Shown in pieces: positions 1-64,000 of a stretch of 64,000 nucleotides of DNA (within the stretch, counting starts at the first letter, position 1; the number at the start of each line of letters is the position of its first letter). The DNA is from Apoderus coryli (taxonomy: Eukaryota > Arthropoda > Insecta > Coleoptera > Attelabidae): contig OU452216.1 in NCBI GenBank assembly GCA_911728435.2, positions 8,940,342 through 9,004,341 on the forward strand. The letters run 5' to 3'. The notes under the pieces are model-generated. The model did no database searches and was not told the origin of the DNA. It saw only the letters and a list, made by a program, of their open reading frames with translations. A program made the position numbers and the translations under genes.

Positions 1-339
1 CAATTAAGTTCAGAGTTAAATTGAAATTAGGTAGTATTTTTATTTTGAATTGAATAAGTAGGTGGATTCCAATTAAAAAAGAACACTGTATTTTTTAAAA
101 TATTCATGAATGGACAATACCAAGAAAGTATATTTAAGATAAATACATTTTTACATACATATATGCATTCAAAGGGCATGTTGGTCTTATAAGCTAAGAA
201 AAAAGTAACTATCAATTTGGATTCCGGAAAACCAAGAATCAAACAATGTTGGTAGTAGGTATCTCTAGTTTCGGTCAAAGTTTACCTACCAAAACAGAAA
301 AACGTAGATATTAATTATATGAAAATGAAGAATGAATTA

Positions 340-620
340 GAGTAAATTGAAATGTTTTTGTTTACATATCAAAATGTGTGTTTTAAAATATTTTTTGTGC
401 AGTGACGGCTTGTGGCTTACACCAATTAAACGCTGGCAACTATGTTTATATAAAGGCCGTCAGCTGGTTGTATCTCGTTGTATATTGGGTATATGCCGGA
501 CAGAGAACACAAGCACTGACAAGGGTGTCAAATGCTGTGCACAGCGAAAAGAGAGATCAAATTAAATAATATATTACAAGAATAAAAATTATTTAGATGA
601 AGCTTTGACAAGCCGCCACT
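340..620 (+). repeat. Dispersed repeat with TATA-like motif
   Basis: About 440-490 reads TATATAAA followed by GGCCGTCAG and a stretch ending in GGGTATATGCCGG. Nearly the same stretch occurs in reverse complement at about 20345-20400, beside the 5' edge of a truncated LINE. This suggests the 5' end or promoter of a transposable element. No convincing protein is encoded here. The first 340 bases hold nothing I recognise. Confidence 0.4.
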
Positions 621-867
621 GTTTATGTGTCATTTATAAGATGTAATAACGGATTTGTCAATTTGAGATGCAAGACAATATTAACTGAATTATATAAACC
701 GTTTGAATGAAACTAATTTATAATATTACAGCGAATTGAGTAAAATGGTTATGCGTTAAATGTCTTCACGAGTTGAAGGGTTTACAACAAAAATTTCACA
801 TTTTGCAATCAGGGGGCTAGTACGTTTGTGATTATTAATAACAGCTCAAAAACTGAAAACCTTTTTT

Positions 868-2535
868 AAGTCGTTATTTATTTTTGGATTGAAAATTGTG
901 TTACATTTAACCATAAAAAATCCAGGGACGTATTTAAAAAAACAAAGTTGATGATGGTTTTCAAAAACGAAACGTCGTAGTGAAAATTTTTAAACGCTAT
1001 CTTATTCTCCTCAAAAAGCAACAATCATAAAGTGCTTTTCATTTTTTTATATCTATAAAAATAATATCAGAAATAAATAAAAACTAAAATCGCAAAAAAA
1101 TTGTTTTTTCAAAAATTCTCGAAAAAGGCTACATGGAAACCGTTACGTGTGATACACCACCTATTTTTGAATTGAAAATGGCTTTAAATTTAACAATAAA
1201 AAATGCAGGGCCGTATGTAAAAAAACAAAATTGATGATGGTTTTTCAAAAACGAAACGTCGCAGTGAAAATTTGTAAACGCTATCTTATTCTCCTCAAAA
1301 AATAACAATAAGAAAGTGCTTTTCATTTTTTTATATCTGTAAAAATAATGTCAAAAATAAATAAGAACTAAAATCGCAAAAAAATTGTTTTTTCAAAAAT
1401 TCTCGAAAAAGGCTACATGGAAATCGTTACGTGTGATATACCACCTATTTTGGAATTGAAAATGGCTTTAGATTTAACCATAAAAAATCCAGAGCCGTAT
1501 TTAAAAAAACAAAGTTGATGATGGTTTTTCAAAAACGAAACGTCGCAGTGAAAATTTCTAAACGCTATCTTATCCTCCTCAAAAAGTAACAATAAAAAAC
1601 TGCATTTCATTTTTTTATATCTAAAAAAATAATGTCAAAAATAAATAAAAACTAAAATCGCAAAAAAATAGTTTTTTCAAAAATTCTCGAAAAAGGCTAC
1701 ATGGAAACCGTTACGTGTGATACACCACCTGTTTTTGAATTGAAAATGGCTTTAAATTTAACAATAAAAAATGCAGGGCCGTATTTAAAAAAACAAAGTT
1801 GATGATGGTTTTTCAAAAACGAAACGTCGCAGTGAAAATTTCTAAACGCTATCTTATCCTCCTCAAAAAGTAACAATGAGAAAGTGCTTTTCATTTTTTT
1901 ATATCTATAAAAATAATATCAGAAATAAATAAAAACTAAAATCGCAAAAAAATTGTTTTTTCAAAAATTCTCGAAAAAGCTACATGGAAACCGTTACGTG
2001 TGATATACCACCTATTTTTGAATTGAAAATGGCTTTAAATTTAACAATAAAAAATCCAGGGCCGTATTTAAAAAAACAAAGTTGAAGATGGTTTTTCGAA
2101 AACGAAACGTCGCAGTGAAAATTTGTAAACGCTATCTTATTCTCCTTAAAAAGTTACAATAAGAAAGTGATTTTCATTTTTTTATATCTATAAAAATAAT
2201 ATCAGAAATAAATAAAAACTAAAATCGCAAAAAAATTGTTTTTTCAAAAATTCTCGAAAGAGGCTACATGGAAACCGTTACCTGTGATATACCACCTGTT
2301 TTTGAATTGAAAATGGCTTTAAATTTAACAATAAAAAATCCAGGGACGTATTTAAAAAAACAAAGTTGATGATGGTTTTTCAAAAACGAAACGTCGTAGT
2401 GAAAATTTGTAAACGCTATCTTATTCTCCTCAAAAAGTTACAATAAAAAAGTGGTTTTCATTTTTTTATATCTAAAAAAATAATGTCGGAAATAAATAAA
2501 AACTAAAAAAAATAATTTTTTTAAAAAATTCTCAA
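868..2535. repeat. 284-bp tandem repeat, about six copies
   Basis: The same block recurs every 284 bases; for example GGCTACATGG sits near 1127, 1411 and 1695. It is AT-rich with A and T runs. The 65-codon open frames inside each copy on the minus strand are by-products of the repeat. Copies differ by scattered substitutions, and the first and last are partial. This looks like a local satellite. Confidence 0.85.
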
Positions 2536-3092
2536 AAACGGCTAAAGTTTAATTTTGAAAACACCTTTTAGCCTTTCAATCTGACATATCCGAACTGTTA
2601 TATCTCATCATGCAGCTAGGGCCACCAAAGAATAGTTATAATAGATAGATTAATAGATATTAAAATAATATTAACTGTTTATCTTATAATTGTTGAAAAT
2701 GTTTATAAATTTAAAATATATTTAGTACATATACGTTAACTAGTTGTAAATATATTTTAATTTAATAATTATTGTCTTGTTTATTTTTGCATTTTTTATT
2801 GGGATGCAATTGAAATATTGGCAACCCAAAATGGAGTCGAATCTAGTCACTATATTATAAGAATTGTCATAAGAATAATAATTAGTTTAAGAGTTGAATG
2901 TAAACGTAAATAACTAGGGGAATACCCGAACGTACATGTGTCTCAAATTACCTATTGTATGTATTTATTTATACTTCCGTAAATAAATGTATTATTGTAC
3001 TTACCTTAATGGAAATATTATCTATTCTTCAATTTTAAGTCAGTATAACCTAAGTAAGTATTAACAATGTAATGTTAAAATTAAATTATGTA
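2536..3092. other. AT-rich intergenic stretch
   Basis: I see no gene or clear repeat between the 284-bp satellite and the 3' end of the CYTH gene. Confidence 0.5.
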
Positions 3093-3098
3093 TTTATT
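3093..3098 (-). promoter_or_regulatory. Poly(A) signal of CYTH gene
   Basis: AATAAA on the minus strand, about 70 bases past the stop codon of the CYTH gene. Confidence 0.5.
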
Positions 3099-3164
3099 AT
3101 AGAAATGTTTATGTAAATGTAAAAAATAACAATATTAATAAATGCTTGTAAAATAATATATTAA

Positions 3165-3739
3165 TCACATTAACATATCGGCATAAGATCCAGACATTAA
3201 GTCGCCTTTCGCAATTCCTAACGTTTCCATCAGTTTATATGCGATTTGTTCGCCGTGTTCTGGAGTTTGATCCGGCGACAACATTACCTCAAGTTCCATA
3301 AAGTCCCCTAAACCTTCAACTGTATCTACATGAATTCTAGTTTGGTCGACAATAAATAGTTTTCGAAGCTTTTTAACCGTTATTTTACCTCCTAACGACG
3401 TACTTAATACTCGATGCATCCCTTCTACGTTATCTGCAGATATTTCAGTTTTTTCATATGAACTTAGTTTAGGTCCTTCAGTGTCGGCTCGGTCGTAATA
3501 TATAAGCTGAGCGTTACCAGCCTTAAAAATATTATAGGTAACCGTAAATTACACACGTATGATATTATTTATTAAGTTCAACCAACATCAAATATTCGCA
3601 GTTTCAATCTTCCCTGAGAAACATTGTAAAAGTGATCAGTTTGTTTGATTTCTTGTCCTGGCGTTTTGCTTAAGGATTTAGCTATTTCAATTAGACTTAG
3701 TATATCGTTTACTTGTGCTTTAATTTCCACGTTACGCAT
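3165..3739 (-). CDS. CYTH-domain protein, two exons
   Basis: Exons on the minus strand are 3739-3587 (51 codons) and 3521-3165 (118 residues plus stop), giving 169 residues. The intron has a GT donor after RIFD and an AAG acceptor before AGNAQL, phase 0. The start is the ATG of MRNVEIKA. The EIK just after it matches the reduced amino-terminal signature of the CYTH superfamily (class IV adenylate cyclase, thiamine triphosphatase), whose members bind triphosphate-bearing ligands in a beta-tunnel. RLKLR, the strand FMELEVML and the late GLGDF fit strands of that fold. Length is normal for single-domain CYTH proteins. Substrate cannot be predicted; insect relatives are mostly uncharacterised. 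The gene is divergent from CLPB, with about 0.9 kb between the two starts. Confidence 0.8.
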
Positions 3740-4351
3740 AATTTAATTTTAAACTTCTCGCTAGCAAAAAAAAAACTGGTAAAGTATACTTAGCTAAAGG
3801 ATTTATTAACAAATTTTAAAAAGTATGAAATTCAAACTACTGTTTACAACAATACATTTTATTGAGGTTAGGAATTCTTCTACGTAGAAATGAACCACGA
3901 CCAGGCTTGGACAATAAGGCAAGGTTTATACAGCATAAAGCATAATAATTATTATTGTTTCGGATCTGGTAAAGTCGGAGACCGGTAATCTTGCAGTATA
4001 CATGTGTGAAAGTATGGTCTGACCGCGCCGCTGCGCAGTCAGACGAATTTTGGGAGTTGAGATTGTAATCGAAGTGTGGTGTTGCCAGGTTGAAAACACA
4101 CATATTATGTTGAAACGGTAAAATATTTAACATTAAATGTAGATGCTACTCTAGGTTATACACATTTGTTGTATTTATGTGATTTATATTTGTGTGAATT
4201 AGTTCGATAACAGTCATCGTTAGGTAATCATTGCAGGAGGTTGGAGGTAAAATATGCTTTGTTAACCCTTTCACAGTTTCAATCCACTTTTTCTTCACTT
4301 CATTTATTCCATGGTTGTAATGTCATTGTCATTGGTCGCAAGTCGCAATTC
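3740..4351. other. Intergenic region between divergent genes
   Basis: Separates the CYTH start (minus) from CLPB (plus), so it may hold both promoters; I could not pick a core promoter. Open frames here look accidental. At 4322-4340 the stretch CATTGTCATTGGTCGCA also appears near 54705, 60460 and, inverted, 46135. Confidence 0.4.
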
Positions 4352-4365
4352 ATAACCTTAAAATT

Positions 4366-4538
4366 GCACGCTGGACTTGAGCAGACTGTCCCGGTATGTA
4401 GTTGGTTCGAACCCCGGACCAGCTACATGTAGTTGCTCATTGCAAAGCAAATTGAAAAATTATTTAGATAAAAGAAGACTGAACGAAAATTGAAAAATCA
4501 ATTAGAATATGGCTGAATTGCCTAATAGATGCAAAGGC

Positions 4539-4576
<38 letters not shown>
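4366..4576 (+). mobile_element. tRNA-derived SINE with target duplication
   Basis: About 211 bases including a tail of about 37 A residues. Near 4402 the stretch GGTTCGAACCCC matches a Pol III B box. The element is flanked by a 14-bp direct repeat ATAACCTTAAAATT at 4352-4365 and 4577-4590. The last unique bases before the tail, AATTGCCTAATAGATGCAAAGGCC with minor changes, recur before A tails in the 46.3, 54.5 and 60.2 kb regions, so the 3' end is shared by a family. Confidence 0.8.
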
Positions 4577-4579
<3 letters not shown>

Positions 4580-4666
4580 ACCTTAAAATTTGAAAACTAT
4601 AAAAATATACTTATTGATAAATTTTTAATATAATAAAAAGTGTCATTGTTTTTGGTATATACTATT

Positions 4667-7600
4667 ATGTTAAGAGTAATTCATGTAATACAAAGATGCA
4701 GACACTTTCCGAATCGTTTCCTCCCAGTCACTTCTATTTGTAATTTTACATTAAGAAATCAACACAGTAGAAATACAATACAAATCTTCAAACTAAATAA
4801 TTACGAAAAGTATCATTACAAGCATCGCAGTTGCTTTAAAACCGCGTTAACTATTGCCACCTTAGCCATTGTATATTGTGAATCTGATCAAAATCTACGT
4901 AAAGTACGACGATTTCACAAGGCTGTGCAATATGGGTTAACACACGAAGTTAATAGGTTTGCTTTGAACTTATTATATTATTTGCCCACGGTAAGTTTTA
5001 TGAAATTATATTTATATTTTCAGCTTAATTAAAAGTGGTGTTGATGTTAATGCAAGACATTCGCTAGGCTGGACGCCACTTATGGTTGCTACTGTTAATG
5101 AACACTACGAAATTGTTAAAATACTACTAGATAACGGTGCTGATTCAAATTCGGGTGATAATTTTGTAAATGTCAATAAGACAGCGCAAGAGAAAGGACT
5201 CCATCCGATAGAAGGTTAGTTGTGAGTCCTAAACAGTACCTCGGCACCTTAGTGATTTGTTTTTTATAGTATTAATGATACGAGATGAAGAGTTTTCTAC
5301 TACGCTAAATAATAAAGCATCGTTTGCCGGGTTTACCGCGTTACATTACGCGGTTTTAACTGACAACCATCATATCGTTGAATTGTTAATTAAAAATGGT
5401 GCAAATCCTTGCATAGAGAATGAAGCAGGACATAAACCGATTCAGTATGCAAAGGAGGGAAAACTGAAAGAGTATCTTAAAGTGCAAACAGACAAGGTAA
5501 TTTAGAAGTAGGTTATTGTTAATTAAATTTTCCATGTAGCGTTTTTATGATGAGCTTAAGTCCTTAAGGTTTTGGCGTATATTTTTGGATTGTAGTATGA
5601 AGAAAAGATCAGAGAAAAGGAACTGGAAGAACGTAGGAGATTTCCACTTGAGGAACGTTTGAAGCAGCACATTGTCGGCCAAGAGGCTGCGATTGCTACT
5701 GTAGCCGCAAGTACAGCAAGTTGTTTGTGGTTTCAGTCATTTTCATTCGTTGTTCTTTTCAGCTGTAAGACGACGGGAAAATGGCTGGACAGATGATGAT
5801 CATCCTTTAGTGTTTTTATTTCTGGGTTCATCGGGTATTGGTAAGACTGAACTAGCCAAACAGTTAGCTTGGTATATCCATAAGGATAAGTCACCAGGAT
5901 TTATCAGGTTGGATATGTCGGAATTTCAGGAAAAACATGAGGTAAAGTACATTATGCTCACATTAGATGGCGCCACAGACATCTTGTTGCTTTTCGGTAT
6001 CCGTGATTGTATAAGGTTTTCGGTAAATATTGGGAATATGTATCACACAAACGATAGTGTGAAGCCAATTTCCAACAAAACTTGAAGTCTTGTTACTTTG
6101 TTGTTTGTTGACGTTCAGGTTGCTAAGTTAATCGGCGCACCACCCGGCTATATTGGTCATGACGAAGGTGGCCAATTAACGAAAAAGCTGAAAAGTTGTC
6201 CTGATGCAGTTGTGCTGTTCGATGAGGTGGATAAAGCGCACCCAGACGTACTTACCGTGTTATTGCAATTGTTTGACGAAGGCCGATTAACAGATGGTCA
6301 AGGAAAAACAATTGAATGCAAAAATGCGATATTTATTATGACATCGAATTTGGCTAGCGATGAAATTGCTAACCACGCATTGCAGCTGCGCAAGGAGATC
6401 GAGAAGCTTAAAGATGAAAGGTTGAAGTTGCCACATGGGAAAGGTAAACACTTCTCTTAGGTTATATACAAATGTCAAACGATTTATAATTATTATTATC
6501 CCTTGTCTGACCTGACGGGCTCTATTTCACTAAATAAAGCCTCCTTTATTAAGAAAAACTAAAAATGTAACAAAAACTATCCTCTTCCTTTAATGTCAAT
6601 GTCATATACGTCTATTTGACTTTTTAACTGTCACTAAACACACACACTGTTGCCACTGCACTCCTTATATTCTACTAGACATTAGAGCTGCCATCTGCCA
6701 TCCATTAACTAAGTTAAAGCTGAAAGAAACTATTTTTAATGACCGTTGAGCCCTTCATAATAACATTCTCCTGCGTAAATTTTACGACCCCGGATATTTA
6801 TAGGTGGTGATTAATATTGAGCGTAGGCAAGCGGTTTAAAAGAGGGTTCAAAAATTAAAAAAAATCATAGTTCTTAAACTTATCCGAAATATTGAATAAT
6901 TTTTTGTGCGTTTAATTAAATATAACCTAAAATATTTAACCTAAACAATTAGACCACATTGACATTCGAAAAAAATTTAAAAAGGGGTAAAAAGGTTAGA
7001 AAAAAACGTATTTATTAAACATAGCAGAAATATTGACGAGTTATTTATAGCTTTGATAGAATGTAACCTATGAAATGTGTTATAAATAATTTGTTTTCAT
7101 AGGCGTTCGTAAATAGTGTAGAAGGGGTCAAAATAAAAAAAAAATAGATACTTCCTACTTATTCGAAATTCGGAATAATTTTTCATAGTTGTGATAGAAT
7201 ATAACCTAAAAACTGTCACGTAAATGAACTGGTTCACACAGGCGTTCGAAAATAGTGTAAAAAAGGGTCAAAAACGAAAAAAAAAATCCTAAATATAACG
7301 TAACGGCGTGTGTAAATAGTAGAAAAGGGGGCAAAATGAATTTTATAATAAAACTAAAAAAAACAACTAAAGAACAAAACCCGATACTTAAAAAAATATA
7401 TATATATATTTTAGATAAATTTCAAAAACGTCATAAGATTGTTCCTTTTACACTTAAATCGAGGCAACAGTTTATTTTTATTTTAAAATTTTAGATGACA
7501 CCGATATATCTGAAAACATAATAATATCGCGCAAATTCAAAGACCAAGTCGTTAAACCAATTTTTCTCGTAGACAATAAAATTCTCTTTACGAATATATA

Positions 7601-8646
7601 TAACACTTTATATCTAGTTGTAATATTTTTAGATATATTTTGCTTTTAATCACATGCGATAGCCGGCCGTCAAATGGTCGTATATCAGATATATCTAAAA
7701 AAATTACAACTAGACATAAAGTGTTATATATATTCGTAAAGAGAATGTTATATCTTACAAGAAAATGTAAAAATATACGGGGGAGTTCCATAAGTAAAAA
7801 AATAATAATTGTGTGAACCAGGCGTTCGAAAATAGTGTAAAAAAGGGTCAAAAACGAAAAAACAAAATCGTAAATATAACGTAACGGCGTGTGTAAATAG
7901 TAGAAAAGGGGGCAAAATGAATTTTATAATAAAACTAAAAAACAACAACTAAGGAACAAAACCCGATACTTAAAAAATATATATATATATATTTTAGATA
8001 AATGTCAAAAACGTCATAAGATCGTTCCTTTTACACTTAAATCGAGGCAACAGTTTATTTTTATTTTAAAATTTTAGATGACACCGATATATCTGAAAAC
8101 ATAATAATATCACGCAAATTCAAAGATCAAGTCGTTAAACCAATTCTGAAATGCCATTTTAAGCGGGATGAGTTCCTCGGTAGGATTAATGAGATTGTGT
8201 ACTTTCTACCATTTTCGCGCACAAAACTCATACAGCTCGTCAGACGTGAGCTGGACTGTTGGGCAAAAAGGGTAAGTACTGTGTGCGGAATGGGTTTCGT
8301 TTTCAGTTAATTAAATTTTTGATAGGCAAAGGATAAACACAAAATTGAAATCAATTGGGATAGGGGTGTTGAGGCTGCTTTAGCCGATGGTTATGATGTA
8401 AATTATGGTGCGCGGTCTATTAAATATGAGGTTGAACGTCGGGTTGTTAACCAGCTTGCAGCAGCACATGAAAAGGGAATCATAGGCAAAGGTTCCACTG
8501 TTCATTTAACAGCAAATTGGCCGGAAGATTCAGACAGTGCAGAGATTAAAATAAAAGTCAGACGAAATGGGCTTAAGGATTTTATTGACATTGACCAACA
8601 TTTGAAGCATCCCGTTACAAAAGTTTCGTCAATACTTGGATGGTAA
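4667..8646 (+). CDS. CLPB: Mitochondrial CLPB/SKD3 disaggregase
   Basis: Eight exons: 4667-4956, 5024-5214, 5270-5496, 5596-5710, 5763-5941, 6119-6443, 8078-8271 and 8326-8646. All join in frame through GT-AG introns to 613 residues. The start [11 protein letters not shown] opens a basic, hydroxyl-rich leader that fits a mitochondrial presequence, followed by a hydrophobic stretch. Exons 2-3 encode ankyrin repeats ([17 protein letters not shown]). A single AAA+ module follows: Walker A GSSGIGKT, pore-loop region GYIGHDEGG, Walker [11 protein letters not shown], sensor 1 FIMTSN, and sensor 2 YGARS in the C-terminal D2-small domain. Ankyrin repeats plus one AAA+ domain define animal CLPB, an ATP-driven disaggregase of the mitochondrial intermembrane space. 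Length is a little under the human protein. Intron 6 is disturbed by a duplication and an inserted hairpin element, but the coding exons look intact. Confidence 0.93.
6444..7236. other. CLPB intron 6, proximal part
   Basis: AT-rich, with diverged internal repeats of about 130 bp around 7020-7260 (motifs like AACCTA and GGCGTTCG followed by AAATAGTG). The same family recurs at 28515-28745. No coding content. Confidence 0.5.
7495..7562 (+). pseudogene. CLPB: Truncated copy of CLPB exon 7
   Basis: The first 68 bases of exon 7 are repeated here behind an intact-looking AG acceptor, encoding [10 protein letters not shown] onward. The copy breaks after codons for VKP and runs into the hairpin element (TTTCTCGTAG), so it lacks the rest of exon 7 and its donor. 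Splicing to this acceptor would truncate the protein. Confidence 0.8.
7563..7816. mobile_element. Solo hairpin element in CLPB intron 6
   Basis: A partial single copy of the 409-bp monomer found downstream, covering both arms of its inverted repeat and the loop (CGGCCGTCAAATGGTCG). It lacks the outer segment with ATCAGCTTCTTC. It sits exactly between the duplicated intron-exon segments. Confidence 0.75.
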
Positions 8647-8668
8647 AGTCGTTATTAAAAATATCTGT

Positions 8669-8687
8669 AATAAATGTTGTAAATAAA
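8669..8687 (+). promoter_or_regulatory. CLPB: Poly(A) signals of CLPB
   Basis: Two AATAAA hexamers, at 8669-8674 and 8682-8687, 23-36 bases past the CLPB stop codon. Confidence 0.6.
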
Positions 8688-8759
8688 AATCATAACACCA
8701 GTAATAAGTAGTTTTTTTATTGTCAACATCGAGAATTGCTGAAATCTTTGTTCGTAAAA

Positions 8760-11700
8760 CAACGAACGAACTATGAACACCCCGTATATTTTTACATTTT
8801 CTCGTAGACAATAAAATTCTCTTTACGAATATGTATAACACTTAATATTTAGTTGTAATATTTTTAGATATATTTTGCTTTTAATCACATGCGATAGCCG
8901 GCCGTCAAATGGTCGTATATCAGATATATCTAAAAAAATTACAACTAGACATAAAGTGTTATATATATTCGTAAAGAGAATTTTATATCTTACAAGAAAA
9001 TGTAAAAATATACGGGGGAGTTCCATAAGTAAAAAAATAATAATTGTCACAGGAAGTTTACGGATAGCCTTGTATAAAAACAAGTTACATCAGCTTCTTC
9101 TATATAAAAAGTGACATGAACAAGTTTTTTCGGAAATGAATTATCTAGAAAAAGAAAAAAGTTTCGACCGAAAAAGAACTATGAACACCCCGTATATTTT
9201 TACATTTTCTCGTAGACAATAAAATTCTCTTTACGAATATGTATAACACTTTATATCTAGTTGTAATATTTTTAGATATATTTTGCTTTTAATCACATGC
9301 GATAACCGGCCGTCAAATGGTCGTATATCAGATATATCTAAAAAAATTACAACTAGACATAAAGTGTTATATATATTCGTAAAGAGAATTTTATATCTTA
9401 CAAGAAAATGTAAAAATATACGGGGGAGTTCCATAAGTAAAAAAATAATAATTGTCACAGGAAGTTTACGGATCGCCTTGTATAAAAACAAGTTACATCA
9501 GCTTCTTCTATATGAAAAGTGACATGAACAAGTTTTTTCGGAAATGAATTATCTAGAAAAAGAAAAAAGTTATCGACCGCAAAAGAACTATGAACACCCC
9601 GTATATTTTTACATTTTCTCGTAGACAATAAAATTCTCTTTACGAATATGTATAACACTTTATATCTAGTTGTAATATTTTTAGATATATTTTGCTTTTA
9701 ATCACATGCGATAACCGGCCGTCAAATGGTCGTATATCAGATATATCTAAAAAAATTACAACTAGACATAAAGTGTTATATATATTCGTAAAGAGAATTT
9801 TATATCGTACAAGAAAATGTAAAAATATACGGGGGAGTTCCATAAGTAAAAAAATAATAATTGTTACAGGAAGTTTGCGGATAGCCTTGTATAAAAACAA
9901 GTTACATCAGCTTCTTCTATATAAAAAGTGACATGAACAAGTTTTTTCGGAAATGAATTATCTGGAAAAAGAAAAAAGTTATCGACCTAAAAAGAACTAT
10001 GAATACCCCGTATATTTTTACATTTTCTGGTAGACAATAAAATTCTCTTTACGAATATGTATAACACTTTATATCTAGTTGTAATATTTTTAGATATATT
10101 TTGCTTTTAATCACATGCGATAACCGGCCGTCAAATGGTCGTATATCAGATATATCTAAAAAAATTACAACTAGACATAAAGTGTTATATATATTCGTAA
10201 AGAGAATTTTATATCTTACAAGAAAATGTAAAAATATACGGGGGAGTTCCATAAGTAAAAAAATAATAATTGTCACAGGAAGTTTACTGATAGCCTTGTG
10301 TAAAAACAAGTTACATCAGCTTCTTCTATATAAAAAGTGACATGAACAAGTTTTTTCGGAAATGAATTATCTAGAAAAAGAAAAAAGTTTCGACCGAAAA
10401 AGAACTATGAACACCCCGTATATTTTTACATTTTCTCGTAGACAATAAAATTCTCTTTACGAATATGTATAACACTTTATATCTAGTTGTAATATTTTTA
10501 GATATATTTTGCTTTTAATCACATGCGATAACCGGCCGTCAAATGGTCGTATATCAGATATATCTAAAAAAATTACAACTAGACATAAAGTGTTATATAT
10601 ATTCGTAAAGAGAATTTTATATCTTACAAGAAAATGTAAAAATATACGGGGGAGTTCCATAAGTAAAAAAATAATAATTGTCACAGGAAGTTTACGGATC
10701 GCCTTGTATAAAAACAAGTTACATCAGCTTCTTCTATATGAAAAGTGACATGAACAAGTTTTTTCGGAAATGAATTATCTAGAAAAAGAAAAAAGTTATC
10801 GACCGCAAAAGAACTATGAACACCCCGTATATTTTTACATTTTCTCGTAGACAATAAAATTCTCTTTACGAATATGTATAACACTTTATATCTAGTTGTA
10901 ATATTTTTAGATATATTTTGCTTTTAATCACATGCGATAACCGGCCGTCAAATGGTCGTATATCAGATATATCTAAAAAAATTACAACTAGACATAAAGT
11001 GTTATATATATTCGTAAAGAGAATTTTATATCTTACAAGAAAATGTAAAAATATACGGGGGAGTTCCATAAGTAAAAAAATAATAATTGTCACAGGAAGT
11101 TTACGGATCGCCTTGTATAAAAACAAGTTACATCAGCTTCTTCTATATGAAAAGTGACATGAACAAGTTTTTTCGGAAATGAATTATCTAGAAAAAGAAA
11201 AAAGTTATCGACCGCAAAAGAACTATGAACACCCCGTATATTTTTACATTTTCTCGTAGACAATAAAATTCTCTTTACGAATATGTATAACACTTTATAT
11301 CTAGTTGTAATATTTTTAGATATATTTTGCTTTTAATCACATGCGATAACCGGCCGTCAAATGGTCGTATATCAGATATATCTAAAAAAATTACAACTAG
11401 ACATAAAGTGTTATATATATTCGTAAAGAGAATTTTATATCGTACAAGAAAATGTAAAAATATACGGGGGAGTTCCATAAGTAAAAAAATAATAATTGTT
11501 ACAGGAAGTTTGCGGATAGCCTTGTATAAAAACAAGTTACATCAGCTTCTTCTATATAAAAAGTGACATGAACAAGTTTTTTCGGAAATGAATTATCTGG
11601 AAAAAGAAAAAAGTTATCGACCTAAAAAGAACTATGAATACCCCGTATATTTTTACATTTTCTGGTAGACAATAAAATTCTCTTTACGAATATGTATAAC

Positions 11701-13255
11701 ACTTTATATCTAGTTGTAATATTTTTAGATATATTTTGCTTTTAATCACATGCGATAACCGGCCGTCAAATGGTCGTATATCAGATATATCTAAAAAAAT
11801 TACAACTAGACATAAAGTGTTATATATATTCGTAAAGAGAATTTTATATCTTACAAGAAAATGTAAAAATATACGGGGGAGTTCCATAAGTAAAAAAATA
11901 ATAATTGTCACAGGAAGTTTACTGATAGCCTTGTGTAAAAACAAGTTACATCAGCTTCTTCTATATAAAAAGTGACATGAACAAGTTTTTTCGGAAATGA
12001 ATTATCTAGAAAAAGAAAAAAGTTTCGACCGAAAAAGAACTATGAACACCCCGTATATTTTTACATTTTCTCGTAGACAATAAAATTCTCTTTACGAATA
12101 TGTATAACACTTTATATCTAGTTGTAATATTTTTAGATATATTTTGCTTTTAATCACATGCGATAACCGGCCGTCAAATGGTCGTATATCAGATATATCT
12201 AAAAAAATTACAACTAGACATAAAGTGTTATATATATTCGTAAAGAGAATTTTATATCTTACAAGAAAATGTAAAAATATACGGGGGAGTTCCATAAGTA
12301 AAAAAATAATAATTGTCACAGGAAGTTTACGGATCGCCTTGTATAAAAACAAGTTACATCAGCTTCTTCTATATGAAAAGTGACATGAACAAGTTTTTTC
12401 GGAAATGAATTATCTAGAAAAAGAAAAAAGTTATCGACCGCAAAAGAACTATGAACACCCCGTATATTTTTACATTTTCTCGTAGACAATAAAATTCTCT
12501 TTACGAATATGTATAACACTTTATATCTAGTTGTAATATTTTTAGATATATTTTGCTTTTAATCACATGCGATAACCGGCCGTCAAATGGTCGTATATCA
12601 GATATATCTAAAAAAATTACAACTAGACATAAAGTGTTATATATATTCGTAAAGAGAATTTTATATCGTACAAGAAAATGTAAAAATATACGGGGGAGTT
12701 CCATAAGTAAAAAAATAATAATTGTTACAGGAAGTTTGCGGATAGCCTTGTATAAAAACAAGTTACATCAGCTTCTTCTATATAAAAAGTGACATGAACA
12801 AGTTTTTTCGGAAATGAATTATCTGGAAAAAGAAAAAAGTTATCGACCTAAAAAGAACTATGAATACCCCGTATATTTTTACATTTTCTGGTAGACAATA
12901 AAATTCTCTTTACGAATATGTATAACACTTTATATCTAGTTGTAATATTTTTAGATATATTTTGCTTTTAATCACATGCGATAACCGGCCGTCAAATGGT
13001 CGTATATCAGATATATCTAAAAAAATTACAACTAGACATAAAGTGTTATATATATTCGTAAAGAGAATTTTATATCTTACAAGAAAATGTAAAAATATAC
13101 GGGGGAGTTCCATAAGTAAAAAAATAATAATTGTCACAGGAAGTTTACTGATAGCCTTGTGTAAAAACAAGTTACATCAGCTTCTTCTATATAAAAAGTG
13201 ACATGAACAAGTTTTTTCGGAAATGCATTATCTAGAAAAACAAAAAATTTATCGA
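8760..13255. repeat. 409-bp hairpin satellite with higher-order repeat
   Basis: Eleven tandem monomers of 408-409 bases. Each holds a long inverted repeat: arms of roughly 110 bases from CCCCGTATATTTTTACA to its complement, around a loop of about 60 bases with CGGCCGTCAAATGG. Monomer variants follow an order from about 9231: A, B, C, A, A, B, C, A, B, C. B has TATATCGTACAAG and GTTTGCGGATAGCC; C has TTTACTGATAGCC and TTGTGTAAA; A has GGATCGCC. The first monomer (8823 region) is diverged. Short open frames on both strands are by-products of the palindrome. Confidence 0.92.
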
Positions 13256-14913
13256 CCGAAAACGATATCGAGGAAAATTGAGGAATTTTGTTAGTTTTTT
13301 TATTGTAGATGTCGAGTTCGAGAATATTTTAAATGAACTACAAAATATTGACGAAAAATAAATTTTATTTTGTGGTAAATGTTAACAAAAAAAATATAAT
13401 AATAACATTACTTAATATATTATTTTTTTTGTAATATTTTAAAATGTGTAAAAACTATTATATAAGTATGTGCCTAATGGAGTTTCTTTTTATCATCAGT
13501 AAAATTTCATAAATATTTCAAAAATCTTTTTGATAATAGGTACATTTACATTTATAACATATTTTATATAGTAGGTAGGTATAATTTTTTAAAATTTGAA
13601 TGTTGGTAAAAAAAATATATATAAATTAAGAAGGTTTGTGTATATATATATATATTTTTACTACCAATAATATATTTATACGCATCAAACAAAAATAACA
13701 TCACATCCAAATTTATATACTATAATAATAACATTATAGGGGACCTTTATTATACAATGTGGTTCATACTCACAAAATATGAGGACCTTATGACGTCCCA
13801 CCGGCAACACTGTAGTAAAAATTTCATATATCTCTGTAAATATGAAACACAAATGTATAAGAAAGATTGTACATCATAAGATTAATTTCACAATAATTTT
13901 AATTATATTTTTTTAACATCTTACATTTAGGTATATTTGAGATAATAATATTCTTAAATTATTTAAATTTTTACTCCGTATAACAACATATAAACACATC
14001 ACATTTAACATAATAATTTTCTGTATCAATATAAGCGTTTAAGTAGGTACTTTTTTATGATATTTAAATGTCTTTTATGACTTAAGAAGTAAATACACAT
14101 ATTAATGTTAAATAACCAACACGTTTTCCTTTTTGAAGAGTATCAAATATACAAAATTTATATTTCCATTACAAGTTCCTTTTTTTTTTTTTTCGATAAA
14201 TAACAATGCAAATAGGAATGATTGTCATTTTGAATTTGTCATCTGTTTGATTTAATAAGTTTTGATGGTTCATTTCTTTGAGCTTTAATGCCTTTGGTCA
14301 TAACTTTTGAGTATAAAAAAAGAGGCAAAAATCAAAGTAGCCCTAGGATTTTAAATTTTTACGCAACTAGGTACACAACATTTCATTCTGAACAAGTTTT
14401 CTCAATGACATTTTCGCGTATCTCGGCTGCAAAGGGTAGTTTACGGGGGGACAAAAAAAGTATTTTGAAGATTTCAAAGCTATCCATGATTTTTCGATAT
14501 TTTTGTCATTTACCAATCAATCCAGGGACATACTGTAGATGGACTTAAAACTGAAATATTATTTTGTAGAATATATGTACAGGGTAACTCCGATAAACTG
14601 AGATTGTTCATAAAACCTCCCGCTAGGGAATTCGTGCGTATTTAGTGTTAACAATAAGTTGTCACTTCTGAAACTAGATGTAGCCACATACATCTTGTTA
14701 TCGTAATAATTAAATTGACAAATAAATAGTTGAAAAACCGTTGGTACTGACTTATTTTGATCTTAATTATCTGTGGTTCCCCCTGTCGAAGTTAATCTGC
14801 GTTCTCGTTCTATATTTTGTATTTTAGATCAATAACTTTGTCATTGATTGATTTAATAACTTTTATACATAGGAATAACAATGAATTTCTTTTTTTTAAT
14901 TTATGTTGGCAGT
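13256..14913. other. AT-rich intergenic region
   Basis: Lies between the satellite and the 3' end of the minus-strand synaptotagmin. It has TA microsatellite runs near 13610-13660 and a TACAGGGTAACTCC motif at 14578 of the kind seen at MITE ends. The open frame at 14288-14548 has no recognisable homology. Confidence 0.4.
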
Positions 14914-17900
14914 TTACCTCATAGTGTGCCAACAAAAAACCGTTTTTCTTGGGCTGTGTATCATATCGTTCCAATGTTCTCTACCAGATCCAATTTCCTT
15001 AGGTCCCAGTGTACAACAGCCTATTAATGGATTGTTGCCTATCAAATCGTTACCTTGATCAAAAACTGAAATCTAAATGAAATATATTTATATAGAAAAT
15101 TGAAACTAACATATACGAAATAAAAAAAATCCATGACAGAGGTGGGATTTGAACCCACATCTCCCGATTACCGGTCATGTGTTTTACCAATTAAACTACC
15201 GTTGTACACATATATGGAGCTTCTTTAATACGTATTGCCGTGCTTAAAAATATCTTTATGAATAGCTAAATAAAGAATTAGAATAAAACAATACGAAACT
15301 TTAATACTGTTTGATATAATGAATGCACTTGCTCTCTATATAGCTCTGTCTATGTGACTACCTGTATTTATTTGTCCAAACGATCACAAACAAATTGTTC
15401 TATTATAAGGTAATTACATTCCCAATAATCAAATTACGATTGTTATTGCCTCACCTCGACTGCCGCATGTCCAACATTGGATGCAGGAAGATTAAAAGTC
15501 AATGCTTCATTCCAGACGGGATTGCAATTAGATTTTTTCGCTGATGTTTTCTTCTTTTTCATTTTCTTACCGTTGATTAATACGTAGACTTTGACGAAGG
15601 GATCTGAAAATTGATTTATTTATTATATTCCACAAGTTCAATGCAACGTTTATTTTTTAAATAGTTCCCAAATCGTCACAATTTTCATTAAAGTAAAGTC
15701 ATTAAAAAAAAAAAACAGATTTGTGTGTTATTCTTATGCAATCTATTCGCTTAAACAAGATACCAACTTACGTACTCATTATTCGCGCAATACTGTGATT
15801 AATCCGAAATCTATTTACGCCCGACACACGTGCAGATGCTTATTTAACCACACAATTTTTATTTTATTTTTGCTAAAATTCCATATTATTTTTATTTCAT
15901 TCCATTCAATTCATTCAAAATCTGGCAAAAATCAAGAAAAGATGAGAAATTCGGTGATGCCACACTTTACTTGAAGATTTTCACCATAAAAATATTGCAG
16001 CACAATAGATTTACACATGGAACATTGTTAGATACTTGATTTTCTAACAAATTTAATTTACTCGGCTCCCACAATAATATAACAAATATAAAACATTGTT
16101 TTGTCAAAAAGAACTACTAATTTATACTTATTTTTATTTTACTACTATTCACATGAACTAAATCTGCCAGAATTGTTTTTAAATGACACAAGTTGACACA
16201 TTTGGCATTCGAATCTTTGTTTTTTTACTATCCTCACCACACTGGGTCATAGAGATGCAAGAAATGTATCGCTATATTCTTTCTTTCATTATTAGAGATG
16301 CAAGAAATGTATCGATGTATTCTTTGGCCAATTTCCACCAGGAGGCCATAAAGCGTCATCGTCAGGGCAGTCGGGAATGGACTGATCACCAGTCTCGATA
16401 TGACACAATTTTGACGGGTGTCATTGTACAGAGTTGGGGACAGTTTTTTTTTAAATACCCAATTTTTTTGTTCGGTACTTGCGTAAGATCTGATTTAGAA
16501 TAATATTTTATCAAAAAAAACTACTAATTTATACTTATTTTTATTTTACTACTATTCACATGACCTAAATCTGGCAGAATTGTCTTTAAATGACACAAGT
16601 TGACACATTTGGCATTCGAATATTTGTTTTTTACTATCCTCACCACACTGGGTCATAGAGATGCAAGAAATGTATCGATATATTCTTTCTTTCATTATTA
16701 GAGATGCAAGAAATGTATCGATATATTATTTGGCCAATTTCCACCAGGAGGTCTTCATCAGGGAAGTAAGGAGTGGACCGATCACCAGTCTCTATATGAC
16801 ACAATTTTGACAGGTGTCATTGTACAGAGTTGGGGACAGTTTTTTTTTTAAATACCCAATTTTTTTGTTCGGTACTTGCGTAAGATCTGATTTAGAATCA
16901 AAATTGAACTTACCTATACATTCCTTATCTTGTGGCAAAAATAAATTTCTTGCTTTCACTAAATTAATTGTTAGTCGTTCAGCAGATGGAAGGTAGTTAA
17001 GTGATACGAGTATCTCTTGCAATTCTTCAGGTGGTTTCTTATTTTTCGTTATTTCACCCCATATCTCAACGTTATTGGCTAAATCAAACTCACCCATACT
17101 CATGATTACCTGTAACGGTAAAATTTCGCATAACACCACAGCATAGTAACGGTAGCAGCACTTCACTATATGCGCAATGGCAATTGCGCAACAATCATGT
17201 ACGTGAAATTAATCGGCATAGAGGCTAGCCTCCACATTAAACGCATGTGCAGTGAACGAAATACATGAAACATTATCATTGATAAGTACCTCTCCAATGA
17301 CGTCGTTCCTTGAGAATCTGTCGTAATCAAACACTTGCAGGACGAGGGTTTTCGCCTTCAAATCCTCGTGCGACACGGGAAATTTAAAGTGCTGATTGAA
17401 TAGCGGATTGCGATCGTTGCGATGGATAGTAGTTTGCCGTTTTCTCGAATCAACTTCCGGGAGCAGAGATATTCGTACATACGGATCATTGAAACCGCCT
17501 TGTTCACTTCCAGCGAGATCGTGTGCTATAAATTAAGAATTAAAAAGATGCCTTTTAAATGTTTTTAATACACCATACCTTCAATTAAATGTACAACCAA
17601 GTCCGATCTGTCGAAATCGTAGCTTAATCGGAAATGTAAACGTCCTAAACTAGCGCCATTTTTATCAGTCTCGCCAATAAATAATGGTCCATCTTTTCTC
17701 AAATAAAGATCAGGTTGAATTGCTCCTAATGGACTAGCTGGTGGTATCCCCGTTGTATCTGGCGTCCCTCCTCGCGAAGGCGGGATAAATAGCGGCGACA
17801 AACATCTGTAAATGTATTGACAATTTGTAGCGTTAAGTCGGAAAACATGTCTGGTAATAATAAACCTTGCTAAGCTAACAGTCCTAGACGACGCAGGCAC

Positions 17901-20900
17901 CGGCGAGTTACACACAGAACTAGCAGAACCACCTGTCAACGATGTCAGGCTCGACTGTGACGGTGAAGGGGTACGTAACTCCCCGGCAGTTATATGACAA
18001 ATGCTTGACGATGAGCAACGAATGTCCAGCGAAGCTGCTCTTAACGGTGAAGGACTTCTACTGGGTGGACTACGTCCTGAAGCTCGTAACGGGTAACTTG
18101 CTGCGTGACTGGCCTCATGATGTATGTGCGTCCGACCGTCTGGAGCAAATGTGCGTATTTGTGGCGATGATCCTCGGTGTCCCTGAGATGGAAAAACTTA
18201 TTATAATAAGATAATCGGGATGGTTGCCGTTACACCAACCTGTTTCGATGCTGTGCTGTCTAAACTACTTTGGCTGGACGCGCTTGGCGTTCGGCACAAC
18301 GTCGATGGTCCACCACCAGGGTACGACTTGGACTGGTGTTGTAATGAAGGCGGTGATGGTGAACATACGTCTAGTGGTGTTTTCAGAATTTCCGCTGTGA
18401 GTGCTTGCGAAGAGGTATTCTGCGGTGGCTGAATGTTTAATTGTTCCTTTGCTAAGTTAAAATTCTGGAAGAAGCAATTAAGAAATGTATACAATTTTCA
18501 GACCTGAGGAAACTTAGCTTTATCGTATATATTTATATTTAACTATCATCCATAAGGTACATATATTTCCCCTTTTTATACTTATACTTATATCCCCAAC
18601 ACTGACACTACGGCATATAAATAAATAAAGCGTTTATTGCCCAACAGTTTCCCATTTAAAGGACAATATTACATGCCTCACCAACCATTCTCTCGATATG
18701 CTCCAAAAACTGGAACCTCTGATCGAAGGTAACACCAAGATCCGTGAATACCCGACATCGTTCAAGTTTATTTGTGGAGATTGCATACGGATAGTCAATA
18801 AACGTTGTTTTACGTGTAAAACTCAGACATGTGCATTTACGAATGTTAAGAGACAATTTGTTACTGTCGCACCACCTTTCTAGAGCACACAGATCATGCT
18901 GCAGGTTTATGCAATCTGCTACTGAATCTATGGAGGCGAAGATTTTTAAGTCATCTGCGAAAAATAGAGTACGCTGAAGTAAACACGGGTCCAGGTCATT
19001 GATGAAAAGAAGGAACAACAATGGACCTAAGTTAGAATCCTGGGGTACTCCTGACGCGGCCGAGTAAAAACAAGATTTAAAGCCGTTGTAAAAGACATAT
19101 TGTTTCCGATCATGCAAGTATGAGTTGCATAAAGATATCAAGGAAGGAAGTCCAGCATACGTATGCAGTTTACTCAGCAATATGCCATGGTCTAGCCTAT
19201 CAAAGGCTTTGGTGAAATCAGTATAGATTACATCCAGTTGACCGCCGTGATCAAGAGTTTCAGAGATACAGTGGGTAATAACTGACAGATTGGTGACAGT
19301 GGACTGGCCACACATAATACCATGCTGGTTAGGTGAAATCTGACGTCTCACAGCTGTATAGATCCGGTCATATAAAATTGATTCAAATAATTTAGAAAAA
19401 TTGCACAATAGAGAAATTGGTCGATAATTATTAATATGAGACTTTTCGCCAGATTTAAAGACTTCAAAATTAGATTGAAAATTGACTGTAATGGAAGAGC
19501 TAAGACAGAAAAGCAATGTCGCACAAAAAAAGAGGGAATATTATCATATCCAGAGGTAAATTTATTTTTAAGGCGTTTAGAAGCTGCAAATATGTCTGAC
19601 AGCTCAATCTGCCCGATATTGACAGTATTAGAGCTCCCAGGAACATTCGGCGCAAGATAACTAGATGATTTAAGAAAAACACTATGGAAGAAGGTAGCAA
19701 CCGAGTCGACAATGGCTTGAGGATCAGAATAAGATTGATCATCCCTCCACATAGTGGCTGGGATACGCGAGGTTCCAGTTTTGTTATGGAAAAAAGACCA
19801 AAAACTCTGAGGATAGTCATTGAGAGAACTCTGCACTCTAGAGATATACTCACTAAACACAACCTTCTGCTCTTCCTTACACAAACGTCTCGAATTTTTA
19901 AATTGAATTAGAACTGTATTGTCTCTAGTGATTTTGTATTTTTTAAAGAATTTTGCTTTGAGTTTAATATTTTTAATTAGGCTGCTGGTGTACCAACATG
20001 GAAATTTTCTTTTATAATTTTTATACGACGGAACATATGTATCCAAAATGGAATATAATTGATTGTAAAAATGATCTAGTGCAGTGTTCACATCATTAAT
20101 AGCATCCAAATATGACCAATCAATTAAACACACAGCGTCATAAAACATTACAAAATCTGCCTTTTTAAAGTTATAGGTTCTGTGTAACATGTTATGTCTG
20201 TGTAAACTGAGTTTGGTCCTTGTTAACAAAGTTATCGATGCTGATTATTAATGCAGGATGGTAATTGTCTTCAATAACCATTGGATGATTATTATGCTCT
20301 ACTCTGCACAATAAATTCGAAAAAACTAAGTCAAGTACTCGACGGTATATACCCAATATACAACGAGATACAACCTACTGACGGCCGTTCATATAAACAT
20401 ACACAACACACAATACAAACTACTATCCAGTGTGCGAATCGCTCAAAAATTAATGCACATTAAAAAAGTCACCTACTGTATAAAAAGCTTATTCTAATTG
20501 TATAAAAAACAGCAAGTTCGGGCAACAGTATAACGAGAAAATTTTAAGCTATATAACGAAAGGATATGCCGAAAACTTGACTGAAGCAAAGGCATTGAAT
20601 GACGGTCCACGAACTTGGTATTTACCACACTTTGGGGTAGAAAATGTCAATAAACCTGGAAAGATTAGATTGGTCTTTGATGCAGCAGCTAAGTCGCATG
20701 GGGAAAGCCTTAATGATAATTTGCTATCAGGGCCAGATTTGTTACAGCCTTTAGTGGGAATCCTTTTGAAATTTTGCGAGAGTAACATCTGGGAATTTTG
20801 AACTATTTCTTAAATCTGCAGGTAACTCATCATCCCATTGTAATTTTGACCGACAAATTTCCTGCATTAGCATTTTTCCTCTTATAGTGAAGCACGCCAA

Positions 20901-23900
20901 TAAACCCAGAGGATCGAATAAAGTCATAACACTAATAAATACGTCTTTAGAGCTTTACGAAATCGAGGAAGGGATGATAGCAATTTGATTTCCATTGGCA
21001 GATGGTTGTGCATATGTTTTGCATTGTATATAATCGAGCTTTTGATTAATTCGGAGGATGGGGCTGGCAGATAAAGATCATGTTCGGCGTTTCTAAGGAG
21101 ATCGTTATGGAATGGTCTTTCAGAGACATCTGTCAGGTGTATGCGGATTAAGCAGACCGATTCCAATATTTATTTATTGTCATTACATGTCATTACCAAA
21201 AAAGGTTTACACAAGTCATATTAAATATTAAAATATTACAGAACACAACATAAAAACATAGAAATGTATATAACTTAATCAAAACAGAAAGTCAGTGCTG
21301 AGGAATTCATCAATGGAGTAAAAAGCCTGGTCAATTAAGTAGTTTTTCAATCTATTTTTGAACATTGCAAGGCTCAGTGTTTTCAAACTATCTGGCAAAT
21401 GATTATAGCATGTGGGACCATAATAATTCACAGAATTTCTGCTTCTACCCAACCTCATATATTCAGGAAGAATCTATAGAATTTTTGCTTAACATTAATA
21501 AATTTGTATTTCTTTATTTTGCTTCTCGTCATCTTTTCTTCCTTAATGAAGCATTTACCATTAATAGGTTAACGCATCATTGAATCTGAATACATCGCTC
21601 GTTTCACAAAGAAATATTTAAAAGAAAGTTTTACCTCATCTTTTCCATTTATTAAACAACAACATTCGCTATCCTAACTTTAATACCAGCAAAATTGGAA
21701 AAAGCAGGAGCAGGTTTTGCGTACGCAAAATCAGGTTGTTGAACTCTCTCCCTCAACGTACACCATAACAAAATAAACAGAAGCTTCAAGTTCATAAGTT
21801 CACACACGTGTCAAATTTGTAGGTACATAATTAGCATGTTAGAAGCTTGTTTAGATTAGAGAAATTTTGATATGCAGTAGTTAATCTCAAAGGTATTAAG
21901 GTTTTTTTACACACATCGGAAAGACTAGGGATATTTATGTAAAAAGGTGTATTTTTTCTGGAAGGAGCAGCGTTATCCGTCTTTTGCGAAGCCATAAACA
22001 ATTGTTAACATAGAGCAGTTGAACTTAGAAATCTATCTTGAGCTCGAGCAGTTTCCCTAAAGCTTGAGTTAAATTCGTCTTTCGTTCCGGTTTTGATTTG
22101 TTTTGTTTTTAGGGTTATTTGTCGGAAATGAGTATTTTTGGAACATCAACAATTTGTCTACAGATAACAAATCAATTGAGCAAATAAAGATATGCGAATA
22201 GCATGCATAATATGGTACGTACTTACTTAAATGGTTGCACATGATTAAATTTAATTTGATATTATCAATTGACAAGGATTATTAAAACAATTAAACAGCA
22301 ACAATGAAAAATAAACGGTAAAACCGATGAAACTGTTGCTCAGTTCCTAATTTGAGGTTTTTGAAATATTGATGTCATCCTCACTAATCTTCTATAGCGA
22401 GTAGTGGACCAACTGATCGCCATGGTCCTCCATGAAATTGTCCAGCCTGTTCTTAAAGCTGTCAACCGTTTGCGCCATTATCACCTCTTCAGGTAATGAA
22501 TTCCATGCATATACAACTCTGTTTGTTATAAAATTCTTCCGAGGAAGTCTAGCACATCTCTCCTTGTCAAGTTTCTTGCTATTGCCACGCAGATTAGGAT
22601 TTCTAGCAGGATGAAATACATCGAGATTCGCCGAGTAGTAGCCACTAAGTATCTTGTATGTTTGAATTAGATCGCCTCGTTGTCGTCGATCATAAAGACA
22701 TGTCAAATTTAAAAGCCTCAATCGCTCCTCATATGGTATATGGCTAAGTGCATGAGGTAGCTTAGTGAATCTCCTCTGAACCCTTTTCAATGCCTCTATG
22801 TCCTTAATGAAGTAGGGGGACCAAACGCTGTTGGTGTATGGTCTGACATACGATTTATACAATTGCAATATTAGAGAGTTTGATCTCGATTTGAAAGCTC
22901 TCTGTATCAGATACCACAGTCTATTAGCACTGTGGCGGAAATCTGGGCCTCCCACTTTAAATCCGCTGTTACTATGACACCAAGATCCTTCTGCTGATTT
23001 ACAGATTTAACGGCATTTCCATTGATGAAATATGGAGTCCTGGGATTATTAGCTCCGATGTGTAGTATCTGACACTTCTCCAAATTCAAGTTCATCAACC
23101 AAACCGCCGACCAGGACACTACCCCATCAATGTCGATCTGGAATTCATTATCGTCTCGCAGTGGGTTACAAAACAATTTGGTGTCATCAGCAAAGAAGCT
23201 CATGTTTGACGTGATGGTTCTTGTTAAGTCTGATATATATGCCAGAAAAAGCAATGGCCCCAGTACAGACCCCTGCGGAACACCACTCAAGACCGGCAAT
23301 TTAGCGGATAATGCACCATTCGCTCTAACTTGGAAAATTCTTTTTGTAAGAAACATCTCAATCCACCTCAGGAGTGCCCCCCGCACGCCGTAATGCTCCA
23401 ATTTCAACAACAAACGAGCAAATGCCACTTTGTCGAATGCTTTCTCAAAATCCAGATACAACACATCCGTAGGCTGACCAACATCATTGTGGCTGGTCCA
23501 CACATTGAGGCATTCCAGAAGATTCGACTCCACCGACCTCTTGGGCATAAACCCATGTTGTTCATTGGGAATAATATTTGATTCAACTAGAAATGAAGTC
23601 ATATTTCTGGTAATGACTTTCTCCATGCATTTACAAAGTGCGCAGGTCAAACTAATAGGTCGATAATTTTCTGCAGCGAACTTGTCACCCTTTTTAAATA
23701 TACAGCAGACAACCATTTCTCCGGTAGAGTGCCCATGTTGATGCATTTTTGCATTGACGTGGCCAATGGTCGTAATAATGATTCAATGCATCTTTGAAGA
23801 AACATCGGAGGAATTTCATCCGGGCCAGGACTCGAGTCTTGGTTCAAACCCGCCACTGCCTCCGTTATATCGGCGGTTATAAAATTAACGGTTGTTAATG

Positions 23901-26900
23901 ACTGCCTGTTTCTGGTAGACTGGGGTAATACAGGTAAATTGTACCTCGAGTCGTCGGTAAAAACACTACTGAACTGGTTAGCGAGTGCATTGGCTATGTC
24001 AATTGGTCTAGTTATTGGTTCACCCGTAGTTTTTGCTTTCAGAGAAAAACTAGAAACGTTAGAATTTAGTGACCGTTTAATATAAGCATAGAATTTCTTA
24101 TTGCTACTCGCCGCCATCATCTAGCCTCCGATATCATTGTCTTTCGTTTATTGTTTTGCTGCCTATACGACAAATAGCTCGCGTCCGTTCTCAACCGTCT
24201 GTACTTGTGCCAGAGTCTCCTCTTCCTTTGTATTTCTCCGAAAATATTTCCGTTGATCCACGGCTTCTGCGAGTTTACCCTGCGGGGGCAGACTGGTACG
24301 TACTTCTGGATAGCCTCTTGAATAGCTCCGAGACATATTTCGATGTCATCAGTATCTTGCAAACTGCGGGACAAAAAATCATTTAACACGCATCCTCAAC
24401 ATCCTAGCGAGGGGTAAGACTCTGCCTTCATGAAACTCCGTAACAATACGAACCCTGCTTTTTCGTGATGATTGAAGTTTCCACAAATAATGTCAGGAAG
24501 ATATCATCATTTATATTGACCATGTCTTTGTAGGTGCTCCTTCCTACTTTCAAATAGTATTTAGCAGGATTTCAACCTCAATCCTGTCCTGGTGTTATTT
24601 ATCTGGCGGTCTCCAGCATTTCCGGGTAGAATTTTGTAAAATTGGCATCGTGGCCATTATATCGATTGTATTTATCTTGTTGGGATTACGTCATTACTGG
24701 CGAAAGAGAGGAGTCTGATAGGATCGGTCGATATCATATGCCCTTGTCCTTATTATATTCTTCACTACACTACACTCAAAAGTATATTGAAAATTATTTA
24801 TTTCAAAAAAGTTTTCGTCAGCTTTTCAATAAATTCCCAGAGAAACTTTTGTTGTTGTTCGCAGTTCGTTTGATTTACATTCCTTCATTTTTACGCATGA
24901 TTTTTGAGGTCTGAGGGGTTCCAAAATGCAGAAACCTCAAAAATTTAAATTTCTAGGCATTAACAAAATATTGCATTTATTCCAAAATTAGTGAAAATCG
25001 ATAAAGGAGTTTAGAATTTATTCCGGCAAAAACGACATTAATTTGAGAACTTTAGCGCACTGTAGAGGCAACACGAAGGAGCATTGGATAAAGGTCCCAA
25101 GTTGTGTAGTTCTGATAGTATAAGCTCGCGAAACTATCATCAAGAGAAAACTAATTGTCCTGCACATCCACCACCTGACCTGCAAATTGCAACCTATGGA
25201 CATCGGGGTATCATAAAAAACATAAAAGATCATTACCGAAACAGAATTGTTCACAAAATTGTTAATGACATTGATAAGAACCTTCCAGTACAAAAATTGA
25301 TTACCCTTAATGAATGTATAACCAAAGCCGTTAGAGTATCACGAATAGGAGGAAGAAGACGACTTCGATCTCGCTAGCTTAAAAAAACAATGAGCTATTC
25401 TACAAAAAAACTGCTACCGTCGACGCCGATTTTTTACTTGAAGATTTCTTTGAAATAAACACAACAGATCTCCCAACTGTATTTTTCTTTGTAACTACAT
25501 GGTAAGTTAAAAAAAAATTACATTCAAATTTCAATAAGTAAGCTTAAAAAAACAATGAGGTATTCTACAACAAAACTGCTACCATCGACGCCGATTTTTT
25601 ACTTGAAGATTTCTTTGAAATAAACACAACAGATCTCCCAACTGTATTTTTCTTTGTAACTACATGGTAAGTTAAAAAAAATTTACATTCAAATTTCAAT
25701 AAGTAAGCTTAAAAAAACAATGAGGTATTCTACAACAAAACTGCTACCATCGACGCCGATTTTTTACTTGAAGATTTCTTTGAAATAAACACAACAGATC
25801 TCCCAACTGTATTTTTCTTTGTAACTACATGGTAAGTTAAAAAAAAATTACATTCAAATTTCAATAAGTAAGCTTAAAAAAACAATGAGGTATTCTACAA
25901 CAAAACTGCTACCATCGACGCTGATTGTTTACTTGAAGATTTCTTTGAAATAAACACAACAGATCTCCCAACTGTATTTTTCTTTGTAACTACATGGTAA
26001 GTTAAAAAAAAAATTACATTCAAATTTCAATAAGTAAGCTTAAAAAAACAATGAGGTATTCTACAACAAAACTGCTACCGTCGACGCCGATTTTTTACTT
26101 GAAGATTTCTTTGAAATAAACACAACAGATCTCCCAACTGTATTTTTCTTTGTAACTACATGGTAAGTTAAAAAAAATTTACATTCAAATTTCAATAAGT
26201 AAGCTTAAAAAAACAATGAGGTATTCTACAACAAAACTGCTACCATCGACGCCGATTTTTTACTTGAAGATTTCTTTGAAATAAACACAACAGATCTCCC
26301 AACTGTATTTTTCTTTGTAACTACATGGTAAGTTAAAAAAAATTTACATTCAAATTTCAATAAGTAAGCTTAAAAAAACAATGAGGTATTCTACAACAAA
26401 ACTGCTACCATCGACGCCGATTTTTTACTTGAAGATTTCTTTGAAATAAACACAACAGATCTCCCAACTGCATTTTTCTTTGTAACTACATGGTAAGTTA
26501 AAAAAAAATTACATTCAAATTTCAATAAGTAAGGAAATATTTTGTTGTGTTTTATTGCGAAGATTTTGATATTATATTGTGTTCGTAATAACAATTACAA
26601 TCATTATTTAATTTGCTAATAGATCAATTATATTATTATATTAATTTTTCATAGTATAAGTACTAGTCATGCAATACCTTATAGACCTTTAGTTATTTTC
26701 AAAACTACTTTAGATATTTAAATGAAATTTAGCACGTTTGGGTAGATAATTTAGATACATCTTTTTACGTAACAATTATTATTTTATTCCACCAGTGGCG
26801 TGCGTACGGACACATCTTTGTACAAATTTAATGAAAAATATGGTGCGCCACTGATTTTTTTTAAGGCAAAAATTATTTCTCGAATCCTTGTTTAATTGAC

Positions 26901-27813
26901 AACAAAAAAAGACTCTTTACGTTTTTTCGTATGACACATTGTTTGCAAGTAAAAAATTAAACTTCACTTCTTGACTAGTAAAACTGTGATGCATTGAGCA
27001 TCTTTACAAAAAAATCATCATTAGATCTCAAAAAAGCAAAACATAATCACTACAAATTACTATGTATACCTCTATGGTGTTATTGCTGCCATTTGTTGTT
27101 GATTTGCTTAAACTATTGCCAAGCGCCTTCTCTTTTGCGGCCCTTGCCCATGACTCCAAGCGTTTGTGCGTGATCCAACAACTTGCTGGATTAATACCCG
27201 ACATGGTTTATTTACATTTGCAGTTCAACACCAATTAGGCCATAAATGTTGAACATATTCACCTTCATTCACACTATTTATTATCAATTAGACCGTAATT
27301 AACTAATGCCACTAATAGAGGCTCTATTTACATTTTTGAGGGTAAATTGGTGTGGTGACGTACGCGGTAGATTGTTTGAAACGAAACTGTCGAAGCTTGG
27401 CGCCCGAGCGTCTTCTTTGCCCGCCTGTGTTTGGGGGTTCAACAGGTTAACAGGGTGGGGATTTCAGGAGCGATATGCGGCGCGATAGGCAAGTTGTGCG
27501 ATGCCTGGGGTTGGATCATTGTGTTTTGGGAAAACAAGCAGTTATTGTGTACAGGATATAGGGGACAGTTTCCTCCTTATATTTATTGGTTTACGAATAA
27601 TTTATTTCATAAAAAAAAACAAACTTACCGTTTTAGGTACTGCACAAATTCCTTCTCTATTGGGTATTGGAGCATACGGGAGTTTATCTAATGAAGTCCA
27701 TTCATTAGCTCTCTTTTTGAAGTTGTAATATCGATAAACGACAATGGTGATAGCGATCAGAAGAGCTGTACCAGTACCTAGAGCAGCACCAATTATCACT
27801 GTGGTCACCATAC
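14914..27813 (-). CDS. Synaptotagmin (alpha/beta-like), eight exons
   Basis: Minus-strand exons: 27813-27629, 18464-18240, 18182-17866, 17805-17574, 17523-17290, 17109-16914, 15603-15455 and 15072-14914, about 564 residues from the ATG at 27811. Exon 1 encodes a membrane segment (IIGAALGTGTALLIAITIVV) then a basic YRYYNFKKR stop-transfer. Exons 2-3 are a Ser/Pro-rich linker. C2A (SYDFDRSDLVVHLIE to DYDRFSRNDVIGE) keeps most loop aspartates. C2B begins LVSLNYLPSAERLTI, has the polybasic KKMKKKKTSAKK, and ends HWNDMIHSPRKTVFCWH, the usual WHXL-like tail; its second calcium loop (FDQGNDLIGNN) is degenerate. Synaptotagmins link vesicle membranes to SNAREs and lipids. An upstream exon may exist because exon 1 opens with GT before ATG. 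The exon 4-5 join is in frame only with a donor after ATG at 17574. Orthology to fly Syt-alpha or Syt-beta is a guess. Confidence 0.85.
15134..15206 (-). pseudogene. tRNA-like sequence in synaptotagmin intron
   Basis: Reverse complement has an A-box-like TAGTTTAATTGG, a candidate anticodon region ACCGGTAAT and a good T arm GGGTTCAAATCCC, then a T run. The acceptor stem does not pair and position 33 is not T, so it is a decayed tRNA or the head of a tRNA-derived SINE. It is on the same strand as the host gene. Confidence 0.55.
16111..16899. repeat. About 408-bp tandem duplication in synaptotagmin intron
   Basis: 16111-16501 and 16519-16899 are near-identical direct copies (CTACTAATTTATACTT through GGTACTTGCGTAAGATCTG). 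The second copy ends just beside the donor of the exon at 16914-17109. Both contain a short inner repeat GAGATGCAAGAAATGTATCG. Confidence 0.85.
18620..20342 (-). mobile_element. Decayed non-LTR retrotransposon (LINE A)
   Basis: Minus strand. It starts within the C-terminal part of the endonuclease (RVLDLVFSN, DNYHPALI), runs through a linker, and reaches reverse transcriptase: NYRPISLLCNFSKLFE, DVIYTDFTKAFDRLDH, SGVPQDSNLGPLLF and the catalytic FADDLKIF. GVPQDS replaces the usual GVPQGS. At least one frameshift near 19500 splits the frame. The 3' end has a TTTATTTATTTAT tail. Jockey/CR1-like clade; a close relative lies at 29.4-31.3 kb. It sits in the 9-kb synaptotagmin intron, same strand. 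Confidence 0.85.
20550..20785 (+). mobile_element. BEL/Pao reverse transcriptase fragment, plus strand
   Basis: Encodes WYLPHFGVENVNKPGKIR, LVFDAAAKSHGESLND and GPDLLQPLVGILLKF, diagnostic of the start of the BEL/Pao reverse transcriptase. The frame stops soon after. No LTRs are visible. Confidence 0.8.
20786..20930 (-). mobile_element. BEL/Pao fragment, minus strand
   Basis: Reverse complement encodes VMTLFDPLGLLACFTIRGK and LQWDDELPADLRNSSKF, the Pao region downstream of the reverse transcriptase. It directly abuts the plus-strand BEL/Pao piece in opposite orientation. Confidence 0.75.
20931..21166 (-). mobile_element. 3' fragment of a LINE (LINE B)
   Basis: Encodes HDLYLPAPSSELIKSS and a HLPMEI...FRKALKTYLL ending, typical of the C-terminal tail of jockey/CR1-type ORF2. 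Only the tail remains. Confidence 0.6.
21175..21600 (-). mobile_element. 3' fragment of a second LINE (LINE C)
   Basis: Minus-strand translation shows MRLGRSRNSVNYYGPTCYN, HLPDSLKTLSLAMFKNRLK and NYLID, again an ORF2 C-terminus, followed by GACAATAAATAAATA as the 3' end. It butts against LINE B. Confidence 0.6.
21601..22391. other. Intronic stretch without recognised features
   Basis: Part of the large synaptotagmin intron. I see no gene; the lower end may include the 3' untranslated part of the LINE D relic. Confidence 0.4.
22392..24640 (-). mobile_element. Decayed non-LTR retrotransposon (LINE D)
   Basis: A different family from LINE A. The minus strand carries an endonuclease remnant (about 24400-24640), a linker (KPWINGNIFGEIQRKRRLW), then reverse transcriptase: NYRPISLTCALCKCMEKV, DVLYLDFEKAFDKV, SGVPQGSVLGPLLF, FFADDTKLF, and a C-terminal part with LYKSYVRPYTNSVWSPY and ITNRVVYAWNSLPEEV. 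The frame is broken at about 22910-22955, 23650-23750 and 24117. CR1-like by motif. Catalytic residues are kept, but the element is not intact. Confidence 0.85.
24641..25019. other. Intronic stretch, no feature seen
   Basis: Lies between the LINE D and pogo-type relics. Nothing convincing. Confidence 0.4.
25020..25377 (+). pseudogene. Tigger/pogo transposase C-terminal relic
   Basis: Shows an LQPMD-like motif in a shifted frame, then GIIKNIKDHYRNRIVHKI and LPVQKLITLNECITKAV, as at the end of the DDE_1 domain of Tigger-type (pogo) transposases. Frameshifts precede it, and the N-terminal DNA-binding and first catalytic parts are missing. Confidence 0.65.
25375..26533. repeat. 165-bp tandem repeat, seven copies
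   Basis: The anchor CAATGAG recurs with spacings of 165-166 bases, last at about 26382. Each monomer holds AAACTGCTACC, CAACAGATCTCCCAACTG and TACATGGTAAGTTAAAA. It begins directly after the Tigger relic stop codon, so it may derive from that element's 3' region. Confidence 0.9.
26690..26970 (-). repeat. Single inverted monomer of the 321-bp satellite
   Basis: Matches, in reverse complement, the satellite at the end of the window (CCACCAGTGGCGTGCGTAC; AACGTGCC... as GGCACGTTT-like text). It is a diverged solo copy inside the synaptotagmin intron. Confidence 0.65.
26971..27600. other. Intronic stretch next to the membrane exon
   Basis: The part at 27340-27500 is less AT-rich than its surroundings (GACGTACGCGG, GGCGCCCGAGCG). 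No coding or repeat identity found. Confidence 0.35.
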
Positions 27814-28020
27814 CTGAAAATAATAAAATATTAAGGAAGAACTCCCAGTGCGGCCTAGCCATCCAACATTTTTAGTGCAATGCTCTCTATTGATAGGTTT
27901 CTTCCTTCAATAAGCCTTAAACTAAGCTATAAGACATAGAAATCAGTCCAGCAGTTTTTGAAGTATTTAAAGGTTAATGTCAATCCTGAATTTTTGTTAT
28001 AGGAAAGTCTTTATAAATAA

Positions 28021-28503
28021 ATTTTCATTGCCCTGCTGGTGAACCGTGAAGGCCATCCAAAATCAGTTGTTGTTCCGAAAACCATTGATGCTGTGCGCGA
28101 ACTGATATTGCAAGATCGTCATGTGACCTATCAAGAGATTGAGACAACCTTAGGCATTAGTGGGACCAGCATACATTCAATATTGCATAAACATTTTACT
28201 GTCAAAAAAATTTGTTCGCGTTGGATCCCACATAATTTGTCAATCGCTCAAAAAAAGGCTCGTGTCGATTGGTCGAAAGAAATGCTCAAAAAATACGATC
28301 GCGGTGCTTCGAAACACGTCTATGACATCGTGACAGGTGATGAATCGTGGATTTACGCGTATGAGCCCGAAAGTAAACAGCAGTCGATTGTATGGTGTTT
28401 CAAGATGAGCCAAATCCAACAAAAGTTGTTCGCACACGAAGCACTTCTAAGCAAATGCATTTTTGAGCACCCAAAACATCGATTTGATGAGTCATCCAAG
28501 GAA
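28021..28503 (+). pseudogene. mariner transposase, N-terminal relic
   Basis: Encodes a helix-turn-helix part (TYQEIETTLGISGTSIHSIL, RWIPHNLSIAQKKARVDW) and the first catalytic segment TGDESWIYAYEPESKQQS, as in mariner-family DD34D transposases. After IVWCF the frame shifts, and the rest of the catalytic domain is missing. No terminal inverted repeats were identified. Confidence 0.85.
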
Positions 28504-28514
28504 AAATTGGCTAA

Positions 28515-28745
28515 TTATATATAGCTTTGATATAAGATAACCTAGAACATGCAGCATAACAATTTTGTTTACATAAGCGCTCGTAAATAGTAGAAAAGAA
28601 AGCAAAATAAATTTCATAATAAAACTAAAAAAATCAATTAATTTGCGTACAAGAACTTGGCCTAGAAAATCTGAAATATAAAATATGTACGTATAAATAG
28701 TGCCTCCAAAGAGAAGAAAAAGGAACAAAACCCGATACGGAGAGC
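28515..28745. repeat. Dispersed repeat shared with CLPB intron 6
   Basis: Carries GTAAATAGTAGAAAAG, TTCATAATAAAACTAAAAAA and GAACAAAACCCGATAC, which match the 7030-7400 and 7860-7970 regions. A dispersed repeat family of unknown type, directly abutting the mariner relic. Confidence 0.6.
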
Positions 28746-29424
28746 GATTCGCCCCTCGAGGGCAACATTTTATTTTTAATGTGGTAACAATTATATTTTA
28801 CGTAAATAGTTGTAGCTAAAAGATTTGATATAATATGCATTCCTGAAGATGAAGTTGGTAAGGAAAATGTAGACTAGCTTCAACTTTACAATTTTGTACT
28901 CAGTATTATTTAGATTCTATCGGAAATTATTAAAAACAGTTAAACACAGCTTGGTCTTGCAACACACTTAATAATAATTAGAATTACATGTAAACATAAA
29001 ACTGGTTACAAACTTGAACATCAAACTTAATTATCAAGTTTAGCGTCTCCTATCAAACGCGTAAACTCTAAGTTTTCAAAACTATCTTACAAAAAGAAAC
29101 TTACCGCAACAAGTTGTCCTATTTCAAGCAGAAACTTTGAAGAAAACTACCAACAGCTGTTTGCCTAGAAATTCGGGATACACCTTATAGTCATAATATC
29201 ACAACACAACTTTTTGTATCTCTGTTGCTCACGCATCGGGTTGTTTGGGGAAAACTTGAGAATGCGATTTGATGTTGATGATACGCGTTTATCATTATAT
29301 ACCCCTACCTACATAATAATATAGAAGTTTTATTATATCGGTGGAGATCGACTGGATTCGCAGCTGCTTTTCCTGGAAATTCCCGTTTAAAATACTACAT
29401 TCATTTTTATATATTTTAGACTTA
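28746..29424. other. Unassigned AT-rich stretch
   Basis: No gene or clear repeat seen. Confidence 0.4.
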
Positions 29425-31330
29425 ATAATAATAATAATAGCTTTATTACTCAACAGATCAAGTTCCATTTACAGAGCAATGCATACAAAAACCAACTATA
29501 ACTAAAGCTTAACTATATTAAATAACAGTAGGTACATCAATAAACAACGAAAATCAACCAAAGTACACAATTATTAATAAACATCAAGTTCCTTTAGTAT
29601 TGATTCCGCGGAAGACAATATTTTATTCAGAGAATCAAAAAATATATCACACTGATCATTAACCAAATTAAATTGCCGGCACATAGTATAAACGGGAGAT
29701 TTTAATATAACATTTGTTCTGGCTCGCTCATTATAAAATGCCTCTAGCATTGATACGCGGAACTAACAGATATACCTTTTCCAGTAGCTCAGGGCACACT
29801 ACATCACTATTGAATATCTTATATAGGAAGCTTATACTAAACAAATTTCTCCTTAAACTTAAACTTTGGAATTGAAATCGGTCAATAAGATATTTGTAAT
29901 ATATTCCGCGATCCGGGTAAGTTCCATCAATCTTAAAGCACAAACATTTTAAAAATTTACGCTGAACTTTCTCAATCATTTGAATATCACAGTCATAGCA
30001 GGGGTACCAGGCCAAAGAGCAATACTCAAGCTCTTACATATGCAAAATATTGAGTATTCAAAGTAACGACACTCTCGAAATATTTGCTGTTTCTAACAAT
30101 AAAGGAATAAGCTTTGGTCGCACCAGCCACCATATCTGTAATATGTTCCTTGAAAGTGAAATGCATGTCAAAAGTAACTCCAAGATCTTTAATAGACTTC
30201 TTTCGATTAAGAATTACTCCATTTACATTATAATAAAAGATGGTCGGGGACGTTTTGCGGGTATAAGAAACAACATTACATTTCTTAGGATTGAGGGAAA
30301 GTCTGTTTTGTTCACACCAAGCATTCACCAATTGAAGACTGCCCTGTAGCGAAATACAATCCTGCGGCGTACTTATCGTTGTAAAAATCTTTAAGTCATC
30401 TGCATAAATCAGTATACTACAATTCAGTAATTCTCCCAAGTCATTAATGAATAATAAAAATAATAGAGGTCCCAGATTTGAACCCTGAGGTACTCCAGAT
30501 AGAGCTGTATAATATGTCGATGCATATCCATTGTATGACACAAACTGAACTCTATCAGTAATATAAGATTGCAGAAGACAGACGGCATCAGCGCTAAAGC
30601 CAAAATGCGGAAGCTTTTGTATAAGGATTGTATGATCAATTCTATCAAACGCCTTGCAAAAATCGGTGTATATAACGTCAACCTGACCGCGGTTATCCAA
30701 CGTCCCAGACACTTATTGTGAAAAAATTGACAAATTTGTAAGTGTGGACTTGTGTGCAATGATACTGGACCAGCCCATGTTGAACAATTGGATAAATACG
30801 ATTGTAAAGGACTATTTCAAGTAATTTAGAAAAATTAGACAGAATTGATATAGGCCTATAATTGGTTATATCCGCACGATCTCCGCTCTTAAAAAAAAGG
30901 ACACACCTTAGCATTCTTCCAGACCATAGGAAAAGTATTACGTCTTGAAATTAAGTTATAAATTATACACAGAGGAACGCACATTACTGAAATTGTAGCT
31001 TTGACTTTGTATGAAGAGGCACTTTTTTGGTTCAAATAGAGCCAAATATGAAGCCTTCTAAACCCTCTAATAAAATTTTGGAAGATTATCCATTTAAGAC
31101 CTAAGAAACTACCCTGAATGACCCCCAATTTTTTAACGCTGAACTACTAGATACTATTGACGCTGTTACTTTTGTGTTACGTCGAAAATTGGTTTGTTTC
31201 TCACTGTATAAACAGAAGAGAATATCAATATACTGCCATCTAGTTAAAATACTAGACAAGAATGTCCATATATCGATTGACATAGGAGCAAGATCTACAG
31301 TTCCCAAAATTGCCTGGTGCCACAATCAAT
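29425..31330 (-). mobile_element. Decayed LINE related to LINE A (LINE E)
   Basis: Minus strand. NYRPISILSNFSKLLEI, DVIYTDFCKAFDRIDH, SGVPQGSNLGPLLF and YADDLKIF mark reverse transcriptase. The C-terminal part includes YPCYDCDIQMIEKVQRKFL. The 3' end is GAGTAATAAAGC plus an ATT repeat. At least three frame breaks; upstream linker remnants reach about 31330. It belongs to the same family as the 18.6-20.3 kb element. Confidence 0.85.
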
Positions 31331-31867
31331 AAAGGTAAATGTAATCATAATGTATGTGATAATGTTAGCAAAGTCAAGTTATTGACCACTTGTTGAGGTC
31401 CCTTGGCGTGAAAACAAAGACCACATTGCTTTGTTGAGTAATACAAATGAAATGCAACGCCTGTTTACAAAAGGAACTATGCGAAAGATTGGGAAATCTA
31501 AAATAAACACGATACAGATTTCAAGGTATTCTATTTCAATGAATTTCCCTTAGATTACCGATATTAATAATTATTATAGATACATAATATAAAATGTTTA
31601 TTAAAATATTAATAGAGCTCTCTAACAAACTCTTGTATCTGCTCTGAAACCAAATTTACAGCTTCTACAGCTGCTGTTTGGTACTTGTTATCAACATGTT
31701 CATCATCATCATCATCCTAGATGAAATGATATTTTTTTTAATAGTGCTGTATATATGTATATAAGCTGTGTATAAAAAAAACTTAATAAATAATCAACTT
31801 CATCCGAAACGTTCATCAAAACCTCAAAGTAGATAGATATGTGTCAATTTCCAAATATGTTTTTATA
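31331..31867. other. Unassigned stretch
   Basis: No gene seen. A short CATCAT microsatellite lies at about 31699-31717. Confidence 0.4.
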
Positions 31868-32105
31868 CAATGTGTCCGCACGGATAGAGTTTGGAAGAGC
31901 AAAAACTTTTTTATTTGTAGGTTTAGAAGAAAAAGTCATTCTTTATAAAAACGTCTGCTTGTGTCAAAACTACAATTTCGAGTACGAAATTTACGATTAC
32001 TATACAGGGTATATCAAAAATAACATTTTTAATGATCTTGATTTCCTTGTTTTTTTTTTTTTTAAAAAGTTTTTCCTCTTCCAAACTCTATCCGTGGACA
32101 CATTG
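31868..32105. mobile_element. 238-bp MITE with TA target duplication
   Basis: Terminal inverted repeats of about 32 bases: CAATGTGTCCGCACGGATAG onward at the left, and its complement with one or two changes at the right. TA lies on both sides (31866-31867 and 32106-32107). Tc1/mariner-type non-autonomous element by target site. Confidence 0.85.
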
Positions 32106-32370
32106 TAGAAATTTCATATAATCGCAGGTTATTAAAATAGTATATGCGCATGTGCTCATTGTGGTGGTAAAATGGTATAAAGGGATGTAATCAAGAACTA
32201 ATAAATCGTAGCCTAGCACCCTATTAGTTTAAATATAATTCTGATGAAGGGCACTTGTAACAAAACACCATTGGTACTATGTAATTTGGTGCCAATGTAG
32301 GGTAGTTTCTATCTGTATATTTCAATAGTTTTTAAGTGCATTATCAGTAGTAATACCCCTAGGGTCTTGA

Positions 32371-32534
32371 TAATACCTCGAGCCTTGATAAATACTCAAA
32401 ATTTTGTCATAGAGAATCCTTCAAGCGAGTTGCTCAAGGATAATAGCCCTCGGCCTGCGGCTATTATCAAGCAACACGCTTTCGGCATTCTCTATGACAA
32501 AATTTTGAGTATTTATCAAGGCCCGAGGAGTATT
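32371..32534. repeat. Long near-perfect palindrome
   Basis: The arm GATAAATACTCAAAATTTTG with flanks at 32371-32417 is mirrored at 32487-32534, and the inner arms (GGATAATAGCC / GGCTATTATC) also pair, leaving a loop of under 15 bases. It could fold over almost its whole 164 bases. Possibly a foldback MITE. Confidence 0.85.
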
Positions 32535-32640
32535 CGATAAGATAATTTTGTACTTTGTAGATATCAAAAATTTGATAGTCAATCTGACGTTTAATAATTT
32601 TCAATACAAAATGTATTAGTTTTAATCAAACAAATATTAT

Positions 32641-33780
32641 TCATTTTGATTTAAAACTACAGTTGTGAAAAGTACAATTGGTAAATGTTAAATTGGAAGA
32701 AGAGTTTGCTGCAGTTGACGGATTGTTAATTTCCACTGTTGAAGAAATTCCTCGCATGGTGTTGATTATTTCACCATGGCGTTCTTGGTTAATATTCAAG
32801 TACGGTTTAATTGAATTAGAGCTGCTATTTCCTGTTATTTTTATTAATTGCTGTTCAGGAATTCCTATATTTGCCAAATGGCTAACTGCAGTTGATCTGT
32901 TCGAATGATTGGATATCTTTTTACACTTAGTGTCCAGACCAATAGCTTGCGCGGATGATTTGGTCCACATATTAATTGTGTTCTTGCCTACCGGTATATT
33001 GTCAAACTATGTGTCACTTTCGGATTTCCAGATTTGGTCTCAAGAATAGGCGACTGGAAGTAATATTTTTCCCCTTTTTGGACAATAATTTATGGAATAA
33101 CCGAACAGGGCATGCACTTTCGTTTGCAATATTTGGAACAAGCCACTTACTATTTGTATAACTTTTCGATCCTCCTTGGCATGTTTTACTGAATATTGGA
33201 TTGTATTCAGTTCTGTTGGTTGGCGTTCCATCATTATTTTTCTCAATCGTGAAATAATCTATAAGGCAATCAGCTGGTTCACCACCTCGCCAAGCTAACT
33301 CAACAGCTACAATATGGTAAAAAAATTTTTGTAAACCTTCTGGTGTACATTCATCTTATAATCCAATGATTCTACCCAAATCACTTGAACTCAAATTTGA
33401 TGAACTACATTTTCGTTTGTTTGGATCCTGCTGTAATCTTTTACGTTTTGCATTTCTTGGATCTCGCGCATTTTTGAATATCACAATGGTAAACGGGTCG
33501 AATACAATTTTAAAGTCATTGAAGTATTTTTCCTGGAGTAGTCTACTCGTAGTATTCCAAATTGTTTTTACAGTTGCTTCTTTATATTCAGTTCCGTCAA
33601 CTTTTCTCATATTTACTGCATAATCTTTCAATATATTAGCCAAATTATGCAAACTGGTTTCAGCATTCAGTTCGTATTCTCTGGTCGCACAAAACTCGAG
33701 AAATATTTTCCATACATATTTTTTTGATTTGATTGTATTTTTGGGTATATTATTAGATATATCTTCGCGACATTTTTAAA
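32641..33780 (-). pseudogene. Crypton-type tyrosine recombinase relic
   Basis: Minus strand, about 370 codons. N-terminal core-binding part: WKIFLEFCATREYELNAETS, then NARDPRNAKRKRLQQ. Middle: GLQKFFYHIVAVELAWRGGE and YNPIFSKTCQGGSKSYT. C-terminal catalytic box: ISNHSNRSTAVSHLANIG (the HxxR motif), LIKITGNSS (usual GHSS changed) and KPYL for the tyrosine. This order matches the DUF3504/Crypton family of eukaryotic tyrosine recombinases. There is one in-frame stop after RIIGL and at least one further break at about 32970-33040. Similar short stretches (GTCAATCTGACGTTTAAT at about 32577 and GTCAGGTTGGCGTTTAAT at about 33792) may mark its edges. Confidence 0.7.
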
Positions 33781-33799
33781 CCAGTTGTCAGGTTGGCGT

Positions 33800-36440
33800 T
33801 TAATTAATTTTTAATAAAAAAAACACCAAACTGAAAACACCACATGCAGGGTATTATCGCTGTAATCCAGAGTTGATTGGATGAAATTTGACACATGACT
33901 TAAAATTAAGTAATTGGATTGGTTACTATATTTAGTAAAAAATTACCTAAGAAATAATATATTTTTGTTGAATATTATTTCAAAGATTGTAAAATCTTTT
34001 AAATAGTAGATCGATATATTATCTAAGGACCTTTTTTTCGTTCAAAGCAATAAATTGTTCTAACGTCATGTTTAGATAATATTTTTTTTTGTTTCCTTTT
34101 CTTTTGTGGCATAAAGTTACAATCTTTATGATATAACAGTGGTGGCGATTTGCTCAGGGTTGTTTTGCTTGACATTGTCGAAATACCTACTTATTTTTCC
34201 CACACCAAAGTATGATTATTAACGGGCTAGAAAAGATGTGCGAGTTTTCTCCCAGTGCGGCTTTTTATTGGGTACATGCCTGCAATTTTACCAGGCATCA
34301 GTGCACGTATCCCACCCCATATTCAAGGAGAGCGCATTTCATCGAAAAGCTGGAAAACTGAAAAGCTCTACAATGTGACGTAAACACACTTCTACATTTC
34401 GTACACCCAATACACTGACACACACACATAAACACAAGTAGCAAAAATTTTGTATACAGTTTTCGTTCGTAAGCTCGAAAAGCACCGGTAAAAAGCTTCT
34501 ACTGCAATGCTTATTTGTTTTTCTCCAAGATTTGTTGCAATAAAAAGCATCAGCTACGAAATGATGCTGTTAAATTATCTGTTAAAATGAATTTGTAGAA
34601 GTGCCGCCGTGGTTTGTGTTTATTAGTGGTTTTGCTTTAAGTTTAGTGCAAAAACAGGTTTATTTTTAGTGCTGATTGTGTTTATTAGAATCTCACCACA
34701 GGTATGGTCAAAAATATTGATGTATAGCCTCGTTTTTTGCTACTAAGTTCGCTAAACAACGTATAACGGATTGGTTTTATTTTTTTTATATAGGTGAATG
34801 GTAGTACGTTATAAGTTTTCCGGTTATACCGGAAGTTCATATCAAATTTCTTACTACATATTATATTTTTGGATTCCCCATTCATTTTAGAGTATTTTGT
34901 TTCAGCACTTTCCTATAGGTACTTATCTGTAACCGTTTTAGAATAAAAAAAATATTTAAATTTTTTTTTGACCCAAAAAAAGGTATCTCTGCAAAATATT
35001 CGTCATTTGCTCGTTTCAATAGACAGAAGCGTGAAATTTTGAAGGTAGTTCCTAAACATCTTGATTGATTCAACTATTTTGACAGATTGACCCAAAATGT
35101 TACAGGGTGATCACAAATTACTGTAGTATAACCTACTACTAAAAATAGGCATAATACATCAATTTTCTCAAATAGGACACCCTGTATATTATCAAATATC
35201 CTGAAAGACAATTCTAATTTAAAGATTTAAAGGTGATGGTCTCTCTGGAGACCTTCGTCAGGTAGATCCAGGAGAGCGTTTTAGAGAAATTCTTAGTAAT
35301 ATTCGACATTAAGTTGATGCGATGAACCTGTTAAATACCGATCAATAACGGGATCAATTTCGCGTTGGAAAGGTCGAGGATCTGCTTGGAATATCTAGAG
35401 TAGGTAGTAAACATAATTTTCTTTTGAAAATTAGGGTGATGATTTTTTGCGCAAGATTATTTTGAGAATTTCTTGATATTCGGTCTGTAGAACCTTGAGT
35501 ACGTCATTGCCTAGAAACACTGTATTGGAAAATATGCTGTATTGAACGGCATTCCCTTCAGTGGCAATATTAAGTAGAATTTTGGCATGCTATCAAGTAT
35601 GCTTTGTACATAAAACCAAATTGAGAATTTACGCTAGAAATTTATACTTATATTGCGACGATACCCTTAAATTTTATTATATTCTCCTCATTATTGTACT
35701 AGAACAACTTAAACGTCGTATTGACACAAAATGAACTGGCGGTAGGTCTCCCAAGGGACCGATAAGTTAATTCTCCAAGGCAGCAGGACAATAAATCTAA
35801 ATTAAGCCATAAATCACGTAATTTACCCAAAATTACCTGCGTTGGTTGAGAGAAGGGTTGGTTATGTTTATTTGATTCTTTATTACAATTATATAACATT
35901 TAAAGTTAAAACTAACAAGGTTCTAGTAGTGCCTTTAGAAAAATAATTACGAGATACAAGTTTACATAGAAAAACATGTTTTATACCGTGTAGTTAACTT
36001 TCACTGCACACCACTGGATTGCTTCAATCTTGAATTATAGCCAACGTTCGAAAAATTTGAGAAATAACTTCAAAAAGATGCATAGAAAATGTCCAACATC
36101 AAAAATTGAGCATCTGACATAGCCGCAAACTTTGCTATAAAAACATGACTTCCTTTGCTCACCCTGTATAAGTGGATAAATGAAAGAAATATACCGGTCG
36201 AACGCTGTAAGTTTTCTTAAAGAGTGGTTTGAATTTGGGTACAAATTGACATCATTTTATAGGCAAACCTACCAGCATTTTCGCGCTTTCAAGTTAGAGT
36301 TTCTACTGTGATATCCCTCTGGAAGAGACACGAGTGTTTCCCCTGTATAAAGCTGCTGTTTCAGCTAATCTAGTTACTTATTTTAATTAAATTATTGTTA
36401 TACTGTAAGCCACAAAATATTCTTTTCTATTTTGTTTCAG
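33800..36440. other. Intergenic/upstream region of Syt12-like gene
   Basis: A 2.6-kb stretch without a recognised gene. At about 35101-35189 a short MITE-like piece is bounded by TACAGGGTGATC and GACACCCTGTA. The AG acceptor just before the ATG at 36441 implies a 5' untranslated exon somewhere upstream; I could not place it. Confidence 0.4.
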
Positions 36441-39400
36441 ATGGGAAACATCCAATTGGCAATCTCAATACTATGCTTTATCGCCATAATTTTATTGATT
36501 TTTTTCGCTTTTTTCCATTCATTTAACATATTTCACTGGATCACTGCATGGATAAATTCCAACAAAGAGGAGAAAACCGGCTTAACGAGACTGAAAGGTC
36601 ATTACAATGCCAATGGATATTTGGTGAGTGTCTTTTCATTATCGTAACGCTTAACTATTATACACACTGTATATATTTCGCGTAGTTTATGAAATACAAT
36701 GTCTTTTTAAGTAATGAAGGCTCAACATCATCCTAGAACTAATTTTTGAATACTCATAGTACCATTATATTTGATTTTTCTGAGAAAATTGACAAACAGT
36801 GTTGTATAGCTCCATCTAGCGGCTATATATAAGAAATAAATAAAACCACCTATACTTTTTTGATACTCTCAAACATTACCTTTCTACAGAGCCTAATTTT
36901 ATTGAAATCGGACTATCCATACGAAAGTTAAGTAACTTTTTACAAACCAACATTCTCCGGCTCCTCCACCATTTATTTAAGAAGATAGGAGAAAAAGGTT
37001 TATATGAAAAAGTTTTATAATTGTAGTTAGATCATTCTCATTATGTTTAACACTTACGTAATATACCTAAGTATATTTTTAAGTAAACCGTGTTTTTCAA
37101 TTTAGAGTTAGATTTACGCCCTCTAGCGGACATTTTAGGTAACTAAAACTATTTTCGAGCGATTTTCCTTTTCCGCTTTTACTAAAAAAAAATATTCCTA
37201 AGACCGTAACATGATTAGTTTTCGAGATAGAGCCTTTCTTATCTGTATACCCGGTACTTACAATTCATATATGAATTGTAAGTACTCCTTTTCCACTTTT
37301 ACTAAAAAAAAAATATTCCTAAAATCGTAACATGATTACTTTTCAAGATGGAGCCGGCGTCCTTTCTTATCTGTATACCCGGTACTTACAATTTTTTTTT
37401 TAGGAATATTTTTTTTAGTAAATATTTGATATACAAATTATGCTTATGATTTTCCTTTTCCGTTTTTACTAGCGCGGCGTCCTTTCTTATTCATAGGAAT
37501 ATTCATATATGAATTGTAAGTACCGGGTATACAGATAAGAAAGGACGCCGCGCTAGTAAAAGCGGAAAAGGAAAATCGTAAGCATAATTTGTATATCAAA
37601 TATTTACTAAAAAAATATTCCTAAAAAAAAATTGTAAGTACCGGGTATACAGATAAGAAAGCTCTATCTCGAAAGCTAATCATGTTACATTTTAGGAATA
37701 TTTTTTTTAGTAAAAGTGGAAAAGGAGTACTTACAATTCAAGTACTGGGTATACAGATGATATACAAATTATGCTTATGATTTTCCTTTTCCGCTTTTAC
37801 TAAAAAAAAATATTCCTAAAACCGTAACATGATTAGTTTTCGAAATATAGCCGGCGTCCTTTCTTATCTGTATACCCGGTACTTACAATTCATATATGAA
37901 TATTCATATATGATGAATATTCATATATTATGAATATTCATATATGAATTGTAAGTACCGGGTATACAGATAAGGAAAGATGCCAGCTCTATCTCATATA
38001 TTATGAATATTCATATATTATGAATTGTAAGTACCGGGTATACAGATAAGAAAGGACGCCGGCTCTATCTCGAAAACTAATCATGTTACAGTTTTAGGAA
38101 TATTTTTTTTTAATAACACCGGAAAGGAAAATCATAAGCATAATTTGTATATCAAATATTTCTAAAAGAAGGCATGAAGAGAAGGGAATCCAATAATCAA
38201 GAAAATCCTATTAATTTAATAGGTACTTAGTTTAATACAAAAGCCTTGACACCGATAGCGGTTTTAATGCCACGAGCGACTTTTATATCACTGCCAATTT
38301 AAACCTAATATCACTACATGGTGATTCATATAAAGGCAAAAAGCAAGACGTTGAAAGATTGAGGATTCCCTATCAATCACTGTAATAAGCAATAACTCTT
38401 ATTAGAATATAAGACAGTAATTTTTTGTTAAAGGGTTTTTGGCGTCATTGATAGATCGTGCGTTTCGCATGCGAAGGTTCTGGGTTCGAATCCCACCTCT
38501 GACAATATTTTTTTTGAATTTTTTGAATAAAGTTACGTTAGTTTATTGGAAATAATGAAAATAATACAATTATTATTGTTTTGGGAGCGACACAACCTAT
38601 TTGTTTTTATTTTCCAGGTTGATTCTGATTCTGACATTCAACTAGACTGGTCCAGTGGCAGTTTCAAACGCTTCGATTCCGTAGATAGGGATTTCAAAAT
38701 AACTGTAGCTACCACTAGCCTATCAGATTGGCCAACGGATGGAGAACAGGAGAACATCATACCCCCACAACCGTTACGGCCGGCACCAGTGCCTGTAACC
38801 ACCTCTTTAGGGAACATACCATCATCAACAACAGCGGCAGGGATGCTAGGGGCCAAACATGTCGGGTAAGCGGTCATAAAAGTTCTAATCTACTAAATAG
38901 ACAAAATTTGCTGATTCACATTTTTACACAAAAGCGGTATGACGCGAGGAATAGACAATGTGATTGGTTTTTGCAGATCTGAATCACGCCATATAAAGAC
39001 CACATCTATATCACCAATACCTCGCCCGACATCTTCCATAAATGTCAATACACTGCTGTCAAACTTTCCTGGAAATTTATCACCGCCACCACCAGCTGCT
39101 CAACAGAAATCTTTAGTGTCAAGGACACAAAGTGCACCATTAAAGCTATGCGCGGTTCAACAGCAACAACAACAAAGTCATCAGGCACAACAACAACATA
39201 ATTATGCTCAAAATCATTCAAGGATGTCTGAAGTTAAAGGTAAACTAACTATTTTCTTGTAGCTAATTTATTTACACTTAATAATTACACTTAAACAAAC
39301 TAATAAAATTAATGCATTCTATATGACTGTCTTCTCTCCCTGTTACGTTGGCCATATATATGATGGGCCTTCTTTCTCGAACACTTCCAGTGAGTAGTCG

Positions 39401-41077
39401 AGCATTAATCTGATTACTATAATACAGCCAACGCGGGGTGTTGCCGGATGTATTTATTTCTCTCTAAACGTTGGGAACATTTTTATATTGGTTACAATAT
39501 TTCAGAAATTGGAGCGGTACCAAATGAAGACTCCGACATACTTTCAGCTGCCTTCAAACGGGCTTTATCCTGCGACAGTGTCTGTTCAGATACATCAGTA
39601 TCTCTAGCAGATTTAGAGATGTATAATGTAACAGGTTATTTATGTATCGGCCTAGAATACGACAGGTGATGGAACCATAATACGTAGCTAAGTTAATGAT
39701 GGCTGATTTTGCATTGTTTTTCAGTGAGACTTGGGACTTTATTGTGAATGTCCTTGAGGCGAAAGACTTAACAGGTGTCGACAAAATTGACGGTTATTTG
39801 GATACCTATGTTAGAGTATCTTTATTACCGGACAAAGAAGCGACGATCCAGGTAAGACACAATTCATATAAGTACCGGGTAAGTGTAAAGTTATTCGTAC
39901 GTGTTTCAGACTCGAGTGTATCGAAGTTCTGAGAGTCCTAGTTATAAAGAACGATTTCTGTTTACGTTGAATGCCAGGGAACAGTTCCAACGTTCGTTAT
40001 ATTTTCATGTTTACGCTACAAATTTTGTTTCGCATACACTAATTGGTGAGGGCGAGATAAGACTGATGGATTTGAGCTTAAGACAACCTGTGACTACTTG
40101 GGTCACACTAACGGACACAGGTCAGGTAAGAACTATTATTATTTTGATAGTAAGATGTTTGTGGCGACATCTAGTGTGAACTGTTTCACCGGGCATATTG
40201 CCTGCTCACTCTAGATGTCGCCACAAACATCTTATTGCTATTTGGTATCTCCTGCTAGTATAAGATCTCAGGACATCCTTCTGGCACTGATATTTGACAG
40301 GTTATTGGCCCAGAAATTAGGAGTTTGTAACTGTATTCTATGACCGTTACTGAAAATCAAACAACTTCCTTATTTTAATCAATAATGGGAATTTGTTACA
40401 TTTTTCAGAAAGGTACTCAGTTTGGTGAGCTAATGTTCTCCTTAAGTTACCTACCAACAGCGGAAAGACTTACTGTGGTTGTGGTGAAGGCAAGAAATTT
40501 AAAATTCCAATCATCGGGTGATGTTTTTGTAAAAGTACAGTTACATTACTATCACATAACTATATTACATTAAATGTTATGTATTTTTTAAAAGGTTTAC
40601 CTAATGCAACAAAAGAAGAAAATAAATAAGAAAAAAACCTCGACAAAGAAAGATGAACGATGTCCAATCTTTAATGAGGCTATGATGTTTAGTGTACCTG
40701 CGCATACTTTATCGGTAAGTGTTTTTTTTACGTTTGTGACTAGAAAATGGCGCATTCGCATCCTCCTTTCGCGATATCTATGGTTCTATTCTATGACATG
40801 TATTTGACATAAGTCAAACATTATTAGATATGGGCAGATCAATATACAAATGATAGTAGCAATAAAAATTGAAATGTTTAATAATAATTCGTTCTTCCAG
40901 ACAATCCAGCTGCGGTTAACGGTAGCCGAAGCAGCTACTGATGAAAATTCTAAAGCTATACCTGTAGGACATGTAATAGTAGGTTCCCAGGCCAGCGGTA
41001 GATCGTTGAGCCATTGGACGCAAATGCTGACTGCACTTAGGAAACCAGTAGCTATGTGGCATTCACTTAGAAAGTAG
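36441..41077 (+). CDS. Syt12: Synaptotagmin-12-like protein, ten exons
   Basis: Exons: 36441-36623, 38618-38865, 38977-39239, 39506-39665, 39725-39851, 39910-40125, 40409-40534, 40595-40714 and 40901-41077, plus an implied untranslated first exon. All join in frame to 539 residues. Exon 1 encodes a membrane segment (LAISILCFIAIILLIFFAFF) preceded by MGNIQ. A Ser/Pro/Gln-rich linker follows with a glutamine tract. C2A: GYLCIGLEYD, LTGVDKIDGYLDTYVRV; its third loop (YATNFVSHTLIG) has no aspartates. C2B: LMFSLSYLPTAERLTVVVV, basic KKKINKKKTSTKK, almost no loop aspartates, and a HWTQMLTALRKPVAMWHSLR end. The lack of calcium ligands fits the calcium-independent Syt12 group; the exact ortholog call is less sure than the family. 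Expected role: vesicle trafficking. Confidence 0.85.
37180..38165. repeat. Nested foldback repeats in Syt12 intron 1
   Basis: Segments such as GTAAGTACCGGGTATACAGA, AAAGGACGCCGGC and TCATATATGAATTG occur many times in both orientations, forming nested palindromes. It looks like repeated insertion of one foldback/MITE family into itself. Confidence 0.85.
38441..38506 (+). pseudogene. tRNA-like sequence in Syt12 intron
   Basis: Has an A-box-like TGGCGTCATTGATAGA and a strong T arm GGGTTCGAATCCC, ends CACCTCTGACA, then a T run that could stop Pol III. The rest does not fold as a normal tRNA. Its 3' part matches the tRNA-like sequence in the other synaptotagmin gene (CCCACCTCTGTCA). Confidence 0.5.
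40150..40234. repeat. Short inverted repeat in Syt12 intron
   Basis: Arms of about 28 bases (AAGATGTTTGTGGCGACATC and its complement) separated by about 26 bases. A small foldback element or intronic hairpin. Confidence 0.8.
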
Positions 41078-42900
41078 TTTATACCTAATCCAATAATTAT
41101 AAAGTTAATTTTGTATTGGAAATTATTTCAGGACTTCCTACCTACTAGCTTAACATTTTAAAAGTGCCAAATTAATTTCAAACTGACCAAATGGCTAGGT
41201 TATGTTTAATATGACAAGACAAAAGTGTCTCAAAAACAATGATACCTACATAGATGAAGAGAGAACTTTTCGGTCTCATAACATAACCCTATTTTATAAA
41301 TTTTGTGTTTTAAAAAAACAGCTCATTGTTATTGGGAAACTATTTACAATTATATAAAGAAATGCTATAGTTACCTACTTATAATGTATAATATAGACCC
41401 AATGCCTTTAATGCCCATGAATTAATATGTGAACAATATCACATAGGATATATGAAGAGAATAATTAATTAAAAATAGGAATATGTGTATCATAATAGTA
41501 GTTTTCTATAACATAACTTTATAGTATTCATTATTCATGTGATAATAAGCCTATTAGATATCATCAGTTGTTGATTAAATATATTAATTGTTAAATATTA
41601 CTATAATAACCATAAATTTATCAAACAAACAAATCTTCATCAGTCTGTAGCTGAAACGAGAACCTATCTAGGTCAGAAATCGAATGTAATATATTTTTCC
41701 TACAGGCGTGCTGTAATAGTTACTTTTCCGCACTGTTTTAATATTGTTATAACTGTCAAACTGACAATTCAAATAACGACAGTTGACACATTTGTCAAAG
41801 ATGCCTTTTGTCACAATGTCAGTTATTTTCTTTGAATAAAAAGTGACAGGAAGGACTATACTAGCAACAAACGCTGATCGGAGTGGATGTTGCATATGGC
41901 GGACCAGTATATCTGGTTTCACAGTGGCGCAGATCCATAAAATATTATTAATAAGCAATAACAAATATTTCTTGAATTCATTACTATTTTATACAAAATG
42001 TTTTCAATCTGATGGAAGTAGGGTAAAGGGTAAATAATAAACACAACTGAGAAAAACAATAACTTATTTATTGACCTTTAAATAAAATTAATTTTGTGTA
42101 TATAATTCTTATTTTTTCGCCATTTACTGTATTGTTCATAATTTATTCTCGTGGTAAAATAACAATTGGAAATAGATTTTTGTAAATACCTATTATTTAT
42201 CATGCAAAACCTAAAATGAATCGAGACCCTCAGTGCGCTGTGGCCTCACAAGACCACTACGCAAGAAAATTACCGTTTTTGAACTGTTTTCGGCGGAGTT
42301 GGAACATACCAAATGTGGATATCCAACATGGCCGTTTCCGCCAGAAATTTTATTTACCATGGTCAGCGGAAAGCCCCTTCCTCTCACTTGATATTCAAAG
42401 GTTATTTTAATATGTCTTAAGGGAAAATGATAAATCAACTAAAAACCGAACATTTTAACAGGTTCTTAGGTATTGTTGGCTGGATAAACAGAAGTAGGTA
42501 AGCTATAAGTACTTCTTATTTAAACAGTTAGACAGTTATTAATATTTATGACAAATCTAGCACTAAGTATCTGACTATATTACTTATAATAGCAATATTA
42601 AAAACAGTGTTGTGAAGTAACTTTACAGCACTGAGAGATATAAGCTCTCTCTCCTCCTTCAAAATATTTTTTTGTTGCTCAAGTTCCATTTTAAATTATC
42701 TTAATTTGCAGCTTGTTTTAAAGACCTTCTAAAAGTTTAGACACAGGCTGTGGCATAATAGAGTTTTTACACAAAACTGTTATTATATATTAAGTTGCGT
42801 CTGTGATTTTCTTTGTAATATAACCCCATATATTTCACTTCTCAGGCTTCTAGGATAGGCAACTATAATCATTTCAACGATTTATGATATTGCTATTATA
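41078..42900. other. Syt12: Downstream region of Syt12
   Basis: Holds the Syt12 3' untranslated region, which I could not delimit. At 42216-42410 the base composition rises (GGATATCCAACATGGCCG), but I found no supported exon. Confidence 0.35.
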
Positions 42901-44110
42901 ACAGGTGATTCAATGAAACGGTACGATTTCAAATAAACAAAAAAAACTGAAATAATATCTTTTTATTAGGTTTAATAAGAAAACCGTATACTACATAGAT
43001 GGAAATTAATATTTAAGTGAAGAAATATTCAGTTTTTGAAGATGATATTGGAAAGGTGGCCTCCATTGTGTCGGACACATTCTTGCAGCCGTAGTACAAA
43101 GCTGTTTAAGACATTGAGTAACATTTCTTGAGGTATTGCTTCCACTTCCTCGCGTATCCGTTCTTTCAAAGCCTCGATAGTTCTTGGGGGGTTAATTTGA
43201 AACACTTTCGACTTAAGATACCCCCAAAGAAAGTAGTCGCATAGGGAGAGGTCCGGACTACGAGGTGGCCAGGGAATATCGCCGTTTTTACTCATAAGAC
43301 GACCGGGGAACGATCTTCTTAGTAAATCCATTGACACTCGTGATGTGTGGCATGTTGCACCATCCTGTTGAAAGGTCGTGTTTTGATTTCTGTAATTCTC
43401 GATTGCCGGAAGAAAAAAATTATTTAACATCTGTCCGTAGCGATCAGAGTTTACTGTTACTGCGTGCCCATCCTCGTCCTCAAAAAAATAAGGTCCGATG
43501 ATGCCTAACGAAGAAATTGCACACCACACGGTTACCTTTTCTGAATATAAGGGTATTTCGTGTAATTGCCGCGGTTTATTGTCGGACCAATGGCGGAAAT
43601 TGTGTTTGCTGACATACCCACTGAGATGAAAGTGAGATTCATCACTCATCCAAAGATTATGCAGCAAGTTGTCGTTTTCATTAATACGCTCCAACATTTG
43701 TTCACAAAACCCTAGTCGGGTGGGATAATCTCGAACGTTAAGGGCTTGCACAATCTGGATTTTGTATGGATAGTAATGGAGTTCTTCATGCAAAATTCTG
43801 CTCGTAGTGGTATAGCTTAATCCCAGGTTTAAGCTCTGGTGTGCGAGCAGTTTTAACACTGCCACCTCTTTTCTGTGATGTTGAACCACAAATGGTAGTG
43901 TAAACGAAACGCTCGTTGTACACGCACAAAACTTTCACCATTTTTGTAATAAGCTTTCACAGCAAATGCGCGTTGTTCACCCGACCACTTCTCCATGATA
44001 ACTAAACTTCCCACTCTCTAGATTCCCAAAGTTTACGTCGCAAGACCGCGGTTCCTCTATTGTTCCGCCCGCAGCGTTGCCAAATCGTGCCGTTTCACTG
44101 AATCACCCGT
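42901..44110 (-). mobile_element. 1.2-kb mariner-like transposon with TIRs
   Basis: The ends are ACAGGTGATTCAATGAAACG and, inverted, ACGGGTGATTCAGTGAAACG, continuing with similar inner bases. TA flanks both ends (42899-42900 and 44111-44112). It contains a decayed transposase on the minus strand. Confidence 0.92.
43029..43996 (-). pseudogene. IS630/Tc1-mariner transposase with internal deletion
   Basis: The N-terminal helix-turn-helix start MEKWSGEQRAFAVKAYYKN is at 43996, but after about 45 codons the frame breaks. The catalytic part is open from 43889 to 43029: SRILHEELHYYPYKIQ, first D in WMSDESHFHLSGYV, second D in TFQQDGATCHTS, third in WPPRSPDLSLCDYFLWG. Relatives have about 60 more residues between the two parts, so the linker is largely deleted. 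Probably not functional, though all three acidic residues remain. Confidence 0.88.
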
Positions 44111-44402
44111 TACCTACCCTAATATACATTGTGATTTTAATATAAGTACCTAATTAAACACTAATAAGTACCTACCTAACCTAGGACCTATTTACTACTT
44201 ACTCATTTAAGTTTTTCACAACTATGACAATAAGACCACTTTATTTGATTTTAATCTGTTAAACTAGTTACCAAAGACCAAATTTCTCTGGTGTTGTTGT
44301 ATTTCTTTATTTGTGTGTTCAAATGAAAACGTTCAACAGAACACCTACTTAATAGTTGTTAAATTTTCCATGATTCTAATTGAATGGTATTTTCTAACAA
44401 AA

Positions 44403-44896
44403 GGCGGGTTTAGCCAACTAATAATGCATAATTTTAGTGCATAATGGATAATTTTTAAAAGATGGCATTTACATGTACCTGTTTATACAACGAATAATGT
44501 ATAATTCATAATTTTCGTTGATAATGCATAAGGTTGGGAACTTTCAACTTTATGCACTAAATTATGCAAAAAAATATCACTACGCATGCGCCGCAAATAA
44601 ATTATAAACACTTGCATAACCTCAATTTACAAAATAAACTAAATAATAATTGAAAATGTGATAATTAACAGAATTTTTAATTTGAAAGCTATTAAAACAT
44701 AAATAAGTCCAACACAAAAGTAAAACCATTATCTTTGAAGACAATGGTAATAGGTTAACCTGCTGTCTAGTCAATTGTCACTTTTCGCATAAAAGTTATG
44801 AGTTGTATAAACACCTATATTTTGTTGTGAATGATCGATTATGCACTATGTATTAAGCATTATTCTTTATCCATTATTAGTTGGCTCAACCCGCCT
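44403..44896. mobile_element. 494-bp MITE with 25-bp TIRs
   Basis: Left end AGGCGGGTTTAGCCAACTAA and right end its complement with one change (T/G); both extend to CTAATAATG. No coding content; inner ATAATGCATAA motifs repeat. The target duplication is not clear. Confidence 0.8.
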
Positions 44897-44911
44897 AAAC
44901 ATTCATTATAT

Positions 44912-45196
44912 TCTGTAAACTATCTCTAATTATATCGCTTTAAAATAAAATATTGCTGTGATATGTGGCAAAATTTGGGTACATATTATTTGTATTGAAA
45001 CAAAGATATTGTAGAAAGGCTTACTCGGTATACCTACTTATTGTTAGAAGAAAGTCAGTACCAGCATTTCTTTTTGTTTATGCTCAACATTATCATCAGG
45101 GAATTGAAACAGAATATTTAATCAACTACTTACCACCATTCAGAATTAATTATTTAAACACCTTATTAGTTGTTACTACTCACTTGTTAGATTATT
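44912..45196. repeat. Flank of inverted gene copy, left part
   Basis: Near-identical to the reverse complement of about 60890-61180, including an accidental open frame starting MAKFGYILFVL on opposite strands in the two places. It continues at 45780 after a MITE interruption. This is the 3' flank of the micro-exon gene copies. Confidence 0.8.
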
Positions 45197-45779
45197 AGGG
45201 AGTTAAGGCAAAACCAAGGACGTATTCGTATCTCCATACGTAAACATGAGATTTTGGTTATGTTTACACTAGATAAGCAGTCATTCAAAATAGAGTTAAG
45301 GTGCCATCCAATACGTATCGTATATGCGGAAGGTAGAGATAACACTTTACTTGAGAAAAAGACTTTTAGATTTTTCTATTTCCATTTACTATGTTGTTAA
45401 CATGATTGTTTTTTTAATCATTAACCAAATACCTATAGGTATATTTTATTATGTATATCTATAAATAATAACAGAAAAATGTTTATAATTGTTACAAAAT
45501 AAACTACTACTGCTAATAATAATAAAGTATTTATTGCAAAATAGCTTACGCTAATTTTTAATATAGATCGACAGTTTTTGTTGTTCTATTCCAGATATTC
45601 GTACAAGTTCATGTAATTCCGACAACAATCGGTTCAATACGTTTAAGTATATGATACGCGTAGAAGTACATATGTTTATGGCCTTCGTATCGTTAAACGT
45701 ATCATAAATTTAGAGAGCGCATGCGTATATGTCAAAAGATACGTTTACGTATACGTCATTGGCGTTGCCTTAACTCCCT
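45197..45779. mobile_element. 583-bp MITE at a defined empty site
   Basis: TIR begins AGGGAGTTAAGGCA on both ends, with further partial pairing (ACGTAT). The sister copy near 60886-60905 has no insertion and reads GATTATTGTTG in the same orientation; here it reads GATTATT, element, ATTGTTG. The target duplication is therefore 3 bp (ATT), which suits a PIF/Harbinger-like element. Confidence 0.85.
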
Positions 45780-45834
45780 ATTGTTGTATATACCTAAACG
45801 TATAATAAAAAATTCTTCTGTTCATACCAAATGT

Positions 45835-45840
45835 TTTATT
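45835..45840 (-). promoter_or_regulatory. Poly(A) signal of inverted micro-exon gene
   Basis: AATAAAACATTT on the minus strand; the same word follows the plus-strand copy at 60838. Confidence 0.5.
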
Positions 45841-46275
45841 ATTTAATCACAAGAAATAAAAAAAATAACATATTGAAATTCGATAGGTAGGTACATAAGT
45901 AAAAAAATAAAAAAATAATATAATTAAATAATTAAATAAAAAATTATTATAGTAAATAAATTCTAGGTACTTCTTTCTTAGGCCTGTCTAATCATTGTCG
46001 GCTGAAAAACAAAACATAAATAATATCATTGAATGTCAAGCATTTTGGTGTCCGACATAATCAGATTCAGTTGTAATTTTGGTTTAATTAGTTAAGGTTG
46101 GTTATCCCTCTCTTAAAACAATCTTCTCTGTGCGACCAATGACAATGATGGATTTGAAACAGAATGTGTATTGCGGCATCTAGCAAAACTATTTGCTTGA
46201 GCAAAGTTAACACAAAATACGATTTTTTCAACATGAATCGAATTATGAAAGTTTCTTGAGAAATAACCTAAACAG

Positions 46276-46354
46276 GGCCGGGGTAGGTGGTGTACTTATT
46301 AAAAATAACTGGATGATGGGTAAATTGCCTAACATGCAGAGGCCAAAAAAAAAA
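46276..46354 (+). mobile_element. Short SINE 3' end with target duplication
   Basis: Runs from GGCCGGGGTAGG to GCAGAGGCC plus an A tail, flanked by AAATAACCTAA(A)CAG on both sides. The same insertion with the same flanks is present, inverted, at about 54486-54590 and 60230-60330, so it predates the duplications of this locus. The 3' end matches the SINE at 4366-4576. Confidence 0.75.
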
Positions 46355-46504
46355 AAATAACCTAACAGAATTATATTCAATACTGTATTAGATGTAGGTT
46401 ATTTACGTAATATTATTACTTTGAACATTTTTGGCTTTTAACTTACTTATTTTTTTTTATGCAGCGGGGTGTTTTTTCTTATTAGACCTCTCCTTATTAG
46501 TTCT

Positions 46505-47160
46505 GAAATAAATATAACATATTATATAATTAACTATGAATTATTTAATACTTTAACAATTTGATAGAGGATGATGCATTTAAAAATCATACAGAAGTAG
46601 GTAACGTATGAATTTAATAGATACTTGTAAGTTACCTATAGCGTTAGAAATATGCATAATACAATGCTATTATTACCTATACATATAGGAAATTTAAATA
46701 TTCTTGAAATAAAAGTCGACCTCCACACAATAAATTTAATAAATATCCTCAACAAATTACATTTGTCACCATACATGTTTCGCAGCTCCGGGCCGCATCA
46801 TCAGTGGTTATATGAGATTCTTACGAAAAGCTATGTTATACTAGTTAGTACATATTATTTTTGGGAATTTATTTATTAACTCTAGAAGTAAGATTGTATA
46901 TATTATTTTCAATTGCACCAAAATGATTTTAACTTTTAAACTTACCATTGTGTGAAAAAAATTTTATTCTCTCAAGTCAAGAAGCTATTTCCTTCTTATA
47001 TTTATGTTTTCTCCTAAAACTTCTAATGGAAGGCGTATATAATATCATTGTAACATGCAATCACCTGCTTCCACGCTTTCTAACAATTCAATTCAATATT
47101 TAGAAAACTCCACAAAGAATCACCACATCGTCCTACGTAATTATTTCAAATTGCACCTAC
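46505..47160. other. Intron of inverted micro-exon gene
   Basis: AT-rich with no recognised element; the open frame at 46652-46879 looks accidental. Confidence 0.4.
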
Positions 47161-47279
47161 CTTGTCTCCACTTTTCTAGTTCATGCAAACGCCTTTGCAG
47201 TTCATCCAAACGCCTTTCCAGCGATCGAATTCTTTCATCTAGGGTTTGTAACATTTTTATTAGGAAATACAGGATAGTG

Positions 47280-47660
47280 TTATTCACGCCATATGACGCG
47301 GAAGAGTGTGACTAAACTATTTAATTTCCTAAAAGTTTTATTCATGGGTTCTATAAGAATGATTTATGGCTACATTTTAAAAATATTGTGAATCTATACA
47401 AGATGCCCCAAATATAAGAAATAATAATAATAATTTATTTCCAAAAGAAAAACAAATACATGGAAGAAAAATGCCTTCATAAATAATACCTACCTAAGGT
47501 TGTTACAAAAAAAAAAAAAAAGATAACAAATAAGACAGCAATTAATCTTTTGAAAATAAAAGAAAAGTCCTGTCTTCGCAAAAGATCTCTCGCTCTCAAA
47601 ACAACATCCAGTTGACCATAGTTTTTTTTTTAATGGAATGCCCTGTATATGAATATATTT
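47280..47660. repeat. Upstream segment of inverted copy
   Basis: Matches in reverse complement the region upstream of the plus-strand start exon at 57467 (about 57090-57450), including TTATTTATGGCTACATTTT-like and GGGGCATCTTG words. Likely shared promoter-proximal sequence. Confidence 0.75.
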
Positions 47661-47818
47661 TTAAATTCCCCGTTCAAAATAAATCTAACTTTCATTAAAG
47701 TACATCTCACCTAAACCTGACAGTTTTTTAAATATTTTAATTTTTATAAAAATATAGACATAATTTGAATGAAAAAATTCACACCTATTCGATTTGTTCT
47801 TTTTAAGCAAATCTGAGC

Positions 47819-48480
47819 TAATAATATAAGCCAATAAACTGATCACAGACTAGAAATTTGGCTTTAGAAATATGTTATTCGTGTTGTTTGATGATGTGTT
47901 CCTGCTACGACATGTGAACCTTCACAGGAATGTTAAATAGATCCTCTAGAATCATTAAATGAAAGATTATGGAGTGTATTAATCTTTGCTTAAACTTAAT
48001 TTATATATTATAAACCAATAAAACTATAAACTTGTATTCCAAATCAGCGTAGTTCTTGTCTTTTGGTGAAGGCGTCAATTTAAAAGATCAATAATAGCAT
48101 CGGATATCTTATTTCTGTACTTATTTGTTCCGATATGTGTATTTCAATATTCTTAAAAGTGAAGTATTCGCAAGAATTTAAAGAGAAATTTCTAATATAA
48201 GCCAATAAACTGATCACAGACTAGAAATTTGGCTTTAGAAATATGTTATTCGTGTTGTTTGATGATGTATTCCTGCTTGGATATGTGAACCTTCACAGGA
48301 ATGTTAAAAAGATCCTCTAGAATGATTAAATTAAAGATTATGAAGTGTATTAATCTTTGATTAAACTGAATTTATATATTATAAACCAATATAAAACTAT
48401 AAACTTGTATTTCAAACCATCTTAGTTCCTGTCTTTTGGTGAAGGTGTCAATTTAAAAGATCAATAATATTTCCTGATAT
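47819..48480. repeat. Direct duplication of about 377-bp offset
   Basis: 47820-48096 and 48193-48478 share AAGCCAATAAACTGATCACA through TCAATTTAAAAGATCAATAA with scattered changes. No coding content seen. Confidence 0.8.
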
Positions 48481-49515
48481 CTTATTTGTTTTATAATACT
48501 TAGCTTTGGCGACTAATATTGCCCAAATTAGGCGTTTTCTCTCATGGGAACCCATTTTCCTGTCGAATATAGCTCAGCATACGTGAATCCTTTCGTTATT
48601 TTAAGTACACTCAAGGATCAATAATTTCCAAAGTGTTTCGGTTTTTCTTCTAAGATTTGACAAAGAATATTGCTGAGAAGGAAATAAAACACAAATTTTC
48701 AAAACAAATAACAACATTTATTCAAAAATATAACAATAAAAACATTAAAATAGTAACAATAATTATTTAAATTATAAATAATCTAATTAGAGTTAGTAGT
48801 AATCAGAATTTACAATATTTATGACCTCAGAATCAGCCGGATTGTCAGATATTTATATGACAGAGCTTTATAGAGGTTTACAATATCTGAGATTAATAAT
48901 ATCCTTATTGAACTACAATTATTGTAAAATATTTTATATAAGAAAGATAATAATAATTACAAATAAACAATAATTAAATTGACAATTTCTAAAAGAAAAT
49001 TCGTAATGAAAAGAAAATAATGTTGGCCTTTTCAAACAAAGAGCAAACTCTCGACTGTTTGTTCCAAAATTAGATAAAAAAAAACAACAAGCAAAGTGGA
49101 CCTGTTTTACAAAATAATCAGGTACAACTTACTGAAATAAATAAACCAAATAAAATAAAGTTTTGCAAGTTAAAATATTGAAAAAACAACTCCAGAGTTT
49201 AGCTCGTTATTAGAAAAAACCCAACTTCCAAATTATAATAAATATTTCCATACAAAGTTTAATATTATTATAAATCCGAAGATTTTCGAAACTTGATTGA
49301 AAATATAATTAATAATAATGAGACCTCTCGTCATAATAGAACAATGTATGCATTAATTGAGAAAGTTTAATTGATTCAGACAAACATTTTTAAAGTTCTT
49401 TTGCGTTTCACTCTATACAATACGAAGTAATTTCTCAAGAATAATTCAAATATTATCAACAACAAAGGCTAATCATAACTCCCGAGAAACTTCAGCAAAT
49501 AAAAGAGGAGATCCA
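48481..49515. other. AT-rich stretch, no gene seen
   Basis: About 1 kb with no recognised gene or repeat. Confidence 0.4.
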
Positions 49516-49910
49516 AGTTTTTTTTTTTGAAAAAATTTTTTTAAAGTTTTTTTGAAAAGATTTTTTTGAAATTTTTTTTGTTGAAATTTTTTTTTTAATT
49601 TTTTTTTTTTTAATTTTTTTTGTTGAAATTTTTTTTTGAATTTTTTTTGTTGAAAATTTTTTTTTGAATTTTTTTTTTTTGAAAATATTTATAAAAAAAA
49701 TTAAAAAAAAAAAATTTCAACAAAAAAAATGTAAAAAAAAAAAAAATTTCAAAAAAAAAATTTCAACAAAAAAAAATTAAAAAAAAAAAATTAAAAAAAA
49801 AAAATTAAAAAAAAAAAATTTTCAAAAAAAATTTAAAAAAAAAACTTCAAAAAAAATTTAAAAAAAAAAAAAAAATTTCAAAAAAAAAATTTAAAATTTT
49901 TTTTTTTTGA
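49516..49910. repeat. Homopolymer foldback (T-rich arm, A-rich arm)
   Basis: The first half is runs of T broken by GAAA or GTTGAAA; the second half is runs of A broken by TTTC or TTTCAAC, the complement. The two halves would pair over most of about 190 bases. Confidence 0.85.
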
Positions 49911-50600
49911 AATACTACATATACATTTTATTGTTATTATTAATATTCGCAAAATCCAATATGCCATAATGTTGGTAATTAATATTTTTGCTTTAGCATA
50001 CCTAACAAGAACATTAAGAAACAAGCGCAGGGAAGCATTTTATTTATCATAGGCAAATAAAATAAAAAAAAGCAGGCCAAACATTACCTACCAGTCTACC
50101 CAGAATAATATGAAAACAAGGGGGGTGTTTTGTGATTACTGCGTGGAGATTTTAAACAGCAAGTTAATAGACTGATACAATGCGTAAATTTACAATTGGA
50201 GGCCAAAAATACAGACAGAACAAACATTCAATAATTTAAAAATTCGTCAACTGAATAAAAACATTCACGAATAAAAAATTCGTTCAGTTCCAGCTTGAAT
50301 TTATTTATTTTCATGTTGGCGAACCTACCAACTCTTTTGAAATTTTGTTAATACATTTAATGCCTATATACTTAGGGTTTTTCTAACCCTTCGCTAGTCT
50401 GGAGAATGGTAATTCTAGGCTAATCGCCATAGTTTGGCACTTATTTTATTATTTTGCAGAATGAAAATTGACGGAGAAAAAAGACAGCAGCATTTTAGAA
50501 ATGTTTTGTTTTATTTTTATTGTATTTTTTTTTATTATTATAAATGTTGATTCAGATATACTTCTGTTTTTATTAAACGGCAAAAATAAAAAAAAAACTT

Positions 50601-50673
50601 TCCGAAACCAGGGATCGAACCAGAGACCTTTAGATCTTCAGTCTAACGCTCTTTCAACTGAGCACCCAACCCT
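50601..50673 (-). pseudogene. tRNA-Phe(GAA)-like sequence
   Basis: The reverse complement has GCTCAGTTGAAAGAGC, the anticodon arm AGACTGAAGATCT (anticodon GAA), and GGTTCGATCC, matching animal tRNA-Phe from D arm to T arm. The 5' acceptor strand (GGTTGGG) does not pair with the 3' side (TTTCGG), so it is probably a pseudogene or SINE head. Confidence 0.75.
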
Positions 50674-50682
50674 ACACCATCG

Positions 50683-50739
50683 CCAATATACATAAGAATG
50701 AAAATAGTCCTCCAAGATAAAGGGAGAGAAATAAGGTAA
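50683..50739 (+). pseudogene. Diverged KMVPLDGGRG-type exon
   Basis: Reads PIYIRMKIVLQDKGREIR then TAA, aligning codon for codon with the 68-nt exons, and is followed by the same GTAAGGATCATACAA. Its 5' part is interrupted by the adjacent tRNA-Phe-like sequence. Confidence 0.5.
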
Positions 50740-50769
50740 GGATCATACAATAGTACGTCTGAAAAACAG

Positions 50770-50958
50770 GCCAACCATCAAGGGGCACAAAGTAAAGGAC
50801 GGGGACGGCTCCGTATTCACCCCGTGAAGCGGAATACACCAAAGAAAAAGGGGTGCCCTAAGAAATATAAAACAAGAAAAACCAAGGAGGAGTTCGATGA
50901 CCACGGCGGTTTGTCGGGGACGAGGGCGGCCTTGGTTAAACAAACTTTTAACCTTTAA
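50770..50958 (+). CDS. Candidate basic exon of micro-exon locus
   Basis: After an acceptor-like CTGAAAAACAG there is a 62-codon open frame ending in TAA: an AT-hook-like SKGRGRLRIHPVKRN, then PKKKGCPKKYKTRKTK and an acidic EEFDDHGG. The composition resembles the AT-hook exons of the same locus. It is duplicated at 52079, where the frame is broken. There is no ATG at the start, so it would be an internal or terminal exon. The upstream partner and phase are unknown, and this call is tentative. Confidence 0.35.
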   Translation, partial: ANHQGAQSKGRGRLRIHPVKRNTPKKKGCPKKYKTRKTKEEFDDHGGLSGTRAALVKQTFNL

Positions 50959-50959
50959 T

Positions 50960-51240
50960 TTATATGTATATGATCTCTTACGGATCCCTAAGTTTGTTAA
51001 AGTCAGATACAAATTTAGCAATCGTAATTACAGGTATATCCCATTAAGCGAGTTTTGGCAACATCGTCCCCTTTAACAACATGATTTTTAAACAACTGAA
51101 AAACGAAAACATTTAGTCTTGTTTCTTGAACTAATAGAGAACTAATAATAATAATTTGTTTGCATAAAAAAGTAAGTTTTTAAATTTATTTATTTTTTAT
51201 TTAGAAGTGAAATTGTTTCCAGTAGTTGGTTTCAGCTAAT
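50960..51240. repeat. Variable-tract cassette, copy 1
   Basis: Conserved left part (GATCTCTTACGGATCC ... GGCAACATCGTC ... CATTTAGTCTTGTTT), a variable AT-rich tract, then conserved AAGTAAGTTTTTAAATTTAT, a T-rich stretch with AG, and AAGTGAAATTGTTTCCAG. Four further copies lie at about 52290-52560, 52557-52815, 55985-56215 and 56214-56500. Confidence 0.75.
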
Positions 51241-51458
51241 TACATACATACGAATATATTATTTTTTACTCATAAAAATAGAAAATTGAATAAATATGAA
51301 ATTTGAAGTACCAATATAGAATAAAAATGGTGCTTCTTTACCATTAAATTTGACGTCTGAAAAACAGGACAAGCATCCAGGGAGTCTAAATATATCACCA
51401 GTCACACTCTTCCGCGTCTTATGGCGTGAATAACACTATCCTGTATTTCCTAATAAAA

Positions 51459-54400
51459 ATGTTACAAACCGTAGATGAAAGATTAAAATCGATCGAACAA
51501 CGTATACAGAAGATGGAGCAGTGGAAAGAAGGTAGGTGCAACTTGAAATAATTTGACGTCTGAAAAACAGGACAACGATCCAGGGAGTCTAAATATATCA
51601 CCAATACTACCTGTGGGTAATTCGTTTTATTTTTCAGAAACAAAAATCCCCGCAATATCAAAGAACGAAAATGGTTCCGTTAGATGGGGGCAGAGGGGTG
51701 TTAAAGTAAGGAACATACAATAGTACGTCTGAAAAACAGGACAACGATCCAGGGAGTCTAAATATATCACCAATACTACCTGTGGGTAATTCGTTTTATT
51801 TTTCAGAAACAAAAATCCCCGCAATATCAAAGAACGAAAATGGTTCCGCTAGATGGGGGCAGAGGGGTGTTAAAGTAAGGAACATACAATAGTCCGTCTG
51901 AAAAACAGGACAACGATCCAGGGAGTCTAAATATATCACCAATACTACCTGTGGGTAATTCGTTTTATTTTTCAGAAAACAAAAATCCCCCTTGTATCAA
52001 AGAACGAGGATGGTTCCCCTTGATGGGGGCAGAGGGGTGTTAAAGTAAGGAACATACAATAGTACGTCTGAAAAACAGGCCAACCATCAAGGGGCACAAA
52101 GTAAAGGACGGGGACGGCTCCGTATTCACCCCGTGAAGCGGAATACACCAAAGAAAAAGGGGTGCTTTAAGAAATATAAAACAAGAAAAACCAAGTAGGA
52201 GTTCGATGACCACGGTGGTTTGTCGGGGACGAGGGCGGCCTTGGTTAAACAAACTTTTAACCTTTAATTTATATGTATATGATCTCTTACGGATCCCTAA
52301 GTTTGTTAAAGTCACATACAAATTTAGCAATCGTAATTACAGGTATATCCCATTAAGCGAGTTTTGGCAACATCGTCCCCTTTAACAACATGATTTTTAA
52401 ACTGAAAAACGAAAACATTCAGTCTTGTTTAGCAGAGGTACCTAAATTAAAATTAGTTTCAATTTCAATACTTATATCCAAACAAAAAGTAAGTTTTTAA
52501 ATTTATTTATTTTTTATTTAGAAGTGAAATTGTTTCCAGTAGTTGGTTTCAGCTAATATGATCTCTTACGGATCCCTAAGTTTGTTAAAGTCAGATACAA
52601 ATTTAGCAATTGTAATTACAGGTATATGCCATTAAGCGAGTTTTGGCAACATCGTCGCCTTTAACAACATGATTTTTAAACAACTCAAAAACGAAAACAT
52701 TCAGTCTTGTTTAGAATAATAATAGTAGTGTATAAAAAACAAAAAGTAAGTTTTTAAATTTATTTTTTTTTTATTATAGAAGTGAAATTGTTTCCAGTAG
52801 TTGGTTTCTGCTGATTTCCAGAAACATATGAATATATTATTTTTTACTCATAAAAATAGAAAATTGAATACATATGAAAATTGAAGTATCAATATAGAAT
52901 AAAAATGGTGCTTCTTTACCATTAAATTTGTTCCTATATTATATATATATATATTGAAAAACGTATGGAGAAAATGAAGGAGTGGAAGACACAACAAGGT
53001 AGGTGCGTGCAACTTGAAATAATTTGACGTCTGAAAAACAGGACAACCATTCAGGGAGTGTAAATATATCACCAGTCACACTCTTCCGCGTCGTATGGCG
53101 TGAATAACACTATCCTGTATTTCCTAATAAAAACGTTACAAACCGTAGATCAAAGAATGAGAACATTGGAAAAAAAAATGGAAGAACTACTGACATATTT
53201 TAACATGTTTTAAATACACTTTTATTGCGTTATTTTCACTATCCTGTATTTCCTTCTTCTTGTTTTCAGGATAAATGGATCATAGGGCGAAGAGGAGGTG
53301 AGAGGGGGTTGTAAATTCCTCCTCACTCGCCCGGATCCGGAACCATTCAGGCAGTATAAATATATCACCAGTACATGTGAGTAACTTGTTAATTGTATGT
53401 TATTATTGCCCTTCTTAATTTAACTCCCAACCGACTGTCGTAGGCCCATAAGACTTTCTTAATTTGTAATAATAATAATATCGATTTTGTTATATTCATT
53501 CGTAAAATTCTCGATAACGGTTAAATTTAGGTACCTATATCATTCCATCCTTTATTTCTATTTGTTGTATCATTTGAATAACGTGATTTTGATATTTATT
53601 TTTCAGAAAGATAAAAAACCCATCTACAGAAGAACAAAAATGGTGCCCCTGGATGGGGGTAGAGGTGTAGTAAGGTAAGGATAATAACAGTAAATTCAAA
53701 TAACAACTTCGGGGCGGCCGAAAAAAATTAAACCGGAAAGAAAAACGCCGAAGAGGCCCCCGGGTACCTATATCATTCCATCCTTTATTTCTATTTGTTG
53801 TATCATTTGAATAACGTGATTTTGATATTTATTTTTCAGAAAGATAAAAAACCCATCTACAGAAGAACAAAAATGGTGCCCCTGGATGGGGGTAGAGGTG
53901 TAGTAAGGTAAGGATAATAACAGTAAATTCAAATAACAACTTCGGGGCGGCCGAAAAAAATTAAACCGGAAAGAAAAACGCCGAAGAGGCCCCCGGGTAC
54001 CTATATCATTCCATCCTTTATTTCTATTTGTTGTATCATTTGAATAACGTGATTTTGATATTTATTTTTCAGAAAGATAAAAAACCCATCTACAGAAGAA
54101 CAAAAATGGTGCCCCTGGATGGGGGTAGAGGTGTAGTAAGGTAAGGATAATAACAGTAAATTCAAATAACAACTTCGGGGCGGCCGAAAAAAATTAAACC
54201 GGAAAGAAAAACACCAAAGAGGCCCCCGGGCCGTCCTAAAAAAAATAAAACGAGTAAGTTAAAAGCCAAAAATGTTTAAGACCAACAAAGGATAATATGT
54301 TATATTTATTTCAGAAGTTATGACACTACGACCCCCGGGGCGGCTTAAAAAACCAAAACCAGAACGGAAAACGCCAAAAAGACCCCCGGGGCGCCCGAAA

Positions 54401-54875
54401 AAGGTTAAAAAGAGTAAGTTAAAAGCCAAAAATGTTCAAAGTAATAATATTACGTAAATAACCTACATCTAATACAGTATTGAATATAATTCTGTTAGGT
54501 TATTTTTTTTTTTGGCCTCTGCATGTTAGGCAATTTACCCATCATCCAGTTATTTTTAATAGACCACCTACCCCGGCCCTGTTTATGTTATTTCTCAAGA
54601 AACTTTCATAATTCGATTCATGTTGAAAAAATCGTATTTTGTGTTAACTTTGCTCAAGCAAATAGTTTTGCTAGATGCCGCAAAACACATTCTGTTTCAA
54701 ATCCTTCATTGTCATTGGTCGCACAGAGAAGATTGTTTTAAGAGAGGGATAACCAACCTTAACTAATGAAACCAAAATTACAACTGAATCTGATTATGTC
54801 GGACACCAAAATGCTTGACATTCAATGATATTAATTATGTTTTGTTTTTCAGGGGACGATGACGCTGCTCAATAA
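51459..54875 (+). CDS. Small coiled-coil/AT-hook protein, HMGA-like (model)
   Basis: Model from three micro-exons sharing phase-1 junctions: start exon 51459-51531 (73 nt; MLQTVDERLKSIEQRI onward), AT-hook exon 54315-54413 (99 nt; TLRPPGRLKKPKPERK and TPKRPPGRPKKVKK), terminal exon 54853-54875 (DDDAAQ, stop). Total 195 nt, 64 residues. It has an N-terminal coiled coil ending in a Trp, two AT-hook cores with the PGR core, and an acidic tail. That order resembles HMGA proteins, which bind the minor groove of AT-rich DNA, but HMGA lacks a coiled coil. Seen: open frames, splice words, matching phases. Inferred: joining, expression, nuclear role. Terminal exons at 54984 and 55115 are equally compatible alternatives. 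Confidence 0.4.
51638..52044 (+). repeat. 169-bp unit array of 68-nt exons
   Basis: Exon-like blocks at 51638-51705, 51807-51874 and 51976-52044, each after TTTATTTTTCAG and ending at GTAAGG. The first two read KQKSPQYQRTKMVPLDGGRG then VLK; the third has one extra base and is out of frame. The spacers are near-identical and contain CTAAATATATCACC. A TAA stop overlaps each donor in frame. Confidence 0.7.
52079..52198 (+). pseudogene. Broken copy of the basic exon
   Basis: Duplicate of 50770-50958 with CCT changed to TTT and GAG changed to TAG, stopping the frame after 39 codons. The surrounding 50.73-51.25 kb region is duplicated as a block at 52.04-52.56 kb. Confidence 0.6.
52290..52820. 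repeat. Variable-tract cassettes, copies 2 and 3
   Basis: Two further copies of the cassette described at 50960, with different central tracts (TAGCAGAGGTACC... and TAGAATAATAATAG...) ending at the same AAGTAAGTTTT. Confidence 0.75.
52953..52998 (+). pseudogene. 5'-truncated start exon
   Basis: IEKRMEKMKEWKTQQ ending in phase 1 at CAAG|GTAGGTGC. Its 5' half, including the ATG, is replaced by a TA microsatellite. Confidence 0.5.
53133..53213 (+). pseudogene. Start exon with ACG in place of ATG
   Basis: Has the usual 5' sequence (CTATCCTGTATTTCCTAATA) but ACG where other copies have ATG, then LQTVDQRMRTLEKKMEE and a stop without a donor. Confidence 0.5.
53270..53314 (+). other. Candidate terminal exon
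   Basis: After CTTGTTTTCAG: DKWIIGRRGGERGL then stop. Faintly like the DGGRG end of the 68-nt exons. A TATAAATA box follows at about 53357. Low support. Confidence 0.25.
53531..54253 (+). repeat. 233-bp unit array 1 (three 68-nt exons)
   Basis: Exons at 53607-53674, 53840-53907 and 54073-54140, all identical: KDKKPIYRR then TKMVPLDGGRG and VVR. The spacer holds a fragment of an AT-hook exon (GGGGCGGCCGAAAAAAATTA). In the last unit that fragment runs on to its own donor at 54253 (RPPGRPKKNKT). The unit therefore fuses a 68-nt exon with part of an AT-hook exon. Confidence 0.85.
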
Positions 54876-55137
54876 ATTTTATTTATTTTTTAATGAGTTT
54901 TATTTTTTATTTTTTAATATTTTGCATTGTTTTGAACCAAAATGCTTGACATTCAATGATATTAATTATGTTTTGTTTTTCAGGGGACGATGACGCTGCT
55001 CAATAAATTTTATTTATTTTTTAATGAGTTTTATTTTTTATTTTTTAATATTTTGCATTGTTTTGAACCAAAATGCTTGACATTCAATGATATTATTTAT
55101 GTTTTGTTTTTCAGCAGACAATGATTCTGGCGCCTAA
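54853..55137 (+). other. Three tandem alternative terminal exons
   Basis: Acceptor GTTTTTCAG followed by 23-nt exons at 54853-54875, 54984-55006 and 55115-55137, spaced 131 bases. Read in phase 1 they encode DDDAAQ, DDDAAQ and DNDSGA, each followed by a stop. Confidence 0.6.
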
Positions 55138-55256
55138 GAGAGAATTTACTATAATATTATTATTTTTTATTATTTTTACTTATACCTATATAGAATTTCA
55201 ATATGTTATTTTTTTGTTTTTTTGTATCAAATTTCAATATGTTATATTTATTTCAG

Positions 55257-55355
55257 AAGTAATGACACCCAGGCCACCGGGGCGGCCCAAAAAACCTAAA
55301 ATTGAAAGAAAAACGCCGAAGAGGCCCCCGGGCCGGCCAAAAAAAATAAAAACAA
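55257..55355 (+). CDS. AT-hook exon, intact
   Basis: 99 nt, phase 1 in and out: VMTPRPPGRPKKPKIERK then TPKRPPGRPKKIKT. Two AT-hook cores. Acceptor TATTTATTTCAG, donor AA|GTAAGTT. It lies after the three terminal exons of its cluster, so it would have to join a later one (60.6-60.8 kb) or read through to KLKAKNVQSTYN and stop. Confidence 0.5.
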
Positions 55356-55387
55356 GTAAGTTAAAAGCCAAAAATGTTCAAAGTACA

Positions 55388-55489
55388 TACAACTAGGACG
55401 GCCTAAGAGACGCTCACTCACTCCAAAGGTAAAGACATCGAAGATATTTAACGAGCGGCTACGAGAGCCTCTCAACGCCAAAACCTAGT
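55388..55489 (+). other. Candidate basic C-terminal exon
   Basis: Open frame YIQLGRPKRRSLTPKVKTSK and on to LREPLNAKT with a stop; the GRPKRR core is AT-hook-like. Acceptor uncertain (AAAG before TACATAC). Confidence 0.3.
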
Positions 55490-55502
55490 GGATCTCCAAA
55501 AC

Positions 55503-55641
55503 ATGGAGAAGCAGCTGAAAGAATTGAAATTGCTGCTGCAATCAACAAACGGTAAGTGTATCTCCGTTTTCCTGTTTTCAGAACAAAGAGAAATAATCGA
55601 GCGACTAGAGCGGATCGAGCAGTTGCTGGTCGCAAAACAAG
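55503..55641 (+). CDS. Second type of coiled-coil start, two parts
   Basis: ATG at 55503 begins MEKQLKELKLLLQSTN (49 nt, phase 1, donor GTAAGTG). After CCTGTTTTCAG a 60-nt part encodes QREIIERLERIEQLLVAKQ, again phase 1, with a GC-type donor (AAG|GCAAGT). The gap between them is only 30 bases and open in frame, so it may be read through rather than spliced. Leucine heptads are clear. Likely an alternative first exon for the same locus; function unknown. Confidence 0.4.
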
Positions 55642-55747
55642 GCAAGTGCAACTTGAAAGAATTAGACGTCTGAAAAACAGGACAACCATCCAGGGAGTCT
55701 AAATATATCACCAATACTACCTGTGGGTAATTCGTTTTATTTTTCAG

Positions 55748-55982
55748 AAAAATGAACCGAACTATATAAGAACCTGAATGCTCCCGCAGGACGGCGGAAG
55801 GGGTATAATTAGGTAAGGATCATACAATAGTACGTCTGAAAAACAGAACAAGGATCCAGGGAGTCTAAATATATCACCAATACTACCTGTGGGTAAGTTG
55901 TTTTATTTTTCAGAAAAAAACTTCACCTAAATATAAAAAAAACCAAAATGGTGCCTCTGGATGGTGGCAGGGGCGTGATAAG
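55748..55982 (+). pseudogene. Two decayed 68-nt-type exons
   Basis: 55748-55812 has a TGA in place of a Lys codon (RT, stop, MLPQDGGRGIIR). 55914-55982 has one extra A and is out of frame before MVPLDGGRG-like sequence. Confidence 0.6.
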
Positions 55983-55984
55983 GT

Positions 55985-56500
55985 AATTACAGGTATATGC
56001 CATTAAGCGAGTTTTGGCAACATCGTCGCCTTTAACAACATGATTTTTAAACAACTCAAAAACGAAAACATTCAGTCTTGTTTAGCAGTCAATTTAATAG
56101 TAGTATATACCTATATAAAAACAAAAAAGTATAAAAAACAAAAAGTAAGTTTTTAAATTTATTTTTTTTTTATTATAGAAGTGAAATTGTTTTCAGTAGT
56201 TGGTTTCAGCTAATATGATCTCTTACGGATCCCTAAGTTTGTTAAAGTCAGATACAAATTTAGCAATTGTAATTACAGGTATATGCCATTAAGCGAGTTT
56301 TGGCAACATCGTCGCCTTTAACAACATGATTTTTAAACAACTCAAAAACGAAAACATTCAGTCTTGTTTCTGGAAGAAGAGAACAATAATACCTATATAA
56401 TATAATATACTTAATTAGTTGGATATAAAAAGTAAGTTTTTAAATTTATTTATTTTTTATTATAGAAGTGAAATTGTTTTCAGTAGTTGGTTTCTGCTGA
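55985..56500. repeat. Variable-tract cassettes, copies 4 and 5
   Basis: Two tandem copies sharing TTTAACAACATGATTTTTAA and CATTCAGTCTTGTTT on the left and AAGTAAGTTTTTAAATTT on the right, with unrelated 50-60-base AT-rich middles. Confidence 0.75.
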
Positions 56501-56967
56501 TTTCCAGAAACATATGAATATATTATTTTTTACTCATAAAAATAGAAAATTGAATAAATATGAAGTTTGAAGTCCAATATAGAATAAAAATGGTGCTTCT
56601 TTAGCATTAAATTTGTTCCTATACCTAAACTATAAGGTTTCTGAAATAAAAAATTGTATTTAAAATATATAATGAGTTAAAATAATTTAAGGGGGCATTC
56701 AACAAACAAAAATAAGATTTTTTTTTTCATATGAACATATAAAATGCTTCGTTTTTGATAATATGCAGGGTAGTCAATTTTTTTATTGTTCTTATCAAGA
56801 AATAATAACTATTACAACTGATTTTAACATAGATTTGTTGTTTTATAGGTCCATCAAACAGCTGCCGATGCAAGTGCCAGTGGGATGGTAGTTATTTAAT
56901 TCAATACTTTAATTTTGATCATTCAACTAATCCTAAATTAGAAAAACAATAATTTGTTTTAAATATA
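56501..56967. other. AT-rich stretch between cassettes and next start exon
   Basis: No gene seen. At 56848-56890 TTGTTTTATAG precedes GTCCATCAAACAGCTGCCG, a possible small exon that I cannot support. Confidence 0.3.
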
Positions 56968-57450
56968 CAGGGTTATTCACGCCATACGACCCGGAATAGT
57001 GTGGTTAAACTGTTTAATTTTAAGTTTTATTTATGGATTCGATAAAAATGATTTATGGCTACATTTTAAAAATATATTCATATACAGGGCATTCCATTAA
57101 AAAAAAACTATGGTCAACTGGATGTTGTTTTGAGAGTGAGAAATATTTTGCGAAGACATGACTTTTCTTTTATTTTCAAAAGATTAATTATTGCTGTCTT
57201 ATTTGTTATCTTTTTCTTTTTTTTTGTAAAAACATTATTTATGAAGGCATTTTCCTTCCATGTATTTGTTTTTCTTTTGGAAATAAATTATTATTATTAT
57301 TTCTTATATTTGGGGCATCTTGTATAGATTCACAATATTTTTAAAATGTAGCCATAAATCATTTTTATCGAACCCATGAATAAAACTTTTAGGAAATTAA
57401 ATAGTTTAGTCACACTCTTTCGCGTCTTATGGCGTGAATAACACTATCCT
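56968..57450. repeat. Inverted repeat upstream of start exon
   Basis: 56968-57080 (TTATTCACGCCATACGACCC through TGGCTACATTTTAAAAATAT) is mirrored at about 57330-57445, with about 250 bases between, so the start-exon leader occurs in both orientations here. Confidence 0.7.
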
Positions 57451-57466
57451 GTATTTCCTAATAAAA

Positions 57467-57560
57467 ATGTTACAAACCGTAGATGAAAGAATGAGAGCAC
57501 TGGAGAAAAAAATCGAAGCAATGGAGAAGAGGCTTAATGAATACGATCAGTGGAGACAAG
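57467..57560 (+). CDS. Coiled-coil start exon, four-heptad form
   Basis: 94 nt: MLQTVDERMRALEKKIEA, then one extra heptad and YDQWRQ, ending in phase 1 at AAG|GTAGGTGC. Exactly 21 nt (one heptad) longer than the 73-nt form. Preceded by the conserved leader CTATCCTGTATTTCCTAATA. Confidence 0.5.
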
Positions 57561-57666
57561 GTAGGTGCAACTTGAAATAATTAGACGTCTGAAAAACAGG
57601 ACAACGATCCAGGGAGTCTAAATATATCACCAATACTACCTGTGGGTAATTCGTTTTATTTTTCAG

Positions 57667-57903
57667 AAAGAAAAATCCCCAGTATATGTAAGGACTAAGA
57701 TGGTGCCTCTAGATGGAGGTAGGGGAGTGCTAAGGTAAGGATCATACAATAATACGTCTGAAAAACAGGACAACGATCCAGGGAGTCTAAATATATCACC
57801 AATACTACCTGTGGGTAATTTGTTTTATTTTTCAGAAAGAAAAATCCCCAGTATATGTCAGGACTAAGATGGTGCCTCTGGATGGGGGTAGGGCGGTGGT
57901 AAG
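57667..57903 (+). repeat. 169-bp units with two intact 68-nt exons
   Basis: Exons 57667-57734 (KEKSPVYVRTKMVPLDGGRG then VLR) and 57836-57903 (same but GGRAVVR). Both keep TTTTTCAG and AG|GTAAGG. The spacer matches that of the 51.6-52.0 kb array. Confidence 0.75.
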
Positions 57904-58028
57904 GTAAGGATCATACAATAATACGTCTGAAAAACAGGACAACGATTCAGGGAGTCTAAATATATCACCAGTCACACTCTTCGGCGTCGTATGGCGTGAA
58001 TAACACTATCCTGTATTTCCTAATAAAA

Positions 58029-58101
58029 ATGTTACAAACCCTAGATGAAAGAATTCAATCACTGGAACGAAGAATCGAGGAAATAGAAAAATGGAAAAAA
58101 G
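58029..58101 (+). CDS. Coiled-coil start exon, three-heptad form
   Basis: 73 nt: MLQTLDERIQSLERRIEE then IEKWKK, phase 1 donor AAG|GTAGGTGC. Its downstream intron runs straight into the 233-bp array. The AT-hook exon of this cluster (60058) carries a one-base deletion, so the chain may be broken here. Confidence 0.5.
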
Positions 58102-58112
58102 GTAGGTGCAAC

Positions 58113-59996
58113 TTATATCATTCCATCCTTTATTTCTATTTGTTGTATCATTTGAATAACGTGATTTTGATATTTATTTTTCAGCAAGACAAAAAGCCAA
58201 TATACAAACGGACGAAAATGGTGCCGCTCGATGGGGGACGGGGAATACTAAGGTAAGGATAATAACAGTAAATTCAAATAACAACTTCGGGGCGGCCGAA
58301 AAAAATTAAACCGGAAAGAAAAACGCCGAAGAGGCCCCCGGGTACCTATATCATTCCATCCTTTATTTCTATTTGTTGTATCATTTGAATAACGTGATTT
58401 TGATATTTATTTTTCAGAAAGACAAAGCGCCAATATATAGAAGAACCAAAATGGTTCCGTTAGATGGGGGTAGGGGAGTAGTGAGGTAAGGACAATAACA
58501 GTAAATTCAAATAACAACTTCGGGGCGGCCGAAAAAAATTAAACCGGAAAGAAAAACGCCGAAGAGGCCCCCGGGTACCTATATCATTCCATCCTTTATT
58601 TCTATTTGTTGTATCATTTGAATAACGTGATTTTGATATTTATTTTTCAGAAAGACAAAGCGCCAATATATAGAAGAACCAAAATGGTTCCGTTAGATGG
58701 GGGTAGGGGAGTAGTGAGGTAAGGACAATAACAGTAAATTCAAATAACAACTTCGGGGCGGCCGAAAAAAATTAAACCGGAAAGAAAAACGCCGAAGAGG
58801 CCCCCGGGTACCTATATCATTCCATCCTTTATTTCTATTTGTTGTATCATTTGAATAACGTGATTTTGATATTTATTTTTCAGCAAGATAAAGCCCCAAT
58901 TTACAAACGGACGAAAATGGTGCCGCTCGATGGGGGACGGGGAATACTAAGGTAAGGATAATAACAGTAAATTCAAATAACAACTTCGGGGCGGCCGAAA
59001 AAAATTAAACCGGAAAGAAAAACGCCGAAGAGGCCCCCGGGTACCTATATCATTCCATCCTTTATTTCTATTTGTTGTATCATTTGAATAACGTGATTTT
59101 GATATTTATTTTTCAGCAAGATAAAGCCCCAATTTACAAACGGACGAAAATGGTGCCGCTCGATGGGGGACGGGGAATACTAAGGTAAGGATAATAACAG
59201 TAAATTCAAATAACAACTTCGGGGCGGCCGAAAAAAATTAAACCGGAAAGAAAAACGCCGAAGAGGCCCCCGGGTACCTATATCATTCCATCCTTTATTT
59301 CTATTTGTTGTATCATTTGAATAACGTGATTTTGATATTTATTTTTCAGCAAGATAAAGCCCCAATTTACAAACGGACGAAAATGGTGCCGCTCGATGGG
59401 GGACGGGGAATACTAAGGTAAGGATAATAACAGTAAATTCAAATAACAACTTCGGGGCGGCCGAAAAAAATTAAACCGGAAAGAAAAACGCCGAAGAGGC
59501 CCCCGGGTACCTATATCATTCCATCCTTTATTTCTATTTGTTGTATCATTTGAATAACGTGATTTTGATATTTATTTTTCAGCAAGATAAAGCCCCAATT
59601 TACAAACGGACGAAAATGGTGCCCCTGGATGGGGGACGGGGAATACTAAGGTAAGGATAATAACAGTAAATTCAAATAACAACTTCGGGGCGGCCGAAAA
59701 AAATTAAACCGGAAAGAAAAACGCCGAAGAGGCCCCCGGGTACCTATATCATTCCATCCTTTATTTCTATTTGTTGTATCATTTGAATAACGTGATTTTG
59801 ATATTTATTTTTCAGAAAGACAAAGCGCCAATATACCAACGCACAAAAATGGTTCCCCTCGATGGGGGTAGGGGGGTGCTGAGGTAAGGATAATAACAGT
59901 AAATTCAAATAACAACTTCGGGGCGGCCGAAAAAAATTAAACCGGAAAGAAAAACACCAAAGAGGCCCCCGGGCCGTCCTAAAAAAAATAAAACGA
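58113..59996 (+). repeat. 233-bp unit array 2 (eight 68-nt exons)
   Basis: Exons start at 58185, 58418, 58651, 58884, 59117, 59350, 59583 and 59816, each 68 nt. Variants in order: QDKKPIYKR/ILR, KDKAPIYRR/VVR twice, QDKAPIYKR/ILR four times, KDKAPIYQR/VLR. All share TKMVPLDGGRG. The 165-base spacers are practically identical to one another and to array 1. The last unit continues into an AT-hook fragment with a donor at about 59997. Entry is phase 0 and exit phase 2, or a stop at AGG TAA. Confidence 0.88.
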
Positions 59997-60057
59997 GTAA
60001 GTTAAAAGCCAAAAATGTTTAAGACCAACAAAGGATAATATGTTATATTTATTTCAG

Positions 60058-60155
60058 AAGTTATGACACCACGACCCCCGGGGCGGCTTAAAAAACCAAA
60101 ACAGAACGGAAAACGCCAAAAAGACCCCCGGGGCGCCCGAAAAAGGTTAAAAAGA
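60058..60155 (+). pseudogene. AT-hook exon with one-base deletion
   Basis: 98 nt against 99 in its sister at 54315: AAACCAGAACGG has become AAACAGAACGG, so the second AT-hook is out of frame. Splice words are intact. Confidence 0.65.
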
Positions 60156-60597
60156 GTAAGTTAAAAGCCAAAAATATTCAAAGTACATAATATTACGTAA
60201 ATAACCTACATCTAATACAGTATTGAATATAATTATGTTAGGCTATTTTTTTTTTATTGGCCTCTGCATGTTAGGCAATTTACCCATCATCCAGTTATTT
60301 TTAATACACCACCTACCCCGGCCCTGTTTAGGTTATTTCTCAAGAAACTTTCATAATTCGATTCATGTTGAAAAAATCGTATTTTGTGTTAACTTTGCTC
60401 AAGCAAATAGTTTTGCTAGATGCCGCAAAACACATTCTGTTTCAAATCCTTCATTGTCATTGGTCGCACAGAGAAGATTGTTTTAAGAGAGGGATAACCA
60501 ACCCTAACTAATGAAACCAAAATTACAACTGAATCTGATTATGTCGGACACCAAAATGCTTGACATTCAATGATATTAATTATGTTTTGTTTTTCAG

Positions 60598-60793
60598 GGG
60601 ACGATGACGCTGCTCAATGAATTTTATTTATTTTTTATTTTTTAATGAGTTTTATTTGTTATTTTTATTACTATATTTTGCTTTGTTTTGAACACTTACT
60701 TATGTCGGACACCAAAATGCTTGACAATCAATGATATTATTTATGTTTTTTTTTTCAGAGGACAATGACTGTGATGCTGCCGGCAATGCCTGA
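60598..60793 (+). other. Two alternative terminal exons
   Basis: 60598-60620 encodes DDDAAQ with TGA; 60759-60793 encodes DNDCDAAGNA with TGA. Both are in phase 1 after T-rich acceptors. Confidence 0.6.
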
Positions 60794-60837
60794 ATACTAT
60801 AATTTTTTATTTATTTTAATTTGTAATTTCTTGATAA

Positions 60838-60843
60838 AATAAA
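60838..60843 (+). promoter_or_regulatory. Poly(A) signal of micro-exon gene
   Basis: AATAAA 45 bases past the last terminal exon; the same word lies in the inverted copy at 45835-45840. Confidence 0.6.
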
Positions 60844-60849
60844 ACATTT

Positions 60850-61180
60850 GAGATGAACAGAAGAATCTTTTATTATACGTTTAGGTATATACAACAATAA
60901 TCTAACAAGTGAGTAATAACAACTAATAAGGTGTTGAAATAATTAATTCTGAATGGTGGTAAGTAGTTGATTAAATATTCTGTTTCAATTCCCTGATGAT
61001 AATGTTGAGCATACACAAAAAGGAATGCTGGTACTGACTTTCTTCTAACAATAAGTAGGTATACCGAGTAAGCCTTTCTAAAATATCTTCTTTGTTTCAA
61101 TACAAATAATATGTACCCAAATTTTGCCACATATCACAGCAATATTTTATTTTAAAGCGATATAATTAGAGATAGTTTAC
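60850..61180. repeat. 3' flank, sister of 44912-45840
   Basis: Reverse-complement match to the 44.9-45.2 and 45.78-45.84 kb flank, without the MITE found there. Confidence 0.8.
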
Positions 61181-62026
61181 AGAATAAGGTTTCTTTTTTG
61201 TACTATATGTATATATATCACATTGAACCGTAATGATTCGTTATTCAAGGATATAATATCTATTATATATATATCAAATTTCGTAAAGAACGAGATCCCC
61301 AACAAGGAAAAGCCGTGAGGCATCCAAATTCGTTGGTAGTTCAAATCTACGATTTTTCAAAGTTGATGAATATGACCCAGTTCGCTGGGCAAGAGAAAAC
61401 GTATGCCACAAATTCGTGGTACACAATTTTCAGTTCTATCTGTTTCGTCTTCAATTCGACTCTTCAGTAGCAGAAAGTGGTGCAAAACAGAAATTGTTTT
61501 GTAAATTTTCAAAAGGATTTAGATCAGAGGAAAAGGTCGTGAGACCATCCAAATTCGTTGGTCGTTCAAATTTACGATTTGATCTTTTGTCCAATGCTTT
61601 TATGCAAAGAAAGAAATACCAGCTTTTGCTTCGTGAAACTAGGCTTTTGTCAAATTCGACTTTTGCTTTGAGAAACACAGCTTTTGCGTTCGGTAAACTA
61701 ACATTACATAGCTCTAGGACTTCTTTGTCCTACTGATGAGATCATGAAAGATTATTTTTAAAAATATTTTCAATATGACTGCACTTCTGGTTATGCCTGA
61801 AGTGGATATGTACTTCCTTACGTATTTTTTCTTAACCTTTCCCTATACCTATCTTCAACTGTTTTTGGGGCCAAAAAAATAGTAACTAGAAAGACTGAAT
61901 GGGCATATACAATGCCTAAATTTACAACTGGAGGCCAAAAATAACGGTGGACAAGGCCATCGTTCATTTCTGCAATTATTCAAGCAAAAAGAGACGAGGA
62001 AACTCTTTCCTTTTTCCTGTTTTCAG
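61181..62026. other. Unassigned region with an unsupported open frame
   Basis: The plus-strand frame at 61416-61736 (106 codons) contains a repeated word, PSKFVGRSNLRF-like, also seen upstream as HPNSLVVQIYDF in another frame, so it overlaps an inner DNA repeat (CATCCAAATTCGTTGGT at about 61321 and 61548). No family recognised. 61905-61950 matches 50180-50220 (CTAAATTTACAACTGGAGGC). Confidence 0.35.
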
Positions 62027-62100
62027 GACAACACTTGTTGCTTCAGAACATAGAAAGACTCGGGAAAGGCTAATGGAAGAACTCCTAGCAGAAATAAAAG
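62027..62100 (+). pseudogene. Outlying coiled-coil exon relic
   Basis: After CCTGTTTTCAG, a frame TTLVASEHRKTRERLMEELL and AEIKG followed by the family's RCNLK, stop. The donor GT is mutated to GA and the entry phase is off by one base, so it is probably dead. Confidence 0.4.
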
Positions 62101-62929
62101 GAAGGTGTAACTTGAAATAATTAGACTATTATGTTTGTGGTGATTCTTTGTAGAGTTTTCTAAATATTTCGCATTTTTTGTTTCAAAGAAGCCTCAACAA
62201 AAGTAAAAGTTTCCCTGCGCCTGACTAAAACACATGGCATATTTTATTTTACACTTGTTTTGATTCTGCGAAATCCGTGCCCAACCTTAACCTGTTTTCG
62301 TTGAAAATTAGACTGAAATTGAGGTAATCAATTGATAAATTCTTTTTACAACCAGCAAAGTGACTCAATACACGAAAAATACCAAGTCTTGTCTCGCTAA
62401 ACTAGGCTACAAGTTCTATTATGCCGAAGAGGTGAAATACCGCAGAAACAAGGGACGTTCTCTGCTAATCTTAACTCAATAAACCAAATTACAATGTGTT
62501 GGCTGAAGGCCGAATTGAAACTAACATAACAGTTCAAACACTTACAGTTTACAGTATCTCCAACATTACGGCATCGATTGGGATGAGATGAGCCCTGGCA
62601 GTGTGGCATGTATATCGGTCAGTTGACGGTACAGGCACTCGGGATGACGGTTTTCTCCGTGGATACCATAAACCACATGATTAAATCCAGCAGGAAGTCG
62701 CGTCCATCACTACCATTAGTTCTTAATCCAGGTTTGATGACTGCCTAAAAGATAAATATTTTTAGTGCTCAAAGTGATTGAGTGTATATGAAACTGTTAC
62801 TCGTTTTTCTTTACAAAAACCATTAATTTTTTGTATAACATCACACTTTTGTTTAATTTATAATAAGAACAGAACGTTTCGTGCCACTATTTAGCAAAGG
62901 CGTATAATATTTTCCATTAAACTTGTATG
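62101..62929. other. Unassigned stretch before satellite
   Basis: Slightly less AT-rich around 62400-62720. No gene supported. Confidence 0.35.
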
Positions 62930-64000
62930 AAGATGTGCCCGTACACACGCCACTGGTGGAAGTAAAATAATAATTTTTACTTAAAAATTTGTATCCAAAT
63001 TATCTACCCAAACGTGCCAAATTTCATTAAAATATCTAAAGTAGTTTTAAAATATTAACAATTTTAAAAATTGATTGATATTATTTTGTGGTAGTCTATC
63101 TGCCTCTGTTTTATTTTTTTACTTGCAAACGAAGTCTCAAATGCAAAAAACCAAACAGCCTTTTTTTGTTGTAAATTGAACAAGGACTCCAGAAATAATT
63201 TTCGCTTCCAAAAAATCAGAGGCGTACCATATTTCCATTAAACTTGTGCGAAAATGTGCCCGTACGCACGCCACTGGTGGAAGTAAAATAACAATTTTTA
63301 CTTAAAAATTTGTACCCAAATTATCTACCCAAACGTGCCAAATTTCATTAAAATATCTAAAGTAGTTTTAAAAATATTAACAATTTTGGAATTGATTGAT
63401 ATTATTTTGTGGTAGTCTGTCTGCCTCTGTTTTATTTTTTTATTTGCAAACGAAGTGTCAAATGCAAAAAAGCAAAGAGCCTTTTTTTGTTGTAAATTGA
63501 ACAAGGATTCCAGAAATAATTTTCACTTCCAAAAAATCAGAGGCGTACCATATTTCCATTAAACTTGTGCGAAGATGTGCCCGTACGCACGCCACTGGTG
63601 CAAGTAAAATAACAATTTTTACTTAAAAATTTGTATCCAAATTATCTACCCAAACGTGCCAAATTTCATTAAAATATCTAAAGTAGTTTTAAAAATATTA
63701 ACAATTTTGGAATTGATTGATATTATTTTGTGGTAGTCTGTCTGCCTCTGTTTTATTTTTTTACATGCAAACGAAGTGTCAAATGCAAAAAAGCAAAGAG
63801 CCTTTCTTTGTTGTAAATTGAACAAGGATTCCAGAAATCATTTTCACTTCCAAAACAATCAGTAGCGTACCAAATTTCCATTAAACTTACGCGAAGATGT
63901 GCCCGTACGCACGCCACTGGTGCAAGTAAAATAACAATTTTTACTTAAAAATTTGTACCCAAATTATCTACCCAAATGTGCCAAATTTCATTAAAATATC
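62930..64000. repeat. 321-bp satellite, continues past the window
   Basis: The anchor GTGCCCGTAC recurs at 62935, 63256, 63577 and 63899. Monomers differ at few sites and carry CGCACGCCACTGGTG and TTATCTACCCAAACGTGCC. The array is cut by the window end. Confidence 0.92.

Follow-up and report, generated by a model that had tools for sequence, protein, structure and literature searches.

Concerted evolution is expected to homogenise repeats over their whole length, and selection to guard the differences in amino acids between them. The SSSGP genes of the Hessian fly are described as showing the same reversal of this expectation as is reported here; a concerted homogenisation of their non-coding parts was proposed, and their dN/dS is above 1 (Chen et al., 2010, PMC2955719). 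In snake three-finger toxins, the process named ASSET is reported to switch segments in exons and not in introns, by patches, and its mechanism is treated as unsettled in these reports (PMC2474615, PMC2711939). Primate L/M opsin genes are described as having homogenised introns and diverged exons, with a synonymous divergence that is not below the nonsynonymous one (PMC3213168, PMC3924837).

The locus described here combines near-random synonymous codons, near-identical peptides and near-perfect introns, the reverse of the usual pattern, and thereby separates two forces that are usually confounded, namely peptide-level selection and recombination barriers. Among the papers listed in literature searches there is none on this locus, or on an AT-hook family with such arrays, which does not prove that it is absent from print.

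Exons and spacers of the 233-bp arrays

The window (the whole 64,000-nucleotide stretch analysed) contains two arrays of 233-bp units, with three units in array 1 and eight in array 2, for which TRF reports a period of 233 and 8.0 copies. Each unit is made of a 68-nt exon and a 165-nt spacer, the exon being predicted from splice-like signals and codon pattern, and bordered by TTTTTCAG and GTAAGG. In array 2 the exons start at 58185 + 233 x i. The units and exon alleles, all on the + strand, are as follows.

53530..54230, +, array 1, three 233-bp units (TRF, column comparison)
starts 53607, 53840, 54073, +, array 1 exons D, mutually identical (column comparison)
58113..59973, +, array 2, eight 233-bp units (TRF, column-by-column comparison)
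58185..58252, +, exon A' (QDKKPIYKRTKMVPLDGGRGIL; TTTTTCAG/GTAAGG borders, codon pattern)
58418..58485, +, exon B (KDKAPIYRRTKMVPLDGGRGVV), with C at intron position +8 (column comparison, codon analysis)
58651..58718, +, exon B, second identical copy (column comparison)
58884..58951, +, exon A (QDKAPIYKRTKMVPLDGGRGIL), identical copy 1 of 3 (column comparison)
59117-59184 and 59350-59417, +, exon A, identical copies 2 and 3 (column comparison)
59583..59650, +, exon A'', differing from A by synonymous changes at 42 and 45 only, both matching D
59816..59883, +, exon C (KDKAPIYQRTKMVPLDGGRGVL; column comparison, codon analysis)

An earlier note on this DNA had given the coordinates and units of the 233-bp array, all of which hold, and had described the exons as strongly different. 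They do vary, at 25 of 68 positions, but not every exon is different: the 11 units carry six alleles (D three times, B twice, A three times, and A', A'' and C once each). The runs of identical units (three A, two B and three D) show turnover of whole units. A KMVPLDGGRG pattern occurs 15 times in the window against 0 expected, and 0 times in viral contigs, a collection that may lack records from the genome to which the window belongs.

Over the 11 units, the 25 variable exon sites (8 at first, 2 at second and 15 at third codon positions) compare with 7 variable positions among the 165 of the spacer, six of which lie at array edges. These edge variants are at -71, in the first unit of array 2, and at 141, 144 and 159-161, in the final unit of both arrays, these two units having the same letters. 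The sole internal spacer variant, at +76, lies 8 nt past the donor and is confined to the two B units. A Fisher test gives a nominal P of 7e-10 when 25/68 is set against 7/165, and of 2e-14 when it is set against 1/165, but these values treat related units as independent and are therefore descriptive. Along the unit, no site varies from -70 to 0, variation runs from the first exon base to base 66, and after +76 nothing varies onward to 140. With all 11 units aligned, this is an abrupt step and no smooth decay, which bears out the earlier claims that change is confined between TTTTTCAG and GTAAGG, and that the spacers are identical or nearly so, also against array 1. The exons at 58185 and 58418 indeed differ at 16 of 68 bases, with more than half of the changes synonymous (about 9, against 7 nonsynonymous).

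Between the two arrays, the exons differ at 15-18 of 68 positions and the spacers at 0-1 of 165, or 5-6 when a last unit is set against an inner one and the five edge positions come in. Over 639 aligned bases, the regions downstream of arrays 1 and 2 are separated by only 7 substitutions, with 4 gap columns in addition. The exon differences must therefore predate, or have outpaced, the duplication that produced these copies.

The exons share a constrained reading frame, [KQ]DK[KA]PIY[RKQ]RTKMVPLDGGRG[VI][VL], and the peptides of the 233-type vary at residues 1, 4, 8, 21 and 22. Among D, A', B, A and C, pS is 0.48-0.85 and pN 0.04-0.14 in 9 of the 10 pairs, set against near-identical spacers; the tenth is the close pair A'/A (pS 0.15, pN 0.05). 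D and B differ by one residue, with 13 synonymous changes spread over the whole exon.

Within the spacer of every 233-bp unit, at the place corresponding to 58285-58342, there is an apparent remnant of an AT-hook-like exon that lacks an acceptor. The complete remnant stretch, 59919-60022, is 86.5% identical to 55278-55381, and on this resemblance the 233-bp unit may have arisen by duplication from the upstream intron into the AT-hook-like exon.

The exon/intron contrast across the gene family

The contrast between exons and introns is a trait of the gene family and extends beyond the array, since a similar contrast is found in the 169-bp arrays, the AT-hook-like exons, exon 1 and the terminal exons, located as follows.

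51556..52093, +, 169-bp array with exons F1 (51638), F2 (51807) and F3 (51976, longer by one base)
57585..57970, +, 169-bp array with exons E1 (57667) and E2 (57836)
55666..55986, +, 169-type pair of degenerate exons, G1 (55748, in-frame stop) and G2 (55914)
58029..58101, +, first exon of the gene that contains array 2 (MLQTLDERIQSLERRIEEIEKWKK), with exit phase 1 and a sequence that looks coiled-coil-like by eye
51459..51531, +, exon 1 paralogue with intact start
57467-57560 (+) and about 47161-47254 (-), exon 1 paralogues with intact start
54315..54413, +, AT-hook-like exon after array 1 (VMTLRPPGRLKKPKPERKTPKRPPGRPKKVKK)
55257..55355, +, AT-hook-like exon paralogue (VMTPRPPGRPKKPKIERKTPKRPPGRPKKIKT)
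60058..60155, +, AT-hook-like exon after array 2, lacking one base that is present in 54315-54413
60598..60620, +, terminal exon encoding an acidic tail; similar copies near 54853, 55115, 60759 and 46001 (-)
44909..47665, -, inverted paralogue of the 57.0-61.2 kb gene

The 169-bp arrays at 51.6 and 57.6 kb contain cassette exons homologous to those of the 233-type, set in unrelated introns, and homology between the two unit types extends over the exon and about 12 nt beyond each of its ends. F1 and E1 differ at 18 of 68 exon positions, and at 1 of 90 and 2 of 60 positions in the upstream and downstream introns. Across all 10 pairs of F1-F3, E1 and E2, exon differences number 1-19 of 68, against 1-5 of 90 upstream (edge bases counted) and 1-4 of 60 downstream. 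The downstream count rises to 9-12 in comparisons with F3, because an AT-hook-like stretch comes after that last unit. Residues D2 and I6 are present in the 233-type exons and absent from the E and F exons, so that exchange between the 233- and 169-type arrays finds no support here.

Taking both array types together, pS is 0.48-0.85 in 20 of 21 pairs of cassette exons, with pN 0.04-0.22, the exception again being A'/A. Identical codons at shared residues fall within random expectation for 27 of 28 pairs of eight lineages (lower-tail fraction 0.11-0.97), the close pair F1/F3 standing apart; the expectation was the pooled usage of the same exons, which somewhat favours agreement, and the near-duplicates A', A'', E2 and F2 and the degenerate G1 were set aside. 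The codons of the eight lineages are thus no more different than random, with no excess avoidance of shared synonyms. That the cassette lineages diverged long ago under strong protein-level constraint seems to me slightly better than an even proposition, judged jointly with the origin of the arrays proposed below.

In exon 1, five copies were aligned and the four with an intact start compared. All six pairs show 1-3 differences in the 58 bases that precede the ATG, 0-1 in the 24 bases of codons 1-8, and 9-15 in the 27 bases of codons 9-17. Over the first 20 bases of the intron there are 0-1 differences in the three pairs without the 58-kb gene and 5-6 in the three pairs with it, the array at 58 kb joining about 13 bases into that intron. 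Over codons 1-17, pN is 0.13-0.26 and pS 0.29-0.58 in the six pairs, indicating a weaker protein constraint than in the cassettes, and hence a constraint that is unequal among exon classes. In neither the cassette exons nor exon 1 (codons 1-17, 6/6 pairs) does dN/dS exceed 1.

Four copies of the AT-hook-like exon were aligned, and the two full-length open ones (54.3 and 55.3 kb) differ at 25 of 99 positions (pS 0.77, pN 0.08), with 4 of 27 and 0 of 30 differences in the flanks. Of six aligned terminal exons five were compared, and in 9 of the 10 pairs their first 24 bases, which are partly noncoding because several copies have a stop within them, show 10-14 differences against 0-3 of 46 in the preceding intron. 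The tenth pair is a recent duplicate (54.8/60.5 kb), with 1 exon and 0 intron differences.

The locus is best described, with the same slight preference and jointly with the origin proposed below, as a cluster of related small genes, each with a predicted coiled-coil exon, cassette copies, an AT-hook-like exon and an acidic tail. Exon 1 reads MLQT(V/L)DER..., and by eye it looks charged and like a short coiled coil, with no evident signal peptide. The exons at 54 and 55 kb contain RPPGR(P/L)KK-like motifs of the putative AT-hook type. A 68-nt exon shifts the frame when two are joined, so at most one cassette is expected per mRNA, and a single one would be included.

The exit phase of exon 1 is 1; that of the cassette is 2 in its constrained frame, and the AT-hook-like exon needs phase 1. 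Entry into the cassette is in phase 0 with the acceptor TTTTTCAG, or in phase 1 with an alternative AAAG/CAAG acceptor four bases on, made of letters that exons A, B, C, D and E have and the F exons lack. I made 20 joins in silico, combining 10 cassette exons of the 51-, 57- and 58-kb genes with the two acceptors; the 54-kb AT-hook exon served as stand-in for the 57-kb gene, and D was left out, there being no exon 1 with intact start at array 1. None of the 20 yielded a clean gene that includes both the cassette and the AT-hook exon. With the first acceptor, F1 and F2, and no others, stay open through the AT-hook-like reading, and then with the cassette outside its constrained frame. When the 58-kb exon 1 is followed directly by the AT-hook and terminal exons of 54 kb, the reading stays open as far as the tail. 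After array 2, the one-base deletion at 60102 shifts the reading frame of the AT-hook-like exon. These loci may be partly decayed.

Database searches returned no protein homologue: a query composed of pieces of exon 1, cassette, AT-hook exon and tail gave none at E <= 10 among 12 candidates, a 51-kb-type product gave seven candidates of which none qualified, and one composite query matched no Pfam family. As the same protein database holds arthropod proteins, this absence is informative, though limited by the short exons and guessed joins.

The inverted paralogue gene at 44909-47665 is 90-97% alike in its three largest matching blocks, and no cassette exon was found on the - strand. Elsewhere in the window are a satellite-like array at 8768-13262 (409 bp, 11 copies, 98% match) and other tandem arrays at 879-2544 (284 bp), 25376-26533 (165 bp) and 62898-64000 (321 bp). 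A transposase-like ORF at 43029-43889 (-) has 1339 relatives in the protein database, the best among the matches listed having 89% identity. Among the best 120 of these 1339, the named organisms are Nilaparvata lugens, which is the closest at 62%, Trichonephila clavipes, Blattella germanica and Parnassius mnemosyne, and these matches hint that the DNA comes from an arthropod. Rfam tRNA-like matches at 15141-15199 (-, 40 bits) and 50608-50663 (-, 34 bits) are unrelated to the arrays, and since ARAGORN reports no tRNA gene in the window, they are possibly SINE-derived. The ORF at 6098-6460, read by eye, presumably includes a ClpB-like ATPase segment.

Origin of the arrays

Further evidence on mechanism comes from five close exon pairs, which together show 22 differences, 7 of them adjacent where 1.59 are expected (P 0.00015), and only 0-1 differences in each measured intron stretch (60-165 nt). 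A and A' differ only within positions 6-18 (span P 0.003), and A and A'' only at 42 and 45, with the letters of D at both (span P 0.087). These clustered differences fit and point to short templated patches, to which multi-nucleotide mutation could contribute. Only A'' has a possible donor in the window, namely D, and two changes 3 nt apart could be due to chance.

I also simulated arrays of eight units under simple models, counting as success an exon mean of at least 12 with a spacer mean of at most 2. The settings varied conversion rate, tract length, selection for peptide diversity and mismatch rejection, and in none of them did conversion start in introns only. Divergence in situ from identical units succeeded in none of 24 settings (two runs each) and none of 5 further settings (four runs each): runs without peptide selection mostly collapsed to one peptide type, leaving nothing measurable, and under strong rejection the spacers diverged too. 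Starting from four observed lineages with identical spacers and running to 0.003 substitutions per site, 10 of 12 settings (three runs each) gave exon means of 10-17 with spacer means of up to 1.3, and in the other two, where conversion was high and rejection absent, much exon diversity disappeared (3-5 and 7-11). Runs of this imported start as far as 0.05 substitutions per site ended with an exon mean of at least 12 and a spacer mean of at most 2 in none of 24 settings. The same thresholds were reached in 0 of 24 settings when the spacers started 3% mutated, so that homogenisation of the spacers alone went unreproduced. The simulations and the observed pattern together make the arrays best read as young assemblies of old exons.

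I therefore lean, with somewhat more confidence than doubt, to arrays that are young and were put together from old exon lineages, through an exchange that was segmental and limited by homology, with unit turnover keeping the introns alike. Units with identical introns would multiply and vanish by unequal exchange in the 165-bp spacers, and this would keep the spacers alike and form runs of one allele, such as AAA, BB and DDD. Exon sequence that had already diverged would have entered the common intron frame by short, patch-like ectopic recombination or conversion, its partners being other family members homologous only over the exon and about 12 nt of splice-site sequence per side. Between exons about 20% apart, mismatch-based rejection would probably slow homogenisation, and the introns would keep homogenising. 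The analysis establishes the pattern, its occurrence in several exon classes of the family, the constraint on the protein, the clustering into patches and the failure of the simulated in-situ models; how old the exchange is and which way it went, donors beyond the window, heteroduplex rejection and the use of a single cassette per mRNA I infer.

The earlier note had judged ordinary tandem duplication inadequate, and the failure of the in-situ simulations agrees with this. A fuller model in situ, in which peptide selection blocked exon conversion in an old array while introns were homogenised, as proposed for primate L/M opsins and perhaps with conversion initiated mainly in introns, is unlikely but retains some appeal. 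Published accounts of gibbon L/M opsins describe exons made more divergent than introns by intron conversion and selection (PMC3213168), and a divergence peak limited to one exon is documented (PMC3924837); the 233-type peptides do, moreover, vary at the five residues listed above. Against it, the single residue that separates D from B comes with 13 synonymous sites, and the spacer is identical up to 9 nt before the codon of that residue. With selection for peptide diversity and free conversion, the simulated exon means are at most 5.2 and those of the exon middle 0-1.2 of 36, unlike the 8 differences seen between A and B at positions 25-60.

The presence of the contrast in several exon classes, and not in the array alone, opens another reading, which I consider quite unlikely: a coding-only process that would rewrite the family's exons, synonymous sites included, with introns and 5' flanks fixed, either by RNA-templated exchange or rewriting in the animal, or through an arms race at the mRNA, for example with small RNAs.

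The D/B comparison supports the earlier claim that positive selection does not explain the pattern, as far as selection on the peptide is concerned; the claim would fail if selection acted on the mRNA. Selection on the mature mRNA, for escape from homologous small RNAs or avoidance of transcript pairing, would favour synonymous change in exons. It predicts saturated synonymous change in several exon classes that stops at the splice sites, both of which are seen, and the inverted gene paralogue at 44.9-47.7 kb could be invoked in its favour. I nevertheless hold it to be very unlikely, as the 5' flank and codons 1-8 are conserved, although the codons at least should be in the mRNA, synonymous codons are no more different than random, and no inverted repeat of at least 14 nt was found in 57950-60300.

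The exchange of whole exons from diverged donors, for example by gene conversion with spliced cDNA, had been offered in the earlier note as a fitting mechanism. The adjacent differences favour templated exchange, but A/A' and A/A'' give no support to whole-exon exchange, nor, less firmly, do other features support spliced cDNA. A swap exactly between splice sites would account for the sharp borders at TTTTTCAG and GTAAGG, and ORFs that read by eye as reverse-transcriptase-like are present elsewhere in the window. However, the patches are smaller than the exon, change in exon 1 starts mid-exon with the 5' part conserved, and the intron base at +8 (a single base) travels with exon B. As the array types share about 12 nt into each intron, exchange between DNA copies would end near the same place, and I find conversion by spliced cDNA strongly doubtful.

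Introns could also be identical because they are functional, for example as docking or selector elements of a mutually exclusive splicing like that of Dscam, with which an exon length permitting at most one cassette per mRNA would agree. This is highly improbable: the 169-type arrays have unrelated introns, one spacer when folded was no better than shuffles (z +1.17), no inverted repeats of at least 14 nt were found in 57950-60300, and part of the spacer appears to be an AT-hook-like exon remnant that differs by about 14% between copies elsewhere. An assembly artefact, with units of different loci stitched together or spacers collapsed, is scarcely credible even in a region this repetitive, since one exon-spacer junction per read suffices, mis-ordered units would keep the combination of different exon and same spacer, and exon classes outside the array show a similar contrast.

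Comparison with known systems

The SSSGP genes too are described as clustered insect genes with one inverted among tandem copies, and species-specific families are among their listed traits (PMC2955719). In both, the 5' flank, N-terminal codons and introns are conserved and the rest of the coding region is diversified. According to the pairs tabulated for SSSGP, however, dN/dS is above 1 in ten of ten and mature regions barely align (PMC2955719), whereas the dN/dS of the cassettes is far below 1, their synonymous sites are saturated and they are tandem copies of 23 codons.

As in the ASSET reports, segment replacement here is clustered (7 adjacent differences against 1.59), leaves the introns unaffected (0-1 differences) and has an unsettled mechanism. 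The toxin segments are described as becoming unrelated peptides; no such radical change is found in the cassette exons, where patches are mostly synonymous or conservative. With regard to the L/M opsins, the reported synonymous divergence in gibbons is about 6%, whereas it is near saturation here, within the cassettes of one array. A divergence peak at functional sites that decays around them, as in the opsins, is not seen: the D/B changes span the whole exon, with a step at the splice site.

Dscam-type arrays likewise consist of tandem homologous exons, and here the exon length forbids joining two in frame. The introns of Dscam diverge and its selectors are short, whereas whole introns are identical here, and no selector/docking complementarity was found, either as inverted repeats of at least 14 nt in 57950-60300 or in the one spacer folded (z +1.17). 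The cassette effectors KQY/KHI of the pea aphid resemble this family in their small exons, conserved N-terminus and divergent remainder, but in the account given of them they are not described as tandem copies of one exon, and intron identity goes unmentioned there (PMC7495047).

The signature itself is thus already known, and what is new here is the combination of saturated synonymous sites and strong peptide constraint in tandem 23-codon cassettes. In so compact an array, the long-standing question of how homogenisation can reach introns and spare their exons becomes testable.
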